The translations under genes were made by a program, and so were the position numbers. Shown here piece by piece: positions 1 to 64,000 of a stretch of DNA of 64,000 nucleotides. The first letter of the stretch is position 1; each line of letters starts with the position of its first letter. The notes below the pieces were generated by a model. It was not told where the DNA came from and did not search any database. It was given only the letters and a program-made list of their open reading frames with translations. Origin of the DNA: Cyanobium sp. Cruz-8D1 (GTDB lineage Bacteria; Cyanobacteriota; Cyanobacteriia; PCC-6307; Cyanobiaceae); contig NZ_JAGQCD010000015.1 of assembly GCF_024345975.1 (NCBI RefSeq), positions 1-64,000 of the forward strand, read 5' to 3'.

Positions 1-246
1 GGTGCGCGTGCGAGAGATCAACCCAGCGCCAGCTTGAATCCATCAACACGCGCAAGCAAATAAGCCGTAGTGAGTAGCACCTGCAGACAATGATGGCCCG
101 TTCGCAACCAGAACTGGCCTGCTGGGCTGTCTGCGTGCCTAAACTGGAGAGTGCAACAGCTCAACCGGTTCGTGCTGCCGTCTGTAGGACATTTCACCTA
201 GGGCAGAAGCCAAAGAAAACCTGAAAAATGGCCTGATTCTTCTGCA
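1..246. other. Left-edge region without an intact gene
   Basis: No convincing complete gene lies here. On the minus strand an open frame of about 45 codons ends in a stop near base 36, and its last residues read like the tail of a transposase or other protein (LLARVDGFKLALG). I could not assign it to a family. The stretch directly precedes a cyclic-nucleotide-binding stub, so it may be where a longer gene was cut. Low certainty. Confidence 0.25.
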
Positions 247-735
247 GTGGGCCCAGGGCCTCAACGTTGCAGGCTTGTTCAACTGCGGATAAGATCGTGG
301 CTGCGCACGATCTATCCATATTCGTTCCTGGCCACCAGCGATTTCTTCCGCCGCAGCGACGCCGACACCCTCGATGCCCTCGCCACCCAGGCCGACGTGC
401 GCACGTTTGCCAAGGGCGACCTGATCACCGAGACGGGCGACACCTGCCGCGAACTGCTGCTGCTGATCGAGGGCCGGGCTCGGGTTCTGCATCGGGACGG
501 CGAGCGCACCTGGGAGGAGGATCTCCAGCCCGGTCGGGTGCTTGATGAGCTGCAGGTGCTCACCCACAGTGCCTCGGAGAGCACGATCGTGGCCGAGGCC
601 GACGGCACCCGCCTGCTGGCTGTGCCGGTGGATTCCTTCGATGCGGTTCTGGAGCGGGATCCCGACTTCGCCCGCCGGGTGCTGGAGCTGGAGAGTGGCC
701 AGCTGCAGCGGCTGATGCGCGCCGGCAACGTCTGA
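247..735 (+). CDS. Cyclic nucleotide-binding domain protein, probably a C-terminal fragment
   Basis: This 162-residue protein holds one cNMP-binding (CRP-type) beta-roll at about residues 28-150: DFFRRSDADTLDAL, then FAKGDLITETGD, LLLLIEGRARV and the closing helix. There is no DNA-binding helix-turn-helix after it, so it is not a CRP/FNR regulator. In cyanobacteria such domains often sit at the C terminus of larger membrane or HEAT-repeat proteins, and the first 25 residues here look unconserved. I infer either a small stand-alone sensor domain or the surviving end of a longer gene. The usual phosphate-binding cassette with its Arg is not obvious, so nucleotide binding is uncertain. The GTG start was taken only because it opens the frame. 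Confidence 0.6.
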   Translation: MGPGPQRCRLVQLRIRSWLRTIYPYSFLATSDFFRRSDADTLDALATQADVRTFAKGDLITETGDTCRELLLLIEGRARVLHRDGERTWEEDLQPGRVLDELQVLTHSASESTIVAEADGTRLLAVPVDSFDAVLERDPDFARRVLELESGQLQRLMRAGNV

Positions 736-911
736 AACCGGCCGGGGGAGCCTGGCTTAGGTTCCCGGCACCGCCATGCCATCACCCTGGAGGTGGCCTT
801 GGGGTTCACCGCTCCAGCCTCCCAGCTTCGCTTCGACTCCCCTGAACGGCGGCCCTACTCCAAGGGGCGACTGTTCCGCTGGGAAGGCCGGGCGGGCGCG
901 CACCTCGGACC

Positions 912-1118
912 TCACTGGTGCGCGTTCTCGATCGCCTTGTCGCGCTGCTCCTGGGCGGCATTGATCTGATCAACAGCCTGCCTGGCCTTGTTCATTGGAG
1001 CCAGCAGCGGTGATTCCGCCGGGGCAGGCGCCACGACCTTCGCTGGTGGAGCGGACCCGCAGGCGCTCAGCAGGCCGACCAGAACATTGATGCCAGCAAG
1101 GGCAGGCCGTGAAGTCAC
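912..1118 (-). CDS. Small lipoprotein
   Basis: The GTG start gives a 68-residue product with a short n-region (TSRPALAG), a hydrophobic core and a lipobox ending LLSAC at about residue 20. The mature part is Ala/Pro-rich, followed by a charged helix ([18 protein letters not shown]) at the C terminus. The predicted form is a small outer- or inner-membrane lipoprotein with an amphipathic helix; no function is known to me. The same frame is open upstream to an ATG at 1310, so a longer fused product is possible. I prefer the short form because the signal peptide and lipobox would otherwise be internal. Confidence 0.5.
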
Positions 1119-1310
1119 CTCGGACGGCCAAGGGTGTGGGGAAAGAAAATCTATCCCCCTTGACTGGGCCCATGCCCGGCGTAGGAACTCCTGGAAGCCG
1201 AGGGTCTGGCGCAGCACCTCCACTCCCCTGGGCGTCCGGTTGGGCATGATCCAGACGAAAACGGCAAGCAGCACGAGGGTGGCGAGCAGGACCTGCAGCA
1301 GCAGGGCCAT
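1119..1310 (-). pseudogene. Remnant of a DUF2207-like membrane protein
   Basis: From an ATG with AAGGAG just upstream, the frame encodes one membrane segment ([19 protein letters not shown]) followed by [24 protein letters not shown]. That last part resembles the cytoplasmic segment near the end of DUF2207 membrane proteins, which carry a T-x-x-G...GF-x-x-F-L pattern after a transmembrane helix. The rest of the family is absent. The frame runs without a stop into the lipoprotein downstream. I infer a decayed piece or a short membrane protein; the family match is from memory of the motif. Confidence 0.35.
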
Positions 1311-1413
1311 CGCTCCTTCGGTGGGTTTGGATGGAGCCCAGGAACGGGCTTCTGGAGTCTTGATCCCTGCCGCCAGGGATGATCGGAGCCTCTCTCCCCT
1401 TCCTTCCACCGCC

Positions 1414-2514
1414 ATGAACATCGACGGCAGGCCCTGGCGCACCATCTGGCTGGAGGAGGGCGGCCGCTCGGTCGGCGTGATCGACCAGACCCTGCTGCCG
1501 CATCGGTTCGTGACCCGCTCGCTCACCAGCGTCGAGGAGGCGGCCGAGGCGATCGTCACCATGGTGGTGCGGGGGGCTCCCCTGATCGGCGTCACCGGGG
1601 CCTACGGCCTGATGCTGGCCCTGCAGGCCGACCCCTCCGACGCCTCCCTGGCCGCGGCCTTCGAGCGCCTCGATGCCACCCGGCCCACCGCCATCAACCT
1701 GCGCTGGGCCCTGGAGCGGGTGCGGGCCGCCGTGCTGCCCCTGGCAGCGGAGCAGCGCGCCGAGGCGGCGAAGGCCGAGGCGGCCGCCATCGCCGAGGAG
1801 GACGTGGCCATGTGCGAGGCGATCGGCGACCACGGCCTGCGCCTCTTCCAGGAGATCGCCGCCCGGCGCCCCGAGGAGCGCCGCGGCCAGCCCCTGAACG
1901 TGCTCACCCACTGCAATGCCGGCTGGCTGGCGACGGTGGACTGGGGCACGGCCCTGGCGCCGATCTACAAGGCGCACCGCTCCGGCCTGCCGATCCACGT
2001 GTGGGTCGACGAGACCCGCCCCTGCAACCAGGGGGCCAGCCTGACGGCCTTCGAGCTGGGGCGGGAGGGGGTGCCCCACACCGTGATCGTCGACAACGCC
2101 GGCGGGCACCTGATGCAGCACGGCCAGGTGGATGCGGTGATCGTCGGCACCGACCGCACCACCCGCACGGGCGATGTCTGCAACAAGATCGGCACCTACC
2201 TCAAGGCCCTGGCCGCCCACGACAACGGCGTGCCCTTCTACGTGGCCCTGCCCGCCTCCACCATTGATTGGTCGATCGGCGACGGGGTGAGGGAGATCCC
2301 GATCGAGGCCCGCTCCCCCCTGGAGGTGACCCGCATCGCCGGCAAGCCCGCGGCCGGGGAGCCCACCAGCGTGCAGCTGGTGCCCGACGGCAGCGACGGC
2401 TTCAACCCCGCCTTCGATGTCACCCCCGCCCGGCTGGTGACGGCCCTGATCACCGAGCGGGGGGTGGCGCCGGCCAGCGAGGAAGGACTGAAGGGGCTAT
2501 ACGCGGCGTCCTGA
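1414..2514 (+). CDS. mtnA: S-methyl-5-thioribose-1-phosphate isomerase
   Basis: MtnA converts methylthioribose 1-phosphate to methylthioribulose 1-phosphate in the methionine salvage pathway in the cytoplasm. The 366-residue length is usual for the family. Visible signatures are [13 protein letters not shown] near residue 52, [11 protein letters not shown] with Cys167, [46 protein letters not shown] with Asp247, and IPIEARSP. Cys167 and Asp247 fit the two catalytic residues described for bacterial MtnA. The ATG at 1414 was chosen because the protein starts with the family-typical RPWRTIWLE; the frame extends further upstream but without homology. It stands alone, with no other salvage gene in view. 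Confidence 0.95.
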
Positions 2515-2529
2515 AACAATGCCGCTCCC

Positions 2530-2634
2530 GTGGTGACGCCGGTGCCTACCCTGATCAGCCTCGCCGTTCTTCTGACGCTGCCGATCACTCTGGCATTCGC
2601 ATCGCCGATATCGTATGACAATACAGGCGCCTAA
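2530..2634 (+). CDS. Possible short secreted or membrane peptide
   Basis: Just after mtnA, a GTG-initiated frame of 34 codons encodes a Pro-containing n-region, a hydrophobic stretch (LISLAVLLTLPITLAFA) and a short polar tail ending NTGA. It looks like a signal peptide or single membrane helix, or the stub of a secreted protein lost by rearrangement next to the accessory block that follows. There is no strong ribosome site. It may be chance. Confidence 0.25.
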   Translation: MVTPVPTLISLAVLLTLPITLAFASPISYDNTGA

Positions 2635-2702
2635 CCAGAAGGGCTCAGGCAGCTGATTTGACATGCCAAGCTCTAACAGGCAGGCAGGACACAGGCGAAA
2701 GA

Positions 2703-5700
2703 CTACAAGATGGTTACAGGATTGAGGGCTCCTATCGTGTAGCCAGAAAGATGCAGAATTGCATCGGTCGTGCTACGGAAGCCAGCAGTGGCGTTGTTCA
2801 AGGCAATGAAGGTGCCGCTTTGGCCGGTCACGGTAAAGGCTCTGGCAGAATCGGCTGGGAAAGCAGCGGAGGTAAGCACCGCAGCGATGGCAGAATTGCT
2901 CAGGCTTGTGGCATTGCCGCTGGAATTGGTGAGTGTTGCCGCAATCGCTCCAGGAGCATCGATCAGATCCGCGCTGGAATAGTCTGTGATCACATCAAAG
3001 GCAGTCAGCAATGAGTGACCAAGAGAGTTAAGTGCGAACGTATCAGCCCCAGCGTTTCCGGTGAGGATGTCCTTGCGGGCAGAGGCTGTGAAGCGATTAG
3101 CCTCACTGTTCCCAGTCAGGACACCGGCTCCTGCAAAACCGGAGAGATTCACATCCTCAAACCCCGTGAAAATCGGAGTGGTGGAAAATGCAGGTCCATT
3201 GGTCAGGCTGACAAACTGATTGGCTTGGTTAAGGTCGATTGTCAGGGTCTGAGTTGACGATCCACCAGATAAGGTCAGTTGGTCAACATCGGCACCACCA
3301 TCAAAGCTGTCGCCGCTGTTGAGGGCGCCAGTAGCCACAAAGAATCCATCGTTGCCACCTAGCCCCTGAAGGGTATCCACCGACGTGGTAGCGGTAAAGA
3401 AGTCAGTGCCGCTGGTGGGGGCTTCATTGACATTGCTCACTGAGATCGTAAACACCTTGGCGAAGGTGCGGTTGCCCTGATCGCGGGTCTGCACCCGGAT
3501 GCTGTAGGAGGACTTGAGCTCGAAATCAGGGGAGTTGCGCAGCCGCAGCTCATTTTCCTGAATCTCGAAGGCGGCGTTATCGGTGGAGCCGGTGCCGGCG
3601 ACCAAGCGGTAGCTGAAACTCTGGGGTGTGAGCGGGGCATCGGGATCGGTGCTGCTGAGGGTGCCCACCAAGGTGCCGGCCGCCACGTTTTCGGCGACGC
3701 TGCTGGCACTGAGGCTGATGTTGGTGGGCGACTCATTGACATTGAGAATCGAGATCGGCAGCACTTTCTCCACAAAGGCACCGCTTTGGTCGGTGCTGCG
3801 CACCCGGATGCTGTAGCTGCTCTTGGCCTCGAAATTGGGACTAGCGGTGATGCGCAGCTGATTGTTCAGGATGTTGAAGGCGCCGTTGTCGGTGGCGCCA
3901 GTGCCGGCCACCAGGCTGTAGGTGAAGGTGTTGCCAGCATCCTGGTCAGTGCTGCTGAAGCTGCCGATCACGCTGTTGGCCGCCACGTTCTCATTGACGC
4001 TGCTGGCACTCAAGCCCAGATCGGTGGGGGCATCGTTGAGGTTGTTGACGGCAATCGTGAGCACTTTTTCGGTGAACAGCCCGCCCTGATCGGTGCTGCG
4101 CAGGCGCAGGCTGTAGCTGCCCTTGGTCTCGAAGTCGGCGGGGGCGTTGAGCAGCAGCTGGTTGCCGACCACCGAGAAGGCAGCGTTGTCGGTATCGCCC
4201 GTGCCGCTCACCAGGCTGTAGCTGAAGCTCTGGGCTGTGGTGGGGCTGTCGGGATCGATGCTGCTGAGGCTGCCGAGCACCAGGGCCGGGCCAGCGTTTT
4301 CGTTCACTGTGCCGCTGCCGCTCAGGGCGAGATCGGTGGGCGCCTCGTTGACATTGTTCACCGTGACCGTAAGGGCCTTCTCGAAGCTCAAACCGCCTTG
4401 GTCGGTGCTGCGCACCCGGATGCTGTAGCTGCTCTTAGTTTCGAAATCGGGGCTGGCGTTGATCTGCAGCTGGTTGCCGACGATCGTGAAGGCGCTGTTG
4501 TCGGTGGCTCCGCTGCCGGCCACCAGGCTGTAGGTGAAGGTATTACCTGCGTCCTGGTCGGTGCTGCTCAAGCTCCCCACCACGGTGCCAGCGGCCACGT
4601 TTTCATTCAGACTGCTGGCGCTGAGATTGAGATCGGTGGGGGCCTCGGCCTGGTTGGTCACCGTGATCGTGAACACCTTGGCAAAGGTGCGGTTGCCCTG
4701 ATCGCGGGTCTGCACACGGATGCTGTAGGACGACTTGAGCTCAAAATCGGGAACGGAGCGCAGGCGCAGCTCGTTTTCCTGGATCTCGAAGGCGGCGTTG
4801 TCGGTGGCACCGGTGCCGGCGACGAGGCGATAGCTGAAGCTTTGGGGTGTAAGGGGATGGTCGGGATCGGTGCTGCCAAGAGTGCCCACCAGGCTGCCGG
4901 CAGCCACATTTTCAATCACGCTGCTGGCACTGAGGCTGATGTTGGTGGGCGTTTCATTGACGTTGAGAATGGAGATCGGCAGCACCTTCTCCACAAAGGC
5001 ACCGCTTTGATCGGTGCTGCGCACCCGGATGCTGTAGCTGCTCTTGGCCTCGAAATTGGGACTAGCGGTGATGCGCAGCTGAGTGCCCAGGATGTTGAAG
5101 GCGCCGTTGTCGGTAGCGCCGGTTCCGGCCACCAGGCTGTAGGTGAAGGTGTTGCCGGCATCCTGGTCAGTGCTGCTGAAGCTGCCGATCACGCTGTTGG
5201 CAGCCACGTTCTCATTGACGCTGCTGGCACTCAAGCCCAGATCAGTGGGGGCGTCGTTGAGGTTGTTGACGGCAATCGTGAGCACCTTCTCGGTGAACAA
5301 ACCGCCCTGATCGGTGCTGCGCAGGCGCAGGCTATAGCTGCTCTTGGTTTCGAAATCAGCGGAGGCCTTGAGCACCAGCTGGTTGCCGATCACCGAGAAG
5401 GCGGTGTTGTCGCCGTCACCGCTGCCGCTCACCAGGCTGTAGGCGAAGCTCTGGGGAGTGGTGGGGCTGTCGGGATCGATCGTGCTCAGGCTGCCGAGCA
5501 CCTGGGCGGGGGCGGCGTTTTCATTCACCGTGCCGCTGCCGCCGAAAACCAGATCGGTGGGGGCCTCATTGACGTTGTTCACCGTGACCGTAAGGGCCTT
5601 CTCGAAGCTCAACCCGCCCTGATCAGTGGTGCGAACGCGAATGTTGTAGCTGTTCTTGGTTTCAAAATCGGGGCTGGCGTTGATCTGCAGCTGGTTGCCC

Positions 5701-8700
5701 ACGATCGTGAAGGCGCTGTTGTCGGTGGCGCCGCTGCCAGCCACCAGGCTGTAGGTGAAGGTGTTGCCGGCATCCTGGTCGGTGCTGGAGAAGGTGCCGA
5801 CTACGGAGTTTGCCGCGACGTTTTCATCGATACTGCTGGCGCTGAGGGCCAGATCGGTGGGTGCCTCAGGCTGGTTGGTCACCGAGATCGTGAACACCTT
5901 GGCGAAGGTGCGGTTGCCCTGGTCGCGGGTCTGCACCCGGATGCTGTAAGAGGACTTGAGCTCGAAATCAGGGGAGTTGCGCAGGCGCAACTCGTTTTCC
6001 TGAATCTCGAAGGCGGCGTTATCGGTGGAGCCGGTGCCTGTGATCAAGCGGTAACTGAAGCTCTGCGGTGTGAGCGGGGCATCGGGATCAGTGCTGCTGA
6101 GGGTGCCCACCAAGGTGCCGGCCGCCACGTTTTCGGCGACGCTGCTGGCACTGAGGCTGATGTTGGTGGGCGATTCATTGACATTGAGAATGGAGATCGG
6201 CAGCACTTTCTCCACAAAGGCACCGCTTTGGTCGGTGCTGCGCACCCGGATGCTGTAGCTGTTCTTGGCCTCGAAGTTAGGGCTGGCGGTGATGCGCAGC
6301 TGATTGCCGAGGATGTTGAAGGCGCCGTTGTTGGTGCTGCCGGTGCCCGCCACCAGGCTGTAGGTGAAGGTGTCGCCGGCATCCTGATCAACGCTGTTGA
6401 AGCTGCCGACCACGGTGTTGGCAGCCACGTTTTCGTTGATGCTGCTGGCGCTCAAGCCCAGATCGGTGGGGGCGTCATTGACGTTGTTGACGGCGATGGT
6501 GAGCACCTTGTCGGTGAACAGACCGCCCTGATCGGTGCTGCGCAGGCGCAGGCTGTAGCTGCTCTTGGTTTCAAAGTCGGCGGGGGCGTTGAGCACCAGC
6601 TGGTTGCCGATCACCGAGAAGGCGGAATTATCGGAGTCACCGGTGCCGGCGACCAGGCTGTAGGCAAAGGTCTGGGGAGTGGTGGGGCTGTCGGGATCGA
6701 TCGTGCTCAGGCTGCCGAGCACCAGGGCGGGGCCGGCATTTTCATCCACTGTGCCGCTGCCGCCGAAAACCAGATCGGTGGGCGCCTCATTAACGTTGTT
6801 CACCGTGACCGTAAGGGCCTTCTCGAAGCTCAACCCGCCCTGATCAGTGGTGCGAACGCGAATGTTGTAGCTGTTCTTGGTTTCAAAATCGGGGCTGGCG
6901 TTGATCTGCAGCTGGTTGCCCACGATCGTGAAGGCGCTGTTGTCGGTGGCGCCGCTGCCAGCCACCAGGCTGTAGTTGAAGGTATTGGCCGTGTCTGGAT
7001 CGGTGCTGCTGAAGGTGCCCACCACGGTGTTGGCGGCCACGTTTTCGTTGATAGTGCCGGCGCTGAGGGCGATATCAGTGGGGGCATTGTTGATATCAAT
7101 ACTGAATAGCTCGTTGTTGCCGTAACCCTCGCCGCCGCTTTGCCAGTCGCTGGCGGTGAAGAACAGTTTGTTGCGACTGGCGTCGTAGATCAGGTTGCTG
7201 GGGTTGGCGTTGCCCAGGCCAGAGCCCAGTGGGGCCTGGGGATTGAGATCGGTGACCCGGAAGGTGCCTTCGGCTGTGCCATCGCTGCGCCATAATTCAC
7301 GGCCATTGGTGGCATCAAAGGCAGCAAAATAGAGCACACCATTCACGTTGGTGAGATCCGAGAGCGCCGCACTGTCGGCCAGGCTCGCCCAGGGTGCACC
7401 ACTCATCATGGTGGTGCCAGCGGTGGTGCCATCTGTCCTCCAGAGTTCAGTGCCACTATTGTTGGTAAAAAACAGGGTGTTGTTCACCGCTGTGAGCTGG
7501 GCCATCGGGCCAGAGGCATTAAAGTTTGTAACCTTAACTGTGCCGGCGGTGCTGCCATCTGTTTTCCAGAGCTGCCAGCCCGTGTCGTCTACTGCCGTGA
7601 AATAGAGACTGCCCTGAAAAACCGCGAAATTCTGAGGATTGGATCCGCCAGCACCAGGGCTGATGTTTTTCACTCGGCTGGTCGTGGTGCCGTCGGTTTT
7701 CCAGAGTTCGCGGCCGTAGGTGGGATCGGAGGCGGCAAAGTAGAGTGCCCCATTAAAAACAATTAATCCGTCGGGATTGGAATCCCCAGCGCCTGGGTTG
7801 ATGTTGCGCACCAGGCTGGTGCCGGCGGTGGTGCCGTCCGTTTTCCAGAGTTCCCGGCCATTGGTGGGATCGAAGGCCGTGAAGAAGAAGGTATTACCGA
7901 GAACGGCATTTCTCACGAGCACTGGGTCGGAGTCGGCGGCACCAGGATTGATGTTTCTCAGCAGAGCTGTGCCGGCGGCAGTGCCATTGCTGCTCCACAG
8001 CTCCCATCCAGCAGTGGCGCTGTAATTATTGAAATAGATGCGATTGCCTGCACTGATGATAGGACTATTGAAAAAAGCCCATGGATCAACGGTTCTAACA
8101 AGAGTGGTGCCGGCGCCAGTACCATTGCTCTTCCAGAGGCCATACAAATTGATGTCATCGTAGGCGAAGAAATAGAGATTGCCTCCCATCTCCGTGAGCG
8201 CGCTGATGTCGCTGCCAGCCTCACCCGAGCGAACATCCTTCACCAGCTGGGTGCCGGCGGCGGTACCATCGCTGGTCCACAGCTCTTTGCCGAGCACGCC
8301 ATCGTTGGCAGCGAAGTAGAGCTTGCCGTTGAACAGCAGGGGAGTGGAGATGTCGGACCCTACTGTGCGGGGATCCAGCTCCAGCGAGACCGTACCTGCG
8401 GCGGTGCCATCGCTGCTCCAGAGCTCCTCCGTTGTGAATACATTCTCGCTGGCGGCAGCAAAGTAAAGCTTGTTATTGAAGGCCGTAAGTTGGCTTGGGT
8501 TGGAGCCTGCGGTACCAGGCACCACATCGCGCACCAGCATGGTGCCGGCGGCGGTGCCATCGCTCTTCCAGAGCTCGCGGCCGGTGCTGGCGTCACCATC
8601 ACCCAGGTTGAAGTAGAGAATGCCCCCTACATTGGTGAATCCAGAAATAAAACTAAAATAGCTGGGCAGATCCGCCACCTTGGTCACCGTGGTGCCATCG

Positions 8701-10430
8701 CTTTTCCAGAGTTCGGTGGTGGTGGCACCCTGCTGGGAGAAGTAGAGGGTGCCGTTGATGTTGGTGAGATTGAAGCTTTCGTTTGACCAAAAATCGGCAT
8801 TGAAGAAGCTGGTACTGACGCGCACCGTGCCAGCACTGGTGCCATCACTCTTCCAGAGCTGGTAGCCGCTGCCGCTGTTGGCAAAGAAATAGAGCGTGCT
8901 GCCCAGGATCGTGAGATTGAGCGGATCACTGCCCGTTCCGGCCGTGGTGTTGATGTTGCGCACGGTCACGGTGCCGGCAGTGGTGCCGTCGCTCTTCCAG
9001 AGTTCGCGGCCGCTGGCACCGTCGTTGGCGGTGAAGTAAAGGGTGCCGTTGAGGTTGAGCAGCTCCCGTGGGTCGGAACTGGGCGCACCGCTGGCGATCG
9101 CTCGCACCAACACCGTGGTGGCCGCCGTGCCACCGCTCTTGTAGAGCTCGCGGCCGCCGGTGCTGGTGGTGGCTGTGAAGTAAAGGGTGCCGTTGACGTC
9201 GGTGAGGTTGTCGGGCTCGCTCCAGCCGCTCCCCGCTTCGATGTTGCTGATGCGCTGGGTGCCGGCGGTGGTGCCATCGCTCACCCAGAGTTCAAGCCCG
9301 TTGGTGTCGTCGTAGCCGCGGAAGAAGAACTTACCGCTGCTGGCCGCCACAGTGGTGGCAGAGTTGTAGTCCCTAGTAATGGAGCTCAACCCACCACGCA
9401 CCAGGGTGGTGCCGGCAGTGGTGCCGTCGCTCTTCCAGACGCCATAGCCATTGGTGTCGTCGAAGGCGAGGAAGAAGAGGTTGCTGCCCACCACCGTGAG
9501 CCCCCGAACTCCGGATCCCGCAGGGCCTGGGTACACATCCCGCACCAGGCTGCTGGCGCCTGATGCGTCAATGCGCAGCAGCTCGTCGCCGCTGACACCG
9601 TTATCAGCCACCACGTACAGGGCGCCATTGAACACCCGCAGCTGGGAAGGGTTGGAGCCAATCCGCAACGTGTTGATGTCCTTTACCAGGGCCGGGGCTG
9701 GACTGGAGGGATTGGGCAGCGTGGAGATGCGAATCGCCGAGCCGCTGGACACGGGGAAGGTGCTGGGCACCAGCTGGTCGAAGGCGTTGTATTGCTGCCC
9801 ATCCACACTCACCAGCAGCGGAGTGTTCACCGTGCCTGATTGGCCGGAGCGGATGCCGATGGTGGCGCTGCCGCCGTTGTTGAAGTTGCCGTCGCCGCTG
9901 TCGCCATCGACGGCCAGATCCACGTAGTTGAACACGATGTCGCCATTGCTGGCGCCCGTGTTCAGCGACAGGATTACCTGGAAGGTGGCTCCATCGCTCT
10001 CGGGGACGTTATTATTGTAGACATTGTTCCATTCGATCACCAGCTGATCGGTCGTTCCATCACTGTTGAGATCACGGAACTGATAGAGCACCAGATCATT
10101 GACGCTGGTGTTGCGATTGGTGACCCAGTCGTCCCAGAGCGGAGCGATGCGATAGGCCTCATAGCCAAACAAATTGTTGTTGTCCGGGCTCGGCTCAGCC
10201 CCACCGAAGCTGATCAGGCCGTTTTCGCTGACGTATAGCTGGTTGTTGCCGCTGAAGCTGGCGCCATAGAAGCGGAAGACGTTGCTGCCTAGGTCAATCG
10301 CCACCGAGCCATTGGCCACGCTGCTCAGGCCGCTGATGGTGACCACACCGGCGGCGCCGGGCACCAGGTCGATCGCCTGGTAGGCGGTGCTCTCGGCCCG
10401 GTAGCGCGAAAGAGGATCAAATATAGCCAT
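2703..10430 (-). CDS. Giant cell-surface repeat protein (NIDO-like, ELWxSDGT and cadherin-like repeats, RTX-like C terminus)
   Basis: This 2575-residue protein is very probably exported and sits at the cell surface. Residues about 50-225 resemble a nidogen-type domain (SFGGAEPSPDNN, APLWDDW, TFQVIL). Residues about 245-1115 hold roughly 18 repeats of near 48 residues with the consensus ELWKSDGTTAGT, predicted to form beta-propellers. Residues about 1118-2340 hold 12 cadherin-like domains (NENVAA, DFETKSSYS, VNEAPTDL). The last 235 residues have GLGGNDGF, DGGADVD and LTGNAGADTF, like divergent RTX/haemolysin repeats, and there is no N-terminal signal peptide. This fits type I secretion (inference); no secretion genes are in the window. 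A role in adhesion, motility or defence against grazers is possible. The ATG at 10430 has AGGACA upstream. Confidence 0.88.
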   Translation of the reverse strand: MAIFDPLSRYRAESTAYQAIDLVPGAAGVVTISGLSSVANGSVAIDLGSNVFRFYGASFSGNNQLYVSENGLISFGGAEPSPDNNNLFGYEAYRIAPLWDDWVTNRNTSVNDLVLYQFRDLNSDGTTDQLVIEWNNVYNNNVPESDGATFQVILSLNTGASNGDIVFNYVDLAVDGDSGDGNFNNGGSATIGIRSGQSGTVNTPLLVSVDGQQYNAFDQLVPSTFPVSSGSAIRISTLPNPSSPAPALVKDINTLRIGSNPSQLRVFNGALYVVADNGVSGDELLRIDASGASSLVRDVYPGPAGSGVRGLTVVGSNLFFLAFDDTNGYGVWKSDGTTAGTTLVRGGLSSITRDYNSATTVAASSGKFFFRGYDDTNGLELWVSDGTTAGTQRISNIEAGSGWSEPDNLTDVNGTLYFTATTSTGGRELYKSGGTAATTVLVRAIASGAPSSDPRELLNLNGTLYFTANDGASGRELWKSDGTTAGTVTVRNINTTAGTGSDPLNLTILGSTLYFFANSGSGYQLWKSDGTSAGTVRVSTSFFNADFWSNESFNLTNINGTLYFSQQGATTTELWKSDGTTVTKVADLPSYFSFISGFTNVGGILYFNLGDGDASTGRELWKSDGTAAGTMLVRDVVPGTAGSNPSQLTAFNNKLYFAAASENVFTTEELWSSDGTAAGTVSLELDPRTVGSDISTPLLFNGKLYFAANDGVLGKELWTSDGTAAGTQLVKDVRSGEAGSDISALTEMGGNLYFFAYDDINLYGLWKSNGTGAGTTLVRTVDPWAFFNSPIISAGNRIYFNNYSATAGWELWSSNGTAAGTALLRNINPGAADSDPVLVRNAVLGNTFFFTAFDPTNGRELWKTDGTTAGTSLVRNINPGAGDSNPDGLIVFNGALYFAASDPTYGRELWKTDGTTTSRVKNISPGAGGSNPQNFAVFQGSLYFTAVDDTGWQLWKTDGSTAGTVKVTNFNASGPMAQLTAVNNTLFFTNNSGTELWRTDGTTAGTTMMSGAPWASLADSAALSDLTNVNGVLYFAAFDATNGRELWRSDGTAEGTFRVTDLNPQAPLGSGLGNANPSNLIYDASRNKLFFTASDWQSGGEGYGNNELFSIDINNAPTDIALSAGTINENVAANTVVGTFSSTDPDTANTFNYSLVAGSGATDNSAFTIVGNQLQINASPDFETKNSYNIRVRTTDQGGLSFEKALTVTVNNVNEAPTDLVFGGSGTVDENAGPALVLGSLSTIDPDSPTTPQTFAYSLVAGTGDSDNSAFSVIGNQLVLNAPADFETKSSYSLRLRSTDQGGLFTDKVLTIAVNNVNDAPTDLGLSASSINENVAANTVVGSFNSVDQDAGDTFTYSLVAGTGSTNNGAFNILGNQLRITASPNFEAKNSYSIRVRSTDQSGAFVEKVLPISILNVNESPTNISLSASSVAENVAAGTLVGTLSSTDPDAPLTPQSFSYRLITGTGSTDNAAFEIQENELRLRNSPDFELKSSYSIRVQTRDQGNRTFAKVFTISVTNQPEAPTDLALSASSIDENVAANSVVGTFSSTDQDAGNTFTYSLVAGSGATDNSAFTIVGNQLQINASPDFETKNSYNIRVRTTDQGGLSFEKALTVTVNNVNEAPTDLVFGGSGTVNENAAPAQVLGSLSTIDPDSPTTPQSFAYSLVSGSGDGDNTAFSVIGNQLVLKASADFETKSSYSLRLRSTDQGGLFTEKVLTIAVNNLNDAPTDLGLSASSVNENVAANSVIGSFSSTDQDAGNTFTYSLVAGTGATDNGAFNILGTQLRITASPNFEAKSSYSIRVRSTDQSGAFVEKVLPISILNVNETPTNISLSASSVIENVAAGSLVGTLGSTDPDHPLTPQSFSYRLVAGTGATDNAAFEIQENELRLRSVPDFELKSSYSIRVQTRDQGNRTFAKVFTITVTNQAEAPTDLNLSASSLNENVAAGTVVGSLSSTDQDAGNTFTYSLVAGSGATDNSAFTIVGNQLQINASPDFETKSSYSIRVRSTDQGGLSFEKALTVTVNNVNEAPTDLALSGSGTVNENAGPALVLGSLSSIDPDSPTTAQSFSYSLVSGTGDTDNAAFSVVGNQLLLNAPADFETKGSYSLRLRSTDQGGLFTEKVLTIAVNNLNDAPTDLGLSASSVNENVAANSVIGSFSSTDQDAGNTFTYSLVAGTGATDNGAFNILNNQLRITASPNFEAKSSYSIRVRSTDQSGAFVEKVLPISILNVNESPTNISLSASSVAENVAAGTLVGTLSSTDPDAPLTPQSFSYRLVAGTGSTDNAAFEIQENELRLRNSPDFELKSSYSIRVQTRDQGNRTFAKVFTISVSNVNEAPTSGTDFFTATTSVDTLQGLGGNDGFFVATGALNSGDSFDGGADVDQLTLSGGSSTQTLTIDLNQANQFVSLTNGPAFSTTPIFTGFEDVNLSGFAGAGVLTGNSEANRFTASARKDILTGNAGADTFALNSLGHSLLTAFDVITDYSSADLIDAPGAIAATLTNSSGNATSLSNSAIAAVLTSAAFPADSARAFTVTGQSGTFIALNNATAGFRSTTDAILHLSGYTIGALNPVTIL
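3411..7073 (-). repeat. Three exact 1221-bp units, each coding four cadherin-like domains
   Basis: Measured at the PTD motif that opens each unit, boundaries fall at 3411, 4632, 5853 and 7074, so each unit is exactly 1221 bp (407 codons). Each unit carries four domains in the same order A-B-C-D, recognisable by GNQLQINASPDF (A), GNQLVL...ADFETK (B), NQLRITASPNFEAK (C) and ENELRLR...DFELK (D). Bases 5572-5754 and 6793-6975 are identical over about 180 bp, which indicates recent duplication or gene conversion. Copies are not uniformly alike, so exchange has been patchy. Confidence 0.93.
7090..9700 (-). repeat. About 18 tandem ELWxSDGT-type coding repeats
   Basis: Near 145-bp units inside the surface-protein gene code for blocks ending ELWKSDGTTAGT, each with a core like NGTLYFTAND and often NINPGAG. 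Identity between units is moderate, unlike the near-identical cadherin block, so this array is older. The family is known from large secreted proteins of cyanobacteria and other marine bacteria and is predicted to fold as beta-propeller blades. Confidence 0.85.
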
Positions 10431-10655
10431 AATGAACTGTCCTGTTTCGAAATATCAGACGCACACCCTAGCCAACAAGCCAGAGCCATCTCAATGCCCT
10501 GCGCCAAATTTGCAATTATTTACATGCTTTTGTGTTTGAGAATACTTACTAGTTGAGTGTACGTTGGGCGACCGGGAATGCTCGTGGCGACCATTGCCCT
10601 GCCAAGCCTTTGGCTGCGGTTTATATCCCTGTTGCATCTCAGGCAGTGACCGCCT
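10431..10655. other. AT-rich upstream region of the surface-protein gene
   Basis: No gene is visible. Bases about 10500-10560 are strikingly AT-rich for this genome, which is where a minus-strand promoter for the giant gene would lie. I could not find a convincing -35/-10 pair. The right part runs into an IS66 relic, and part of it may be the insertion-sequence end; no clear terminal repeat was found. Confidence 0.3.
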
Positions 10656-11270
10656 GTGATGAGGACATCCCAGGCCGGGATTTCAGAGGCGAACTGGCCG
10701 CTCATGCCTGCCAGCAACAGAACGCTCATCCTTGCTCTGCGGCAGATGATTCAGTCACTCACGCAGCAGAACGAGGAGCTGCGCGTCCAGTTCACTGCCC
10801 TGGCCGCTGAACTGGCCAGCCTGCGGGACCGGATTGGCTGCAGCTCTCGCCACTCCTCCAAGCCTCCCTCCAGCGACGGCATTGGGTTCGAGCCGTCCTA
10901 ACGGCCCAAGGTTTGTAGCCGCAAGCGGGGTGGCCAGCCGGGCCAGGCCGGATCCGGCCAGAGCCGCTGCCGATCGAGCGGGTGGACCAGGTGGTGGAGC
11001 ACCACCCCAACGCATGCCTCCGCTGCGGCAGATTGCAGCAGGGTGAGGATCCAGCGCCCTGCTGGCACAAGGTGATCGACATTGCGCCGATCACGCCGCT
11101 GGTGATCAAGCACCTGCTGCCCCTGTTGGTGTGTCCCTGCTGCTCCAGGCGCACCTGTCCGACGTTGCCGGCGGGTATGGAGGCCAGCCGTTACCACCCC
11201 CGGCTCAGTGATCTGGTGGGTTTGCTGGGACATGGTGCTTTCCCCCAGGTTGTTCATGCCTGCAGCTGGG
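10656..11270 (+). pseudogene. IS66-family transposase relic
   Basis: The N-terminal part of an IS66 transposase is recognisable: a leucine-zipper-like helix (LRQMIQSLTQQNEELRVQ), then SSRHSSKPPSSDG, an in-frame TAA at 10899, then RKRGGQPGQAG in the same frame. A frameshift near 10965 leads to VDQVVEHHPNACLRCG and a zinc-knuckle-like region with VCPCCSRRTC. Homology fades after about 11265, before the catalytic DDE domain. The element is dead: it carries a stop, a frameshift and a 3-prime truncation. It lies between the giant surface-protein gene and a toxin-antitoxin pair, which supports a mobile history for this block. Confidence 0.8.
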
Positions 11271-11328
11271 TGAGCCGCTGCTGGGGGCGGAGAGCGCCTG
11301 AGAGAGGCCATGGAAGGGGGCATGGCGA

Positions 11329-11348
11329 ATGCGCATTAAAATGCGCAT
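11329..11348. promoter_or_regulatory. Paired 8-bp palindromes overlapping the antitoxin start
   Basis: The sequence ATGCGCAT, a perfect palindrome, occurs twice with TAAA between the copies (11329-11336 and 11341-11348). It begins exactly at the ATG of the antitoxin gene. VapB antitoxins commonly bind paired palindromes at their own promoter, so an autoregulatory operator is a reasonable inference; an mRNA hairpin that masks the start is the alternative. Confidence 0.5.
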
Positions 11349-11610
11349 CTTCGCCTGCCTGGCCGTGCGCACCACCCTGGAGCTGCCCGATCCCCTGTTC
11401 GCACGCCTCAAGGCCAGGGCGGCGCTGGAGGGCACCACGCTGAAGCAGCTGCTGCGCTCCTTCGTGGAACAGGGGCTGGTGGACCCGGGCCACGGCCGCG
11501 ACACCCGGGCCCGCCGGGCCGCCGACCTCCCCCGGATCGAGGCCGACCTGCCCCTGACGCCGGATCAGCTGTCCAACGCCGGCCTGTTCGCCCTGCTGGA
11601 GGAGGAATGA
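11329..11610 (+). CDS. vapB: VapB-type antitoxin
   Basis: This 93-residue protein has the family core VRTTLELPDPLFARLKARA followed by LEGTTLKQLLRSFVEQGL, a ribbon-helix-helix-like DNA-binding fold. The acidic C-terminal tail is the likely toxin-binding part. It would neutralise the PIN toxin encoded immediately downstream and repress the shared promoter. The start was set at 11329 because GGAAGGGGG lies eight bases upstream. The family-typical start could instead be the GTG at 11365, which would place the paired palindromes in the promoter. Stop and toxin start overlap (ATGA), indicating translational coupling. Confidence 0.8.
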   Translation: MRIKMRIFACLAVRTTLELPDPLFARLKARAALEGTTLKQLLRSFVEQGLVDPGHGRDTRARRAADLPRIEADLPLTPDQLSNAGLFALLEEE

Positions 11611-12056
11611 CTCCCCTGCAGGCGCCGGCGGATCTCCCCGATCTGAACATCTGGCTGGCGCTGGCCTGGCGTGGCCATAGTCACCACGACGCCGCTTGTC
11701 GCTACTGGGAGGGGGCGGCGGCTGACACCGTGCTGTTCACCACCGTGACCGCCCTGGGTCTGGTGCGCCTGCTCAGCCAGCCGCGCGTGATGGGAGAGGC
11801 GGCCCTCAGCCTTCGCCAGGCCAGCGACGTTCAGGCGGCGTTCCTGCAGCAGCCGGGGGTGAGGCTGGTGGACGAGGCCGCCGCCAGCTGGCCCGTGTTC
11901 CGCCATCTGCTCAGCCAGGATGCATGGCCGCCCCGGCTCTGCACCAACGTGCATCTGGCCGCCCTGGCCATCGACGGAGGCTGGCGGCTGGTGAGCTTCG
12001 ATCAGGACTTCGGCCGGTTCAAAGGCCTGTCGTGGCTATCACTGCCGGGCCCTTGA
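11607..12056 (+). CDS. vapC: VapC-type PIN-domain toxin
   Basis: This 149-residue PIN-domain ribonuclease is predicted to cleave RNA and arrest growth when free of its antitoxin. The first catalytic Asp lies in PDLNIWLALAW near residue 12. Family-typical TTVTALGLVRLLS follows at about 50, and the closing acidic motif is SFDQDFGRF near residue 137. The subgroup resembles PIN proteins in which NIWLALA is followed by H-x-x-A-x-x-W, and HHDAACRYW is present here. Its start overlaps the antitoxin stop by four bases. No frameshift is seen, so the pair appears intact. Confidence 0.85.
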   Translation: MTPLQAPADLPDLNIWLALAWRGHSHHDAACRYWEGAAADTVLFTTVTALGLVRLLSQPRVMGEAALSLRQASDVQAAFLQQPGVRLVDEAAASWPVFRHLLSQDAWPPRLCTNVHLAALAIDGGWRLVSFDQDFGRFKGLSWLSLPGP

Positions 12057-12060
12057 CCCC

Positions 12061-12270
12061 TCAGAGCCCTTCGAAGCGGACGTTGAGGTTGAGCTGGTTG
12101 GGGCCGATGGCGGTGGCCTGCAGCGCCAGGGCGGCCGGCTTGGGCAGCGGCAGTGACAGGCCCTTGAGCAGGGATCCGGCCGGGGTGGCCAGGGCGGCTC
12201 CGCCGACCAGGGCGCCGGCTCCCACCAGCAGGGAGGTGGAGAGGGCCAGCAGACGGGAACGCCAATCCAT
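12061..12270 (-). CDS. Small secreted protein of unknown function
   Basis: The 69-residue product begins MDWRSRLLALSTSLLVGAGALVGGAALA, a clear signal peptide, and continues as a short mature chain with LPLPKPAALALQATAIGPNQ and ending NVRFEGL. I do not recognise a family. It converges with the PIN toxin gene, with only four bases between the two stops. The start at 12270 was chosen because the signal peptide begins there; an upstream in-frame ATG at 12318 would add an unlikely polar leader. Confidence 0.55.
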   Translation of the reverse strand: MDWRSRLLALSTSLLVGAGALVGGAALATPAGSLLKGLSLPLPKPAALALQATAIGPNQLNLNVRFEGL

Positions 12271-12396
12271 GGCTTGTTCGCGGGGTTGCCGGGACGTTAC
12301 CCCGATTCGCCGGGACACACCTCGACGTGGTTGAACACACAGGGACCCAGCGGGGCCATCATTTAAACATCGGTATATCGGTCGCCTTTGCGTTTA

Positions 12397-13443
12397 ATGT
12401 TCCCGCAGACCTCCCGCCCCACCCGGCGCCTGCTGCTCTCGGTCGCGGCCGGAGTCGCCACCGCCATCGCCACCGCCGTCGCCCTCGGCAACGCGCCGAT
12501 CACCCGGGCCCTTGCCGCCGCTCCCTCCCAGCCCAGCGCCGGTGTGACCACCCTGGCGCCGGGGGGCACCAGCTTCCAGGTGTTCGCTCCCGAGGAGGCC
12601 GCCGCCGCCGCCAGCTCGGGCCGCTGGAAGGTGCTTGATGTGCGCCCGGTGCCGCCGCTCTCCTACATCGGCGGCCACGTACCCGGCGCGGTGCATCTCT
12701 CCGAGCAGGCCTTCCGTGGTCCCAACGGCCGCCTGCCCTTCCAGATCTGGAGTTCCGACAAACTCGCCAGCCTGCTGAGCCAGGCGGGCATCTCCAACCG
12801 GGATTCGGTGCTCGTCTATTCCGACGGCAACGACGTTCTCGGCACCGCCCTGGTCTCCTACATCCTTGAGAAGAGCGGCGTGCGTCAGGTCGCGATCGTC
12901 GATGGCGGCCTCAGCGGCTTCAAGGCGGCCGGCCAGAGCACCACCAAGGCGTTCCCCACCTTCCAGGCCGGCAGCTTCCGGCCCACCACGGTCAAGGGCC
13001 TGGCCATCACCCTCAATGAGTTGCAGCCCCTGATCGGCCGCAGCAAGGTGGTGATCATCGACCCGCGTCCCAAGGCCCAGTTCGAGGGCACCGACCAGAC
13101 CTTCATCCGCAACGGCCATATCCCAGGAGCGAAGAACATCCCCTGGCAGGCGTTCACCGAAGCCAACAACGCTGACGAGGCGAAGAAGAATGCCCACAAG
13201 CTGAAGTCCCTCGACGAGATCCGGGCGCTCCTGGTGAGCCGCGGCATCACTCCCGACAAGGAGGTGATCGTCTCCTGCAGCACCGGCAGGGAAGCCAGCC
13301 TCCAGTTCCTCACCTTGAAGCATCTGCTCAAGTACCCCAAGGTGCGGATCTATGAAGGCTCCTGGACCGAATACAGCGCCTCCAAGCTGCCGATTTCCGT
13401 GGGGCCCGAAGGCAGCCCGGCCCAGCAGGTGAGCAGCCGCTGA
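12397..13443 (+). CDS. Exported two-domain rhodanese (sulfurtransferase)
   Basis: This 348-residue protein has an N-terminal export signal with an Arg pair (TRRLLLSVAAG), then two rhodanese domains. The first, about 60-180, has LDVRP and GGHVPGAVHL but carries YSDGND where an active loop would have Cys, so it is structural. The second, about 200-330, has IDPRPKAQFEG, GHIPGAKNIPW and the active loop CSTGRE with Cys294. It would transfer sulfane sulfur from thiosulfate or mercaptopyruvate to an acceptor in the periplasm or thylakoid lumen. A sulfur-transporter-type gene follows, so the two probably act together. The ATG at 12397 was preferred over a TTG three codons earlier. Confidence 0.88.
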   Translation: MFPQTSRPTRRLLLSVAAGVATAIATAVALGNAPITRALAAAPSQPSAGVTTLAPGGTSFQVFAPEEAAAAASSGRWKVLDVRPVPPLSYIGGHVPGAVHLSEQAFRGPNGRLPFQIWSSDKLASLLSQAGISNRDSVLVYSDGNDVLGTALVSYILEKSGVRQVAIVDGGLSGFKAAGQSTTKAFPTFQAGSFRPTTVKGLAITLNELQPLIGRSKVVIIDPRPKAQFEGTDQTFIRNGHIPGAKNIPWQAFTEANNADEAKKNAHKLKSLDEIRALLVSRGITPDKEVIVSCSTGREASLQFLTLKHLLKYPKVRIYEGSWTEYSASKLPISVGPEGSPAQQVSSR

Positions 13444-13471
13444 GCCCCCCTTTCCCTCTCCCTCCCCCGCC

Positions 13472-13609
13472 ATGGCCATGACCATCTTCCGCGTCCGCTT
13501 CTGGGCGCTGGCCAGCCTGCTGCTGCTGTTGCTCGCCCCGGCCGCCGCCCTGGCCTGCGACACCGGCGGCGACAGCTCGGCCCCCGCCGCCAAGGCAAAG
13601 AAGCGTTGA
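13472..13609 (+). CDS. Small exported peptide or lipoprotein
   Basis: This 45-residue frame encodes a hydrophobic signal segment (FWALASLLLLLLAPAAALA) followed by CDTGGDSS and a Lys-rich tail (KAKKR). The LALAC junction could be a lipobox, which would leave a mature lipopeptide of about 18 residues. It lies 28 bases after the rhodanese gene, and its stop overlaps the TTG start of the transporter gene (TTGA), which supports translation as part of one operon. The function is unknown; a scaffold or sulfur-carrier role in the same pathway is speculative. Confidence 0.5.
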   Translation: MAMTIFRVRFWALASLLLLLLAPAAALACDTGGDSSAPAAKAKKR

Positions 13610-14638
13610 AGCAGCCCCTTTACCCAGTGCTGGCGGTGGCCCCGGCCGTCGCCATCGGGGTGGCCCTGGGGGGCCGGCAGCCCGCCTCGGCCCTGGTCTG
13701 GGGGCTGGGCTGCGGCCTTGGCCATGCCCTGGTCCGCTCCGGCTTCGGGTTCGCCTCCGGCTATCGCCGGCTGATCGAGCGGCGGGATCCCCAGCCGGTC
13801 TTCGCCCAGCTGCTGCTGGTGGCGCTGCTCGTGATCGCCATGGCTCTGGTGCTCGCCCTTGAGCCCCTCACCGGCCTGCGGCCGAAGCTGCTGGCCACCC
13901 CCCTCTCCCTGCCCTTCCTGGCCGGGGCCTTCCTGTTCGGCATCGGCATGGAGCGGGCCCGGGCCTGCGGCTGCGGGACCCTGGCGGCCACCTCCCGCGG
14001 CGGGGGCGGCGTGCTGGCCGCCCTCATCGGCCTGATCGTGGGCGCCTTCCTCGGCACCCTCCATGCTCCGCAGCTGGCGGCTCTGCCCCTGCCGCGCCTG
14101 CCCTCCCCGGTCGGCCTTGAGCTGTTCGGCATCCCTGGCGCCCTGACCCTGCAGCTCGCCTTCATCGCCCTGATCACCGTGCTGCTGGCGCGCTGGAGCG
14201 GCCAGCTCCCCTGGCGCTCCCCCAGCCGCCGGCTCTACGGCGGTGCCATCGCCGTCGCCCTGCTGGCCACGGGCCTGCTGCTGGTGACGGCCGAGCCCTG
14301 GAGGGTGCTCTGGGGTCTGGCCCTCAGTGGCGCCCACGCCGCCCTGGCTGTTCAACGAGGCCGTGCTCGTCGATCTGGGCCTGCTCTATGGCGCCGTCGC
14401 CACCGCCATCGGCCAGGGCCGCTTCCGCTGGCGGGGAGTGGGGCCCCAGCCCATGCCGGAACTGGCCAGGCGCGGCTTCGGCGGCCTGCTGATGGGCTAC
14501 GGCGGGCTGTTGGCGTCGGGGTGCAACGTCAACGCCTTCCTGGGCGGGGTGATGAGCTTCAGCCTGCACGGCTGGATCTGGCTGGCGGTGGCCTTGGCGG
14601 GCTTCGCCGCCTCGCTGTGGCTGCGCCCGGCCGCCTGA
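13606..14638 (+). pseudogene. YeeE/YedE-family sulfur transporter, frameshifted
   Basis: The product is a polytopic membrane protein of the YeeE/YedE family, associated with thiosulfate or other sulfur-compound uptake. The first frame runs from a TTG at 13606 through several membrane helices, including RACGCGTLAATSRGGGG. Near 14330 the homology moves one frame: TPPWLFNEAVLVDLGLLYGA and GYGGLLASGCNVNAFLGG, with its conserved GCN, continue in the new frame to the stop at 14638. The old frame runs on as non-homologous Arg-rich sequence. This is a one-base indel, either a real mutation or a sequencing error. If the base is restored, the gene would encode about 340 residues and follow the rhodanese as an operon. 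Confidence 0.78.
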
Positions 14639-14657
14639 GGTGAGGATCGCCTCAGGC
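14633..14657 (+). terminator. Hairpin at the end of the sulfur operon
   Basis: GCCTGAGG (14633-14640) and CCTCAGGC (14650-14657) form a perfect 8-bp stem with a nine-base loop, and the left arm contains the stop codon. No T-tract follows, so termination is inferred. Confidence 0.45.
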
Positions 14658-14740
14658 GTTGCCGACCAGGGGCAGACATCTGCTGGCAAGCGCCTGGCGA
14701 TGCAGAGCAGGTCCATTTCACCCCCTTGCGGGGTAGAGTG

Positions 14741-14755
14741 ACTCAATATGTGAGT
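14741..14755. promoter_or_regulatory. Inverted repeat upstream of the winged-helix gene
   Basis: ACTCA-ATATG-TGAGT is a perfect 5+5 inverted repeat, 37 bases before the start of the winged-helix gene. It is a candidate operator for that protein. Short repeats of this kind also arise by chance. Confidence 0.35.
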
Positions 14756-14792
14756 TGGGAAACACCCTTCTGGGGTCGTTGAGGCTTCGGCG

Positions 14793-15143
14793 ATGAACCC
14801 TGTCCTTGAGGCGATCTTTGGCAATCGGACGGCGGCCTGCGTGCTGCTGTTCCTGCAGTGCTATGGAGAAGGCCATGCCTTACGCATGGCCAAAACCTTT
14901 GGCTTTGGGCTGAACATGACCCAGCGACAATTGAAGCGACTGGAGGAAGACGGTGTACTGGTCAGTCGGTTGGTGGGAAACATCAGACTATTTTCCTTCA
15001 GTGAGCGCAACCCATCTGTTCGCAATCTCAGGCAGTTCCTGGAAGCAGAGCTCAAGCTTCTGCCTGATGATCAAGTGCAGCAATTCTTTCGCCAGCGGCA
15101 ACGTCCCAGGCTGACTGGCAAGCTCTTGGTCAGTCATGGCTGA
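14793..15143 (+). CDS. Winged-helix regulatory protein paired with a nucleotidyltransferase
   Basis: This 116-residue protein has an ArsR/MarR-like winged helix at about residues 5-75. The helix-turn-helix falls in LRMAKTFGFGLNMTQRQLKRLEEDG and the wing in VLVSRLVGNIRLFSFSERNP. The C-terminal part (FLEAELKLLPDDQVQQFF) is helical. Proteins of this type are frequently encoded directly upstream of nucleotidyltransferase genes, where they act as an antitoxin or repressor. Its 3-prime end overlaps the next gene by eight bases, so the two are co-translated. The GC content is lower than that of its neighbours, which suggests acquisition. Confidence 0.7.
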   Translation: MNPVLEAIFGNRTAACVLLFLQCYGEGHALRMAKTFGFGLNMTQRQLKRLEEDGVLVSRLVGNIRLFSFSERNPSVRNLRQFLEAELKLLPDDQVQQFFRQRQRPRLTGKLLVSHG

Positions 15144-15687
15144 GATTGATCAGGCGACGACCCTTGAGGAGTTGGCGGTGATCATCAGTTCGGCTCTTGA
15201 GGCGGCTGGGATCATTGCAACCTTGTCGGGAGGAAGTGCGGTTTCGATTTACAGCGAGAATCACTATGTGAGCCATGATCTGGACTTCGTGACGTCAGCC
15301 GATGCCGGGATGCTTCGAGGGGTCATGTCTCCGCTCGGTTTCGTCCAGAGTGCATCCAGGCGGCTCTTTGAGCATCCCCGCACCGAGTGGCTCGTGGAGT
15401 TTCTAGCTGGGCCGCTTGGTTTTGGCTCCAGAGTGATGGATCACCGTGCGATTCCCATGCTGGAGACACCGTTTGGATCCCTGCGAATCATCACCCCAAG
15501 CCTTTGCGTGATCGACAGGTTGGCTGCCTATCTGCACTGGAATGATCGCCAGTGCTGGGATCAGGCGGTTCTGGTGTGCCGCAGCCATCCTGTGGACTGG
15601 GACGACATGGCCACCTGGGCCAGGAACGAGGGGCTGGATGTACACGTCATTGATCGCTTGCGGGCGGTAGCAAGTTCTCCTCCTTAG
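15136..15687 (+). CDS. Nucleotidyltransferase-fold protein (candidate toxin)
   Basis: This 183-residue protein of the polymerase-beta nucleotidyltransferase superfamily has the active-site pattern GGSAVSIY at about 31-38 followed by SHDLDFV at about 47-53. These supply the G-S and D-x-D residues that bind metal and NTP. The remaining part (LEHPRTEWLVEFLAGP, ITPSLCVIDRLAAYLHWNDRQCWDQA) resembles the DUF6036/AbiEii-like group. In AbiE systems such a protein transfers nucleotides and is toxic unless a winged-helix partner controls it. The gene overlaps such a partner here. Toxin activity is inference from family and context; no HEPN partner is present. Confidence 0.7.
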   Translation: MAEIDQATTLEELAVIISSALEAAGIIATLSGGSAVSIYSENHYVSHDLDFVTSADAGMLRGVMSPLGFVQSASRRLFEHPRTEWLVEFLAGPLGFGSRVMDHRAIPMLETPFGSLRIITPSLCVIDRLAAYLHWNDRQCWDQAVLVCRSHPVDWDDMATWARNEGLDVHVIDRLRAVASSPP

Positions 15688-15783
15688 CCATCTGATTGGC
15701 CCCATTCGGGGGCCCATCGCGGGCCGACAACCCATCATCTGAGGCGAGAATGCAGTCCCTAGCGCCGCCACCGCTCCGCCGCC

Positions 15784-16717
15784 ATGGTCCAGGCCCAGCC
15801 AGCCGCCCAGGCCCAGCCAGCCGCGCCGCCGCCCAACTGGGTGGCCTCGCGCCATCCCCTCGGCTGGCTGATCGACCGGCTGCTGGCCATTGAGCCGCTG
15901 CGGCAGCTGCTGTTCCTGCAGGCCCGGCAGCTGATCATCCGCACCGCCGAGCGCCGCGGCATCGCCTGGCGGGACCGGCGTGAGGAGCTGCTGCGCCAGG
16001 CCGAGCCGCTGCTGGCCAGCAGCACCGACGCGGCCACCCGAACGCCTCCCTACTACCAGGCCCGGTTCCACGCCTACCAGGAAGGCAACCTCTGCTGGCA
16101 GGCGGCGGGTGAGGCGGAGCAGGCCACTGATGCCATGGCGCTGCGGGTGTGGCCAGAGGAAACCCTGGAGCCGCAGCAGGCCCAGGAGCGCTTGCGGGCG
16201 GCGATCTTCGCGGCGATCGAACCGAGCCTCAGCGGTCCGATGCACAGCGCCCTCGACATCGGCTGCTCGGTGGGCGTCGGCACCCTGGCCCTCAAGGACT
16301 GGCTGGAGCGGCGCGAGGGCCAGGGCGTGGCCGTTGATGGCCTCGACCTCTCCCCCCAGATGCTGGCGGTGGCCAGGGTCCGGGATTCCGAGGGCCGCAT
16401 CCGCCGCTGGCACCACGCCGCCGCCGAGGCCACCGGCCTGCCGGCGGCCAGCGTCGATCTGATCACGCTCCAGTTCGTCTGCCATGAGCTGCCCGCAGGC
16501 GCCACCCGGGCGGTGCTGCGCGAGGCGGCCCGGCTGCTGCGGCCCGGCGGGGTGGTGGCCCTGGTGGATCAGGACCCCGATTCGGACGTGATCCGCGCCC
16601 TACCTGGAGGACTACTTCGGCCTTGATCTGCCCAGGACCCTGGAGCAGGCTGGTTTCCGCGAGGTGCGTCGGGAGGCCTGCGATCCCCGCCACCGGGTGC
16701 TGGTGGCCGTGCGCTGA
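15784..16717 (+). pseudogene. SAM-dependent methyltransferase, disrupted near the 3-prime end
   Basis: The main frame (ATG 15784) encodes an N-terminal helical region with PYYQARFHAYQEGNLCW, then a class I methyltransferase fold. Motif I is ALDIGCSVGVGTLAL near residue 157, then DGLDLSPQMLAVAR, LPAASVDLITLQFVCHELP and LLRPGGVVALVDQDP. After DSDVIRAL the frame drifts and stops at 16626. The expected end, YLEDYFGLDLPRTLEQAGF to VLVAVR, continues in another frame from 16601 to the stop at 16717. Related proteins have further residues between the two parts, so a small deletion that is not a multiple of three is likely. The substrate is unknown. Confidence 0.72.
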
Positions 16718-16749
16718 GGCCCCCCGAGTGCGCCGGGCGCCCCTTGCGC

Positions 16750-17751
16750 TCAGCCCCAGCCGGCCAGGGTGATCTTGCCGATGGTGCTCCCGGAGGCCAG
16801 CTGGGCGTGGGCGATCGCCAGGTTCGCGGCGTTGATGGGGCTGAGGGTGCGGCCCAGGGTGGGGCGCAGCTCGCCGGCCTCCAGCAGCTGGGCGAGCCGG
16901 TCGAGGATCTCCCCCTGCCGCCCCATGTCGGCGGTCTGGAACTGGGAGCGGCTGAACATGAACTCCCAGGCGAACGTCACGCTCTTGGCCTTGAGCAGGT
17001 TGAGGTCGAGGGGGCGGCGGTTGCCCACGATCGCCACGATCGACCCAAGCGGCGCAATGAGCGCGGCCATCACCTCCCAGTAGGCGTCGGTGTCGCTGAA
17101 GTTGGCGATCCGGTCGACCGCCTCAAAACCCAGGGCGGCCAGCTGGGGGGCCAGGGGCCGGTGGTGGTCGACGACGTGGTCGGCCCCCAGCTGCCGCACC
17201 CAGGCGGCGCTCTCGGGGCGCGAGGCGCTGGCGATCACCACGGCCCCGGCCCGCCGGGCCAGCTGGATGGCGATCGAGCCCACCCCGCCGGCGCCGCCGA
17301 GGATCAGCAGGCTGGGGCCCATGCCGCTCCCAGCCGCACCAGCGTCAGGATCGAGCCCGAGCCGCTCGAACAGGCACTCCCAGGCCGTCAGCCCCGTCAG
17401 CGGCACGCTGGCCGCCTCGGCCCAGGAGAGCCGCGCCGGTTTGCGGCCCACCAGCCGCTCGTCCACCAGCACGGCTTCGGCGTTGCAGCCGGCCCTTCCC
17501 GCATCGCCGGCGAACATCACCGCATCCCCCACCCGGAAGCGGCCCACCCGCTCCCCGGCCGCCACCACCACCCCGGCGGCGTCCCAGCCCAGCTGCCTCG
17601 GAGCCGCGCCGGCGCCCACGGCGGCCCGCAGCTTGGTGTCGATCGGGTTCACTGCCACCGCTTCGATCCGCACCAGCAGGTCGCCGGGGCCGGGGGTGGG
17701 CTCCGGCAGCTCTGTGTCGACCAGGGCCGGGGTGGCAAGAATGGCTCTCAT
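16750..17751 (-). CDS. Zinc-type alcohol dehydrogenase / quinone oxidoreductase family protein
   Basis: This 333-residue medium-chain dehydrogenase/reductase has an N-terminal GroES-like domain (PGPGDLLVRIEAVAVNPIDTK, GWDAAGVVVAAG) and a Rossmann domain with the nucleotide motif LGGAGGVGSIAIQ near residue 152. The catalytic zinc ligands of true alcohol dehydrogenases are not evident, so it fits the zinc-independent quinone-oxidoreductase side, adh_fam_1 type. The C-terminal SGSTIGKITL is typical. It reduces quinones or reactive carbonyls with NADPH, presumably in the cytosol. A small secreted-protein gene ends ten bases upstream on the same strand, suggesting co-transcription. Confidence 0.87.
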   Translation of the reverse strand: MRAILATPALVDTELPEPTPGPGDLLVRIEAVAVNPIDTKLRAAVGAGAAPRQLGWDAAGVVVAAGERVGRFRVGDAVMFAGDAGRAGCNAEAVLVDERLVGRKPARLSWAEAASVPLTGLTAWECLFERLGLDPDAGAAGSGMGPSLLILGGAGGVGSIAIQLARRAGAVVIASASRPESAAWVRQLGADHVVDHHRPLAPQLAALGFEAVDRIANFSDTDAYWEVMAALIAPLGSIVAIVGNRRPLDLNLLKAKSVTFAWEFMFSRSQFQTADMGRQGEILDRLAQLLEAGELRPTLGRTLSPINAANLAIAHAQLASGSTIGKITLAGWG

Positions 17752-17761
17752 GGGGGCGGGT

Positions 17762-18037
17762 TCAGTAGCGGCAGTCGCCCACCTCCCCCTTCAGGGGCGG
17801 TTTGCAGGGGAAGCGCAGCGGCACGAAGATCCGGTTGCCGCTGGTGTCCCTGCCCTTGCCGGACACCTCCCGGTAGGTCATGGACTGGCCGTCCTTCCAG
17901 CCGTCGCGGGGGATCTGGGGCGGGACCATCTGGGCCCGGGCGGGGGCCGCCAGCCCGACCCCCACTCCCAGCAGCAGGGGCAGCAACGCGCCGCCGGCCC
18001 ACGGCTTCAAGACCTCGCGGCGGCAGCGGATGGACAC
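17762..18037 (-). CDS. Small secreted protein of unknown function
   Basis: The GTG start at 18037 gives 91 residues: a basic n-region (RCRREVLK), a hydrophobic core (GALLPLLLGVGVGLA), an APARA cleavage-like site, then a mature chain with VPPQIPRDGWKDG, RIFVPLRFPCK and EVGDCRY. The two Cys residues of the mature part could form a disulfide in the periplasm. I do not recognise the family. It starts divergently from the aldolase/dehydrogenase gene and precedes the alcohol dehydrogenase gene by ten bases. Confidence 0.6.
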   Translation of the reverse strand: MSIRCRREVLKPWAGGALLPLLLGVGVGLAAPARAQMVPPQIPRDGWKDGQSMTYREVSGKGRDTSGNRIFVPLRFPCKPPLKGEVGDCRY

Positions 18038-18094
18038 GGTCAGCCCCTGGAGGATCGCTCCCCGTAGTCTCCCCCCAGAGTCCCGTTTCGCCCC

Positions 18095-20206
18095 ATGGCC
18101 GTGCAACATCGCTGGTCGGATGCCGCCGCCCGCGAGGCGATCGCCCGCTACGGCGCACAGGGCATCGGCGAAGACCTGGCCCTGCGCACCTACTCGGCCC
18201 GGCTGCTGGGGGCCGACCCCGAGCTGGTGCTCCACGGCGGCGGCAACACCTCGGTGAAGACCACCGTGCACGGGCTGCTGGGGGAAGCGATCCGGGTGCT
18301 GTGCGTCAAGGGTTCGGGCTGGGACCTGGGCACGATCGAGCCGCCCGGCCATCCGGCGGTGCGGCTGGAGCCCCTGCAGGCATTGCGGGTCCTGGAGTCC
18401 CTCAGTGACGAGGCGATGGTGGCGGCCCAGCGCCAGAACCTGATCGATCCGGCCGCCCCCAACCCCTCGGTGGAGGCGCTGCTGCATGCCTTCCTGCCCC
18501 ACACCTTCGTCGACCACACCCACTCGATCGCCCTGCTGGCCCTGGCCGACCAGCCCGATGCGGCCGAGGTGTGCCGCGAGGTCTACGGCGATCGGGTGGC
18601 CCTGGTGCCCTACGTGATGCCCGGTTTCGCCCTGGCCAAGGCGGCGGCCCTGGCCTATGAGGCCGCGGCGGCCGGCGGTCGCGAACCGGAGGGCATGGTG
18701 CTGCTGCAGCACGGCCTGTTCTCCTTCGGTGCGAGCGCCGAGCAGAGCTACGACCGGATGATCGACCTGGTGCGGCGGGCCGAGGAGCGCCTGGCCCGCG
18801 GTGAGCGCTCGCTCCATGCCGTGGCCGTGCCGGAGCGCCCGGCCCCTGCGGCGGCGGTGCTGCCGGTGCTGCGGGGCGCCCTGGGCCGGGCCGCCGTCGC
18901 CGCCGGCGTCCGTCCCCACTGGATCCTGGCGCTGCGCGATACCCCCCTGGCCCGCGCCATCAGCGACGACGCCCGATTGGGCGACTGGGCCGGCCGCGGC
19001 GTCGCCACCCCCGACCACGTCATCCGCACCAAGGCCCGGCCCCTGGTGCTGCCGCCCCTGCCGACCGGCGGCGACGGCCCGGCCCTGGCCGCCTGGGGCC
19101 GCTCCCTTGAGCAGGCCCTCGACGCCTACGCCGCCGAGTACCGCGCCTACGTCCAGCGCCAGAACGCCGCCGCGGGGGGCGTCAAAAAGGCGCTTGATCC
19201 CCTGCCGCGGGTGGCGGCGATCCCGGGCCTGGGGCTGGTGGGGTTCGGCAAGTCGGCCGCCGAGGCGGCCACCGTGGCCGACATCGCAGGCGCCTGGGCC
19301 CAGACCCTGCTGGCGGCGGAAGCCATCGGCCGCTTCGCGCCGGTGGGCGAGGCCGACACCTTCGCCATGGAGTACTGGAGCCTGGAGCAGGCCAAGCTCG
19401 GCAAGGCGGCCGAGAAGCCCCTGGCCCGCCAGGTGGTGCTGGTCACCGGCGGCGCCGGCGCCATCGGGGCGGCGATCGCCCGGGCCTTCGCCGCCGCCGG
19501 AGCCGATGTGGCCGTGCTCGATCTCCACCAGGACGCCGCCGAAGCGGTAGCCGCCGCCTGCGGCAAGCGGGCCCTCGGCACCGCCTGCGATGTCACCGAC
19601 CCTGCGGCGGTGCAGGCCGCCGTCGCGGCGGTGGCGGCCCATTTCGGCGGCCTCGACATCGTGGTGAGTAACGCTGGCGCCGCCTGGACCGGCCCGATGG
19701 CCACCCTGGCCGACGCCGACCTGCGGGCCAGCTTCGAGCTCAACTTCTTCGCCCATCAGAGCGTGGCCCAGGCGGCCCTGGCGGTGTTCCGCGCCCAGGA
19801 CCGTCCCCAGGACGGCGGTCGCCCGGTGCTGGGCGGCCAGCTGCTGTTCAACGTCAGCAAGCAGGCCCTCAACCCCGGCCCCAACTTCGGCGCCTACGGC
19901 ATCAGCAAGGCGGCCCTGCTGGCCCTGGTGCGCCAGTACGCGCTGGAGGAAGGCGAAGCGGGCGTGCGGGTCAATGCCATCAACGCCGACCGCATCCGCT
20001 CCGGCCTGCTCGACGACACGATGATCAAGGAGCGCTCCGCCGCCCGCGGCCTCAGCGAAGAGCTCTACATGGCCGGCAACCTGCTGGGCGCCGAGGTGCG
20101 TGCCAGCGATGTGGCCGACGCCTTCGTGGCCCTGGCCCTGATGCAGCGCACCACCGGCGCCGTACTCACCGTCGATGGCGGCAACGTGGCGGCGATGGTG
20201 CGATGA
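18095..20206 (+). CDS. Bifunctional aldolase / short-chain dehydrogenase
   Basis: This 703-residue fusion has a class II aldolase-like domain at residues about 20-420 (HGGGNTSVKTT, VKGSGWDLG, LQHGLFSFG). A short-chain dehydrogenase follows from about 445, with VTGGAGAIGAAIARA for NAD binding, SNAGAAW, and the catalytic YGISK near residue 602. The architecture equals that of RhaD/RhaE-type proteins, which cleave rhamnulose 1-phosphate and oxidise the lactaldehyde formed. No other rhamnose genes are nearby, so the true sugar is open. The C-terminal TTGAVLTVDGGN is typical of the dehydrogenase family. The end lies next to a strong hairpin shared with the convergent acyltransferase gene. Confidence 0.9.
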   Translation: MAVQHRWSDAAAREAIARYGAQGIGEDLALRTYSARLLGADPELVLHGGGNTSVKTTVHGLLGEAIRVLCVKGSGWDLGTIEPPGHPAVRLEPLQALRVLESLSDEAMVAAQRQNLIDPAAPNPSVEALLHAFLPHTFVDHTHSIALLALADQPDAAEVCREVYGDRVALVPYVMPGFALAKAAALAYEAAAAGGREPEGMVLLQHGLFSFGASAEQSYDRMIDLVRRAEERLARGERSLHAVAVPERPAPAAAVLPVLRGALGRAAVAAGVRPHWILALRDTPLARAISDDARLGDWAGRGVATPDHVIRTKARPLVLPPLPTGGDGPALAAWGRSLEQALDAYAAEYRAYVQRQNAAAGGVKKALDPLPRVAAIPGLGLVGFGKSAAEAATVADIAGAWAQTLLAAEAIGRFAPVGEADTFAMEYWSLEQAKLGKAAEKPLARQVVLVTGGAGAIGAAIARAFAAAGADVAVLDLHQDAAEAVAAACGKRALGTACDVTDPAAVQAAVAAVAAHFGGLDIVVSNAGAAWTGPMATLADADLRASFELNFFAHQSVAQAALAVFRAQDRPQDGGRPVLGGQLLFNVSKQALNPGPNFGAYGISKAALLALVRQYALEEGEAGVRVNAINADRIRSGLLDDTMIKERSAARGLSEELYMAGNLLGAEVRASDVADAFVALALMQRTTGAVLTVDGGNVAAMVR

Positions 20207-20222
20207 GCGTCCTTATTCGGGT

Positions 20223-20242
20223 GGGGGGTCTTCCTACCCCCC
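20223..20242. terminator. Hairpin between convergent genes
   Basis: GGGGGGT (20223-20229), a six-base loop and ACCCCCC (20236-20242) form a perfect 7-bp stem in the 41-bp gap between two convergent genes. It would work from either side. No T-tract is present. Confidence 0.55.
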
Positions 20243-20247
20243 TGGGA

Positions 20248-22335
20248 TCAGGGTCGCGCTGGAGTGGCTGGAAGGAGCGCCTTGGCCTGCAGGAACCGCC
20301 GGAGATCCACCAGCAGGTGAAGTGCCCCCAGCTTGCTCAAGTGATTGGAGTCCAGATAGAGCGATTGATCACCAAGAAAGACCTGACAAGTCTTTCCATC
20401 CCGGCATAACCAGGGCAGCGGATCATAGACGTAGACGTTGTCTTGACGACTGCTGACAGACTTCAGGGCATCGGCAATGGATCCTGTTCGCTCCAAGATG
20501 GCGCTTTTGTCCGTGCCTAATTGATCACCCTGGCATTGCGTGCCTTCAAAGGGTGTGAACCACTGGCGGTTGCATCGTGCAGAGACGGCTTCGCGTCTGG
20601 AGGCATAGTATTCATGGTCCGGTTTTGGGCCGATGATCACGAGCTTGCCATTCACCGTCCTGAGGCTGGTGGCCAGTTGGTCCAGCGCTTTTTCGTAATC
20701 GGCGAGATTCATTTCCACGCTCCGGCGATCCCCTGAGGGGTGGGCCTGGAACTGATGGCGCATGTGGCCCTCGTATCCGAAGTGCCCCTGCAGGAAGGAA
20801 TCGACAATCACAACGCCGCCGCCATGCTTGCGAATGGTATCGATCAGGAAGGCTGCAGTTTCCTTCGTCTGTCCGTAGCAGCCTTGATTCGCCTCGCCCT
20901 GGCCTGGGAAGACACAACCCAACCGCGCCATGAAGAAGACACTGCGGCCTTCCTTGGCGAGGGCGTCGGCAATGGGAAACCCGGCTTCGGCATGGCTGTC
21001 CCCGACCAGTGCGATCAGGGGACCGGGTTGGTCGGCGTTGGCCAGGCAGAACCTCCGGTAGATGTCGAGCAACGTCTGCTTGGAAACGAGTTGGGTGGAA
21101 AAGATGCAATTGCCTCGGCGACTTTTCTCGGCAGACGTGAGTGGTGTCAGTGCCGGCTTCAGATAGCGTGCGATGCGATCCTCCCCGGCATCCTTTGTGC
21201 CTGTGAACAGAAATCGATTCCATTGCCAGCGACTCAGTGGCATCAGCAGAAGCGCTGCCCCAAGGACAGCACTGAGGCCATAGGGGACGGTGCGTTGTTC
21301 TGTCCTGGACCATGCCTTGTGCCGAAAGGGTGTCTCCACCCAGCGATAGGACGCCGCGGCCAGCAGCACCATGATCCCGGCCTGGAAAGGGAACGACCAC
21401 CAGTGAATGCCAATCGTCTGGCGACTGATCACCAGCACGGCCCAGTGCCAAAGATAGAGAGAGTACGAAATCAGGCCGATCCAGACCAGCTTTGGCTGGG
21501 AGAAGCCCCGTCTGGTGGACGAATCCGTACGCAACTGCATGATCCAGGCCGCAGTCAGCAGCACCATCAGAATCGTCGCCGCCCGTCCGTTGGCCAACGG
21601 CAGGAACAGGGTTCCGATGAGAGCTGCGGTGACCAGGATCGGTGCCACTCGAGGCGTTGGATACTCTTTTTCAAGCGGCGACTGGCACAGAAAAATCAGA
21701 CATCCGGCGCCGATTTCCCAGAATCGTGGCGGCATCAGGAAGTAAGCCGCAGCCTGTTGACGGGTGTAGAGCTCGATGAAGGAAACCAGGGAAAGGGCAC
21801 TGAGAACGGCCATCCCTACGATCAGATTCCTGCGGCCAGAGGGTGATTTCCTGGTCCAGCCAGTCAGCCAGCCGATCCCGGGGAAGATCAGATAAAACTG
21901 TTCTTCGACGCCAAGAGACCAGGTATGGGTAAAGGCATTGAGCTTGGTGGCCGCCCCAAAGTAGTCGGTGGCCTGAAGCCACAGATAGAGATTCGAAAGG
22001 CCGAACAATGAGGCGATGCCCGTGTTGAGAGACAGGGCTGGATAGGGATCGAATAGGCAGACGAAAAGGCTGGTGACCAGAACGAAAATCACCAGAACGG
22101 GAATCAGTCGTTTGATGCGGCGACTGTAAAAATCCCGAAGGAGGTCTGCCAGCCCCGTGCTGGTGCGGTTGTTTAACGAGGCGGTGATGACATAGCCGGA
22201 AATGACAAAAAAGATATCGACACCTAGATAGCCGCTTGGCATCAAGCTGCCATTGAAGTGATTGATGATCACCGCGATGACGGCAAGGGCGCGCAGGCCG
22301 TCGATCTCCGAGCGGTAGGACGGTGAACGCAACAT
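20248..22335 (-). CDS. Acyltransferase-3 / SGNH fusion (surface polysaccharide O-acyltransferase)
   Basis: This 695-residue protein starts with the acyltransferase-3 membrane domain (YRSEIDGLRALAVIAVIINH, GYLGVDIFFVISGY, WSLGVEEQFYLIFP), with about ten helices up to residue 370. It ends in a periplasmic SGNH hydrolase-like domain with ALVGDSHAEAG near residue 447 and a late SNHLSKLG as the Asp/His block. Such OafA-type proteins move acetyl or other acyl groups across the inner membrane to sugars of O-antigen, exopolysaccharide or peptidoglycan. The gene is less GC-rich than its neighbours and stands alone between housekeeping genes, pointing to acquisition. It could decorate the capsule encoded at the right end of the window; that is speculation. 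Confidence 0.9.
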   Translation of the reverse strand: MLRSPSYRSEIDGLRALAVIAVIINHFNGSLMPSGYLGVDIFFVISGYVITASLNNRTSTGLADLLRDFYSRRIKRLIPVLVIFVLVTSLFVCLFDPYPALSLNTGIASLFGLSNLYLWLQATDYFGAATKLNAFTHTWSLGVEEQFYLIFPGIGWLTGWTRKSPSGRRNLIVGMAVLSALSLVSFIELYTRQQAAAYFLMPPRFWEIGAGCLIFLCQSPLEKEYPTPRVAPILVTAALIGTLFLPLANGRAATILMVLLTAAWIMQLRTDSSTRRGFSQPKLVWIGLISYSLYLWHWAVLVISRQTIGIHWWSFPFQAGIMVLLAAASYRWVETPFRHKAWSRTEQRTVPYGLSAVLGAALLLMPLSRWQWNRFLFTGTKDAGEDRIARYLKPALTPLTSAEKSRRGNCIFSTQLVSKQTLLDIYRRFCLANADQPGPLIALVGDSHAEAGFPIADALAKEGRSVFFMARLGCVFPGQGEANQGCYGQTKETAAFLIDTIRKHGGGVVIVDSFLQGHFGYEGHMRHQFQAHPSGDRRSVEMNLADYEKALDQLATSLRTVNGKLVIIGPKPDHEYYASRREAVSARCNRQWFTPFEGTQCQGDQLGTDKSAILERTGSIADALKSVSSRQDNVYVYDPLPWLCRDGKTCQVFLGDQSLYLDSNHLSKLGALHLLVDLRRFLQAKALLPATPARP

Positions 22336-22411
22336 CTTTGCTTTGGGCTGCTCAAGGTGGATATCCGCAGCGAATCATCTCAGTGATTGAGGGATGGCAG
22401 CACCTCGATGT

Positions 22412-23836
22412 TCAGGTTGCTCCCTTCGCCCGCGCCGCCAGCCATAGCCCCAGCCCGCTCCACAGCACCACCAGGCCCAGGCAGAGGCCGGTCCAGGCCG
22501 GCAGGCCCCAGCCATCCACCACCAGGGGGGCCACCACGGTGATCACCCCCCCGGCCAGCAGGGGCTGGAGCAGCAGCTGCTTGATGGAGAATGCCGTCAC
22601 CGCCTGGCTGCGGTCGCCCGGGTCGGCCATGCGCAGCAGCAGCAGGCCGCTGGCCGCCACCCCCGTGGCCTGGCCGAACTCGATGATCGCCCGCTCGAAC
22701 CAGTCGGCCGGCAGGATCCGCGGGGCCAGGAGCAGGATCACCCCCAGGTTCCACAGCAGACCCGCCAGCGCCAGCACCGTCAGGGGGATCCAGTCGTGGG
22801 CCAGCAGGCTCAGGTCCAGGCAGGCGGTGGCGGCGGTGATCAGCAGATCGGCCGAGATGGTGCCGGTCTGGCCCTGGATGGCGGTCGAGACCCACTGGGT
22901 CTGGCCGCTCTTCTCCAGGATCAGGCGCACCAGCAGCGAGCCCACCAGGGCCAGGGGGAACACGGGCAAGGCGTCGATCACCAGGGCGAACACTCCGCCG
23001 CTGGCGTCGGCGACGAAGCGCAGCGCCGCCAGTGCCCCGCAGCCGAACAGCACCGCCACCCCCGCCAAGGCCAGGTTCACGGCCCAGTCGGCGAGCTGCC
23101 GCCACAGGGCCGGCACCTCCACGGTGCCTACCTCCAGGGGCAGGTCCAGCGGCACCTCCTGCAGGGGCGGGGTCTGCTCCTCCAGGATCGCCACCGCCTC
23201 CTCGATCAGCAGGGCCTCGGGGAACTTCAGCCAGCTCCGAGCCCGCCCCAGCACCACCAGCAGTCCGCCCACCACCGTCGACACCAGCAGCCCCACGGTG
23301 GCCATCGCCAGCCCCAGGGCCTGGGCCCCCTCCAGCCCCAGCCGCTCGTAGGTGGGCCCCATGGCCGCGGCTGAGCCGTGGCCGCCCTCGAAGGCCACCT
23401 CGATCAGGCAGGCCATCACCGGACTCACCCCCAGCCAGGGCTGCAGCACCAACAGCACCGCCAGTCCCCCCACCAGGAACTGGCCGAAGGCCAGGGTGAG
23501 CGCCAGCAGCACCTGGGCCGAGAGGGGACGCCACAGGCCCCCCAGCTTCGGCAGCGGCTTGCCCAGCAGCAGGGTGGCGAACACCAGGGTCAGCAGCGGC
23601 AGGGGCAGCTGGTCCCAGAGGTCGATCACCCGCTGGGGCAGCAGGGGCACCAGCCCGGCCGGGGCCACCACCAGCCCCAGACCACCGGCCAGCAGGGCCT
23701 CCGGCAGTCCCCAGCGCTTCATGCCCAGCAGGCCGCCGACGCTGGTGCCGATCAGCAACAGCACGGTCAGGGCGGCCAGGGCCAGGGCCAGCCATTCGAC
23801 GCCTTCCACCACCCCCGGCACCCGCGCGGCGATCAC
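22412..23836 (-). CDS. gltS: GltS-type sodium:glutamate symporter family protein
   Basis: This 474-residue polytopic membrane protein has the family signature EVAFEGGHGSAAAMGPTY near residue 150 and many hydrophobic segments in two inverted halves. It has about 70 residues more than E. coli GltS, mostly in a central hydrophilic loop with EEQTPPLQEVPLDLPLEV. The expected role is sodium-driven uptake of glutamate or a related carboxylate across the inner membrane; the substrate is unproven. The GTG start overlaps the stop of the upstream peptidase gene (GTGA), so the two are translationally coupled, suggesting peptide or amino-acid use. Confidence 0.83.
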   Translation of the reverse strand: MIAARVPGVVEGVEWLALALAALTVLLLIGTSVGGLLGMKRWGLPEALLAGGLGLVVAPAGLVPLLPQRVIDLWDQLPLPLLTLVFATLLLGKPLPKLGGLWRPLSAQVLLALTLAFGQFLVGGLAVLLVLQPWLGVSPVMACLIEVAFEGGHGSAAAMGPTYERLGLEGAQALGLAMATVGLLVSTVVGGLLVVLGRARSWLKFPEALLIEEAVAILEEQTPPLQEVPLDLPLEVGTVEVPALWRQLADWAVNLALAGVAVLFGCGALAALRFVADASGGVFALVIDALPVFPLALVGSLLVRLILEKSGQTQWVSTAIQGQTGTISADLLITAATACLDLSLLAHDWIPLTVLALAGLLWNLGVILLLAPRILPADWFERAIIEFGQATGVAASGLLLLRMADPGDRSQAVTAFSIKQLLLQPLLAGGVITVVAPLVVDGWGLPAWTGLCLGLVVLWSGLGLWLAARAKGAT

Positions 23837-25728
23837 AGGCGGAACTGGCGGCGGAAGAAGGCTTCGGTGGCTTCGAGCACCGCGGTGCGCACGCCGCTGT
23901 CGCGGAAGCCGTGGCCCTCGGCTTCAAACAAGTGCAGTTCCGTTTCCAGTCCGCCTCGGCGCAGGGCTTCCACCATCTGCTCACTTTGACGCGCCGGCAC
24001 CACCCGGTCGTCCAGCCCATGGAAGAAGATCACCGGCACCGTGATTCGCCCCGCGTGCCGCAGCGGTGAACGGGCTTCGTAGAGGGCCCGGGCCCCGGGC
24101 CAGGGGCCGATCAGGGTTTCGGTGTAACTGGCCTCGAAGCGGTGATCCACTCCGAGCAGGGCCTCGGGATCGGCCACGGGGTAGCGGCAGGCGCCGGCTT
24201 GGAACACGTCGGTGAAGCACAGGGCCGCCAGCACGGTGAAACCGCCGGCGCTGCCGCCCTCGAAGGCCACCCGGTCCGGGTCGGCCTTGCCCGCCGCCAC
24301 CAGGGCCCGGGCGGCGCCGGCGCAGTCGGCCACATCCACCACGCCCCACTGGCCGTCGAGGCGCTGCCGGTAGGCCCGCCCGAAGCCGGTGGAGCCGCCG
24401 TAGTTCACATCCACGACGCCCCAGCCGCGGCTGGTCCAGAACTGGATGGCCAGGTTGAGCCCCGTGCCGGCCATGGCGGTGGGGCCGCTGTGGCCCTTGA
24501 CCAGCAGGGGGGCCTCGGCGCGGCTGCCCCCCCGGGGCGGGTAGTACCAGGCGTGGGTGGCCGCCCCGCCATGGCCGTCGAACCAGAGCGGCTCCGGCCG
24601 GCTGATCGCCTCGGCCGCCAGGGGCGCCGGGGCGGCCGGGGTGTGCTGCCAGCGGCCGCTGGCCGTGTCCAGCTCCAGCAGCCCCTGGCCGATCCCCGGC
24701 GCCCCGGCCACCGCCACCAGCCGGCCCGCTTCCGCCGTCAGGGCGGCCAGCTCATCGAAGGGCAGGGGGATCGGCTCAACGCTGCCGCCTTCGGCCCCCA
24801 GCCGGCCCAGCTGCCAGCGTCCCTGGCGGCAGATCGCCACCAGCAGCTGCGTGCCGTCCCAGGCCAGGGTGCGCAGGCCGTAGACCCACTGCGGGGTGGC
24901 GAATTCCGCCTCCAGGGGACACAGCGGCTGCCATGGCGGCGGGGTGTTTGTCCCCAGGGCAGCCACGTCCGCCAGCCGCTCCAGATTCCACCAGCCGCTG
25001 CGGTCGTTGGCCACCACCAGGGAACCGTCATCGAGCCAGAGCGGCTGGAACACCGAGATCCCCTGGAGATCCCCCGGCCCAGAGCCGGCGATGGGGCGGG
25101 CCTGCTGCAGCTGCCCCGCCGCGTCGATGGCGGCGAGCCAGAGCTGGCTGCGCTCCCAGGGCATGAAGGGCTGCTGCCAGGCCACCCAGGCCAGGTGGCC
25201 GCCGCCTGGGGCCAGCACGGCGTAGCCGCAGAAGTCCGCCGGCTGGTGCAGCAGCTCCGGTTCGCCCCCCGCCAGGGGCACGGCCACCAGCCGGTCGAGG
25301 CCGTCCTGCTCCATGACGCCGATCCAGCGCTGGCGCGGCCGGTCGATCAGGCCATCGGCGAAGGCTCGCGGCCGCTCCGGGTCGGGCGGGGCGGTGAGCC
25401 GCCGGGGTTCCCCGCCGCTGGCCAGGTCGAGCTGCCAGAGGCAGCGGTCGCCGTCATCGACGAACACCAGCTGGTCGCCTGCCACCGCATAGGCGCCGCC
25501 CCCGTACTCATGCACGCGGGTGCGCAGGTTCCAGGGCCCTGGGGTCAGGTCCACGGCCGCTTCGCCGGCCCCGCCTCGCCCCATCAAGGTGATGCGCCCC
25601 CGCTCACTGGGGCGCTGCTCCAGCCAGAAAAGGCGCCCCTCGTTCAGCCGCGGCTCGGCGACGCTGGTGGCCCTGCCCACCGCCACCTCGGCGGGCAGGG
25701 GGTCCGCTTCCTGCCACGACGCCCCCAC
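23833..25728 (-). CDS. S9 (prolyl oligopeptidase) family peptidase
   Basis: This 631-residue protein has a beta-propeller N-terminal part (NLRTRVHEYGGGAYAV, DPERPRAFADG) and a C-terminal alpha/beta-hydrolase domain. The catalytic Ser lies in FEGGSAGGFTVL near residue 492, Asp in HGLDDRVVP near 573 and His in EAEGHGFRD near 604. It is predicted to be a cytoplasmic dipeptidyl- or acylaminoacyl-peptidase. The GTG at 25728 was chosen because GGAGGG stands just upstream and the homologous sequence begins there; the open frame extends further, into the divergent def gene. It forms an operon with the GltS-like gene downstream. Confidence 0.88.
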   Translation of the reverse strand: MGASWQEADPLPAEVAVGRATSVAEPRLNEGRLFWLEQRPSERGRITLMGRGGAGEAAVDLTPGPWNLRTRVHEYGGGAYAVAGDQLVFVDDGDRCLWQLDLASGGEPRRLTAPPDPERPRAFADGLIDRPRQRWIGVMEQDGLDRLVAVPLAGGEPELLHQPADFCGYAVLAPGGGHLAWVAWQQPFMPWERSQLWLAAIDAAGQLQQARPIAGSGPGDLQGISVFQPLWLDDGSLVVANDRSGWWNLERLADVAALGTNTPPPWQPLCPLEAEFATPQWVYGLRTLAWDGTQLLVAICRQGRWQLGRLGAEGGSVEPIPLPFDELAALTAEAGRLVAVAGAPGIGQGLLELDTASGRWQHTPAAPAPLAAEAISRPEPLWFDGHGGAATHAWYYPPRGGSRAEAPLLVKGHSGPTAMAGTGLNLAIQFWTSRGWGVVDVNYGGSTGFGRAYRQRLDGQWGVVDVADCAGAARALVAAGKADPDRVAFEGGSAGGFTVLAALCFTDVFQAGACRYPVADPEALLGVDHRFEASYTETLIGPWPGARALYEARSPLRHAGRITVPVIFFHGLDDRVVPARQSEQMVEALRRGGLETELHLFEAEGHGFRDSGVRTAVLEATEAFFRRQFRL

Positions 25729-25781
25729 CCGAGCCCTCCGCAGGCTGCTTCTAGAATCGACCCATCGTTTCAGGTGACGTC

Positions 25782-26387
25782 TTGGCCCGCAGCTTCGCCC
25801 AGATGGCACGCTCCGCCGAGCAGGGTGGTCATTCCGTGTTGGTGCCGAAGGAGCCGGTGGAACGGCCCCCCCTTGAGATCCACAAGCTGGGGTCGAAGGA
25901 GCTGCGGGCCGCGGCCCGGCGCATCAGCAAGGTGGATGCCTCCATCCGCGACCTGGCCCGCGACATGCTTCGCAGCATGTACACCGCCAAGGGAATCGGC
26001 CTGGCGGCCCCCCAGGTGGGCGTGCATCGTCAGTTGCTGGTGATCGATCTGGATCTGGAAGAGGCCGCCACCCCGCCGCTGGTGCTGATCAACCCCGAGA
26101 TCACCGCCGCCGGCGCCTCCTTCAACACCTACGAGGAAGGCTGTCTCAGCATCCCCGGTGTCTATCTCGATGTGGTGCGTCCGTCGGTGGTGGAGGTGAC
26201 CTACCGCGACGAGACGGGGCGCCCCCGCCGCCTCAAGGCCGATGGCCTGCTGGCCCGCTGCATTCAGCACGAGCTGGACCATCTCAACGGCGTGCTGTTC
26301 GTCGATCGGGTCACCGACGAGCTCAGCCTCAACGACGGCCTGCAGCAGCAGGGCTTCCACCGCTCCGACGTCCAGTCGATCCGCTGA
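25782..26387 (+). CDS. def: Peptide deformylase
   Basis: Peptide deformylase removes the formyl group from the initiator Met of new proteins. The 201-residue protein has all three family motifs: GIGLAAPQVG near 68, EGCLSIPG near 119 with the metal-binding Cys, and QHELDHLNG near 164 with the two metal-binding His and the catalytic Glu. The N-terminal extension ARSFAQMARSAEQ is typical of picocyanobacterial homologues, which supports the TTG start at 25782. It is transcribed divergently from the S9 peptidase gene with 53 bases between starts. Confidence 0.95.
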   Translation: MARSFAQMARSAEQGGHSVLVPKEPVERPPLEIHKLGSKELRAAARRISKVDASIRDLARDMLRSMYTAKGIGLAAPQVGVHRQLLVIDLDLEEAATPPLVLINPEITAAGASFNTYEEGCLSIPGVYLDVVRPSVVEVTYRDETGRPRRLKADGLLARCIQHELDHLNGVLFVDRVTDELSLNDGLQQQGFHRSDVQSIR

Positions 26388-26392
26388 TCCCC

Positions 26393-26590
26393 ATGCCGAT
26401 GAAACCCCTGGCCGGCGTCTTCCTGGGCCTGGCCTGCCTGCTTGGCATCGCGGCCACCGGATCGATCTTCGAGCTCTCCTACGGCGACCCTGACCTCGGT
26501 GTCCAGGCCACCCGCTGGATCCTGGCCGGCAGCCTGCCGGGCACGGTGCTGGCGTTGCTGGTGGCGATCCGCATCAACAAGCCCGCCTGA
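26393..26590 (+). CDS. Small two-helix membrane protein
   Basis: This 65-residue protein has two hydrophobic segments (LAGVFLGLACLLGIAATGSIF and WILAGSLPGTVLALLVAI) joined by a short polar turn (YGDPDLGVQ), and a basic end (RINKPA). It starts five bases after def and is probably co-transcribed with it. It looks like a conserved hypothetical protein of picocyanobacteria; the function is unknown. The in-frame ATG at 26399 is an alternative start. Confidence 0.65.
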   Translation: MPMKPLAGVFLGLACLLGIAATGSIFELSYGDPDLGVQATRWILAGSLPGTVLALLVAIRINKPA

Positions 26591-26690
26591 TCCGGTGCTG
26601 CCTGCCTGGCCGGCCCGACAACCGGCCGGCTGATTGGGACATCTGGGCTGGTTTCCGGCGGTTGCCGTTCATACGATTCAGGCCGCTTCG

Positions 26691-27383
26691 ATGACTGCCG
26701 TGACCCTTCCCCTGCTCCGCCGCGCAGGCCTGGCGGCGCTGACGCTGCTGGCGACCAGCCTGGCCATCGCCTCGCCTGTCCCGGTCCGCGCCGCCGCCCT
26801 GTTCGCCGCCGCCGAGGTGGACCAGCAGAAATTTCTGCTGGTGGCCGCCCCCATCGGCAGCAAGGGCGAGAAGGCCCAGCTGAACATCTACGAGCAGCTC
26901 AAGCCCGTCCGGCCCTGCTTTGAGGTGGGGGAGGGCACGCCGGCTCCGGTGAACCCCCTGCTGGCCACCTTCGACTTCACCGGCATCTGCAACCGGTACA
27001 TCGATGCCAACGGCTATTCGGTGCGGGTGGGGGGGCAGGATCTGGCCACCTCCTACCGGCTGATGGTGACCCGCAGCGGCGGCGACATGCTGCTGCTGGC
27101 CTTCCCCACCAAGGCCGGAGCCGGCCCGGAGATGGTGGTGGCCCGCACCCGGGGCAGCGCCCCGGGCTTCCTCAAGTTCCAGCTGGAGCCTGGTTGGCGG
27201 CTGATGCGGCGCCAGTTCGGCGGCCGCAACCTTGGCCATCTCTATGTCTATGCCGACAGCTGGCCGGGGACGGCGGCGACCGCCGCCCAGCCCCAGACGA
27301 CCACGGTGGAGCCCTCCCAGCCCCAGCCCGCCCAGCAGCCCCTGGCCCCGCCGGCGCTCCTCCTCCCGGCCAACAAGCTCTGA
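26691..27383 (+). CDS. DUF3747 domain protein, secreted
   Basis: This 230-residue protein has a signal peptide (LLRRAGLAALTLLATSLAIASPVPVRA), then the cyanobacterial DUF3747 domain: FAAAEVDQQKFLLVAAPIG, LNIYEQLKPVRPCFE, NPLLATFDFTGICNRYIDAN and VRVGGQDLATSYRL. The last 40 residues are Pro/Gln-rich and disordered. The domain's role is unknown; the signal peptide puts it outside the cytoplasm. The ATG at 26691 was chosen for its signal peptide. It is followed by rpsU after 58 bases, probably from a separate promoter. Confidence 0.85.
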   Translation: MTAVTLPLLRRAGLAALTLLATSLAIASPVPVRAAALFAAAEVDQQKFLLVAAPIGSKGEKAQLNIYEQLKPVRPCFEVGEGTPAPVNPLLATFDFTGICNRYIDANGYSVRVGGQDLATSYRLMVTRSGGDMLLLAFPTKAGAGPEMVVARTRGSAPGFLKFQLEPGWRLMRRQFGGRNLGHLYVYADSWPGTAATAAQPQTTTVEPSQPQPAQQPLAPPALLLPANKL

Positions 27384-27441
27384 GGGAGGGGCGAACCCCG
27401 CTTGCTAGGGTGCAACGCTGCGCACGTCTCAGCAGTACTTC

Positions 27442-27612
27442 ATGACCCAGGTCACCGTCGGCGAAAATGAAGGCATTGAATCGGCCCTGCGCCGCTTCAA
27501 GCGCCAGGTGTCCAAGGCGGGCATCTTTGCCGATCTGAAGCGGCTGCGCCACCACGAAACCCCCACCGAGAAGTACAAGCGCAAGGCCCAGCAGCGCCGC
27601 CGTCGCCGCTGA
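27442..27612 (+). CDS. rpsU: 30S ribosomal protein S21
   Basis: This 56-residue, strongly basic protein has the S21 signature [20 protein letters not shown] and a C-terminal Arg tract ([13 protein letters not shown]). It binds the 30S subunit near the anti-Shine-Dalgarno region and aids initiation. The length and the tail match cyanobacterial S21. A probable intrinsic terminator follows immediately. Confidence 0.95.
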
Positions 27613-27635
27613 GCCCCCCGGGGGCTTCGCCTTTT
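27612..27635 (+). terminator. Probable intrinsic terminator of rpsU
   Basis: AGCCCC (from 27612) pairs with GGGGCT (to 27626) in a GC-rich hairpin with a very short loop, followed by TCGCCTTTT. It is close to a classical intrinsic terminator. Confidence 0.55.
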
Positions 27636-27704
27636 CGGGTGCTTCTACCTGTTGCCTGGCCCCCCGTCCTTGATCAGGCTGGGGGAGTCATTGCTTCAGG
27701 TTCC

Positions 27705-27893
27705 ATGGGCCATCCGGTCGCCTCAACGGCAGACCAGCCAAGGTCTGCCTCCATTCTTCAAAGAATCAGCCGCTGGCTGGCGGAGACCATCAATCACGCC
27801 TGGGGCAACCCGGCCGAAGAAGCCCAGCACCGGCCCCCGGCGATCGGTGTGCAGCCCTACAGCGGCGAGACCGTCCGCGGCCGCCGCCGCTGA
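27705..27893 (+). CDS. Small conserved-looking protein of unknown function
   Basis: This 62-residue frame has an amphipathic helix with ILQRISRWLAETINHAWGNP and a tail PPAIGVQPYSGETVRGRRR. The pattern of a helix, then P-x-I-G-V-Q-P-Y, then a basic end is similar to short hypothetical proteins I recall from cyanobacteria. There is no membrane segment. The start is uncertain; an in-frame upstream start near 27639 exists. It lies alone between rpsU and the convergent comM gene. Confidence 0.5.
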   Translation: MGHPVASTADQPRSASILQRISRWLAETINHAWGNPAEEAQHRPPAIGVQPYSGETVRGRRR

Positions 27894-27931
27894 CTCCAGC
27901 CTCCCCAGCCCGCTCCAAGCCGCACACCGTC

Positions 27932-29473
27932 TCAGTCGACCCGGTCAAAGGAGCGGTAAGTGAGGGCCTCGGCGATGGCGGCGTTCGACACCCGGGTCTC
28001 GCCGGCCAGATCGGCAATCGTGCGGGCCACCCGCAGCACCCGCTCCGCCCCCCTGGCGGACAGGCGCCGCTGGCCGATGGCCCGTTCCCACAGGGCCAGC
28101 GCCTCCGGCATCGGGTTCACGATCGCGGCCAGGGCCGGACCCTCCAGTTGGCCATTGGCCGCCCCTGCCGGATTGCGCTGGCCCATCCGCCGCCGGGCCG
28201 CCGCCACCCGCTCGGCCACCACGGCGCTCGATTCGCCGGCAGCGGGGCGTTCCTTTGTTCCCTCCCGATAGGCCCCGCCCAGGTCGCGGGCCTCGGGGCG
28301 CCGCATCACCACCTGCAGGTCGATCCGGTCCAGCAGCGGTCCTGAGAGCCGTCCCCAGTGGCGCCGCCGCTGGGCTTCGCCGCAGCGGCAGCTCTGGCTG
28401 GGATCGCCATACCAGCCGCAGGGGCAGGGATTGGTGGCGGCCACCAGGAGCACCCGGCAAGGGAAGCGACAGCGCTGCTGGGCCCGACTGATCCACAGTT
28501 CCCCCTCCTCCAGGGGCTGGCGCAACTGGTCGAGCACCTCACGGCGGAACTCCGCCAGCTCATCGAGGAACAGCACGCCGTGGTGGGCCAGGCTCAGTTC
28601 CCCAGGCCTGGGCAGGGCCCCGCCACCCACCAATGCGGCGGCGGAGCAGCCGTGGTGGGGGCTGCGGAAGGGGCGCTGCCGCCGCAGGCCGGCCCCCTCC
28701 CCCAGAAGCCCGGCCAGGGAATGGAGCTGGGTGACCTCCAGGGCCTCCTGGTGAGCCAGGGGCGGCAGCAGAGGCGGCAGCCGCCGGGCCAGCATCGTCT
28801 TGCCGCTGCCGGGCGCCCCCACCAGCAGCAGGTGGTGGCCCCCGGCAGCGGCGATCTCCAGGGCCCGCCGGCCATGGGCCTGGCCGCGCACCTCAGCCAG
28901 GTCGGGGCCGGCGGCCGGCGGTGGGGGCGGGGCCGCGGCGACGGGTGCCGCCCGGACTTGCCCCGGATCCCGCAGCAGGGTCACCACCTCCACCAGATGC
29001 TCGGCCCCCCAGACGCTGAGCCCCTCCACCAGGGCGGCTTCCGTGGCATTGGCCGCCGGCACCACCAGGGCCCGGGCCCCGTGCCGCCGCGCCGCCAGGG
29101 CCAGGGCCAGCACTCCCCGGATCGGCCGCAGCCGGCCGTCGAGGCCCAGCTCCCCGGCGCTCCAGATCCCCTCCACTTCGGCGCCGGCCAGCTGCTGGCT
29201 GGCCACCAGCAGCCCCAGGGCGATGGGCAGATCGAAGCCGGGGCCGGCCTTGGGCAGGTCGGCGGGGGCCAGGTTGACCACCACCCGGGTCAGGGGCACC
29301 CGCAGGCCGCCGTTGCGCAGCGCCCCCCGCACCCGCTCCCGCGACTCCTGGGCCGCCGCATCCGCCAGACCCACCACCCGCAGCCCCGGCAGCCCCGGGG
29401 CGATGTCCACCTCCACCGTCACCGGCAGGGCCTCCAGGCCCCGCAGGGCCCCGCTGCTGCACCGTGCCAACAT
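27932..29473 (-). CDS. comM: YifB/ComM family AAA+ ATPase (Mg-chelatase-like)
   Basis: ComM is a hexameric helicase that aids branch migration during natural transformation. The 513-residue protein has the N-terminal lon-protease-like fold (VEVDIAPGLPGLRVVGL, VNLAPADLPKAG), the AAA+ core with Walker A VGAPGSGKTMLA near residue 222, Walker B GVLFLDELAEF, the zinc-finger-like CPCGWYGDPSQSCRC, and the C-terminal domain LSARGAERVLRVARTIADL. The start MLARCSSGALRGLE is family-typical; a GTG five codons upstream at 29488 is the alternative. Its presence fits the natural competence known in some Synechococcus. Confidence 0.92.
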   Translation of the reverse strand: MLARCSSGALRGLEALPVTVEVDIAPGLPGLRVVGLADAAAQESRERVRGALRNGGLRVPLTRVVVNLAPADLPKAGPGFDLPIALGLLVASQQLAGAEVEGIWSAGELGLDGRLRPIRGVLALALAARRHGARALVVPAANATEAALVEGLSVWGAEHLVEVVTLLRDPGQVRAAPVAAAPPPPPAAGPDLAEVRGQAHGRRALEIAAAGGHHLLLVGAPGSGKTMLARRLPPLLPPLAHQEALEVTQLHSLAGLLGEGAGLRRQRPFRSPHHGCSAAALVGGGALPRPGELSLAHHGVLFLDELAEFRREVLDQLRQPLEEGELWISRAQQRCRFPCRVLLVAATNPCPCGWYGDPSQSCRCGEAQRRRHWGRLSGPLLDRIDLQVVMRRPEARDLGGAYREGTKERPAAGESSAVVAERVAAARRRMGQRNPAGAANGQLEGPALAAIVNPMPEALALWERAIGQRRLSARGAERVLRVARTIADLAGETRVSNAAIAEALTYRSFDRVD

Positions 29474-29529
29474 CCCCTTGGAGCTCACTGCCTGTTCAGT
29501 TCCACCTCCCGACCACTCCCCGGCGTCCC

Positions 29530-29874
29530 ATGGCCAGCAGCGACACCATCTTCGGCCGCATCCTGCGCGGCGAGATCCCCTGCCAGGAGGTGTACGCCGA
29601 CGACCTCTGCCTGGCCTTCCGGGATGTGACTCCCCAGGCGCCGGTGCACGTGCTGGTGATTCCCCGCGAGCCGATCGCCCAGCTGGGCGAGGCCACGGAC
29701 GCGCACCAGGCCCTGCTGGGCCACCTGCTGCTGGTGGCCGCCAAGGTGGCCCGGCTGGAGGGGCTCGACAGCTGGCGCACCGTGATCAACAGCGGCGCCG
29801 ACGCCGGCCAGACCGTGTTCCACCTGCACCTGCACGTGATCGGCGGCCGTCCGCTGGCCTGGCCGCCGGGCTGA
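29530..29874 (+). CDS. HIT family hydrolase
   Basis: This 114-residue protein of the histidine-triad HINT branch begins with TIFGRILRGEIPCQEVY and FRDVTPQAPVHVLVIPR. It carries the triad HLHLHVIGG near residues 98-106 and ends with GRPLAWPPG, as HINT-type proteins do. It hydrolyses purine nucleoside phosphoramidates or AMP-linked compounds in the cytoplasm; the physiological substrate is unknown. It starts divergently from comM and lies 70 bases before an ABC exporter gene on the same strand. Confidence 0.92.
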   Translation: MASSDTIFGRILRGEIPCQEVYADDLCLAFRDVTPQAPVHVLVIPREPIAQLGEATDAHQALLGHLLLVAAKVARLEGLDSWRTVINSGADAGQTVFHLHLHVIGGRPLAWPPG

Positions 29875-29944
29875 TCACCGGCTGCACACCGCGGCCCCGG
29901 CCGGGTCGGGCCGGCGGGGAGAATGGCGCGATCCGCCCGCTGCC

Positions 29945-31966
29945 ATGACCCCCCTGAAGGCCCTTCGCGAGCAGCTGGGCAAGCTGCAGCGCCTGGCCCA
30001 GCCCTACTTCCTGCCCCTCGACGAGGGCGGCGGTGGCAGCGGCCAGTTCCTGCTCCTGGTGGTGGCCCTGCTGGCGGTGGTGGTGGGCTTCACCCTGCTG
30101 CTGCTCACCGGGGTGGTGGCCGCGGCCGGTGCCTGGATCCCCGAGCTGCGCAGCCGCTTCCTGCCCGGGGTGCCCGAGCAGGTGGCCGCGGTCTGGAGCG
30201 GACCGATCGGCCTTGTGGTCATGGTGCTGTTCGCCGCCGGCCTGGGCGCCTTCATCAGCCTGAGGGCCAAGCTGCGCCAGGGGCGCTGGCTGCCCTGGTT
30301 GCTGCTCGGCATCATCGCCCTGCTGATCCTGGTGATCAACGGCATCAACGTGGGCATCAGCTTCATCGCCCGGAACATCGAGAACGCCCTGGTCGCCTAC
30401 AAGGCGGAGGAGTTCTGGAAGATCGTCGCGATCTATGCCTTCTGCCTGGTGCTGGCCCTGCCGATCCGAGCCATTCAGAGCTACCTGATTCCCAAGCTGG
30501 GTCTGCTGTGGCGGGAGTGGCTCAGCGGCCGCATGTTGGGCCGCTACCTCACCAACCGGGCCTACTACGTTCTCAATCCCAACGATGAAAGCGTTGAGGA
30601 GATCGACAACCCGGACCAACGGATCTCCCAGGACGCGGCCAGCTTCACGGCCACCAGTCTGAGCGTGACGGTGGAGATCATCTCCGCCCTGCTGACCTTC
30701 TTCAGCTTCATCATCGTTCTCTGGAGCATCAACCAAACCCTGGCCCTGTGGCTGCTGGGCTATTCGGTGGTGGGCACGGCCCTGATCGTGTTCGCCAGCC
30801 GCAAGCTGGTGAATCTGAACTACCAGCAGCTCAAGCTGGAGGCCGATTTCCGCTACGGCCTGGTTCACATCCGCGACAATGCCGAATCGATTGCCTTTTA
30901 TCGGGGCGAGCGCCAGGAGCAGAAGGAAGGGGAACGCCGCCTTGACGGCGTGATCGTCAACTACAATCGGCTGATCATCTGGGAGGCGCTGATCAGCGTC
31001 ATCCAGCGCTCCTACGACTATTTCTCCCGCTTCCTGCCCTGGTTGGTGATCGCGCCGATCTACTTCGCCAAGGAGGTCGATTTCGGTGTCTTCGGCCAGG
31101 CCAGCATCGCCTTCTCCCAGGTGTTGTTCTCGGTCAGCTACATCGTCAACAACATCGACCGGCTGGCCGCCTTCTCCGCCTCCATCAGCCGCCTCGAGGG
31201 CTTCCAGGGCAAGGTGGAGTCGATCAGCGCCGAGATGGCCGAGTTCGTGGCCGCCGAGCAGGCCACAGCTGTGGGCGCCATGGGCGCCGGTGCCTGTGCC
31301 GTGCGCCCGGAATCGATCCTGGTCAGCCATGTGGATCTGGTGCCGCCCCGCACCAGCCGTCTGCTGGTGAGCGACCTCAGCCTGGAGGTGACCGCCAGCC
31401 AGCGGCTGCTGGTGGTAGGGCCCTCGGGCTGCGGCAAGACCTCCTTCCTGCGCCTGGTGAGTGGCCTCTGGCCGCCCGCTGCCGGCAGCGTGCAGCGGCC
31501 GCCGGTGGGCGAGTTGATGTTCATTCCCCAGAAGCCCTACATGCTGCTGGGCAGCCTGCGGGAGCAGCTCTGCTACCCCCAGCCCCCCGATCGCTTCAGC
31601 GACGAGCAGCTGCGCCATGTGCTCGAGGAGGTGCGCCTGCCCGAACTGGTGCACCGCTACCCCGACCTGGACATCAAGCAGGACTGGCCCCGGCTGCTCT
31701 CCCTCGGCGAGCAGCAGCGCCTGGCCTTCGCCCGGCTGCTGCTCAACTCGCCCCGGTTCGTGGTGCTCGACGAGGCCACCAGCGCCCTTGACATCACCAC
31801 CGAGAAGGCCCTCTACGAACTGCTGGTGCAGCGGGAGATGGCCTTCGTGAGCGTGGGCCACCGGCCTACCCTCACCGCTTACCACGACACGGTGCTGGAG
31901 CTCGATGGCAACGCCGGCTGGCGCCTGCTTCCGGCGGCCGGCTATACCTTTGGCCGCGAGGACTGA
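29945..31966 (+). CDS. ABC transporter ATPase/permease of the SbmA/BacA-like (ABC_membrane_2) group
   Basis: This 673-residue half transporter has about six membrane helices at residues 30-370 and an unusual first hydrophobic pair separated by a loop. The characteristic EEIDNPDQRISQDAASF of the ABCD/SbmA-type permease follows, then an ATPase domain. Walker A is GPSGCGKTS near 492, the signature is LSLGEQQRLAF near 585 and Walker B is FVVLDEATSALD near 605. The family moves acyl-CoA, cobalamin or peptides; the substrate here is not known. It would work as a homodimer in the inner or thylakoid membrane. The hli gene follows after four bases, so they share an mRNA. Confidence 0.9.
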   Translation: MTPLKALREQLGKLQRLAQPYFLPLDEGGGGSGQFLLLVVALLAVVVGFTLLLLTGVVAAAGAWIPELRSRFLPGVPEQVAAVWSGPIGLVVMVLFAAGLGAFISLRAKLRQGRWLPWLLLGIIALLILVINGINVGISFIARNIENALVAYKAEEFWKIVAIYAFCLVLALPIRAIQSYLIPKLGLLWREWLSGRMLGRYLTNRAYYVLNPNDESVEEIDNPDQRISQDAASFTATSLSVTVEIISALLTFFSFIIVLWSINQTLALWLLGYSVVGTALIVFASRKLVNLNYQQLKLEADFRYGLVHIRDNAESIAFYRGERQEQKEGERRLDGVIVNYNRLIIWEALISVIQRSYDYFSRFLPWLVIAPIYFAKEVDFGVFGQASIAFSQVLFSVSYIVNNIDRLAAFSASISRLEGFQGKVESISAEMAEFVAAEQATAVGAMGAGACAVRPESILVSHVDLVPPRTSRLLVSDLSLEVTASQRLLVVGPSGCGKTSFLRLVSGLWPPAAGSVQRPPVGELMFIPQKPYMLLGSLREQLCYPQPPDRFSDEQLRHVLEEVRLPELVHRYPDLDIKQDWPRLLSLGEQQRLAFARLLLNSPRFVVLDEATSALDITTEKALYELLVQREMAFVSVGHRPTLTAYHDTVLELDGNAGWRLLPAAGYTFGRED

Positions 31967-31970
31967 TCCG

Positions 31971-32171
31971 ATGAGCGACCCTTCCGCCACCCCATCCGGC
32001 GACACCCCGCCCGCCACCAGCGCCACCACCTCGGAGGTGCCGGCCTTCGGCTGGAGCGGCTACGCCGAGCGGGTCAACGGCCGTTTCGCCATGCTCGGCT
32101 TCGTCGCCGTGCTGCTGGTCGAGGCCCTCAGCCACGACACCTTCCTGCACTGGGCGGGCCTGGTGCCCTGA
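31971..32171 (+). CDS. hli: High-light-inducible protein (Hlip)
   Basis: This 66-residue, single-helix member of the chlorophyll-a/b-binding-like family has the signature AERVNGRFAMLGFVAVLLVEALS, with the Glu, Asn and Arg that bind chlorophyll. The N-terminal 25 residues are Ser/Thr/Pro-rich. Hlips protect photosystems and chlorophyll synthesis under excess light in thylakoid membranes. Placement four bases after an ABC exporter gene suggests joint expression. The stop codon lies in a palindrome shared with the convergent lipoprotein gene. Confidence 0.93.
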   Translation: MSDPSATPSGDTPPATSATTSEVPAFGWSGYAERVNGRFAMLGFVAVLLVEALSHDTFLHWAGLVP

Positions 32172-32178
32172 TCAGGGC
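32165..32178. terminator. Palindrome holding both stop codons of a convergent pair
   Basis: GCCCTGATCAGGGC is a perfect 14-bp palindrome. It contains the TGA of hli and, directly next to it, the stop codon of the opposite lipoprotein gene. It can form a 5-bp stem with a GATC loop on either transcript. A bidirectional terminator is inferred. Confidence 0.45.
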
Positions 32179-32684
32179 AGCGCGATCAGATCCACCTGCC
32201 ACTGGCCCTGGCGGCTCACCTCCACCGCCAGTTCGCGGCCATCGCCCCGCAGGGACACCCGGCGCGGCACGCCAGGGGGCTGCAGCGGCACCGGCTGCAG
32301 GGCCATCAGGTTGCGGCGGTAAAGCACCAGCTCGGTGCGGCCCTCCAGCTGGCGCACCAGGGCCAGCCGCTCACCGCGGCCATCCACCGCCACGCTCAGG
32401 GGCTGGGCATCGGGCCGCTCCAGCCCCGGCAGGGGCACCGGTTGCTGGCGCTGCAGATCCACCAGCTGCACCCGGTCGCGGCCGCCCTGGCTGACGATCA
32501 GGGCCAGCCAGTCGCCGGAGAGGGCGGGGGCCCGGGCGGGGCCGGCGGCCTCAAGGCGTTGATTGAGGCCCACCAGGGGCTGGGGCAGGGGCGCCAGGCA
32601 GCCCGCCAGCAGCAGCGGCAGGCCGCCCGCCACCGCGACGGCCACTGTCGCCGCCCGAACCAGGCTGCCGGAGCGCCGCGTCAT
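32172..32684 (-). CDS. TolB-like lipoprotein, second of a tandem pair
   Basis: This 170-residue protein has a signal peptide (RAATVAVAVAGGLPLLLAGC) with a lipobox LLAGC. It then has beta-propeller-like repeats, such as ALSGDWLALIVSQGGRDRVQL, LSVAVDGRGERLALVRQ and VSLRGDGRELAVEVSRQGQW, that resemble WD40/TolB blades. It is paralogous to the upstream gene, and its ATG overlaps that gene's stop (ATGA). Too few blades are present for a complete propeller, so two copies or both paralogues may assemble together. The function is unknown; envelope location is inferred from the lipobox. Confidence 0.78.
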   Translation of the reverse strand: MTRRSGSLVRAATVAVAVAGGLPLLLAGCLAPLPQPLVGLNQRLEAAGPARAPALSGDWLALIVSQGGRDRVQLVDLQRQQPVPLPGLERPDAQPLSVAVDGRGERLALVRQLEGRTELVLYRRNLMALQPVPLQPPGVPRRVSLRGDGRELAVEVSRQGQWQVDLIALP

Positions 32685-33205
32685 GGGGTGGCGGCCGGCG
32701 CCCCCCGCACCGGCAGGCCGGCGGGCAGGTCGGGCTCCAGCAGGGCGGTGAGGTCGTACAGCTGCACCCGGGAGCGGCCGTCGCCCTCGCTGGCGATGGC
32801 GAGGCGCCGGCCATCGGCGGCCAGGCTGAGGCTTTCGGCCACCAGGCCGCCGGGCAGGGGCAGGCGGTGCAGGCGCCCCGTGGCCCGGTCCTCGATCAGC
32901 ACCCGGCGTTCCGGTCCCTGCTGCACCAGCAGGGCCAGATAGCGGCCGTTCCAGCTCAGGGAGGGGGAGCGGTGCGGCTGCAGCCGGCCGAAATGGCGCA
33001 GGGGCAGCACCGTACCGGAGGGCTGTTCCTGCAGCAGCACCGTGTCGCGGCCGTCGCGGCGCACCACGCTGGCCAGCACCCGGCCGTTGCCGCTGAGGGC
33101 CGGATCCTGGCGGTCGGCGCCGCCCCAGCCCACCGGACCGGCGCTGCGGCGCCCCCAGCTCCAGCTGCCGCAACCCGAAACCAGCAGGGCCAGCATCCCG
33201 AACAC
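32681..33205 (-). CDS. TolB-like lipoprotein, first of a tandem pair
   Basis: This roughly 174-residue protein has the lipobox LLVSGC near the N terminus and TolB-like blades: DPALSGNGRVLASVVRRDGR, SPSLSWNGRYLALLVQQGP and LSLAADGRRLAIASEGDGRS. The GTG at 33205 leaves a short signal peptide. An upstream CTG at 33253 would add a basic n-region (HRRRSSP) that looks more natural, so the true start is unsettled. It follows ycf66 on the same strand and overlaps the downstream paralogue by four bases. It was probably formed by gene duplication. Confidence 0.75.
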   Translation of the reverse strand: MFGMLALLVSGCGSWSWGRRSAGPVGWGGADRQDPALSGNGRVLASVVRRDGRDTVLLQEQPSGTVLPLRHFGRLQPHRSPSLSWNGRYLALLVQQGPERRVLIEDRATGRLHRLPLPGGLVAESLSLAADGRRLAIASEGDGRSRVQLYDLTALLEPDLPAGLPVRGAPAATP

Positions 33206-33257
33206 AAGCCAAGAGAGGCCTGGGCTTGATCGTCGACGGTGCTGGGTGATCAGCGGA

Positions 33258-34229
33258 TCAGTCGTCGAAGCGGGAGCTGTTGTCCCGGCTGGACGCGGGC
33301 GGGCCGGCGGGGGGCTCGTTCGCCGCTGGCCGGGGGCGGCCACTGGCCAGCGGCGAGAAGTCGGCATCACTGACGTCGTCGGCAGCAGCGCCGCGGGCGG
33401 TGCTGGAGCGGATCGGTGTGCCCATGGGCGTTCCCTGGGGTGCGCCCAGGCCAGGGTCACGGGACGAGGGGCCGGCAGGACCCGGCGGTGTGGAACCACG
33501 GCGGCCGGTACGGGGACCGCTGTCGGCAGCGGCCACCGGACGGGAGCCGCGGCGGGGTTCGGGGGCACTGTCCCGATCCCGGCGGCGGGCGCCGAAATCG
33601 CTGGGTTGGCTGCGGGCAGGGCCACCGGCGCTGTAGCGGCCGGCGGTCCGATCGGGGCGCTCGTCGATGGGATCCCGTTCCGGGCGGCTGGAGGGGCGCT
33701 CAGCGCGGGGGGTGTCCCAGGTGTCGGGCGCCTCCCGGCGGCTGGCGGCGCGCTCGGGGATCGCGGCTCTACTGGGCCGGCGCGGCCGGTAGAAGTCCTC
33801 CTCGGGTTCGTCGCGGGAGGGGATACGACGGCGCAGGGGTTCCGGCTCATCAAAGCGGTCCGGTTCGTCGTCATAGCTGCGGCCGCCGCCGAGGCCACCG
33901 CGCGGCCGGAACGGGGCGGCGGGTTCCTCGTCGTCGAAGTAGGAGGAACGCCGTGCCTGTTCGGTGGTCACCCCACGCAGGCGGACACTCTCATAGGCGA
34001 AGAAAACCGTGGTGCCCGCCAGCAGGAACTGGCCGAACTGCAGGATCGGGTCAAGGCGCCAGCCTTGAAAGAAGAGGATGCCGCCGCAGAGCAGGCCGAT
34101 GGCGGCGAAGAAAACGTCGTAGTCCCGGGCCAGGGCCGGTTTGAAGCTCCTCATGAAGTAGAGGAAGGCTCCGCCGACCGCCAGGACGATGCCGACGATG
34201 CTGGCCCAGTTGAGGCTGGCGTTGACCAC
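33258..34229 (-). CDS. ycf66: Ycf66 family protein
   Basis: This 323-residue protein has an N-terminal region with three to four membrane helices (ASIVGIVLAVGGAFLYFMRSF, FFAAIGLLCGGILFFQGW, FGQFLLAGTTVFFAYESVRLR), matching Ycf66 of cyanobacteria and chloroplasts. It is followed by about 220 disordered residues rich in Arg, Pro, Asp and Ser. The function is unknown; it is probably a thylakoid or plasma-membrane protein. psbX lies just upstream on the same strand, and the pair is commonly seen together in cyanobacteria. The charged tail is longer than in plastid homologues. Confidence 0.9.
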   Translation of the reverse strand: MVNASLNWASIVGIVLAVGGAFLYFMRSFKPALARDYDVFFAAIGLLCGGILFFQGWRLDPILQFGQFLLAGTTVFFAYESVRLRGVTTEQARRSSYFDDEEPAAPFRPRGGLGGGRSYDDEPDRFDEPEPLRRRIPSRDEPEEDFYRPRRPSRAAIPERAASRREAPDTWDTPRAERPSSRPERDPIDERPDRTAGRYSAGGPARSQPSDFGARRRDRDSAPEPRRGSRPVAAADSGPRTGRRGSTPPGPAGPSSRDPGLGAPQGTPMGTPIRSSTARGAAADDVSDADFSPLASGRPRPAANEPPAGPPASSRDNSSRFDD

Positions 34230-34290
34230 GGCTGTTGACCCGGGCGATGGCCACCACTCTAAGGACCGTAGCCGCGCTGTCAGCGGAAGC

Positions 34291-34413
34291 TCAGAGCCGC
34301 CGGTCGAGCTGGTCGTTCTGGCTGATCAGCACCAGGGCGATGGCGATGGGGATCACCACGATGACCGCGCCCCAGCCAAGGCTGCTGAGGAAGTTGGCGA
34401 GGGAAGGGGTCAT
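34291..34413 (-). CDS. psbX: Photosystem II protein X
   Basis: This 40-residue protein has one membrane helix ([19 protein letters not shown]), preceded by [12 protein letters not shown] and followed by NDQLDRRL, which is the PsbX pattern. PsbX sits at the edge of photosystem II near cytochrome b559 and affects quinone exchange at the QB site. It lies 61 bases upstream of ycf66 and starts divergently from a YggT-type gene. Confidence 0.93.
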
Positions 34414-34498
34414 GGCAGGCGTTCGCTCTGGACAGCTGGGCGGATCCTAGGCAGTGGCGGTGAGTTCCTACGATCAGTCCATCCATGCTTAGAGCTTT

Positions 34499-34813
34499 GT
34501 GACGGCCCTGGCGCCCCTACCCCTGCTGCACCTGGCCCTGGGGCTGGCCCTGGCGGGCTGGACCCTGTTGTTCCTGTTCCGGATCGTCCTCACCTGGTAC
34601 CCGAGGGTCGACCTCAGCCAAGGGGTGATGCGCCTGGTGGGGGCACCCACCGAGCCCCTGCTGAGCCTCACCCGTCGCCTGATCCAGCCCATTGGTGGGG
34701 TGGATGTGACGCCGGTGGTGTGGGTTGGGCTGATCAGCCTGCTGCGGGAACTGCTGGTGGGTCAGCAGGGTCTGCTGACCCTGGCCCTGCTGCGCAGCCA
34801 GGCCATCGGCTGA
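34499..34813 (+). CDS. YggT family membrane protein
   Basis: This 104-residue protein has two hydrophobic segments (LLHLALGLALAGWTLLFLFRIVLTW and VVWVGLISLLRELLV) around the family motif YPRVDLSQGVMRLVGAPTEPLLSLTRRLIQPIGGVD. YggT proteins are thought to act in osmotic balance or in membrane organisation of thylakoids and plastids (YLMG in plants). The GTG start lies in the short gap shared with psbX. The 3-prime end forms a hairpin with the end of the convergent accC gene. Confidence 0.87.
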   Translation: MTALAPLPLLHLALGLALAGWTLLFLFRIVLTWYPRVDLSQGVMRLVGAPTEPLLSLTRRLIQPIGGVDVTPVVWVGLISLLRELLVGQQGLLTLALLRSQAIG

Positions 34814-34832
34814 ACCGGCAGCCCTGGGGGCT

Positions 34833-34845
<13 letters not shown>
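34809..34845. terminator. Nested hairpin joining the ends of yggT and accC
   Basis: GCTGAACCG (34809-34817) and CGGTTCAGC (34837-34845) form a perfect 9-bp stem. Inside it AGCCC (34820-34824) pairs with GGGCT (34828-34832). It includes the yggT stop and overlaps the accC end. It is a strong candidate for a bidirectional terminator. Confidence 0.6.
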
Positions 34846-36182
<1,337 letters not shown>

Positions 36183-36343
36183 CCGTGCAGGTCCAGGCGG
36201 TGTGGGCTGGCGAGGGTGCGGCCATGCCGGGGCGGACTGTATCAGTGCTCACCGGCGTGGCTTGGCGCTGACGGCCTTCGGGGGTGGGGAAGCCCATGGG
36301 TATATTGCTCGTTCGGTGAGGGGCTTCGGCCCGCGCCAGCCAC

Positions 36344-36425
36344 GCGGATGTGGTGGAATTGGTAGACACGCACGTTTGAGGGGCGTGTGGCTTCGGCCTT
36401 GCGAGTTCAAGTCTCGCCATCCGCA
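36344..36425 (+). tRNA. tRNA-Leu (anticodon GAG)
   Basis: The acceptor stem GCGGATG (36344-36350) pairs with CATCCGC (36418-36424), followed by discriminator A. The anticodon stem CACGT/GCGTG encloses the loop TTGAGGG, giving anticodon GAG at 36378-36380 for CUC/CUU codons. A long variable arm (GGCTTCGGCC) and the T-loop GTTCAAGTC are present, as expected for class II tRNA-Leu. CCA is not encoded. Confidence 0.96.
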
Positions 36426-36467
36426 TTTTTCTTTTCCCGCTCCCGTCCCCCGGAACCTGCGGCTCTT

Positions 36468-37766
36468 TTGATCCAGCCGTCGCCGGTCTCCGCTCCAGCC
36501 GCAGGCAGCGCGATCGTGCTGGTCAGCAACGGCCCGGGCGAACTGAGCACCTGGGTGCGGCCGCTGGCGGAGCAGCTCCATGGTCTGGAGCCCCTGCGGC
36601 CCCGCGACCCCGCCGCCAGCTGCAGCCTGCGGCTGGTGCTGGTCCCCTGCCCCAACGCCACCGGAACCGAGCATCGGGTGGCCGAGGCCTGGGGCCTGTT
36701 CGATCGGGTGCTGCCGGCCACCCGCTTCTGGTGGCTGCTGCTGCGGCCCCGCCGCCACGGCCCCTGGCCCGAGCGGGGGGTGGTGGTCTTCCTCGGTGGT
36801 GACCAGTTCTGGACCGTGTTGCTTTCGGCCCGGCTGGGCTACCGCCACCTCACCTATGCCGAGTGGGTGGCCCGCTGGCCCCGCTGGAACGACCGCATCG
36901 CCGTGATGGGACCCGCCGCCGCCGGCCGCCTGGCGCCCCGCTGGCGGGCGCGGGCCACGGTGGTGGGGGACCTGATGGCGGACCTTTCGGCCCTGGCGCG
37001 CCAGGACGATCCCCTGCCCGCCGGTGACTGGGTCGCCCTGCTGCCCGGCTCAAAGCGGGCCAAGTTGCTGGTGGGGGTGCCGTTCCTGCTCGAGACCGCC
37101 GACCGGCTGGCGGCCCTGCGGCCCGGCTGCCGCTTCCTGCTGCCGGTGGCTCCCACCACGTCGGTGCGGGAACTGCTGGCCTACGGCGGGCCGTCCAATC
37201 CGCTGAACCGACGCCAGGGGGCCGGCGAGCCCCATCGCCAGGGCGATGAGCTGGTCACGGCGGCCGGCACCCGCATCCTGCTGCTGGTGCAGCATCCCGC
37301 CCACGCCGCCCTGAGCCAGTGCGCCCTGGCGCTCACCACGGTGGGGGCCAACACCGCCGAGCTGGGGGCCCTGGCGGTGCCGATGATCGTGTTGGTGCCC
37401 ACCCAGCACCTCGCGGTGATGCAGGCCTGGGATGGCTGGCTGGGGCTGGTGGCCCGGTTGCCGCTGCTGCGGCGTCTGGTGGGGGTGGCCCTCACCGCCT
37501 GGCGCATGCGTCACCGGGGCTTTCTGGCCTGGCCCAACATCTCCGCCGGCCGTGCCGTGGTGCCGGAGCGGGTCGGGCCGATCGAACCGGCCCAGATCGC
37601 CGCCGAGGCGGCCGACTGGCTGGAGCATCCCGAACGGCTCGCGGCCATGGCCGACGACCTGCGCACTCTGCGAGGGGCGCCGGGTGCCGTGGCGGCGGTG
37701 GCGGCCATGGTGCGGGGCCTGCTGCCGCCGCCGGAGCCGGCTGGGCGGACGGTTCGATCTGGATAG
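36468..37766 (+). CDS. Lipid-A-disaccharide synthase-related protein (cyanobacterial LpxB-like)
   Basis: This 432-residue protein of a cyanobacterial/plant branch related to LpxB opens with IVLVSNGPGELSTWVRPLAEQL and continues with VVVFLGGDQFWTVLLSARLGY, LTYAEWVARWPRWNDR, VVGDLMADL and LLPGSKRAKLLVGVPFLLETA. The later ALTTVGANTAELGALAVPMIVLVPTQ resembles the sugar-nucleotide site of GT-B enzymes. The true substrate is not established; an envelope glycolipid is plausible. The TTG start at 36468 was chosen because the open frame further upstream runs through the tRNA. Confidence 0.83.
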   Translation: MIQPSPVSAPAAGSAIVLVSNGPGELSTWVRPLAEQLHGLEPLRPRDPAASCSLRLVLVPCPNATGTEHRVAEAWGLFDRVLPATRFWWLLLRPRRHGPWPERGVVVFLGGDQFWTVLLSARLGYRHLTYAEWVARWPRWNDRIAVMGPAAAGRLAPRWRARATVVGDLMADLSALARQDDPLPAGDWVALLPGSKRAKLLVGVPFLLETADRLAALRPGCRFLLPVAPTTSVRELLAYGGPSNPLNRRQGAGEPHRQGDELVTAAGTRILLLVQHPAHAALSQCALALTTVGANTAELGALAVPMIVLVPTQHLAVMQAWDGWLGLVARLPLLRRLVGVALTAWRMRHRGFLAWPNISAGRAVVPERVGPIEPAQIAAEAADWLEHPERLAAMADDLRTLRGAPGAVAAVAAMVRGLLPPPEPAGRTVRSG

Positions 37767-37805
37767 GATTTCTCCAGCCATCGCCCCTCCGCGGGGCCTG
37801 CCTCC

Positions 37806-38216
37806 ATGCCGACGAGCGATTCCAGCCCCCTCCAGAGCCTCGACACGGCCGACTGGCGGGCCCAGCTGACCCCCGAGCAGTACCGGGTGGCCCGCGAGGG
37901 GGGCACCGAACGGGCCTTCAGCGGTGCCTACTGGAACAACAAGGCCACGGGGATGTACCACTGCGTCTGCTGCGGCAGCGAGCTGTTCAGTTCCGCCACC
38001 AAGTTCGATTCCGGCACTGGCTGGCCCAGCTTCTGGGCGGGCGTGGGCGCTGGGGCGATCACCACCCACACCGACTCCACCCACGGCATGGAGCGCACCG
38101 AGATCCGCTGCGCGCGCTGTGACGCCCACCTCGGCCATGTCTTCAACGACGGACCGGCCCCCAGCGGCCAGCGTTACTGCGTCAATTCGGCGTCGCTGCG
38201 CTTTGCGGAGGGCTGA
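37806..38216 (+). CDS. msrB: Peptide-methionine (R)-S-oxide reductase
   Basis: MsrB reduces R-methionine sulfoxide in oxidised proteins. This 136-residue protein has the zinc-binding CVCCG and CARCD pairs, [13 protein letters not shown] near residue 58, [14 protein letters not shown], and the catalytic Cys in [10 protein letters not shown] near residue 125. It lies 39 bases after the LpxB-like gene. Its stop codon lies inside a hairpin shared with the convergent PRC-barrel gene. Confidence 0.95.
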
Positions 38217-38228
38217 GGCCGCCCTCCG
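38206..38228. terminator. Hairpin between msrB and the PRC-barrel gene
   Basis: CGGAGGGC (38206-38213), a seven-base loop and GCCCTCCG (38221-38228) form a perfect 8-bp stem that spans the msrB stop. No T-tract is seen. Confidence 0.5.
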
Positions 38229-38234
38229 GCGGCT

Positions 38235-39389
38235 TCACCAGGGATCGTCGAGGATTTCCGGCTCCACATCCACCGGCTCCTTCGGCCGGGGGGCCGGTGC
38301 CTGGGGACGCTCCGCCCGCAGCGGCTCCCGTCCGCGCGGGGGCTCTTCGAAGTCCGGCGCAGGGATAGGGGTGGGGGCGGCGTCGGGCTCCGGCTCGAAA
38401 CCGCGCTCCTCCCGACCGCGCTCCTGGTCGTAGCGCTCGCCTTCGTAGCGATCTGCCTCGTAACGGTTGTCGTACCGGGCAGGATTGCGCTCACCCTCGC
38501 GGCCGTAGGTGTCGGAGGCGTACGACTCGCGGCCGTAGGGGTCGGCCGGTGCCGAGCGGGGCTCGGGGCGCTGGCGCGGTTCGGGCAGGTCGTCGTCGAG
38601 GTAGCGGCGCTGGCGCAGGGGCTCCCGTTCGCGCCGCTCCTCCAGTTCGACGTATTCCAGCTCCTCGGCGGGTTGGAAGCTGCGGCTGGTGGCCGGCTGG
38701 ATGCGGCGTTGCTCCTGGACGGTGGGCTGGCCTGCGGGCAGCTGGTTCTCGGCGGGCACGGCACCGGAGCGGAAGCGATCCCGCTCCTCCTGCTCCCAGC
38801 TGGCGCCACCGATGCCGAGCTTCTCCAGCAGGCCGGTGCCGAGTTGTTTGAGCTTCTCTTCGGCTCCCTCGTAGACGATGATCCGGTCCGGGCCGCTGCT
38901 GACCACCTCCCCCACCGGCATCTCCCAGGTGCTGAGCACCCCTTCCCCCAGCAGGGGAACGCCGAGGGCCCCGATCACCAGGGTGGTGAGCTCACCGGTT
39001 TCGATGTCGAAGCTGAAGCCCAGCACGCGGCCGAGCTGTTCGCCCGATTCCGTGATCACCTGGCAGTTGATGACCTTGCTGTAACGCTCGGGATTGAAGC
39101 CCTCGGCCAGGGAATCGACGGAATCCACCAGGATCACGTCCCCCACCTGGCGGATGCGGTCCAGCGGCATCCAGCGGGGCAGGCCCGGCAGGAAACGGGT
39201 CAGGGGGTTGTCGCGCAGGCCCAGGGCCACCACCTCGCGCCGGTCGATGTCGACCACCACCTCACCGACGACGCCCAGCCGCCGGCCGGTGTCCCGGGTG
39301 ATCACCTGGGTGCCCATCAGTTCGGAGCGCAACCAGAGGCGGTCGCTGCTGGCGGCGGGCTCGGTGGAGGGGGGAATCGGGGAGGTCAA
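38235..39389 (-). CDS. PRC-barrel domain protein
   Basis: This 384-residue protein has two PRC-barrel domains at about residues 20-95 (SELMGTQVITRDTGRRLGVV, DIDRREVVALGL) and 105-180 (GEQLGRVLGFSFDIETGELT). A long disordered tail follows, rich in Arg, Glu, Pro and Tyr with repeated YE/DR motifs (RYEADRYEGERYDQER). PRC barrels bind protein partners or RNA, as in RimM and the photosynthetic H subunit. A ligand or a role in ribosome or photosystem maintenance cannot be told from sequence. It lies just after smc on the same strand. Confidence 0.88.
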   Translation of the reverse strand: MTSPIPPSTEPAASSDRLWLRSELMGTQVITRDTGRRLGVVGEVVVDIDRREVVALGLRDNPLTRFLPGLPRWMPLDRIRQVGDVILVDSVDSLAEGFNPERYSKVINCQVITESGEQLGRVLGFSFDIETGELTTLVIGALGVPLLGEGVLSTWEMPVGEVVSSGPDRIIVYEGAEEKLKQLGTGLLEKLGIGGASWEQEERDRFRSGAVPAENQLPAGQPTVQEQRRIQPATSRSFQPAEELEYVELEERREREPLRQRRYLDDDLPEPRQRPEPRSAPADPYGRESYASDTYGREGERNPARYDNRYEADRYEGERYDQERGREERGFEPEPDAAPTPIPAPDFEEPPRGREPLRAERPQAPAPRPKEPVDVEPEILDDPW

Positions 39390-39481
39390 ATCCGGAGATC
39401 GGGGCTGGACGGCAGGGGGGACGGGAGCGACTTCACGGCCTGGAACAGCCTGGTCGGCCCATTGTGGCCCACGCGGTCGGC

Positions 39482-42400
39482 TCAGGCCGCCGGCGGCAAA
39501 CCGACCACCTGGGTGTGGGAGCCGCGGGCCTGGGTGACGCCGATGGTGCGTGTGGCCGCGGCGATCATCGGCCGGCGGTGACTGACCACCATGAACTGGG
39601 CCTGGTCGGCCTGGGCGGCGATCAGGGCGGCCAGGCGCTCCACGTTCACCCCATCGAGGAAGCTGTCGACCTCATCGAGGGCATAGAAGGGCGAGGGGCG
39701 GAAGCGCTGCAGGGCAAACAGGAAGCTCAGGGCGGTCAGGGATTTCTCACCTCCCGACATCGAGGCCAGCCGCCGCACCGCCTTGCCCTTCGGGTGGGCC
39801 ACCAGCGTCAGGCCGCCCTCAAGGGGCTGGTCGGGGTTCTCCAGCTGCAGGTGTCCCTCGCCATCGGAGAGGCCGGCGAAGATCGTCTGGAAATGGCCAT
39901 CCACGGCTTTGAAGGCCTCCATGAAGGCCTCCTGGCGCAGGGTGGCCACCGTTTCGATCCGCAGCAGCAGTTCCTCCCGCTCCTTGCTGAGCACCTCCAG
40001 GCGGTCGTCCAGGTCGGCCAGCCGCTGCTCCAGCTGCTCGAGCTCCTCAAGGGCGAGCATGTTGACCGGCTCGAGGGCCTCCATGCGCTGCTGCAGCTGG
40101 CGCAGGCTCTGCTGCAGCGCCTCCAGGCCGCCCTCGCGGATGTCCTGGGGCAGCTCGGGCCGGGGCTCGGGTAACTCCCGTTCCATCTGGGCCAGCCGCA
40201 GGCCGTGGCTGCGCTGCTCCTCGGCCAGGGCCAGCCGCTCCTCCTGGCGCCGCTGCAGCTCCCACTGACGCTGCTGCAGGGCCTGGCGCTGGCCGGCCAG
40301 GTGGGCTTCGGCCCCGTCACGGGCCCGTCGCCGTTCGCCGAAGCGGGTCTGCAGCTCGCTCTGCTGTTGCTCCAGCAGAGTGCGGCGCTCCTGCTCGGTC
40401 TGCTGCCGTTCCTTCCAGAGCTGGCGTTCGCCCACCAGGGCCTGCACCGCCTCCACCAGCCGCCGTTCCTCCCCGGCGAGGGCCTCCAGCTGGCTGCCCA
40501 GCCGTTCCGCCCCCAGGGCCCGCTCCCGCCGGCCTGCCTCCAGGCCATCCCGCTGGCGGCGGGCCTCCACCAGGGCCTGGTCGGCCCGCTCCAGCTCGCT
40601 CTGCAGCCCCTGCCAGCGGGCGCTGTCGTGGTTGCCGCTGGCGACGCGCTCGGCCTCCTCCAGTTCCGCCAGGGCCTGGCGCAGGGGGGGCAGGGTCTGC
40701 TCAAGGAGCTGCATCCGGCGGCCATCGGCCTGATGGGCCCCCTGCAGTTGCTGCAACCGGCTGCTCACCTGGTCGCGGCGCTGCTGCCGCGGCGCCAGGG
40801 TGCGCTCGGCGGCGCTGCGTTCGGCCTGCAGGGCGGCCTGGCGCTGCTGCAGCTCCAGCAGGACCGGCCGGGCCTCCTCCAGGCCCCGGCCCAGCTCGGC
40901 TTCGCGGCGACGGCAGGCCAGCAGGCTCTCCCCCAGCTCCAGCAGCCGCTGCCGCAGCGGCTCAGCCTCATCGCCCTCGCTGCTGCGGCCGAAGCCCAGC
41001 TGGCCGGAGCGCTGCTGCAGGCTGCCGCCGGTCATGGCGCCGCTCTTTTCGAGCAGTTCGCCCTCCAGCGTCACGGCGCGGCAGCGGCCCAGTTCGCGGC
41101 GGGCGTCGGAGAGGCTGGCGAACACCAGGGTGTCGCCGAAGACGTAGCGGAAGACATCGGCGTAGACGGGCTCGTGGCGGATCAGCTCCACCGCCCGCCC
41201 CACCAGCCCGCCGGCCCCGGCCGCAGCGCCCGGGTGGCCCCGTTGCAGGGCGGCCCCCCCCGAGCCACCGCTGCCGCCCCCACTGCCGCCCCGGATGCGG
41301 TTGAGGGGCAGGAAGGTCAGGCGTCCGGCGCGGCGGCTCTTGAGCAGCTCGATCGCCCGGGCGGCGATGCGGTCGTCCTCCACCACCACCTGGGCCAGCC
41401 GCCCGCCCGCCGCCACCTCCAGGGCCACCCGCAGCCGCTCCTCCACCTCGCCCAGCTGGGCCACCGAGCCGTGGATCCCCTCCAGCCCCGCCTCCAGCAG
41501 CAGGCGCAGGGCGCCGGTGCCGCGGCTCTCCTGCAGGGTTTCGCGGCGGCTGTCGAGGCGGGCGATCTCCCGCTCCAGGCTGGTCTGCTCCTGCTCCAGC
41601 CGCGCTCGGGTGCGCTGTTGCAGCGCCAGGGCTTCGGCCAGCTCCTGGGCCTGCCGTTGACGATCGTCCAGGCCGGCCAGCAAGGCGCGCTCCTGCTCCA
41701 CCAGGGCCGCGACTGAGGCGGCGCCCTCCGCCTGGGCCGCGTCCTCCTGCTGCTCCTCGCCGCCGAGTTCCTGCAGCCGATCGCCGGCCTGCCGCAGCCG
41801 TTCCTCCAGCTGCTGGCGTTCGGCCAGCAGGGGGGCGAGCTGCTCCTGCAGCTCCTGGCGCCGGCGGCTGCGGCCCTGCTGCTCCTCCAGCCAGCTGCCG
41901 GAGCGCCCGGCCACCTCCCCGAGCCGCCGGCGGGACAGTTCCACCGCCGCCTCGGCCTCGCGGCAGAGGGCCTCGGCGCGGGCGATGGCGCCGTCGTCGG
42001 CCTGGCCGTCGAGGGCCTGGCGCTGCTGGCGCAACGCGGCCTGGTTGTGCTGCAGCTCCTGGCGACGGCGCTGCAGTTCCTCGGCCTGGTGGCCGTGGCG
42101 TTCCGCCTGGCGGGCCAGCTCGCGGCCGCTGGTCTCCAGGCCGGCCAGTTCGGCCTGCACCGCCAGCAGCTGGTCTTCGCCCAGGGTCTTCACTTCCGCC
42201 TGCAGCCGCTCGAGGGCGGCGGCCGCGGTGACCACCTCGGCTTCGGCGGCGACGATCGCTTCGCGCTCCTGCTCCTGCTGGCGGTCGATGTTGTCCAGGC
42301 GGCCGGCCAGGGCCAGGCCGTGGACGCGGGCCTGCTCCCAGGCCAGCACCTGCTCCTGCAGGCGTCCGTGGTGCAGCCGTTCGCGCAGCTCCTGGTAGGT

Positions 42401-43123
42401 GCGGGCCTTGGCGCAGTCGCGTTCAAGCTTCTGGCGCGTCGCCAGCAGTTCCTGCTCAACGATGCGGCAGCGCTCCTGCCGTTCGACCACCTCGTCGAGC
42501 TTGCCCCGGCTCTGCTCGATGCGGGAGTCGAACAGGGCCACGCCGGCCAGCTCGTCGATGATGCCGCGCCGGTCGCGGGCGCTCATCGACACGATGCGGG
42601 TCACATCGCCCTGCATGACGACGTTGCTGCCCTCGGGGTCGACCCGCAGCCGCCGCAGCTGGGTCTGCAGTTGCTGCAGGTTGCAGGGCACCCCATCGGC
42701 GCTGAAGCTGCTGCTGTAGGTGCCGCCGGGGGCCACCCGCAGCCGCCGGGTGACGCTCCACTCCGTCTGGCCCCGCTGCAGCCAGGGGCCCTGTTCGGGA
42801 ACGTCCAGCCCCTCCTCGGCGCTGTCCGGCTGCCAGTCACCGAGGTCGAAGCGCACGGTGACGCTGGTTTCGGCCGCCTTCCCCTCCCGCAGCATGGCGC
42901 TGTTGATCAGATCGGGAAGCCGCTCGGCCCGCATGCCCCGGCTGGTGGCCAGGCCCAGGCAGAACAGCACCGCATCGAGGATGTTGCTCTTGCCGGAGCC
43001 GTTCGGGCCCGTGACCACGGTGAAGCCTTCCTGCAGCGGGATGGTCATCGACCCGCCGAAGGACTTGAAGTGGGTGAGCTCGACCTGATTGATGTGAACC
43101 AACAGGCCCGCGCGCTGCGCCAT
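39482..43123 (-). CDS. smc: Chromosome segregation protein SMC
   Basis: This 1213-residue condensin ATPase compacts and segregates chromosomes. The N-terminal head has Walker A TGPNGSGKSNILDAVLFCLG at about 34-53. Coiled coil 1 covers about 170-500, the hinge about 510-690 and coiled coil 2 about 700-1020. The C-terminal head has the signature LASMSGGEKSLTALSF and Walker B PFYALDEVDSFLD. The coils are very rich in Gln, Arg and Leu. An unusual Gly/Ser tract with GGSGGGSGGSGG sits in the hinge near residue 611. The start at 43123 gives a short leader before HINQVELTHFKSF. Confidence 0.95.
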   Translation of the reverse strand: MAQRAGLLVHINQVELTHFKSFGGSMTIPLQEGFTVVTGPNGSGKSNILDAVLFCLGLATSRGMRAERLPDLINSAMLREGKAAETSVTVRFDLGDWQPDSAEEGLDVPEQGPWLQRGQTEWSVTRRLRVAPGGTYSSSFSADGVPCNLQQLQTQLRRLRVDPEGSNVVMQGDVTRIVSMSARDRRGIIDELAGVALFDSRIEQSRGKLDEVVERQERCRIVEQELLATRQKLERDCAKARTYQELRERLHHGRLQEQVLAWEQARVHGLALAGRLDNIDRQQEQEREAIVAAEAEVVTAAAALERLQAEVKTLGEDQLLAVQAELAGLETSGRELARQAERHGHQAEELQRRRQELQHNQAALRQQRQALDGQADDGAIARAEALCREAEAAVELSRRRLGEVAGRSGSWLEEQQGRSRRRQELQEQLAPLLAERQQLEERLRQAGDRLQELGGEEQQEDAAQAEGAASVAALVEQERALLAGLDDRQRQAQELAEALALQQRTRARLEQEQTSLEREIARLDSRRETLQESRGTGALRLLLEAGLEGIHGSVAQLGEVEERLRVALEVAAGGRLAQVVVEDDRIAARAIELLKSRRAGRLTFLPLNRIRGGSGGGSGGSGGAALQRGHPGAAAGAGGLVGRAVELIRHEPVYADVFRYVFGDTLVFASLSDARRELGRCRAVTLEGELLEKSGAMTGGSLQQRSGQLGFGRSSEGDEAEPLRQRLLELGESLLACRRREAELGRGLEEARPVLLELQQRQAALQAERSAAERTLAPRQQRRDQVSSRLQQLQGAHQADGRRMQLLEQTLPPLRQALAELEEAERVASGNHDSARWQGLQSELERADQALVEARRQRDGLEAGRRERALGAERLGSQLEALAGEERRLVEAVQALVGERQLWKERQQTEQERRTLLEQQQSELQTRFGERRRARDGAEAHLAGQRQALQQRQWELQRRQEERLALAEEQRSHGLRLAQMERELPEPRPELPQDIREGGLEALQQSLRQLQQRMEALEPVNMLALEELEQLEQRLADLDDRLEVLSKEREELLLRIETVATLRQEAFMEAFKAVDGHFQTIFAGLSDGEGHLQLENPDQPLEGGLTLVAHPKGKAVRRLASMSGGEKSLTALSFLFALQRFRPSPFYALDEVDSFLDGVNVERLAALIAAQADQAQFMVVSHRRPMIAAATRTIGVTQARGSHTQVVGLPPAA

Positions 43124-43202
43124 CGGAATTTAACTGAGGTGCTGACGATCACAAGCCCTTCTTCCTACGGTGATGCCGTGCAGCTGTCGCACGGAGCGCC
43201 CC

Positions 43203-43679
43203 ATGGACACGGACACCACCCATCCCGCACCGGAAGCGGCCCCGGCGCCGGCACCGGAACCCGCCGCTTCCGGTGCCGCCCAGCAGGCGCAGAACCAGTT
43301 CCGGGACCGCTTCGAGAGCCTGTTGCCCAGTATCCAGAAGGAATGGCCCGAGGTGGCCCGCCACACCCTGGAGGCCACCCGGGGCAGCTTTGACCATGTG
43401 GTGGAGGTGATCAGCCGCCAGAGCGGCGTCACCACCGCCGGTGTCAAGCAGCAACTGCTCGATCTGGTCAACGTCACCGGCGAGCAGGCAGGCCACGTGG
43501 TGGATGCGCTGCGGCCGCTCGAGGAGCAGCTGGAGCACCTGCTCGATGACCTCAACAGCACCCTGCGGCCCCGGATCGAGAAGCCGGTGCGGGACCGGCC
43601 CCTGATGGCCCTCGGCATCGCCGCCGGCGTGGGGCTGGTGGTGGGGCTGCTGCTGTCGTCGGGTCGGCGTTCGGCATGA
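43203..43679 (+). CDS. DUF883-like membrane-anchored stress protein
   Basis: This 158-residue protein has a Pro/Ala-rich N terminus, a long amphipathic helical region (EVARHTLEATRGSFDHVVEVISRQ, LDDLNSTLRPRIEKPVRDRP) and a C-terminal membrane helix with glycine zippers (ALGIAAGVGLVVGLLLSSGRR). This is the layout of ElaB/YqjD-type DUF883 proteins, tail-anchored proteins that bind ribosomes in stationary phase in E. coli. The next gene overlaps it by four bases and encodes a holin-like membrane protein; such pairs are common. It is divergent from smc. Confidence 0.75.
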   Translation: MDTDTTHPAPEAAPAPAPEPAASGAAQQAQNQFRDRFESLLPSIQKEWPEVARHTLEATRGSFDHVVEVISRQSGVTTAGVKQQLLDLVNVTGEQAGHVVDALRPLEEQLEHLLDDLNSTLRPRIEKPVRDRPLMALGIAAGVGLVVGLLLSSGRRSA

Positions 43680-44041
43680 ACGGCCAGAACTTCGCCCGTG
43701 TCACGGCGCTGATCAGCTCGGTGATGGACCTGCATGTGCGCATCGCCCTGCAGGAGGCTGACAAGGAAAAGCGACGCCTGGTGGGCGGCGGGGTGATGCT
43801 CGGCATGGGCCTCACCCTGATGACCCTGGCGCTGGTGGCGGCGGAGCTGGTGCTGTTGCTGTGGATCCAGGGGGCCTTCGCTTTGAGCTGGCTGCAGGCC
43901 GCGGCGGCCGTGGCCGCCATCGACCTGGTGCTGGCCGGCCTCAGCCTGCGCATCGGCGGCCAGATGCTCAAGGGCCCCTACCTGCCGGAAACCACCGCCG
44001 GGTTGCTCCGCACCACCCGGGCGCTGACGGGCAAGTTCTGA
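43676..44041 (+). CDS. Phage-holin-family-like (DUF1469 type) membrane protein
   Basis: This 121-residue protein has two hydrophobic hairpins (GGGVMLGMGLTLMTLALVAAELVLLLWI and WLQAAAAVAAIDLVLAGLSL) after a charged helical start (HVRIALQEADKEKRR). The family is annotated as a putative actinobacterial holin-X/YqjE type, but it usually pairs with DUF883 proteins and has no phage link. It overlaps the upstream DUF883-like gene (ATGA), so both are probably made together and act at the membrane under stress. It is not evidence for a prophage. Confidence 0.75.
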   Translation: MNGQNFARVTALISSVMDLHVRIALQEADKEKRRLVGGGVMLGMGLTLMTLALVAAELVLLLWIQGAFALSWLQAAAAVAAIDLVLAGLSLRIGGQMLKGPYLPETTAGLLRTTRALTGKF

Positions 44042-44053
44042 GGTCCTCCAGGT

Positions 44054-46042
44054 TCAGAAGCTCAGCTCCAGCCGCAGGCTGCGCAGGGTGCCCCGATCGG
44101 CCCTGGCCGTGTCGGACACCTCCAGGGTCCAGGTGCCGCTGGGATCGGTGCCCTTCAAAGCGGCCAGGGCGGGGGCGTTTACTGCGTCGTAGGTGACCTT
44201 GAGGTTGTCGGTGCCGCCGCCGGCCCGGTTGTGCAGCAGCACAGGCGCGGCCCCCAGGGCGGCGGGCGGCAGCAGCCGCACCACCAGATCGCCGATGAAG
44301 GTGTGGTCGAGATCCACCGCCACCTTGATCGACTGCAGTGGGCCCGGGGCTGCCACCGGCAGGGTCAGGGTGGCGGTCTGGAAGTCGTTGATGGGCACGT
44401 CCTGCACCGCCTGGAACACCAGGGCCGCCGCCGGCTGGGGCGGGCGGGCCAGCTCCACCGCCTTGCGGGCGCTGACCCGCCCGTAGCCGTAGAAGGGGCT
44501 GCGCCCGCTGGCGTCGTAGTTGCCGCCGGCGCTGTCGATTCGCACGCAGGCCTGCCGCAGGATCTCCCGCACCTGATCCCAGCGCAGGTCAGGATTTCGC
44601 GCGACCACCAGGGCCGCCACCCCGGCCACACCGGGGCAGGCGCTGGAGGTGCCGCCAAAGGAATTGGTGTAGTGGCCCGCAGGGTCGCCTTTCTGGGGGC
44701 TGCCCTGGTTGTAGCCCAGCCCGCCGGAGCGGTCGGTGGTCCAGATGCCGGGGGTGAGGGAGGGCCGGCCGTCGCTGCTGGGAAAGCTGCACCACACGGC
44801 CTTGCCGAAGTCGCTGTAGGCGCTGCGTTTGGAGAGGTCGTTGCAGGCCGCCACTGCGATCACCCGGGCGTAGCTGGCATAGCCGTCGTTATCGACACTT
44901 TCGTTGCCGTTGCCTGCCGCGAACAGCACCACACAGCCCTTGCCGCTGCGGCCCTGGGTGGTGGCGAAGTCGATCGCCAGCCGGGTGGAATCGGGCAGCG
45001 GCACCACCTGGCGGTGGGCGGGGTCGTTCGGGTCCCACCAGGCCCCGTCCGGCGGACCCCAGCTGCAGGAGATCACATCGGCGCCGTTGCGGGCCGCCCA
45101 GACGAAGGCGTCCGCTTCCGCCTGGGAGCCCAGGCCGGAGGCCAGCCGGATGGGGATCAGCCGGGCGCCGGGGGCGACGCCTGTGGCGCCGAACTGGCCG
45201 TTGGCGCAGGCCACCCCCGCACAGGCCGTGCCGTGATCGTCACCGCGGCCGGGCCGGGGATCGCCGCTCTGGCGGGTCACATCCCGCGGGGCGACGACCT
45301 TGCCGGAGGAGCGGAATTCCTCATGGTCGATGTCGACGCCGTCATCCACCACGGCGATGATCGCCCCGGTGCCGTCGCTGAGGGCCCAGGCTGCCTCCAC
45401 CTCGGCGTGGGCATCGACGAGCCGGCCGTTGACGGAAGTGGTCTTGAGATGCCACTCGCCCGCGAAAGCCTGGCGGCGCTGCCGGCTCAGGCTCACCAGT
45501 TCCGGGTGGCAGAGCGCCACGTTCTTTTCGCCCAGCAGGGTGTCGGCGATAGCGAACACCGTGAGCCCACTGTTGTCGGGAGCCGCCACGAAATAGGCGT
45601 TGCGCGCATAGGTGAGGGACCGCTTGACGCTGAGGCCGTGGCGTTGCAGGAGTGCCTCACAGGCCTCGGCCTCCGCGTCATCCTCGAACTTGACGAACAG
45701 ATTCTCCGTGTAGACCACGGGCCGGCCGTTGGCATCCACCAGAACACGGCCGGCAAAGTCAATCGCCGCTTCCGCCTTGAGCAGGCTGCGGGCCGTGTCG
45801 CGCAGGGAACCATCGGCCTGGGGGGTTCTGGTGCTCAACAGCTCCACCCCGGCCTCGCGGAAGCGGCTGAGGGTTTCGAACTTGTCGAGAATCCGGTGGG
45901 TCTCGGCGCTGACGGGCGACACCTCGAACGGCCGCGCCGGCATCACCGCCTGGCGACTCAGGGTGCGGACGACGAGGTGATTGTCGCTGATGGCCAGTTG
46001 ATGAGACTCACCATTCCTGCCACCGTATCGAACCTGAACCAT
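44054..46042 (-). CDS. Subtilisin-like serine protease (S8) with proprotein convertase P domain
   Basis: This 662-residue subtilase has a prodomain-like region at about 110-195 (ENLFVKFEDDAEAEACEALLQ, LSVKRSLTYARNAYFV). The peptidase domain follows with Asp in IAVVDDGVDIDH near 233, His in GDDHGTACAGVA near 271, the oxyanion Asn in FAAGNGNES and Ser in SFGGTSSACPGVA near 464. The C-terminal P domain (VAVDLDHTFIGDLVVRLL, GTWTLEVSDTARADRG) covers about 545-662. No signal peptide is evident, so its location is unclear. A secreted protein with a similar prodomain-like end is encoded divergently next to it. Confidence 0.9.
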   Translation of the reverse strand: MVQVRYGGRNGESHQLAISDNHLVVRTLSRQAVMPARPFEVSPVSAETHRILDKFETLSRFREAGVELLSTRTPQADGSLRDTARSLLKAEAAIDFAGRVLVDANGRPVVYTENLFVKFEDDAEAEACEALLQRHGLSVKRSLTYARNAYFVAAPDNSGLTVFAIADTLLGEKNVALCHPELVSLSRQRRQAFAGEWHLKTTSVNGRLVDAHAEVEAAWALSDGTGAIIAVVDDGVDIDHEEFRSSGKVVAPRDVTRQSGDPRPGRGDDHGTACAGVACANGQFGATGVAPGARLIPIRLASGLGSQAEADAFVWAARNGADVISCSWGPPDGAWWDPNDPAHRQVVPLPDSTRLAIDFATTQGRSGKGCVVLFAAGNGNESVDNDGYASYARVIAVAACNDLSKRSAYSDFGKAVWCSFPSSDGRPSLTPGIWTTDRSGGLGYNQGSPQKGDPAGHYTNSFGGTSSACPGVAGVAALVVARNPDLRWDQVREILRQACVRIDSAGGNYDASGRSPFYGYGRVSARKAVELARPPQPAAALVFQAVQDVPINDFQTATLTLPVAAPGPLQSIKVAVDLDHTFIGDLVVRLLPPAALGAAPVLLHNRAGGGTDNLKVTYDAVNAPALAALKGTDPSGTWTLEVSDTARADRGTLRSLRLELSF

Positions 46043-46304
46043 GGGAAACTCTCCTGGGGGCTATCAGCTGGAATGCCGGTTGGAGGTCGATCGCAGGGTG
46101 GCGATGGCGGCCATTCTCCATCGATTCGCTCGTGAGATTCACGCCGGCTTGAAGGGTCTTGATCTGACGTAACGAGCCCAGGAAAACTTCATGCTTCTTC
46201 GGGTGATGTCTTGCCGTCGGGGCTGGCATTGAGCGTCCTAGATTTAGCTGCCAACGCTTGGGCCTGTCTGCGCGTGAGCCTGTGCATGAAGCGATGGCCC
46301 AGTC
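46043..46304. other. Divergent intergenic region
   Basis: This 262-bp gap lies between the starts of the subtilase gene and the secreted prodomain-like gene. It must hold promoters for both. No convincing -10/-35 boxes, RNA gene or repeat were recognised. Confidence 0.4.
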
Positions 46305-46880
46305 ATGCGGACCCCTCCAGCCGCGCCGGGTGTGCCGCGTTGTTTGCCGGCGTTTTGCCTGGTCTGCCTGTTGCTGGCAGCCATTGACATGAGCCGGGCC
46401 GACGGGCTGTTCGCTGGATACCCCCAACGGATTGCGGCGGGAGCAGCGAATGCCGTGGTGTATGAGCAGAAGCCTGGCTATTTCGCTCGGCATGGGGAGC
46501 CTCTGGGTGAGGAGGAGGCTGAAGTGGTGTTCGAGCCTGAGCAGATCACCATCGTCCGGGGGGCTCCTGCCACGCCCCTTGCCCCTGGTCAGGCGCTCAG
46601 TCCGGTCTACGCACCGCTGGGGGGAGACTCCCTGGCGGTGCCAACGGGTCAGGTCTTTCTACGCTTTCGGGCAGGAGAAACGGTGGCAGCACACCGTGAG
46701 GCCCTGCAGCAGGCTGGCTTCACCATCACCCGGGAGCTTGATGTCGCGCCCCAGGGCGGCTGGGTCTGCGCCAGCTCCGGCAGCATCGCCGAGGCCCTGA
46801 GTGGTCTCTCGGCGCTGAGGTCGATCGATGGGGTGGAGAGCGTGGAGCCGCAACTGCTGATGCAGAGAGCCTGGCGGTAG
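46305..46880 (+). CDS. Secreted protein with a subtilase-prodomain-like C-terminal half
   Basis: This 191-residue protein has an N-terminal hydrophobic signal (LPAFCLVCLLLAAIDMSRA). The middle part is unremarkable (GLFAGYPQRIAAG). The C-terminal 80 residues, GQVFLRFRAGETVAAHREALQQAGF then ITRELDVAPQGGWVCAS and IDGVESVEPQ, resemble the prodomain of the neighbouring subtilase (VKFEDD...EALLQRHGLSVKRSL). Subtilase prodomains fold the enzyme and inhibit it. I infer a stand-alone inhibitor or chaperone for a protease; the nearest candidate is the divergent subtilase 262 bp away. Confidence 0.6.
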   Translation: MRTPPAAPGVPRCLPAFCLVCLLLAAIDMSRADGLFAGYPQRIAAGAANAVVYEQKPGYFARHGEPLGEEEAEVVFEPEQITIVRGAPATPLAPGQALSPVYAPLGGDSLAVPTGQVFLRFRAGETVAAHREALQQAGFTITRELDVAPQGGWVCASSGSIAEALSGLSALRSIDGVESVEPQLLMQRAWR

Positions 46881-46966
46881 CGGCATGGCCATGTCGGCTT
46901 CGCCGTTGCAGCCGAGGCCATCGCCCTTAGGGTCAGGGTCAAGGTGATCGCCCATCGAGCCGGTCC

Positions 46967-49711
46967 ATGTCCCTTCGGCCTTGTCCCTCCAGACGCTTGG
47001 GCGCGGAGTCTGAGCCGGGCGAAGCACGGAAGCCCGAGGTCCCCCCAGCTTTGTCGCTCGCGGCCCCGCCGACCTGCCTCCAGCTGGCCACCTACTTCGT
47101 CGACAGCGGCCGGGTGGTGCCGGGTCTGCGGGTGGATCCCGATGGACGCCTGCGGGCCCAGTGGTGGCCGCTGCCCGCCGCCGGCGATCGCGAGCTGCTG
47201 GCGGCCCATCTGACAGGCGACAGCCTGGAGGAGCAGCACCAGTTGGCCGAATCCCTGGCCGATGCCGTGGATCGGCTCGTGCGCCAGCGTCTCGACGGCT
47301 CTGCAGCCCAGGCTCTGCCCGCTGCCAGCCGTCGGCGCCGCGGCCAGCCGGACCTGGCCCAGGCCTGGCTGGCGGCCCTGGAGGGCCCCGATCCCCACCT
47401 GGCGGCGACGGCCGATCTCGCCGCTGAGGCCGCCCTCGTCACCGGGCTGCACCAGTGGGTGCGGGAGGGGGCCGGTGGAAGCGGCTCGCTGCAGCTGTGC
47501 CTGCGACTGCACGAACCCACCAGCCCCCGCCTGCGTCGCTGGCCGGTGGAGCTGTTGCTGCGCTCCGTGATCGACCCCAGCCTGATGGTGCCCCTGGCGG
47601 CGTTCTGGGCAGGGGAGAGTCCTTTCCCGGTGGACGGCTTCGAGGAGGTGCTGGCCCAGCTTGGGCTGCTGACGCGGCTGGCACCGGAGCTGGGGGGACT
47701 GCTCGAGCAGCAGGCGCCCGCCAGCTTGGACCTGGAGGAAGGGGCCCTGCTGGCCCTGTTGCGGCAGCGGGTGAGTGTGCTGGATGAGGCGGGCTTCGGG
47801 CTGCTGCTGCCCAGCTGGTGGCGCCATGGCCAGCGCCTGGGCCTGCGCGCCAACACCAACCGGCGCTCGTCCACCAACACCCCCGCCGGCGAAGGGGGCG
47901 GCCTGAACCTCAACGCCCTGGTGTCCTTCCAGTGGCAGGCGGTGCTGGGCGCTCGGCCCCTGGGCAAGGCCGAGCTGGCCAGCCTGCAGAAGGCCGCCGC
48001 GGCCAAGCGCAGCCTGGTGCGCTTGCGCGGTGAATGGACGCTGATCGAGCCCAACGCCATCGCTTCCCTGTTGCGTCACGCTGGCCTGGAGGGGGACGCC
48101 AGCGGCACGGAGTTGTTGCACGCCAACCTTGGCCTTTCCCGCCTCGGTCTGCCGGACGACCTGCCCCTGGTGGGGGTGGAGGCCAGCGGCCCCCTCGGAG
48201 AGCTGCTCGGCGGCGAGCTCCACAGCCGTGCCACGCCGATTTCCACGCCGGCCGACTTCAACGGAGAGTTACGGCCCTACCAGGAACGGGGTCTGGGCTG
48301 GCTGGTGTTCCTCGGCCGGCTGGGTCTGGGCGCCTGCCTGGCTGATGACATGGGCCTCGGCAAGACGGCCCAGCTGATCGCCACCCTGCTGGCCGATCCG
48401 CTTGAGGCCCCCACGCTGGTGGTGGCACCGGTGTCGCTGTTGGGTAACTGGAGCCGGGAACTGCAGCGCTTTGCGCCGCAGCTGCCGGTGCTGATCCACC
48501 ACGGCCCCGGCCGCTTCCGCGGCACCGCCGCCGCCTTCGCGCGCCAGCTGGCCAGCGCAGGCGGCGAGGGCAAGCCGGCGCCGGTGCTGCTCACCACCTA
48601 CGGCATGGTGAGCCGGGACCTGCCCCTGCTGGCGGGGATGGGCTTCGGCAGGCTGGTGTTCGATGAGGCCCAGCAGCTCAAGAATCCCTATACGGCCCAG
48701 AGCCAGGCGGCGGCGGCGCTGCGGGGGGAACGCCGCATCGCCCTCACCGGCACGCCGGTGGAGAACAGGCTCAGCGAGCTGTGGGCCCTGATGCAGCTGC
48801 TCAATCCGGGACTGCTCGGCAGCCTCAGGCAGTTCCGCGACCAGTTCGCCCTCCCGATCGAGAGGGACCACGATGCGGAGGTGGCTGCCCGGCTGCAGCG
48901 GCTCACGGCCCCCTTCCTGTTGCGCCGCCTCAAGAGCGACCGCGGCATCCTGCCCGACCTGCCAGAGAAGATCGAGCAGAGCGAACCGTGCACGCTCAGC
49001 AACGAGCAGGCCAGCCTGTATCAGGCCGTGGTGGAGGAACTGCTGGCAGCGGCCGAGAGCAGCGACGGCATCGAACGGCGCGGCCTGGTGCTGGCCGGTC
49101 TCACCCGGCTCAAGCAGGTGTGCAACCACCCGGCCCACTACCTGGCCGACGGCTCGGCACTGCCGCGGCGCTCCGGCAAGCTCGATCGCGTCGAGGAACT
49201 GCTCGATGCGATCCTCGACGCGGGCGAGAAGGTGTTGATCTTCAGCCAGTTCGCGGCCTGGGGGGAGCGGCTGCGGGCCCATCTGCAGGGTCGTTACGGC
49301 GGCGAACCGCTGTGGCTGCATGGCGGGCTGACGCGGCGGGTGCGGGACGCGATGGTGCAGCGCTTCGCCGAGGTCGCTGGTCCGTCGATCTTCCTGCTCT
49401 CGCTCAAGGCGGGCGGCACCGGCCTCAACCTCACCGCCGCCGCCCATGTGATTCATTTCGATCGCTGGTGGAATCCGGCCGTGGAGGATCAGGCCACCGA
49501 CCGGGCCCATCGCATCGGCCAGCGGCGCAGCGTGCATGTGCACAAGCTGGTGTGCAGCGGCACGATCGAGGAACGCATCGACGCCATGATCCAGAACAAG
49601 CGCGACCTTGCCGAGCGGGTGGTGGGAACCGGGGAGCAGTGGCTCACCGAGCTCTCCACCGCCGAACTGCGGGAGGTGATCAGCCTGCGTCGGGAGGCGC
49701 TCACCCCATGA
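46967..49711 (+). CDS. SNF2/RapA-type DEAD-like helicase
   Basis: This 914-residue protein has an N-terminal bacterial SNF2-associated region (about 30-430, with LLLPSWW and LNLNALVSFQWQAVLG) and the SNF2 ATPase core. RPYQERGLGWLVFL is near 427, Walker A ADDMGLGKTAQLIA near 458, DEAQ in LVFDEAQQLKNP near 563, and the helicase C domain has SLKAGGTGLNLTAA and DRAHRIGQ. It would remodel nucleic-acid-protein complexes using ATP. A SWIM zinc-finger gene overlaps its stop by four bases, a pairing common in cyanobacteria. The start is uncertain because the first 30 residues look unconserved. Confidence 0.9.
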   Translation: MSLRPCPSRRLGAESEPGEARKPEVPPALSLAAPPTCLQLATYFVDSGRVVPGLRVDPDGRLRAQWWPLPAAGDRELLAAHLTGDSLEEQHQLAESLADAVDRLVRQRLDGSAAQALPAASRRRRGQPDLAQAWLAALEGPDPHLAATADLAAEAALVTGLHQWVREGAGGSGSLQLCLRLHEPTSPRLRRWPVELLLRSVIDPSLMVPLAAFWAGESPFPVDGFEEVLAQLGLLTRLAPELGGLLEQQAPASLDLEEGALLALLRQRVSVLDEAGFGLLLPSWWRHGQRLGLRANTNRRSSTNTPAGEGGGLNLNALVSFQWQAVLGARPLGKAELASLQKAAAAKRSLVRLRGEWTLIEPNAIASLLRHAGLEGDASGTELLHANLGLSRLGLPDDLPLVGVEASGPLGELLGGELHSRATPISTPADFNGELRPYQERGLGWLVFLGRLGLGACLADDMGLGKTAQLIATLLADPLEAPTLVVAPVSLLGNWSRELQRFAPQLPVLIHHGPGRFRGTAAAFARQLASAGGEGKPAPVLLTTYGMVSRDLPLLAGMGFGRLVFDEAQQLKNPYTAQSQAAAALRGERRIALTGTPVENRLSELWALMQLLNPGLLGSLRQFRDQFALPIERDHDAEVAARLQRLTAPFLLRRLKSDRGILPDLPEKIEQSEPCTLSNEQASLYQAVVEELLAAAESSDGIERRGLVLAGLTRLKQVCNHPAHYLADGSALPRRSGKLDRVEELLDAILDAGEKVLIFSQFAAWGERLRAHLQGRYGGEPLWLHGGLTRRVRDAMVQRFAEVAGPSIFLLSLKAGGTGLNLTAAAHVIHFDRWWNPAVEDQATDRAHRIGQRRSVHVHKLVCSGTIEERIDAMIQNKRDLAERVVGTGEQWLTELSTAELREVISLRREALTP

Positions 49712-50475
49712 GCCCACGTCAGCCGCCCCCGGCCAGGCGCTGGTGGTCGCAGCGGTTCATCGACGTGCTCGAGGGCTATGGGCTGGGCGGCCGGATGGAG
49801 CGGGGCCGGCGCTACGCCAGACGTGGCCAGGTGCTGAGCCTGGAGGTGGGCCCGGGGCGGCTGCTGGCCCGGGTGCAGGGTTCGCGGCGCACCCCCTACA
49901 AGGTCACGGTGGCAACGGAGCTGCCCGATGCAGAGGAGTGGGAGTCGATCGAGGCGGTGTTCCGCCAGCGGTTGGGCTGGGCGGCGAAGCTGCTGGCCGG
50001 CGAGGTGCCCGAGGATCTCGAAGCAGGCTTTCGGCAGGCGGGGGTGGATCTGTTCCCCGCACGCTGGGGCGACCTGGAGGCCGAGTGCAGTTGCCCGGAC
50101 TGGGAGGTGCCCTGCAAGCACATCGCCGCCAGCCTCCATGTGTTCGCCCAGCGGCTCGATGACGACCCCTGGCAACTGCTGGCCTGGCGCGGGCGCCAGC
50201 GGGATGAGCTCATGCGACGGCTGCGGCCGACCGCGAAGGCCACAGCAGCCGATGGGCCTGAGGAGACCCTGCCCCCGTGGTGGCCCCAGGGGCTGGTGGC
50301 CCGGCCTGGTGAGCGCCTGGTGATCCCCGCTCCCCTGCCGCCGGATCCACCCGCTCGGGTGCTGGAGCGCCTGGGGCCGATCCCGGTGCCGGAGGCCTTG
50401 GCGCAGGGGCTGGTGGCGCTTTACGGCGCGATCACCACCCCGCCGGCGGAGCCGGACGCCGAGGCGGAGGGCTGA
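49708..50475 (+). CDS. SWIM zinc-finger protein partnered with the SNF2 helicase
   Basis: This 255-residue protein has a SWIM motif of the form C-x-C-x6-C-x-H at Cys127, Cys129, Cys136 and His138 (CSCPDWEVPCKH). The N-terminal part is RRWWSQRFIDVLEGYGLGGRM, GRRYARRGQV and VQGSRRTPYKV, as in SNF2-associated SWIM proteins. The C-terminal part is Pro-rich. SWIM domains bind DNA or proteins, so it may guide the helicase to its target. It starts inside the helicase stop (ATGA), so the two are coupled. Confidence 0.87.
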   Translation: MSPRQPPPARRWWSQRFIDVLEGYGLGGRMERGRRYARRGQVLSLEVGPGRLLARVQGSRRTPYKVTVATELPDAEEWESIEAVFRQRLGWAAKLLAGEVPEDLEAGFRQAGVDLFPARWGDLEAECSCPDWEVPCKHIAASLHVFAQRLDDDPWQLLAWRGRQRDELMRRLRPTAKATAADGPEETLPPWWPQGLVARPGERLVIPAPLPPDPPARVLERLGPIPVPEALAQGLVALYGAITTPPAEPDAEAEG

Positions 50476-50488
50476 AGGCTCCGCCCTC
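50463..50488. terminator. Alternative hairpins between SWIM and amylase genes
   Basis: GGCGGAG (50463-50469) can pair with CTCCGCC (50479-50485), or GAGGGC (50467-50472) with GCCCTC (50483-50488). The structures exclude one another and cover the ends of both convergent genes. No T-tract is present. Confidence 0.45.
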
Positions 50489-52133
50489 AGAGCGTCACCC
50501 CCATCGCCGCCAGGGACGCCTCCTCCACCCACACCGACAGTGAGCCCCCCGGGCAGTGCCAGTCTGCCCAGCCGTCGCCGTTGGTGGTGATCGGGGCCTG
50601 GATGTGCCCGGTCAGGTCGCGGAAGCTGGTGTGGCGCTTGCCCACCTCCATCCACTTGTGGCCGGCCGCTCCGTCGCTCATCAGCACCGCCAGGGCGCCT
50701 GGGTGGCCCGGGGTGCCCAGGCGCGTCCAGCCGATCGTGTTGACGTGGTCGAGGTAGTCGTATTGGGGGCCATAGGCGCAATGGCTGCGGGCCAGCAGGA
50801 AACGGTCGATCAGGAAGCGGTGGCTGGGCAGCACGATCCGGTGCTCCTGGCCGTCCTTTCTGTCGGTGTACTCGGCGCCGTAGTAATCGGCACCGAAGAT
50901 GCAGGGATAGCCCTGGTCACGCAGCAGGATCACGGCGTAGGCGAGGGGTTTGAACCAGGCTTCCACCACCGACTCCAGGGCCTGTAGCGGTTGGGTGTCA
51001 TGGTTCTCCACCAGGGTCACCGCCAGCAGCGGCAGCTGCTGCATCAGGGTGCCGTCGAGCAGCCGGCGCATGTCGTACTGGCCGCCGCTGCGGCTGGCCT
51101 GGTGGAAGTTCAGGTGCAGCGGCGCATCGAACAGGCTCATGTGGCCGCCGGTGTTGGCCGCATACCAGTGCAGGCTTTCGATGTTGTAGGTCCAGTACTC
51201 CCCCACCACGAACAGATCGCGCTGGGCATGCTCCTCCAGGCTGCTGATCCAGTCGAGGAAGAAATCACTGGCGATGTGTTTGATCGCATCGAGCCGGAAG
51301 CCGTCGGCGCCCACGTGGTCGAGGGTCCACAGGCCCCAGTGCTTGAGCTCACCGCGCACCTCGGGATGGTTCACGTTGAGATCACTGCCCATCAGGTAGT
51401 CGTAGTTGCCCTTCTCCAGATCGACGTTGCTCTCGAAGCCGGCCCCGTGGGTGCGCCAGACGGCCTTGAAGCCCGGATCGAGGCTGTTGTGGTCGACGGC
51501 GTCGAAGTGATACCAGTGCCACTGCATCGACGAGTAACGATCGCCGCGGCCATCGAAGCGGAACCGGGTCCAGGCGCTGATCGTGCGTTCCTCCCCCAGG
51601 GGCCGGTTGCGGTCGTAGGGGTCGTAGGGGGTGGCCAGGTACTGCTCCTGGTCGTCGGCATTCATCTTGTGGTTGAAGACCACATCGGCGTACACCTGGA
51701 TCCCCACCGCGTGGCAGGCCTGGATGGCCTCGAGATACTCCTGCTTGGTGCCGTACTTGGTGCGCACCGTGCCCTTCTGGTCGAACTCGCCCAGATCGAA
51801 CTGGTCGTAGGTGCCGTAGCCCACATCCCACACACTGCCGCCCTTGCCCGCCGGCGGCAGCCACAGGGCGGTGATGCCGGCCTGGGCCAGGGCCGGCGCC
51901 TCCTGGCGCAGCCGCCGCCAGTGGCCGCCATCGCCATCGCTGTACCAGTGGAACCACTGCATCAAGGTGCCGTTGAACTCCGTGGGTGCCGCCAGCTTGC
52001 GGGCGCTGATCTCGGCTTCGTGGCTGGCCAGCCACTCCTGCAGCAGGGCCACCGTCGCCGTGCCGGTGTCGAGGGCCGGATCCCTCTCGACGGCGAGGAC
52101 GTCCTGCTTGAGCGTTTCGAAGAGCGAGGCCAT
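50487..52133 (-). CDS. Cytoplasmic-type alpha-amylase (GH13, AmyA-like)
   Basis: This 548-residue glycoside hydrolase has a (beta/alpha)8 barrel: TLMQWFHWYSDGDGGHW near 55, ALWLPPAGKG, VYADVVFNHK, the nucleophile Asp in GADGFRLDAIKHI near 281, acid Glu in VVGEYWTYN near 309, and Asp in VENHDTQPLQ near 378. It ends in a short beta domain (SVWVEE). No signal peptide is present, so it probably acts on intracellular glycogen or maltodextrins. An extra 50-residue N-terminal helical part (VALLQEWLASHEAEIS) is unusual. The start at 52133 was preferred to a Pro-rich leader upstream. Confidence 0.92.
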   Translation of the reverse strand: MASLFETLKQDVLAVERDPALDTGTATVALLQEWLASHEAEISARKLAAPTEFNGTLMQWFHWYSDGDGGHWRRLRQEAPALAQAGITALWLPPAGKGGSVWDVGYGTYDQFDLGEFDQKGTVRTKYGTKQEYLEAIQACHAVGIQVYADVVFNHKMNADDQEQYLATPYDPYDRNRPLGEERTISAWTRFRFDGRGDRYSSMQWHWYHFDAVDHNSLDPGFKAVWRTHGAGFESNVDLEKGNYDYLMGSDLNVNHPEVRGELKHWGLWTLDHVGADGFRLDAIKHIASDFFLDWISSLEEHAQRDLFVVGEYWTYNIESLHWYAANTGGHMSLFDAPLHLNFHQASRSGGQYDMRRLLDGTLMQQLPLLAVTLVENHDTQPLQALESVVEAWFKPLAYAVILLRDQGYPCIFGADYYGAEYTDRKDGQEHRIVLPSHRFLIDRFLLARSHCAYGPQYDYLDHVNTIGWTRLGTPGHPGALAVLMSDGAAGHKWMEVGKRHTSFRDLTGHIQAPITTNGDGWADWHCPGGSLSVWVEEASLAAMGVTL

Positions 52134-52201
52134 GGGGGCTGGCGGCGGCGGCGGCACGACCCACCGCTAGCAGCGCTGGAGAGGAGATGCTGTAGCGGAG
52201 C

Positions 52202-53377
52202 TCAGCGGATGTCGTAGCGGAGCCAGCGGCAGTCGATGCCTCCATTGCTCACCGGCACCCGGCGGCTGGCCTTCATGCGCAGGGCCCCCGTGAGCGCCGG
52301 GTTGCCGCTCAGCAGCCATAGGGTCCAGCCGCTGCAGCGTTCCTTCAGCATCCGTCCCAGATCCCCGTAGAGCGCCTCAAGGTCGTCATCGGCACCGAGA
52401 CGCTCGCCGTAGGGCGGGTTGCACACCAGCACCCCGGGGGTTTCCGGGGGGCGGAAATCGCGGCAGTCCCCCTCCTGCAGGTCGACCCAGTCGGCCACGC
52501 CGGCCGCCGCCGCGTTGCTGCGGGCCATGGTCAGCACGGCCGGATCCCGCTCCAGGCCCACAACCGGGGCCAGGGGTTCGCCGCCTGGGAGGTTGGTGCG
52601 CGCCAGGGCGATGGCAGCGGCCCGCTCCCGCTGCCACAGGGCGGCATCGAAATCGGGCCAGCGTTCCAGGCTGAACGGGCGCTCCAGGCCCGGGGCGCGG
52701 CCGAGGGCCCGGCAGGCGGCCTCGATCAACAGGGTGCCGGAACCGCAGAAGGGATCGGCCAACGGCACACTCCCGTCCCAGCCGGTGTGGGCGATCAAAC
52801 CGGCGGCCAGATTCTCCTTCAGGGGAGCCAGGCCCATGGCGGCCCGGTAACCGCGCCTGTGCAGGCTGGCGCCGCCGCCATCGAGGCTGAGCACCGCCTC
52901 GGGGCCGCTGCCGCCCGGGCGGCCGGGACTGAGGTGCAGGTGCAGCACCAGGTCGGGATCATCCAGGTCCACGGAGGAGCGGGACCCCCACACCTGGCGC
53001 TGCCGGTCCACCAGGGCGTTTTTCACCTGCAGGGCGCTGTAGTGGCTGTGGTTGAGCCCGGGCACGCTGCCGCTGGCTTCCACCCGGAAGCTGAGCTGGG
53101 GCGGCAGCCAACGCTCCCAGTCGGCGGCCCGCTGCACGCCGTCGTAGAGCTCCTCGCGGCCGCGGCAGGGGAAGCGGGCCAGCTGGCGCAGGAAGCGGAA
53201 CGGCAGCCGGGCCTGCAGGTGCAACCGGTAGAAGGTGGCCGCATCGGCCCGCAGGCCGACGGCGCGCCGCAGGGGGCGTACCTCAAGGGCGCCGAGGGCT
53301 GACAGTTCTGCCGCCGCCGGCTCCTCCAGCCCCGGTGGGACCACGGCGATGACGTCGAAGCAGGAGGGGGTGGCCAT
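52202..53377 (-). CDS. THUMP-type SAM-dependent RNA methyltransferase (RlmL N-terminal/Trm14-like)
   Basis: This 391-residue protein has an N-terminal ferredoxin-like/THUMP region (GLEEPAAAELSALGALEVRPL, FRFLRQLARFPCRGREELYDGV) and a Rossmann methyltransferase domain. DPFCGSGTLLIEAACRALGRAPG is near 210, VVGLERDP follows, and the catalytic VCNPPYGERLG is near 319. The N-P-P-Y motif indicates N-methylation of a base, as in 23S rRNA G2445 (RlmL) or tRNA guanosine-6 enzymes. Which RNA is modified cannot be told. The start MATPSCFDVIAVVPPGLE is typical. Confidence 0.9.
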   Translation of the reverse strand: MATPSCFDVIAVVPPGLEEPAAAELSALGALEVRPLRRAVGLRADAATFYRLHLQARLPFRFLRQLARFPCRGREELYDGVQRAADWERWLPPQLSFRVEASGSVPGLNHSHYSALQVKNALVDRQRQVWGSRSSVDLDDPDLVLHLHLSPGRPGGSGPEAVLSLDGGGASLHRRGYRAAMGLAPLKENLAAGLIAHTGWDGSVPLADPFCGSGTLLIEAACRALGRAPGLERPFSLERWPDFDAALWQRERAAAIALARTNLPGGEPLAPVVGLERDPAVLTMARSNAAAAGVADWVDLQEGDCRDFRPPETPGVLVCNPPYGERLGADDDLEALYGDLGRMLKERCSGWTLWLLSGNPALTGALRMKASRRVPVSNGGIDCRWLRYDIR

Positions 53378-53438
53378 CCCCCCATGCTGCTTGCCGGCGG
53401 GCGGCCCGGAGATGGCACGATGCCCGTCTTCGGACAAA

Positions 53439-54440
53439 CTAGGGGGTTGGGTAGGTCAGTGGTGAATTGCGGAGTTGTTGTTCTGTCTCAGCCATTCGCG
53501 CTGACACATGGTCGCCTGGCTTGAGCTGCTGGGAGGGTGTTTTTAGTTCGATGCTGAATCCACACGCTGATGTCTTGAGCTGATGCTCGCTCTGGACGTC
53601 TGGCCGCGGCCTGTTGGCCATGCAGACGTGCTCAAGAAGGCCATTGATCCAGATTTCAACCCGTGCTGGAGCATCGGCGTGCCCAACAAAAGCCCAGCCC
53701 TTGATCTGATCTTTTTGTACTTCTTCAAGTCGGCCCTGCCAGCCCTGTTGCTGGCGAACTTCGCGGCGATAGAGATCGGGTGATACTTGGATACTGGCTC
53801 TGCAGGCGGCCTTGCTGGCGGCATCCAGATTGAGCCTCAGGAAGTGATCCAATTGATCAACAAGCAAATCGGGATCCAAAAGGGCCTTTTCATAGGAGAC
53901 CAGCAGACAGGGCCGATCGATTTGATCCAGGAATCTCACCAGGCGGCGGTATTCTCTAAGGCTCTGCGTGAGTTGACTTTGTAAGCTTTCGCCCTTGGAG
54001 ACCTGGCGCCGGCCCGCGATGGCAAGAATGTCGCGAAAGATCACCACAAGGTAGGGACGTCTTAGCAGCCTGAGCAGCGATGGCTCTAGAACCTGACGGG
54101 ATGGAAGCTTGAAGCCCCACAGGTTGTGATCCTGATTGCGTTGTTCAATCAATAGCAGCAATTCCCTGCGCTGTCGTGGCTGCATGAGTGCTGCGAGCTG
54201 TTGATCTTCGTGGGTGCCTGTAGCTGTTTTCTCACCCATGAAAACATCTGCCGCTTTGAGCACGGCCGCCAGCATGGAGGTACCGGAACGTCCCAACCCT
54301 GCCACTACAACAGTGCCTGCTGAGTCTTGATCTTTGGCATTGGCATTGAGAAGCCAGAATCCAGAGTTCCGATGGCTTTCTGCGCCGCCACCCAGCATGC
54401 TGATGGCTTCAGATTTTGGGCGAAACTGCTTGAACATCAT
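53439..54440 (-). CDS. Sulfotransferase-like P-loop protein with C-terminal carbohydrate-associated domain
   Basis: The 333-residue protein opens its conserved part with VVVAGLGRSGTSMLAAVLKAA (about 43-63), the 5-prime phosphosulfate-binding loop of sulfotransferases. FGFKLPSRQVLEP-like and RRPYLVVIFRDILAI segments follow. The last 80 residues (GWAFVGHADAPARVEIWINGLL, ANRPRPDVQ, GFSIELKTPSQQLKPGDHV) match a small beta domain found in many sugar-handling transferases. It may add sulfate to capsule sugars, or only resemble such enzymes. It overlaps the downstream end of the KpsC-like gene by four bases and is probably its operon partner. Confidence 0.72.
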   Translation of the reverse strand: MMFKQFRPKSEAISMLGGGAESHRNSGFWLLNANAKDQDSAGTVVVAGLGRSGTSMLAAVLKAADVFMGEKTATGTHEDQQLAALMQPRQRRELLLLIEQRNQDHNLWGFKLPSRQVLEPSLLRLLRRPYLVVIFRDILAIAGRRQVSKGESLQSQLTQSLREYRRLVRFLDQIDRPCLLVSYEKALLDPDLLVDQLDHFLRLNLDAASKAACRASIQVSPDLYRREVRQQQGWQGRLEEVQKDQIKGWAFVGHADAPARVEIWINGLLEHVCMANRPRPDVQSEHQLKTSACGFSIELKTPSQQLKPGDHVSARMAETEQQLRNSPLTYPTP

Positions 54441-56062
54441 GAATGGATGATCGGCAAGAAGGCGGCCAGGTGCTGCAGGCTGAGGGCGAGGCGTGAGGGT
54501 GGACTGGCCTGCAGCGCCATCAATTGCTCAACAGCCTGTTCAGGAGTGATGAACCAGCCGCAGCGCTGGTTCACATAGCTGGGATAGGCCATCAGGGCCC
54601 CAAAGACCAATTCGTCCAATGTAAGTTGGCGTCCGCGACGCTCGCAGTGCAGTTGATCCTTGGTGAGACCCCAGCCAGCATAAAAGGGCAGTCCATGGCA
54701 GACCACGGGGACCTGTCTGAGCAGGGCCTCAAAGCCTGTGCCGGAAGTGAGAACATGGACGCGATCCACCTGGTTCAGCAGCGTATCGATCGCGATGTGT
54801 GGCAGAACGGCATCCACAACACTTGGAATGGTGCTCTCACCTTCACCCGCTGGCCTTCGCCCATTGGCGACGAAAGGGTGAGGTTTATAGATCAAGTAAG
54901 CGTCGGGCTCTAATCTGCGGGCAGCTGTGGCAAGGGCCAGGTTGGTGCGAATGCCCGGGGCCCCGTAGCGGATGGAGGCATCTTGTTCAACCTGCCCCAC
55001 CACCAGCACCACAGGCTTGTGGTGATAGGGGCGTTTCCAGTTCTGGCCTTTCAGATTGTATTTGCTAAGGGAAGCCGATAGGATCACGGAACGCAGTCGT
55101 TGGGCTCGCAAGTATTCATCGACATGGAAGCAGTGCTCTTGAAGGAATATCTCCAGGGCGCTGGGGCAAGTGGCATCAAAGTAAATTCCAACCGCATCAA
55201 CCGCCAGGGAGAGCGGCAGCTGGAGATGGGCACCCCGTCCGCTGGATCGCAGAAATCCGTCCTCCAGTTGAATCAGTGGTTTTTTCACATCAAGCTGGAG
55301 CGCGCGCTTGTTTGCCGCTCTGCCAAGGACAGCTGAGGCCAGAGCCTTGCGACTGGGCCTGGCGTGGGTTTGGCGAAAGCGCAGTTGGCTTCCTGCCAGG
55401 TAGTAGCGCAATGTTCGGTGATGAAACGGGTGGATCCCGAACGCCTCAATTCGCTCTGGAAAGCGACGTCGTTGCTGCAGTTGCAAGCCGACCAGTTCGA
55501 TGATCTGCTCCGGCTCACAGGCCTGGTGGCGGGTTGGATCCCAATACGTGCTCTTCTCGATCAGCCATCGGTGCAGCAGTGCGAGTTGCCATTGGCGGCT
55601 GGACGGCAGGTGCGGAAGCCCATGCACCGGAAGTTTCCAGATCAGCGCTTCCAGGCCCCAGCGCCAATCATTGGTGATCACTGCAGAAGCTGCTGCCAGA
55701 AGTTGCGCCGGGTGCTGACGTTGGTGTCCAAGATCAAGGACGCTGTCGTTTGGATACAGTTGGTAGGCGAGCCTTTCCATGCGCTGGCCTTGCCGCCGGT
55801 TGGTCAGCAGTACGAAGGGCTGCTCCGGTGGAGTGGCCAAGTGGCGCGGATTCCAGCCACTGATTCCCGAGTGCCGCCAGCAACTGAGTAGCCTCTCGAT
55901 GCGCTTCTCCTGGCTGGGAAGGAGTGGGGAGAGTCCCGGGGATGGTGTGTTCCAGTCACACCGGCTCAAAGGCTGCCATCCCCCCAGCCTGTGGAACCAC
56001 GTAGGCTGCTCAAGTCCGAACAGGGGAGCCAGGGAGTTACCCATCGGGGTGGGCCAGGTCAT
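54437..56062 (-). CDS. kpsC: KpsC-type capsule polysaccharide (beta-Kdo) transferase
   Basis: This 541-residue protein of the Capsule_synth (KpsC/KpsS) family has a complete C-terminal module: LIQLEDGFLRSSGRGAHL near 261, VDAVGIYFDATCPSALEIFL, LSKYNLKGQNW, VGQVEQDASIRYG, YLIYKPHP, VLTSGTGFEALLRQVPVVCHG near 435 and PFYAGWGLTKDQ. The first 190 residues look like the degraded end of a second module (ITNDWRWGLEALIWKLPVHGLP). E. coli KpsC has two full modules that alternate beta-Kdo linkages on the lipid-borne capsule linker. This version may therefore add only one linkage type. It lies back to back with a reductase gene. Confidence 0.85.
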   Translation of the reverse strand: MTWPTPMGNSLAPLFGLEQPTWFHRLGGWQPLSRCDWNTPSPGLSPLLPSQEKRIERLLSCWRHSGISGWNPRHLATPPEQPFVLLTNRRQGQRMERLAYQLYPNDSVLDLGHQRQHPAQLLAAASAVITNDWRWGLEALIWKLPVHGLPHLPSSRQWQLALLHRWLIEKSTYWDPTRHQACEPEQIIELVGLQLQQRRRFPERIEAFGIHPFHHRTLRYYLAGSQLRFRQTHARPSRKALASAVLGRAANKRALQLDVKKPLIQLEDGFLRSSGRGAHLQLPLSLAVDAVGIYFDATCPSALEIFLQEHCFHVDEYLRAQRLRSVILSASLSKYNLKGQNWKRPYHHKPVVLVVGQVEQDASIRYGAPGIRTNLALATAARRLEPDAYLIYKPHPFVANGRRPAGEGESTIPSVVDAVLPHIAIDTLLNQVDRVHVLTSGTGFEALLRQVPVVCHGLPFYAGWGLTKDQLHCERRGRQLTLDELVFGALMAYPSYVNQRCGWFITPEQAVEQLMALQASPPSRLALSLQHLAAFLPIIHS

Positions 56063-56101
56063 GCAAAGTTAGGCGTTGGTGCGGCAGGGGGCTTCAGGTT
56101 G

Positions 56102-56896
56102 ATGGCCCAGAGGGTGGTGATTTCGGGAGCAAGCCGAGGCCTTGGTGCCGCCTTGGCCGAGGCCATGGCCGAGCCAGGGGTTGCGCTCTTGCTGTTGGCC
56201 CGGCATGGGGAGAACTTGCGCCAGGTTGCAGAGCGTTGTGTTCAGAAAGGAGCGGAGGTCTATTGGAGGGCCCTTGATGTGCGCCATCGCGAGGCTGTGG
56301 CGGATGCCGTAGAAGCGTTCGCGAGCCGCGGAGGTGTGCATCTTCTGATCGCCAATGCCGGTGTGGTGGCCCTGGAGGACACGCCAACCGACCTGGGCCC
56401 AGATTGGGAGCAACTTCGGGAACAGATTGATCACAACCTCACTTGTACGCTCTCATTGCTCCAGGCGGGACTGAGCCTGCCTATGGACCAGCGACCGCAT
56501 CTTCATTGCGTGGTCGTGAGTTCTCTGAATGCCTTTCTGCCGCTTGGAGAGGCACCAGGTTACTGCGTGGCCAAAGCCGCCCAGCACGCCCTGGTGGCAG
56601 CACTCGATGACTTCTACGCTTGCCGCCCTGAGCCCCGTACCGAAGTCGTTTTCAGTCTGGTATGTCCAGGTTTCGTGGCCACGGCCATGGCGATTGACTA
56701 TCCGGGCCCTCGACCCTTCGAATGCAGTGCTCAACAAGCTGCACAACGAATCCTGCGCGGTCTTCGGGCTGGTCACAAGGTCATTGTGTTCCCCCGTCGG
56801 CTGGCTTTGCTGCTCTGGATCGGGCAACGCTTACCCAAGCCCATCCTGCGCTGGATCCTTGCTCCTAGCCGGGCCTATCGAGGCTCTTGGCCATGA
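56102..56896 (+). CDS. Short-chain dehydrogenase/reductase of the lipid-capsule locus
   Basis: This 264-residue SDR has the NADPH motif ISGASRGLGAALAEAM at 7-22, NAGVVALED, VVVSSLNAFLPLG with the catalytic Ser, and YCVAKAAQHALVAALDD with Tyr155 and Lys159. The late part (CPGFVATAM and LPKPILRWIL) ends with a hydrophobic, membrane-leaning tail. The layout resembles 3-ketosphinganine reductase and related lipid reductases more than FabG. With the neighbouring oxoamine synthase, reduction of a 3-keto sphingoid base is a plausible role (inference). It is the only plus-strand gene between two minus-strand groups, and its end overlaps the GNAT gene by 32 bases tail to tail. Confidence 0.85.
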   Translation: MAQRVVISGASRGLGAALAEAMAEPGVALLLLARHGENLRQVAERCVQKGAEVYWRALDVRHREAVADAVEAFASRGGVHLLIANAGVVALEDTPTDLGPDWEQLREQIDHNLTCTLSLLQAGLSLPMDQRPHLHCVVVSSLNAFLPLGEAPGYCVAKAAQHALVAALDDFYACRPEPRTEVVFSLVCPGFVATAMAIDYPGPRPFECSAQQAAQRILRGLRAGHKVIVFPRRLALLLWIGQRLPKPILRWILAPSRAYRGSWP

Positions 56897-57986
56897 TCAG
56901 ATGAGACATCACCTGCTCACCTCCATAGAGCTTCAGAAAGCGAAGCATCGGTTGGTTATCTTCAAGGATCCAGCCCATGCTGGCTGATGAGCTGCCGAAG
57001 GCCAATCCCTTGTTGATCAAGTGACTCAGCATGGCGATGGACGCTGTCAAAGAGAGTTGGGATCCCTGAAGCTCAGGGATGACCCCTAGAAGAGCGATCC
57101 TGCCATGTTCGCACTGACAGCGCCGCAATCGCAGTAACAACGTTGGCAAGTTCAGGAGCCCAAGCTTGGGGTTCAGGTTTGAGGCGATTTCCTTGGCGTT
57201 GGGGATCCCTAGGCAAATGGCAACAGGACGCCCGTGCAGAGAGACAAAGGAAAGTACTCCCCTCGGAAGCATCGTAAGAACCTTGAGGACCAGGTTTCTA
57301 GCCTCAGCCTTGCTGATCGATTCGAAACCCCAGTTGTTGCTCCAGCATTGGTTAATGAGGGTTTCAACCCACTCGCAACTGCGCTCAAGAGTCGACCACT
57401 TGGCTACTTCCAGTTGAAGCCCTTGCTGGGGCATGGCTTTGAGTAGCGGCGCCATCCGCCGTTGGAGCCGCAAGGCATTGCGTTCATCGGCCTGGAGGAA
57501 CGTCAGCAATCGCTTGGCACAGTAAAACCCGCAGGCCTCAAGATTATGGATGTAATGTCGTGGAGTTCGCGGGTAGCCATACAGATCAGAACAACGATTG
57601 TATTCCAGAAGACCACATTCGTCATGGACGGATGGATTGAAAGGGCCAATCAGAAATTCAGAGCCTCTGCTGCGTGTCCATGTTTCGGCGGTATGGGTTA
57701 GTGCTTGGGCGGCCTCTGGATTGTCAATGCAGTTGTAGAAGCCGAAGCGAGATGGCCCATCTTTTGGATGCATGGCCATGATCCTGCCAATGGTTTTGTC
57801 TCGATCCCTGAGAAGCCAGCGCCTGTGGGGTGTGCGCTTCAGATAGGGATGAAACCAGCTTGAGCTGCGCAAGGCTTCTTCGAATTGGTCGAACCAGTCG
57901 GGAGTCTGTTCGGGTGCCAGCCCGATGCCAAGCCCTGCTCTGAACCGGTGATGATCCAGGGCAGAATGGACTTCAACGACCCGCAT
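56865..57986 (-). CDS. GNAT-type acyltransferase family protein (candidate ceramide-synthase-like N-acyltransferase)
   Basis: This 373-residue protein has a GNAT-like fold in each half. The N-terminal half has RRWLLRDRDKTIGRIMAMHP, RFGFYNCIDNPEAAQAL, GPFNPSVHDECGLLEYN and HYIHNLEACGFYCAKRL, a pattern of a large, mostly uncharacterised bacterial family of about 370-400 residues. From memory this kind of protein occurs next to serine palmitoyltransferase genes and includes the bacterial ceramide synthase type; I could not verify that here. The start overlaps the stop of the oxoamine synthase gene by 14 bases, so it is made directly after it. N-acylation of an amino lipid is the favoured inference. 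Confidence 0.68.
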   Translation of the reverse strand: MRVVEVHSALDHHRFRAGLGIGLAPEQTPDWFDQFEEALRSSSWFHPYLKRTPHRRWLLRDRDKTIGRIMAMHPKDGPSRFGFYNCIDNPEAAQALTHTAETWTRSRGSEFLIGPFNPSVHDECGLLEYNRCSDLYGYPRTPRHYIHNLEACGFYCAKRLLTFLQADERNALRLQRRMAPLLKAMPQQGLQLEVAKWSTLERSCEWVETLINQCWSNNWGFESISKAEARNLVLKVLTMLPRGVLSFVSLHGRPVAICLGIPNAKEIASNLNPKLGLLNLPTLLLRLRRCQCEHGRIALLGVIPELQGSQLSLTASIAMLSHLINKGLAFGSSSASMGWILEDNQPMLRFLKLYGGEQVMSHLIMAKSLDRPG

Positions 57987-59172
57987 TGGTTTTGGTATGG
58001 CGAATGGCGCTGCTTAGATCACTCACGAGGTTGTGGATGCTGTCTCTGGTGTGGTCTGAGCGTACGAACAGTCGAAGACGGCAGCGATTGCTCGGAACAG
58101 TGGGAGGTGCGATGGGATAGACACTCCATCCCTGGGACAGCAGGTGATTGGCTGTGAGAAACGTGTGACGAAGATCGTTCAGCATGATGGGCACGATGCC
58201 CATACCAAGACTTTCGCCCACGTCAAGGCCCGCCCCCTGTGCGGTTTCCATCAGGTACTTGCCGTTAGCTTGGAGAGCGGCTACTCGCTCGGGTTCATTG
58301 CGCATCACAGCCAAAGCGGCACTTGCGGCGGCACAGCAGGGTGCATTGAGCCCCACGCTAAAACTGAAGCCGCTGGCGTGCAGCCTGAGGTGCTGGATCA
58401 CGTCTTGCTTGGCAGCGATGAAACCACCTGTAGAGGCGAGACTTTTGCTGAGAGTCCCCATCCAGATGTCAACCCTTCCGGGATCAATTCCCTGCTGTTG
58501 ATGACTGCCAAGGCCACCAGCACCCAGGACCCCAAGCCCGTGCGCTTCATCCACCATCAGCCAGGCTTGGTGTTGATCCCGCAGCATCAGGAGGCTATGG
58601 ATGTCGGGACTGTCGCCATCCATACTGAAATGCCCCTCCGTGACGATCAGGCAGCGGCGATACTGACGCCGGTGTTTGACGAGCAGCCTTTCAAGGCCTG
58701 CCGGGTCGTTGTGCGGAAAGACCAGGCGACGGGCGCCAGAGAGCTTGACGCCCATCTGGATACTGTTATGAGAATATTGGTCTACAATGACTAAGTCTCC
58801 ATGCTCCACCAAGGCTGCAATGGTGCTGACATTTGTTGCGTGCCCACTGACGAACACCAAGGCAGACTCCTGGCCGTATACCTCAGCAAGCTGGGCTTCT
58901 AGCCAGGCGTGATGGGGCAGCTCCCCAGCCATCAACCGACTTGCCGAGGTGGACAAGCCGTATTCCTTAAGGGCTTCTGAAGCTGCCTGAAGGACAAGAG
59001 GATGGGTCTTGAGGTCTAAGTAGTCATAAGAGGAAAACTGTTTCTGCCCCGGCGCGTTGTCTCGCTCTGCTTTCGAGAAGAAGGGCAGGTCCGATGCTTT
59101 GAGGCCATTGCGCCGCAACAGTCGCTCAACAAGCCTCTGACTGGCAAGTTGGGGAACTTCTTGCGAAAGCAT
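57973..59172 (-). CDS. Alpha-oxoamine synthase (serine palmitoyltransferase/BioF-like, PLP-dependent)
   Basis: This 399-residue fold-type I PLP enzyme condenses an amino acid with an acyl thioester, releasing CO2. Visible are FSSYDYLDLKTHP, GLSTSASRLMAGELPHH, FVSGHATNVSTIAAL, VDEAHGLGVLG and the PLP lysine K243 in GTLSKSLASTGGF. The GTLSKSLAS form differs from BioF and Kbl (GT-x-GKA) and resembles synthases that work with acyl carrier proteins in sphingolipid- or polyketide-type pathways. An ACP gene starts divergently 86 bases away. The ATG at 59172 was chosen because AGAGAAG precedes it and a TATAAT box lies further up; an in-frame ATG at 59208 would start before that box. Confidence 0.85.
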   Translation of the reverse strand: MLSQEVPQLASQRLVERLLRRNGLKASDLPFFSKAERDNAPGQKQFSSYDYLDLKTHPLVLQAASEALKEYGLSTSASRLMAGELPHHAWLEAQLAEVYGQESALVFVSGHATNVSTIAALVEHGDLVIVDQYSHNSIQMGVKLSGARRLVFPHNDPAGLERLLVKHRRQYRRCLIVTEGHFSMDGDSPDIHSLLMLRDQHQAWLMVDEAHGLGVLGAGGLGSHQQQGIDPGRVDIWMGTLSKSLASTGGFIAAKQDVIQHLRLHASGFSFSVGLNAPCCAAASAALAVMRNEPERVAALQANGKYLMETAQGAGLDVGESLGMGIVPIMLNDLRHTFLTANHLLSQGWSVYPIAPPTVPSNRCRLRLFVRSDHTRDSIHNLVSDLSSAIRHTKTNAGR

Positions 59173-59199
59173 TGCTTCTCTTTTTGCTTGGCCACCAAC

Positions 59200-59233
59200 A
59201 TTATACACCAGACTTGCTCAAGTATGCTATGAT
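59200..59233. promoter_or_regulatory. Divergent promoter elements between oxoamine synthase and ACP genes
   Basis: On the minus strand TATAAT (reverse of 59200-59205) can serve as a -10 box for the oxoamine synthase, 28 bases before its chosen start. On the plus strand TGCTATGAT (59225-59233) is an extended -10 box placed 26 bases before the ACP start. No good -35 box was found for either. The gap is AT-rich. Overlapping divergent control of both lipid operons is inferred. Confidence 0.45.
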
Positions 59234-59258
59234 ACCGTGACGAGGCTTTCAATGTATA

Positions 59259-59546
59259 ATGCCTTCCACTGTCAAAAGAATTGATCAAGCCCTTCTTCGT
59301 GAGATGTCCGATGATGAAATCGTGGCAGAGATTGCTGTGATCTTAAGAAGGGTTGTGCCCCACGATATTATTGATATCAAGCTCGACTCATTGCTTGTAG
59401 GCGATATCGGAATCGATTCCCTTGGAACATATGAACTCGTTATGGACGCCGAAGATCGGTTTGGTATTGAGATCGGGGACGATCAATTGTTAGAGCTTTC
59501 AACGGTTAGAGATATCGTTGATTTTGTAAAGGCACAAGTAGAATGA
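59259..59546 (+). CDS. Acyl carrier protein
   Basis: This 95-residue acidic carrier has the phosphopantetheine site GIDSLG with Ser54, preceded by LDSLLVGDI and followed by ELVMDAEDRFGIEIGDDQL, the usual helix II-III pattern. The first 20 residues form an extension not found in housekeeping AcpP. It would hold the growing or finished acyl chain for the ketosynthase encoded next and for the oxoamine synthase encoded divergently. Base composition is far more AT-rich than in most of the window (about 42 percent GC across 59341-59400). Its stop overlaps the ketosynthase start (ATGA). Confidence 0.92.
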   Translation: MPSTVKRIDQALLREMSDDEIVAEIAVILRRVVPHDIIDIKLDSLLVGDIGIDSLGTYELVMDAEDRFGIEIGDDQLLELSTVRDIVDFVKAQVE

Positions 59547-60787
59547 GTCGCTTTGCGGACGTGGCCGTCAGCGGTGTTGGGTGCATCACACCGCTTGGGA
59601 ACAACCCTGATGCGGCTACGGATTCCTACCTCAAAGGCTTAAGTGGTTGCAGTGAACTTTCTGCGCCCTGGGCTTCAGGACTCTCTGCCCGAATCGTGGC
59701 ACCCGTATGTTGTGATACGGAGGAATTACTTGGGGAGTTCCTTGTCAATCGCCTGGATCGTTGTAGCCAGCTGGCTTTGCTGGCGGCCCGTCAGGCCTGG
59801 GCTGCGAGTGGTTTGGGGGCTCTTGGTGTTCCGGGAGATCGTCTGGCCGTCGTGCTTGGCACAGGCATTGGTGGACAATCCACGTTGATTCAGCAATATG
59901 AGCGCAATGCAGCGGGTGCTAGGCGCATTCATCCTCTTGCTGTGGCGATGGCCATGCCGAATGCCGCCTCTGGCCAAGTATCCATAGAGTTTGGTGCCCA
60001 TGGTGGAGCCCATGCGCCAGTCTCTGCTTGTGCCAGTGGTGCTGAGGCGATCGTCTGGGGACAGATGCTGCTGGCAACCGACCAGGCTGACGTGGTCATT
60101 GTGGGAGGCACGGAGGCGGCGATCCATCTCGTCACCATGCGCGGATTTGCAGAGATGCGCGCGCTCTCCTGCCGCCACGGAGATCCGGCAGGTGCCTGCC
60201 GGCCCTTCGCTGCCGATCGGGACGGCTTCGTTGTTGGTGAGGGGGCTGGGGTCCTCATCTTGGAGCGTCTCAGGGATGCCCAGGCTCGGCGGGCCACGAT
60301 CGAAGGGGTGTTGCTCGGGGCCGGGATGACCAGTGATGCCCACCATCTGGCCATGCCCCAGCCCGACGGGCTTCATTCCGCTGCGGCCATGCAGCAGGCC
60401 CTGCGCGTTGCCGATGTGGTGCCCCAGGAGATTTCCATGATCAGTGCCCATGCCACCGGCACTTCCCTGGGCGATCTGGCGGAGGCTCGTGCCGTTCGTC
60501 GGGTGTTTGGTGCGGCGACGGATCAGGTCTGGGTCACCGCTCCCAAAGCTGGTCTCGGTCATCTGTTGGGGGCCGCTGGAGCTGTGGAGTCCATCCTGAC
60601 TCTCAAGGCTTTGCAGAAGGCTGTGGTGCCACGCAGCCTGAATGCCGACCCGCCGGACCCTGAGGTTCCGCTTCGGATCCCCAGATATCACAACGAGCCT
60701 CTGGATGCCCAGCGTCGTCATCTGGCTCTCAAGAATGCCTTCGGCTTCGGTGGTCACAATGTGAGCCTGCTATGGGCGAGCCCTTGA
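59543..60787 (+). CDS. FabF-type beta-ketoacyl-ACP synthase
   Basis: This 414-residue condensing enzyme has the catalytic triad Cys163 (PVSACASGAE), His303 (SAHATGT) and His340 (GLGHLLGAAG), the same numbers as in E. coli FabF. KNAFGFGGHNVSLLW closes the protein. It elongates an ACP-bound chain with malonyl-ACP. Because a dedicated ACP precedes it and no other fatty-acid gene is present, it probably makes a special acyl chain for the capsule lipid rather than bulk fatty acids. The next gene starts 16 bases before its stop, so all are co-translated. Confidence 0.92.
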   Translation: MSRFADVAVSGVGCITPLGNNPDAATDSYLKGLSGCSELSAPWASGLSARIVAPVCCDTEELLGEFLVNRLDRCSQLALLAARQAWAASGLGALGVPGDRLAVVLGTGIGGQSTLIQQYERNAAGARRIHPLAVAMAMPNAASGQVSIEFGAHGGAHAPVSACASGAEAIVWGQMLLATDQADVVIVGGTEAAIHLVTMRGFAEMRALSCRHGDPAGACRPFAADRDGFVVGEGAGVLILERLRDAQARRATIEGVLLGAGMTSDAHHLAMPQPDGLHSAAAMQQALRVADVVPQEISMISAHATGTSLGDLAEARAVRRVFGAATDQVWVTAPKAGLGHLLGAAGAVESILTLKALQKAVVPRSLNADPPDPEVPLRIPRYHNEPLDAQRRHLALKNAFGFGGHNVSLLWASP

Positions 60788-61755
60788 CAACAGCACTCGT
60801 GCTGCATCAAGGGGCTGAATCCAGCCTTGATTACTTTCTGCATTCGGCCTTCCAGGAGCGGCATTGGCGTGCTCTCTTGCTGGATACCCGGCATGGCCCG
60901 CCTGCAGACATGGGCTCTCAGCTGATGCAGGCTCGCGTCATCGTCCTTGTCCGCTACTGGCCAACAGGATGGTGCTGGAGGGGGGTGCTGAAACAGGCCA
61001 GGCGGCAGGGTTTGCGTTGCATCTATTGGATGGATGACGACCTCATGGACCGTTCGGGATTTGATGTGTTGCCGCGCAAGTATGCAGCTAAACTGCGACG
61101 CCTGGCATGGTCACACCGTGCCACCATTCTTGATTGGTGCCAGGCACTTTGGGTGAGCACTCCAACCCTGGCCGAGCGTTATGCCAACCTCAATCCTGAA
61201 TTGATACCTTTGCGCCCTCAAGCCAGGGTGTTGGAACAGATCCGAAGCTTCAGCATCGGCTACCACGGTACAGCGTCTCACCGGCAGGAATTACTCTGGT
61301 TGTATCCACTCATCGAGAAAGTGCAAGATAGGTATTCACATTCGCTGGTGGAGCTGTATGGCGATGCCGAAGTTCGCCAGCTATACAGCTCCCTGCCGAG
61401 AGTTCAGGTGCAGCATCCCATTCCCTGGGAGCGCTATCTCGAAGTCACTGCCGGCAAGCATCTTGATCTGCTGCTTTGCCCACTTCTTGACAACACGTTC
61501 AATGGTGCGCGCGCTGCGGTGAAGTTCTTTGACGCCGTCCGCCTGGGCGCTGTTGGCCTTTACAGTGATCGGCCTCCCTATGCTAACATGGTTATCCATG
61601 GAAATGATGGACTTTTACTGGGCGATCAATACGGCGAATGGCTTGATGCTATTCACCGTCTTTTGAACAACCAGCGAGAGCGCCAACAACTTGCTATTTC
61701 TGCCCGCCGTCGCGCTTTAAGCTTTTTTCCGTCAGGACAAATCGATGAAGCATAA
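60772..61755 (+). CDS. Glycosyltransferase (GT-B, group 1-like)
   Basis: This 327-residue protein has a GT-B layout: IVLVRYWPTGWCWRGVLKQAR, then CIYWMDDDLMDRSGFDVLP, a linker FSIGYHGTASHRQELLWLYP, and a C-terminal half with HLDLLLCPLLDNTFNGARAAVKFFDAVRLG and YANMVIHGNDGLLLGDQYGEW. The last part corresponds to the nucleotide-sugar site, where E-x7-E-like patterns are replaced by NTFNGARAAVKFFDA. It has no signal peptide and no membrane segment. Position between ketosynthase and export genes suggests it adds the first or an early sugar to the lipid anchor or the capsule repeat. It overlaps genes on both sides. Confidence 0.75.
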   Translation: MGEPLTTALVLHQGAESSLDYFLHSAFQERHWRALLLDTRHGPPADMGSQLMQARVIVLVRYWPTGWCWRGVLKQARRQGLRCIYWMDDDLMDRSGFDVLPRKYAAKLRRLAWSHRATILDWCQALWVSTPTLAERYANLNPELIPLRPQARVLEQIRSFSIGYHGTASHRQELLWLYPLIEKVQDRYSHSLVELYGDAEVRQLYSSLPRVQVQHPIPWERYLEVTAGKHLDLLLCPLLDNTFNGARAAVKFFDAVRLGAVGLYSDRPPYANMVIHGNDGLLLGDQYGEWLDAIHRLLNNQRERQQLAISARRRALSFFPSGQIDEA

Positions 61756-62851
61756 ACTCCCGCGCGCAACACATATCCTTATGGTCTTTGGCGTCTGCGG
61801 GGCGCTCGCCTTCGGTCAGGGGGCAGCGTCCCAACCGTTAGGAAAGCCGCCAAGCGGATTTAATCGTGACTTGCGCTACCGGCTGGGTCCAGGTGATCGG
61901 ATTCGCATGTCCGTGTTCAAAGTTCCGGGCTATGAGGGAATTGCCGAAGTGATCGCTGATGGCACGGCGAGTTTTCCCCGCATCGGCAGCGTCCCTGTGG
62001 CCGGACTCACCCTGGATCAGGCCCGAAAGCGCATTGGTGAAGCCTACGGGCGTTTCCTGCGTCGCCCCAGTGTGTCCCTGGATTTGGTGTACGCCCGCCC
62101 CATGCGCATCACCGTCACCGGTGAAGTTCAGCGGCCAGGTTTATACAGTCTTGACCGATCAGGCAGCTTTCAGTTGGAAAGTGCAGGCGCTACAGGTGGC
62201 TCCTCCCAGCCCACCACCATTCAGGCCAGTGGTTGGCCCACGCTGGTTGAAGCGATTCAGAAGGCTGGTGGGATCACAGCCCGTGGTGATCTTCGAGCTG
62301 TTGTACTCAAGCGTCAGGTGGGAGCGGGCCCGCAACGGGAACTGCGGGTCAACTTCTGGGAAGCTTTGCGAGATGGCCAACAGATTGAGAATCCCATTTT
62401 GTTTGATGGTGATGTCGTTATGGTCACAGCGGCCGATGAGTTCAGTTACGAAGATCTGATCAAGATTGGTGCATCAACGTTTGCTCCAGATACGATTGGC
62501 GTGAATGTGGTGGGTGAAGTGGTTCGTCCTGGCAGCATTCGCGTACGGGCTAATAGTCACCTCAGCAATGCTGTGCTGGCAGCTGGTGGTTTTGTGAAAG
62601 AGCGTGCCAGTGTCAGTAACCTTCAGCTCTTTCGCCTTGAACCGAATGGCACCGTCACCCAAAAGCAGGTGCGTTTCAGTCCTTCCGACCCCTTAGGTAG
62701 TGATAACAATCCTGCCCTGCGCGAGGGTGATGTCGTGGTTGTGAACCGCAATCGAAGGGCCGCTGTCAATGATGCGGTGCGAGCCACGCTTGAGCCTGTA
62801 GGGCCAATTATCAACGCTGCATCTCTGCTGCGACTTCTGGGGGCTAATTAG
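61745..62851 (+). CDS. Outer-membrane polysaccharide exporter (Wza/KpsD-like OPX)
   Basis: This 368-residue protein has a signal peptide (HILMVFGVCGALAFGQGAAS). The polysaccharide export domain follows at about 45-130 (YRLGPGDRIRMSVFKVPGYE, GTASFPRIGSVPVAGLTLDQ), then SLBB-type domains (MRITVTGEVQRPGLYSL, IGVNVVGEVVRPGSIRVRAN). An extra internal part carries WEALRDGQQIENPILFDGDVVMV. It would form the periplasmic/outer-membrane channel for the capsule, working with KpsM/KpsT encoded just downstream. No lipobox is seen. Confidence 0.9.
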   Translation: MKHKLPRATHILMVFGVCGALAFGQGAASQPLGKPPSGFNRDLRYRLGPGDRIRMSVFKVPGYEGIAEVIADGTASFPRIGSVPVAGLTLDQARKRIGEAYGRFLRRPSVSLDLVYARPMRITVTGEVQRPGLYSLDRSGSFQLESAGATGGSSQPTTIQASGWPTLVEAIQKAGGITARGDLRAVVLKRQVGAGPQRELRVNFWEALRDGQQIENPILFDGDVVMVTAADEFSYEDLIKIGASTFAPDTIGVNVVGEVVRPGSIRVRANSHLSNAVLAAGGFVKERASVSNLQLFRLEPNGTVTQKQVRFSPSDPLGSDNNPALREGDVVVVNRNRRAAVNDAVRATLEPVGPIINAASLLRLLGAN

Positions 62852-62859
62852 TCATTTTT

Positions 62860-63666
62860 ATGGAGGAAGCAAAGTCTCGGTTACGCCGATTGAGTGGGTT
62901 TGAGATCCAGTGGCGTGTCGTCAATGCCTTAGTTTATCGAGAGCTGCGTCGTCGCGTCAGCGATGTGCAGGGTGGCTTTTTGGCCGTGCTGCTGGAGCCT
63001 GTCGGTCAGATCGCTGTCTGGGCCGCCCTACGCTTAATCATAAGGCAGGCCAGCTCGGTCAATAATCTGAATATCTGGCTCTTTCTTGCTACCGGAGTCA
63101 TCCTTTTTAATCTTTATGCCAGGGTTGCCGCCCATGGGCTGACGACGATGGAGGCCAACAAGGCCCTGTTCTTTTATCGTCGCGTCAAACCGATTGACAC
63201 CGTTCTGGCCAAGGCGATTGAGGAGTTGGGTCTCTACTCGTTGGCGGCCATTATCGTTTTTGGTCTTGTCTGGGCTTATCTCTACAATCTTGTTCTTCAG
63301 AATCTGCCCCTGCTGGTAATCTCCTTTGTGCTGATGGCACTGCTTGCCGTGGCCAGTTCGTTGCTTTCTCTGGTGGGCTCTTATTATTTTCCGAATCTGA
63401 AGCAGGTCTTGTCCTGGATCAATCGAGCCCTCTACTTGGCTTCAGGCGTGATCTATGCCCCGATGGATATTCCTCAATTTGCTAGAGACTTTCTTGTTTG
63501 GAACCCCCTTCTCCAGTGCATTGAACTAGCACGAAAGGCCTTGAGCATTGATTATCAGATCCCATCGCAAGTGACGTTGAGCTACCCGGCTGGATTTGCG
63601 CTTGTTTACTTGAGCCTTGCCCTTTGGTGCTATACTAACAATGAGAAAGTCCTGATTCGCCGTTAG
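62860..63666 (+). CDS. kpsM: Capsule ABC transporter permease (KpsM-like)
   Basis: This 268-residue ABC-2 type permease has about six membrane helices: LEPVGQIAVWAALRLIIRQ, IWLFLATGVILFNLYARVA, LYSLAAIIVFGLVWAYLYNL, LPLLVISFVLMALLAVASSLLSL, then AGFALVYLSLALWCY. The N-terminal YRELRRRVSD and the central FFYRRVKPIDTVLAKAIEEL are typical of KpsM/CtrC/BexB proteins. It forms the inner-membrane channel that moves lipid-linked capsule to the periplasm. It begins eight bases after the exporter gene; the ATPase gene follows after four bases. Confidence 0.93.
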   Translation: MEEAKSRLRRLSGFEIQWRVVNALVYRELRRRVSDVQGGFLAVLLEPVGQIAVWAALRLIIRQASSVNNLNIWLFLATGVILFNLYARVAAHGLTTMEANKALFFYRRVKPIDTVLAKAIEELGLYSLAAIIVFGLVWAYLYNLVLQNLPLLVISFVLMALLAVASSLLSLVGSYYFPNLKQVLSWINRALYLASGVIYAPMDIPQFARDFLVWNPLLQCIELARKALSIDYQIPSQVTLSYPAGFALVYLSLALWCYTNNEKVLIRR

Positions 63667-63670
63667 GTTA

Positions 63671-64000
63671 ATGATACGCGTCAACTCGCTTACCAAAAGT
63701 TACCTCTACAAAGGTAAGCGAAAGCGTGTCTTGGATGATTTGAGTTTTGAGATCGCTGGCGATGAATCAATCGCGGTGATCGGTGCCAACGGGGCCGGGA
63801 AATCCACTTTACTGCAGTTGCTGGGCGGCATTGATGTGCCGGATCGTGGCAAGATCCAATGCGATGGCACGATTTCCTGGCCCGTCGGTATTGAGGGTGG
63901 TTTCCAGGGAAGCCTCACCGGCAGGGAAAATGTGACATTCGTGAGCATGATTTATGGCGAAAGGCATGAGATTGACGATCGCATCAAGTTTGTTGAAGAC
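63671..64000 (+). CDS. kpsT: Capsule ABC transporter ATPase (KpsT-like), cut by the window end
   Basis: The first 110 codons are present. They carry NSLTKSYLYKGKRKRVLDDLS, Walker A IGANGAGKSTLLQLLGG at about 36-52, and GTISWPVGIEGGFQGSLTGREN, the W-P-V-G...F-x-x-x-L-T-G-x-E-N block that is diagnostic for KpsT/CtrD/BexA polysaccharide ATPases. The signature and Walker B motifs lie beyond the window. It powers KpsM. Confidence 0.95.
   Translation, partial: MIRVNSLTKSYLYKGKRKRVLDDLSFEIAGDESIAVIGANGAGKSTLLQLLGGIDVPDRGKIQCDGTISWPVGIEGGFQGSLTGRENVTFVSMIYGERHEIDDRIKFVED

Follow-up and report, generated by a model that had tools for sequence, protein, structure and literature searches.

Five lipid-type genes, encoding a classical SDR, a GNAT acyltransferase, an alpha-oxoamine synthase (AOS), an ACP and a FabF-type ketosynthase (KS), lie inside a KpsC/OPX/KpsM/KpsT/KpsE capsule locus of Cyanobium sp. 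Cruz-8D1 (positions are those of the window, the whole 64,000-nucleotide stretch that was analysed). Capsule genes border them on both sides, with KpsC beyond the SDR and the exporter beyond the KS. On the KpsC side, the minus strand encodes a sulfotransferase-like protein (53439–54440), which shows a trace of Sulfotransfer_3 right at the Pfam cut-off (E 5e-6) and is syntenic in three genomes, and a KpsC-type beta-Kdo transferase (54437–56062; PF05159, E 2e-35; PDB KpsC 6mgd, E 2e-60). The SDR gene (56102–56896, plus strand), identified by SDR models and by YxxxK and SSL motifs, converges on the GNAT gene (56865–57986, minus strand) with a 32 nt overlap, and the GNAT gene overlaps the AOS gene (57973–59208, minus strand, GTG start) by 14 nt. 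Because ortholog homology begins at residues 7–16, an in-frame ATG at 59172 is a likelier AOS start than the GTG at 59208.

Between the AOS–GNAT unit and the ACP–KS–export unit lies an AT-rich stretch (59172–59258), whose sequence suggests a divergent promoter region and which carries sigma-70-like sites, by consensus match only, on the AOS strand. The plus strand then encodes the ACP (59259–59546; PF00550, E 5e-12; DSL phosphopantetheine site) and, overlapping it by 4 nt, the KS (59543–60787; TIGR03150, 404 bits), which runs into genes for a glycosyltransferase (60772–61755; weak PF13524 match, syntenic), the OPX outer-membrane polysaccharide export protein (61745–62851; Poly_export and SLBB domains), the KpsM ABC-transporter permease (62860–63666; NF050053, E 6e-36) and the start of the KpsT ATPase (63671–64000). 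KpsT ends beyond the window and is followed there by KpsE-like, GT2 and PhyH genes. A previous sequence-only reading proved correct in its placement of all five lipid-type genes and in assigning the ACP and KS to one overlapping run with the glycosyltransferase, OPX, KpsM and KpsT.

An identical 14-gene order was found in two other Cyanobium genomes (G579, Cyanobium sp. Aljojuca 7A6, and G608), the only others in the genus, and in none of the remaining 397 family members searched. The genes of the locus are genuine and intact and evolve under purifying selection, with amino acid identities of 74–94% across the three genomes and, in each gene, a concentration of changes at third codon positions.

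Enzymes of the lipid-type gene set

In two trees, the AOS falls inside a clade whose members come from capsule loci of the rkp/wcb type and from PKS fusions (support 100/99 and 100/100), and this capsule/PKS clade groups with the serine palmitoyltransferases (SPTs; 91/95 and 98/94 for the SPT side). Both trees were built without PfSgaB, RkpG and WcbT sequences; leaving long-branched ALAS and cyanobacterial AOS sequences out of the second did not change the capsule clade. AU tests rejected a clade of the Cyanobium enzyme with BioF (p = 2.5e-5) and one with the canonical SPTs (p = 0.002), and did not reject a grouping of the entire capsule clade with BioF (p = 0.069). The phylogeny proposed with the sequence-only reading thus came out in its favor as regards BioF and Kbl, which tree and test rule out, and at the same time excluded the enzyme from the canonical SPT clade, placing it in a separate capsule/PKS clade.

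The highest NCBIfam score of the AOS is to bioF (350 bits, below the cut-off of 426), and the SPT models give 181 to 269 bits (cut-offs 500–670). Catalytic residues K255, H147, D220/H223 and R379 (aligned with 3a2b) are present; they are common to SPT, BioF and other AOS enzymes and hence nondiagnostic. The loop APPTVP is closer to that of BioF than to the PAVP of most capsule AOS enzymes. An AOS search of the genome contigs returned two loci only, and BioF proper is encoded elsewhere in the genome (L002). A sulfonolipid (cysteate) synthase is not favored, with 134 bits in the PDB search against the 198 of SPT, and descent from another cyanobacterial AOS–GNAT pair was ruled out by identities of only 19–30% and by the separate, long-branched AOS group to which that pair belongs. 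We regard the enzyme as a candidate serine:acyl-ACP condensing enzyme of the capsule/PKS clade.

No Pfam or NCBIfam model matched the GNAT at E ≤ 1e-3. It aligns with YghO, listed as the homolog of Caulobacter's CC_1154 acyltransferase (PMC9386255), over 98% of its length at 23% identity (E 2e-16), and scores 90 to 133 bits against five spt-linked homologs (among them Roseomonas 133, Diaphorobacter 115, Sphingomonas 102 and E. coli BL21 90); identity to its closest characterised or spt-linked relatives is only 23–27%. By homology, it belongs to the YghO/bCerS (bacterial ceramide synthase) family as a divergent, full-length protein and is a candidate N-acyltransferase. What had been guessed to be a GNAT without a domain match is therefore upheld by YghO/bCerS homology, and the suggested comparison with the ceramide synthase family yielded spt-linked proteins as the best matches. 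An AlphaFold2 model of the GNAT alone reached a pLDDT of 36.5 and was not used as evidence.

The SDR scores 111 to 117 bits against SDRs of Paraburkholderia, Methylobacterium and Pseudomonas capsule loci. Compared by phmmer, neither the E. coli BL21 nor the Sphingomonas CerR matched it, which rules out CerR itself (NAD-dependent epimerase type). Its previous designation as the candidate for ketone reduction stands as a relative of the proteobacterial capsule-locus SDRs but not as a CerR homolog, and we consider it a WcbP/RkpH-type candidate 3-ketosphinganine (or 3-keto-ceramide) reductase. The expectation that the module extends beyond one genome was confirmed, the SDR and AOS both matching proteobacterial capsule loci; an Acidisoma capsule locus repeats the AOS, SDR and bCerS-type GNAT, together with a fatty-acid hydroxylase, in a KpsMTE/KpsC setting.

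The ACP scores below the cut-offs of housekeeping ACP models. The KS, below the TIGR03150 cut-off of 494 bits, is by profile score a second FabF-type copy besides the housekeeping FabF (contig C23; 631 bits). In ten related Cyanobiaceae capsule loci, the ACP–KS pair has other neighbors, a KpsS::PlsC fusion and an OlsB-type GNAT. The pair is constant and its neighbors differ; therefore, the acyl-acceptor module is what varies between capsule loci. Both genes of the proposed dedicated ACP–KS pair are present at the locus, but such pairs are not confined to loci with the AOS module.

Kdo genes and a co-occurring desaturase

The KpsC of the locus has an intact C-terminal and a shortened N-terminal domain (40% identity to full KpsC, residues 49–520 on 119–663). 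One KdsA and one KdsB scored above cut-off in the genome, outside the window, and PF05159 occurs at two loci only, both KpsC-like. KpsS, which initiates on (lyso-)PG in the group 2 capsule of E. coli K5 (PMC7694667), was not detected in this genome, which is rated 100% complete. A phylum-wide survey in 2015 considered it doubtful that cyanobacterial polysaccharides have a Kdo linker (PMC4594306), whereas a single cyanobacterial genome here combines KdsA, KdsB, KpsC-type enzymes and an exporter.

A desaturase gene adjoins the sole kdsA/kdsB of the genome on contig C28. Among 42 Cyanobium genomes searched, it occurs in all three that have the AOS and in one of the other 39 (an incomplete genome), and it is all but missing in the phylum sample. 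All four orthologs carry a Lipid_DES-like N terminus (the sphingolipid delta-4-desaturase signature) at 18 to 21 bits, under the Pfam cut-off of 23, along with what we take to be DES-type motifs. Pairwise comparison with the desaturases of spt clusters gave no match, on which we reject kinship with those enzymes, and neither a plasmid match nor a solved relative was found. Because these three kinds of match are absent, the DES reading rests on the subthreshold Pfam hits and the motifs. The desaturase and AOS co-occur among close relatives, and this may reflect shared descent.

Discussion

By a narrow balance, we favor the reading that the locus makes a sphingoid- or ceramide-type lipid, on which it assembles an ABC-transporter capsule for export. 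Synthesis of a sphingoid-type base is likely from the enzymes encoded, and its N-acylation to a ceramide type is probable, if somewhat less so; on the use of this lipid as the capsule anchor, suggested by gene neighborhood, the missing KpsS and co-occurrence, our judgment is evenly divided. We infer the substrates, the order of steps and the anchor role from gene content, homology, clade, conserved gene order, the Kdo genes and the undetected KpsS.

In the proposed pathway, the ACP and KS would supply a special, probably elongated, acyl-ACP, and its condensation by the AOS with an amino acid (L-serine being the likeliest) would give a 3-keto long-chain base. Ketone reduction would fall to the SDR, and N-acylation of the amine, before or after that reduction, to the YghO/bCerS-type GNAT; the C28 desaturase may add a double bond. 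KpsC-type transferases would add Kdo to a free hydroxyl of the lipid, glycosyltransferases would extend the chain on the Kdo-lipid, and KpsMT/KpsE/OPX would export the capsule. The earlier proposal of a candidate for each ceramide-type step is well supported in its enzymatic half by the AOS placement outside BioF/Kbl, the GNAT family and the SDR matches; it needs amending in that the AOS is not a canonical SPT and the SDR not CerR. More tentatively, the Kdo linker would be built on a cyanobacterial ceramide, with acyl groups supplied by the ACP and KS, N-acylated and desaturated, rather than on lyso-PG, and AOS-derived aminolipid anchors might extend across the whole rkp/wcb family.

A different possibility, which we think unlikely, is that the product is no capsule anchor but a free membrane lipid, sphingolipid or ceramide-like, or else an envelope glycolipid; the module would then sit in a capsule locus because the two envelope functions were acquired together. 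Canonical bacterial sphingolipids are free lipids, as are the PfSgaAB products (PMC12134224), and the SDR, GNAT and AOS genes are transcribed apart from the export operon save for the shared divergent promoter region. Set against this are the placement of the lipid genes, which in each of the three genomes are flanked by KpsC and the exporter, the single overlapping run of ACP–KS with the glycosyltransferase, OPX, KpsM and KpsT, the recurrence of a like combination in capsule loci of unrelated bacteria and the missing KpsS.

The AOS product could also be an amino ketone or amino alcohol lipid rather than a sphingoid base, built on alanine, glycine or a different amino acid and serving as an anchor or a long-chain polysaccharide decoration. 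This is improbable in view of the SPT-side position of the AOS clade, the co-occurring DES-like desaturase and the properties of PfSgaB, a PKS-linked AOS with measured SPT activity and a near-exclusive preference for L-serine over alanine and glycine (PMC12134224); what speaks for it is that the AOS substrate is not readable from sequence, the catalytic residues checked being shared by SPT, BioF and others, and that the APPTVP loop is the more BioF-like. KpsC, KdsA/KdsB and KpsMTE/OPX are those of Kdo-linked group 2 systems and would be accounted for by a conventional group 2 capsule anchored on lyso-PG, in which case the AOS, GNAT and SDR would modify sugars or produce some unrelated metabolite; we hold this to be very improbable, given the undetected KpsS, a GNAT of a lipid N-acyltransferase family rather than of the sugar acetyltransferases, and the presence of a dedicated ACP together with a second KS. 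It is scarcely credible that the AOS is a misannotated BioF or Kbl of biotin or threonine metabolism, since the top NCBIfam score that would favor it is subthreshold, BioF placement is rejected and the genome has its own BioF.

If true, a capsule anchored on a sphingoid- or ceramide-type lipid would represent a new type of capsule anchor and, for cyanobacteria, a rare case of a genetic basis for sphingolipids. By 2022, Scytonema julianum and Moorea producens had yielded the only two ceramides reported from cyanobacteria, and Nostoc punctiforme had proved to make no sphingolipids (PMC8895605). A concrete candidate sphingolipid gene set is now at hand in a named cyanobacterial strain, and in it a ceramide-synthase-family N-acyltransferase is joined to the AOS and SDR set known from rkp/wcb-type capsule loci. 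In the literature searched, we did not find the lipid role of that set settled or the anchor of rkp/wcb family capsules described; the locus makes both the cyanobacterial sphingolipid question and the rkp/wcb lipid-role question testable.

Comparison with known systems

The locus shares KpsC, Kdo supply and KpsMT/KpsE/OPX export with the group 2 capsule of E. coli K5, whose anchor, in contrast, is (lyso-)PG primed by KpsS (PMC7694667), the enzyme not found in the Cyanobium genome. The canonical ceramide pathway (Caulobacter Spt/bCerS/CerR; E. coli BL21 spt-acp-epi-FAAL-yghO) likewise combines an AOS, a dedicated ACP and a bCerS/YghO-family GNAT; the Cyanobium set departs from it in an AOS outside the SPT clade, a classical SDR in place of CerR, and a KS instead of a fatty acyl-AMP ligase. 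The plasmid capsule locus of Acidisoma sp. PAMC 29798, to our knowledge unstudied, has the AOS, SDR and bCerS-type GNAT with KpsMTE and PF05159 proteins, but shows no ACP or KS nearby and has the fatty-acid hydroxylase.

A PKS-type acyl source, an AOS and a KDSR-like SDR also make up the PfSgaAB(C) cluster of Pseudomonas fluorescens MYb115, likened here without the PfSgaB sequence; an SDR is proposed as the reductase of that pathway, and the sections cited report neither a capsule locus nor a bCerS-type GNAT, both of which Cyanobium has (PMC12134224). In rkp-1/wcb-type modules (S. meliloti rkpA-J and Burkholderia wcbR-T), a same-clade AOS, an SDR, a PKS/FAS acyl source, KpsC/KpsS-type proteins and an ABC exporter likewise occupy one locus; the comparison was made through relatives, the chromosomal rkp-1 and wcb loci themselves lying outside the collections searched. 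Where those capsule export clusters carry the type I PKS genes wcbR or rkpA (PMC3908369), Cyanobium has a discrete ACP and FabF-type KS rather than a giant RkpA/WcbR-type enzyme, and it adds a GNAT of the bCerS/YghO type.

The lipid genes lie within a conserved capsule locus

The source genome is cyanobacterial (3.97 Mb), and the window sits on its contig C16. Each of the five lipid genes proposed by the sequence-only reading was checked individually and confirmed. In plus-strand order, a sulfotransferase-like gene and KpsC come first (minus strand), followed by a short-chain reductase (SDR; 56102–56896, plus), a GNAT acyltransferase (56865–57986, minus), an α-oxoamine synthase (AOS; 57973–59208, minus), and then, all on the plus strand, an ACP (59259–59546), a FabF-type ketosynthase (KS; 59543–60787), a glycosyltransferase, OPX, KpsM, and KpsT. 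A KpsE-like gene, a second glycosyltransferase, and a PhyH dioxygenase lie past KpsT, outside the window. With the ATG at 59172 as the AOS start, an AT-rich gap of 86 bp would separate the divergent AOS–GNAT and ACP–KS units. Elsewhere in the window, a candidate giant adhesin of 2575 residues, with seven or more cadherin domains, is encoded at 2703–10430.

The GNAT was found in 3 of 400 family genomes, all Cyanobium, and the AOS in the identical trio among 42 genus members; among named relatives, Cyanobium sp. Aljojuca 7A6 is the closest carrier (AOS identity 89%). All three carriers share a 14-gene order, with amino acid identities of 74 to 94% per gene. Third codon positions changed ~3- to 13-fold more than second positions, indicating that every gene tested is under maintenance.

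The AOS belongs to a capsule/PKS clade

The top NCBIfam model for the AOS is bioF, with a score under the bioF cutoff, and its best PDB match, near full length, is Sphingobacterium serine palmitoyltransferase (SPT). Its catalytic residues are intact, and the genome's own BioF is encoded at a separate locus (L002). Among plasmid records, the top matches (47–49%) are AOS proteins of Methylobacterium, Shinella, Sinorhizobium, and Paraburkholderia, along with some Streptomyces fusions. For the proteobacterial relatives whose surroundings were read, the setting is a capsule locus that encodes a type I PKS, SDR, PF05159 proteins, and/or an ABC exporter (Methylobacterium locus content established by phmmer). 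Maximum-likelihood analysis places the window AOS inside this capsule/PKS clade with full support; the clade itself groups with SPT (91/95; 98/94 with long branches removed), apart from BioF and Kbl. AU tests rejected grouping the Cyanobium AOS with BioF (p = 2.5e-5) or with SPT proper (p = 0.002); grouping the whole clade with BioF was not rejected (p = 0.069). In Riflebacteria and Streptomyces (L104, 7904–11050; L110, 5227–10050), clade members occupy the C-terminal portion of large fusions, and one is fused to a type I PKS in Planktothrix (L102).

A 2025 report demonstrated SPT activity for a PKS-linked AOS, PfSgaB, and described thousands of homologous clusters, predominantly from Burkholderia (PMC12134224). 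We expect PfSgaB to belong to the capsule/PKS clade.

The GNAT and SDR complete a candidate ceramide-type set

The GNAT matches no curated family in Pfam or NCBIfam, and E. coli YghO aligned across 98% of its length in a translated search. PMC9386255 lists YghO as the homolog of CC_1154, an acyltransferase of Caulobacter, and bacterial ceramide synthase (bCerS) has been described as a cytoplasmic enzyme that acylates 3-ketosphinganine (PMC11087976). The top-scoring relatives of the GNAT are copies within spt clusters of Roseomonas, Diaphorobacter, and Sphingomonas, with which it shares an NWGF motif absent from the commoner cyanobacterial GNATs.

The SDR is a classical one, matching capsule-locus SDRs of Paraburkholderia, Methylobacterium, and Pseudomonas and, more weakly, those of Acidisoma and rhizobia. 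It gave no match to the ceramide reductase (CerR) of E. coli BL21 or Sphingomonas, and identity with CerR was rejected. Its type is consistent with PfSgaC, proposed as a KDSR-like reductase (PMC12134224). The enzymes add up to a ceramide-type pathway more fully than the sequence-only reading could tell, although the AOS is of the capsule/PKS clade and the SDR is KDSR-like, in place of the Caulobacter set.

A separate AOS–GNAT gene pair occurs in other cyanobacteria (L041, L042, L044, L045, L047, L048, L051–L056, and L059): GNAT homologs were found in 36 of 386 genomes, with an adjacent AOS at 13 of 20 loci read. This AOS is distant from both BioF and SPT, its partner GNAT is related to YghO, and no adjoining capsule genes were seen at most loci read. 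The pair is possibly an unrecognized aminolipid pathway.

Acyl supply and a possible capsule anchor

The window KS is the genome's second FabF-type enzyme (404 bits; the housekeeping copy on contig C23 scores 631 bits). Ten other Cyanobiaceae genomes carry a related KS and ACP between OPX and KpsC, accompanied by a KpsS::PlsC fusion and a PF13444 (OlsB-type) GNAT; no AOS was seen near the pair in these loci. Because KS and ACP recur with different acyl-acceptor genes, they appear to provide acyl chains for capsule lipids in general across this family, with a variable chain-receiving module. We regard this pattern as the best comparative indication that AOS, SDR, and GNAT together make the capsule's lipid.

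Loci L088–L097 (10 genomes of other Cyanobiaceae genera; for example, L088, 3881–12978) share the block KdsB, full KpsC, KpsS::PlsC, KS, ACP, PF13444 GNAT, and OPX, which suggests a dedicated N,O-acylated (ornithine-lipid-like) aminolipid or phospholipid anchor, the acyltransferase being fused to the Kdo-priming enzyme. The closest relative of the window ACP–KS pair (L087, 8688–10254; KS 60%) lies outside a capsule locus, adjoining an LpxB-type gene and an ABC exporter.

Contig C28 carries the genome's sole KdsA and sole above-cutoff KdsB, a second KpsC-type protein, glycosyltransferases, and a fatty acid desaturase. The KdsB here is a fusion (L119, 5166–7592) whose extra N-terminal region of ~540 residues matches nothing in Pfam or NCBIfam. 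The desaturase (C28, 39361–40314; L119, 11362–12315) lies beside kdsA, kdsB, and the KpsC-type gene. Its N- and C-terminal motifs resemble those of sphingolipid Δ4-desaturase, and all four orthologs have a Lipid_DES-like N terminus (18–21 bits, below the 23-bit cutoff). It occurs in 4 of 42 genus genomes, the three AOS carriers and one other (88% complete), and is very rare in cyanobacteria, with one distant match among other phylum members sampled. Simple counting puts the chance of this overlap at 4/11480 (3.5e-4), a figure that makes the association look stronger than it is, since the genomes are related.

The window KpsC is shortened in its N-terminal half, and a search of the source genome for KpsS found none. 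KpsS begins the Kdo chain on (lyso-)phosphatidylglycerol, and KpsC lengthens it (PMC7694667); the enzyme that defines the usual anchor is therefore missing here. The best reading is that the lipid product would serve as the capsule anchor. In the limited selection of literature searched, no description turned up of the sphingoid or ceramide-like capsule anchor that the sequence-only reading proposed.

Relation to known capsule-lipid modules

A PhyH-type dioxygenase adjoins AOS capsule loci in Pseudomonas (L065, 11832–12875) and Cyanobium (L009, the window locus past 64,000; 13585–14466), a possible acyl-chain hydroxylase. An Acidisoma plasmid carries adjoining AOS, SDR, and bCerS-type GNAT genes, as in Cyanobium, plus a fatty acid hydroxylase, KpsMTE, and two annotated capsular biosynthesis proteins, one matching the window-locus KpsC. 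Its AOS falls in the same capsule/PKS clade, and the plasmid locus is an independent parallel to the Cyanobium module. The Cyanobium locus is a variant of the rkp/wcb capsule-lipid module, here in a cyanobacterium.
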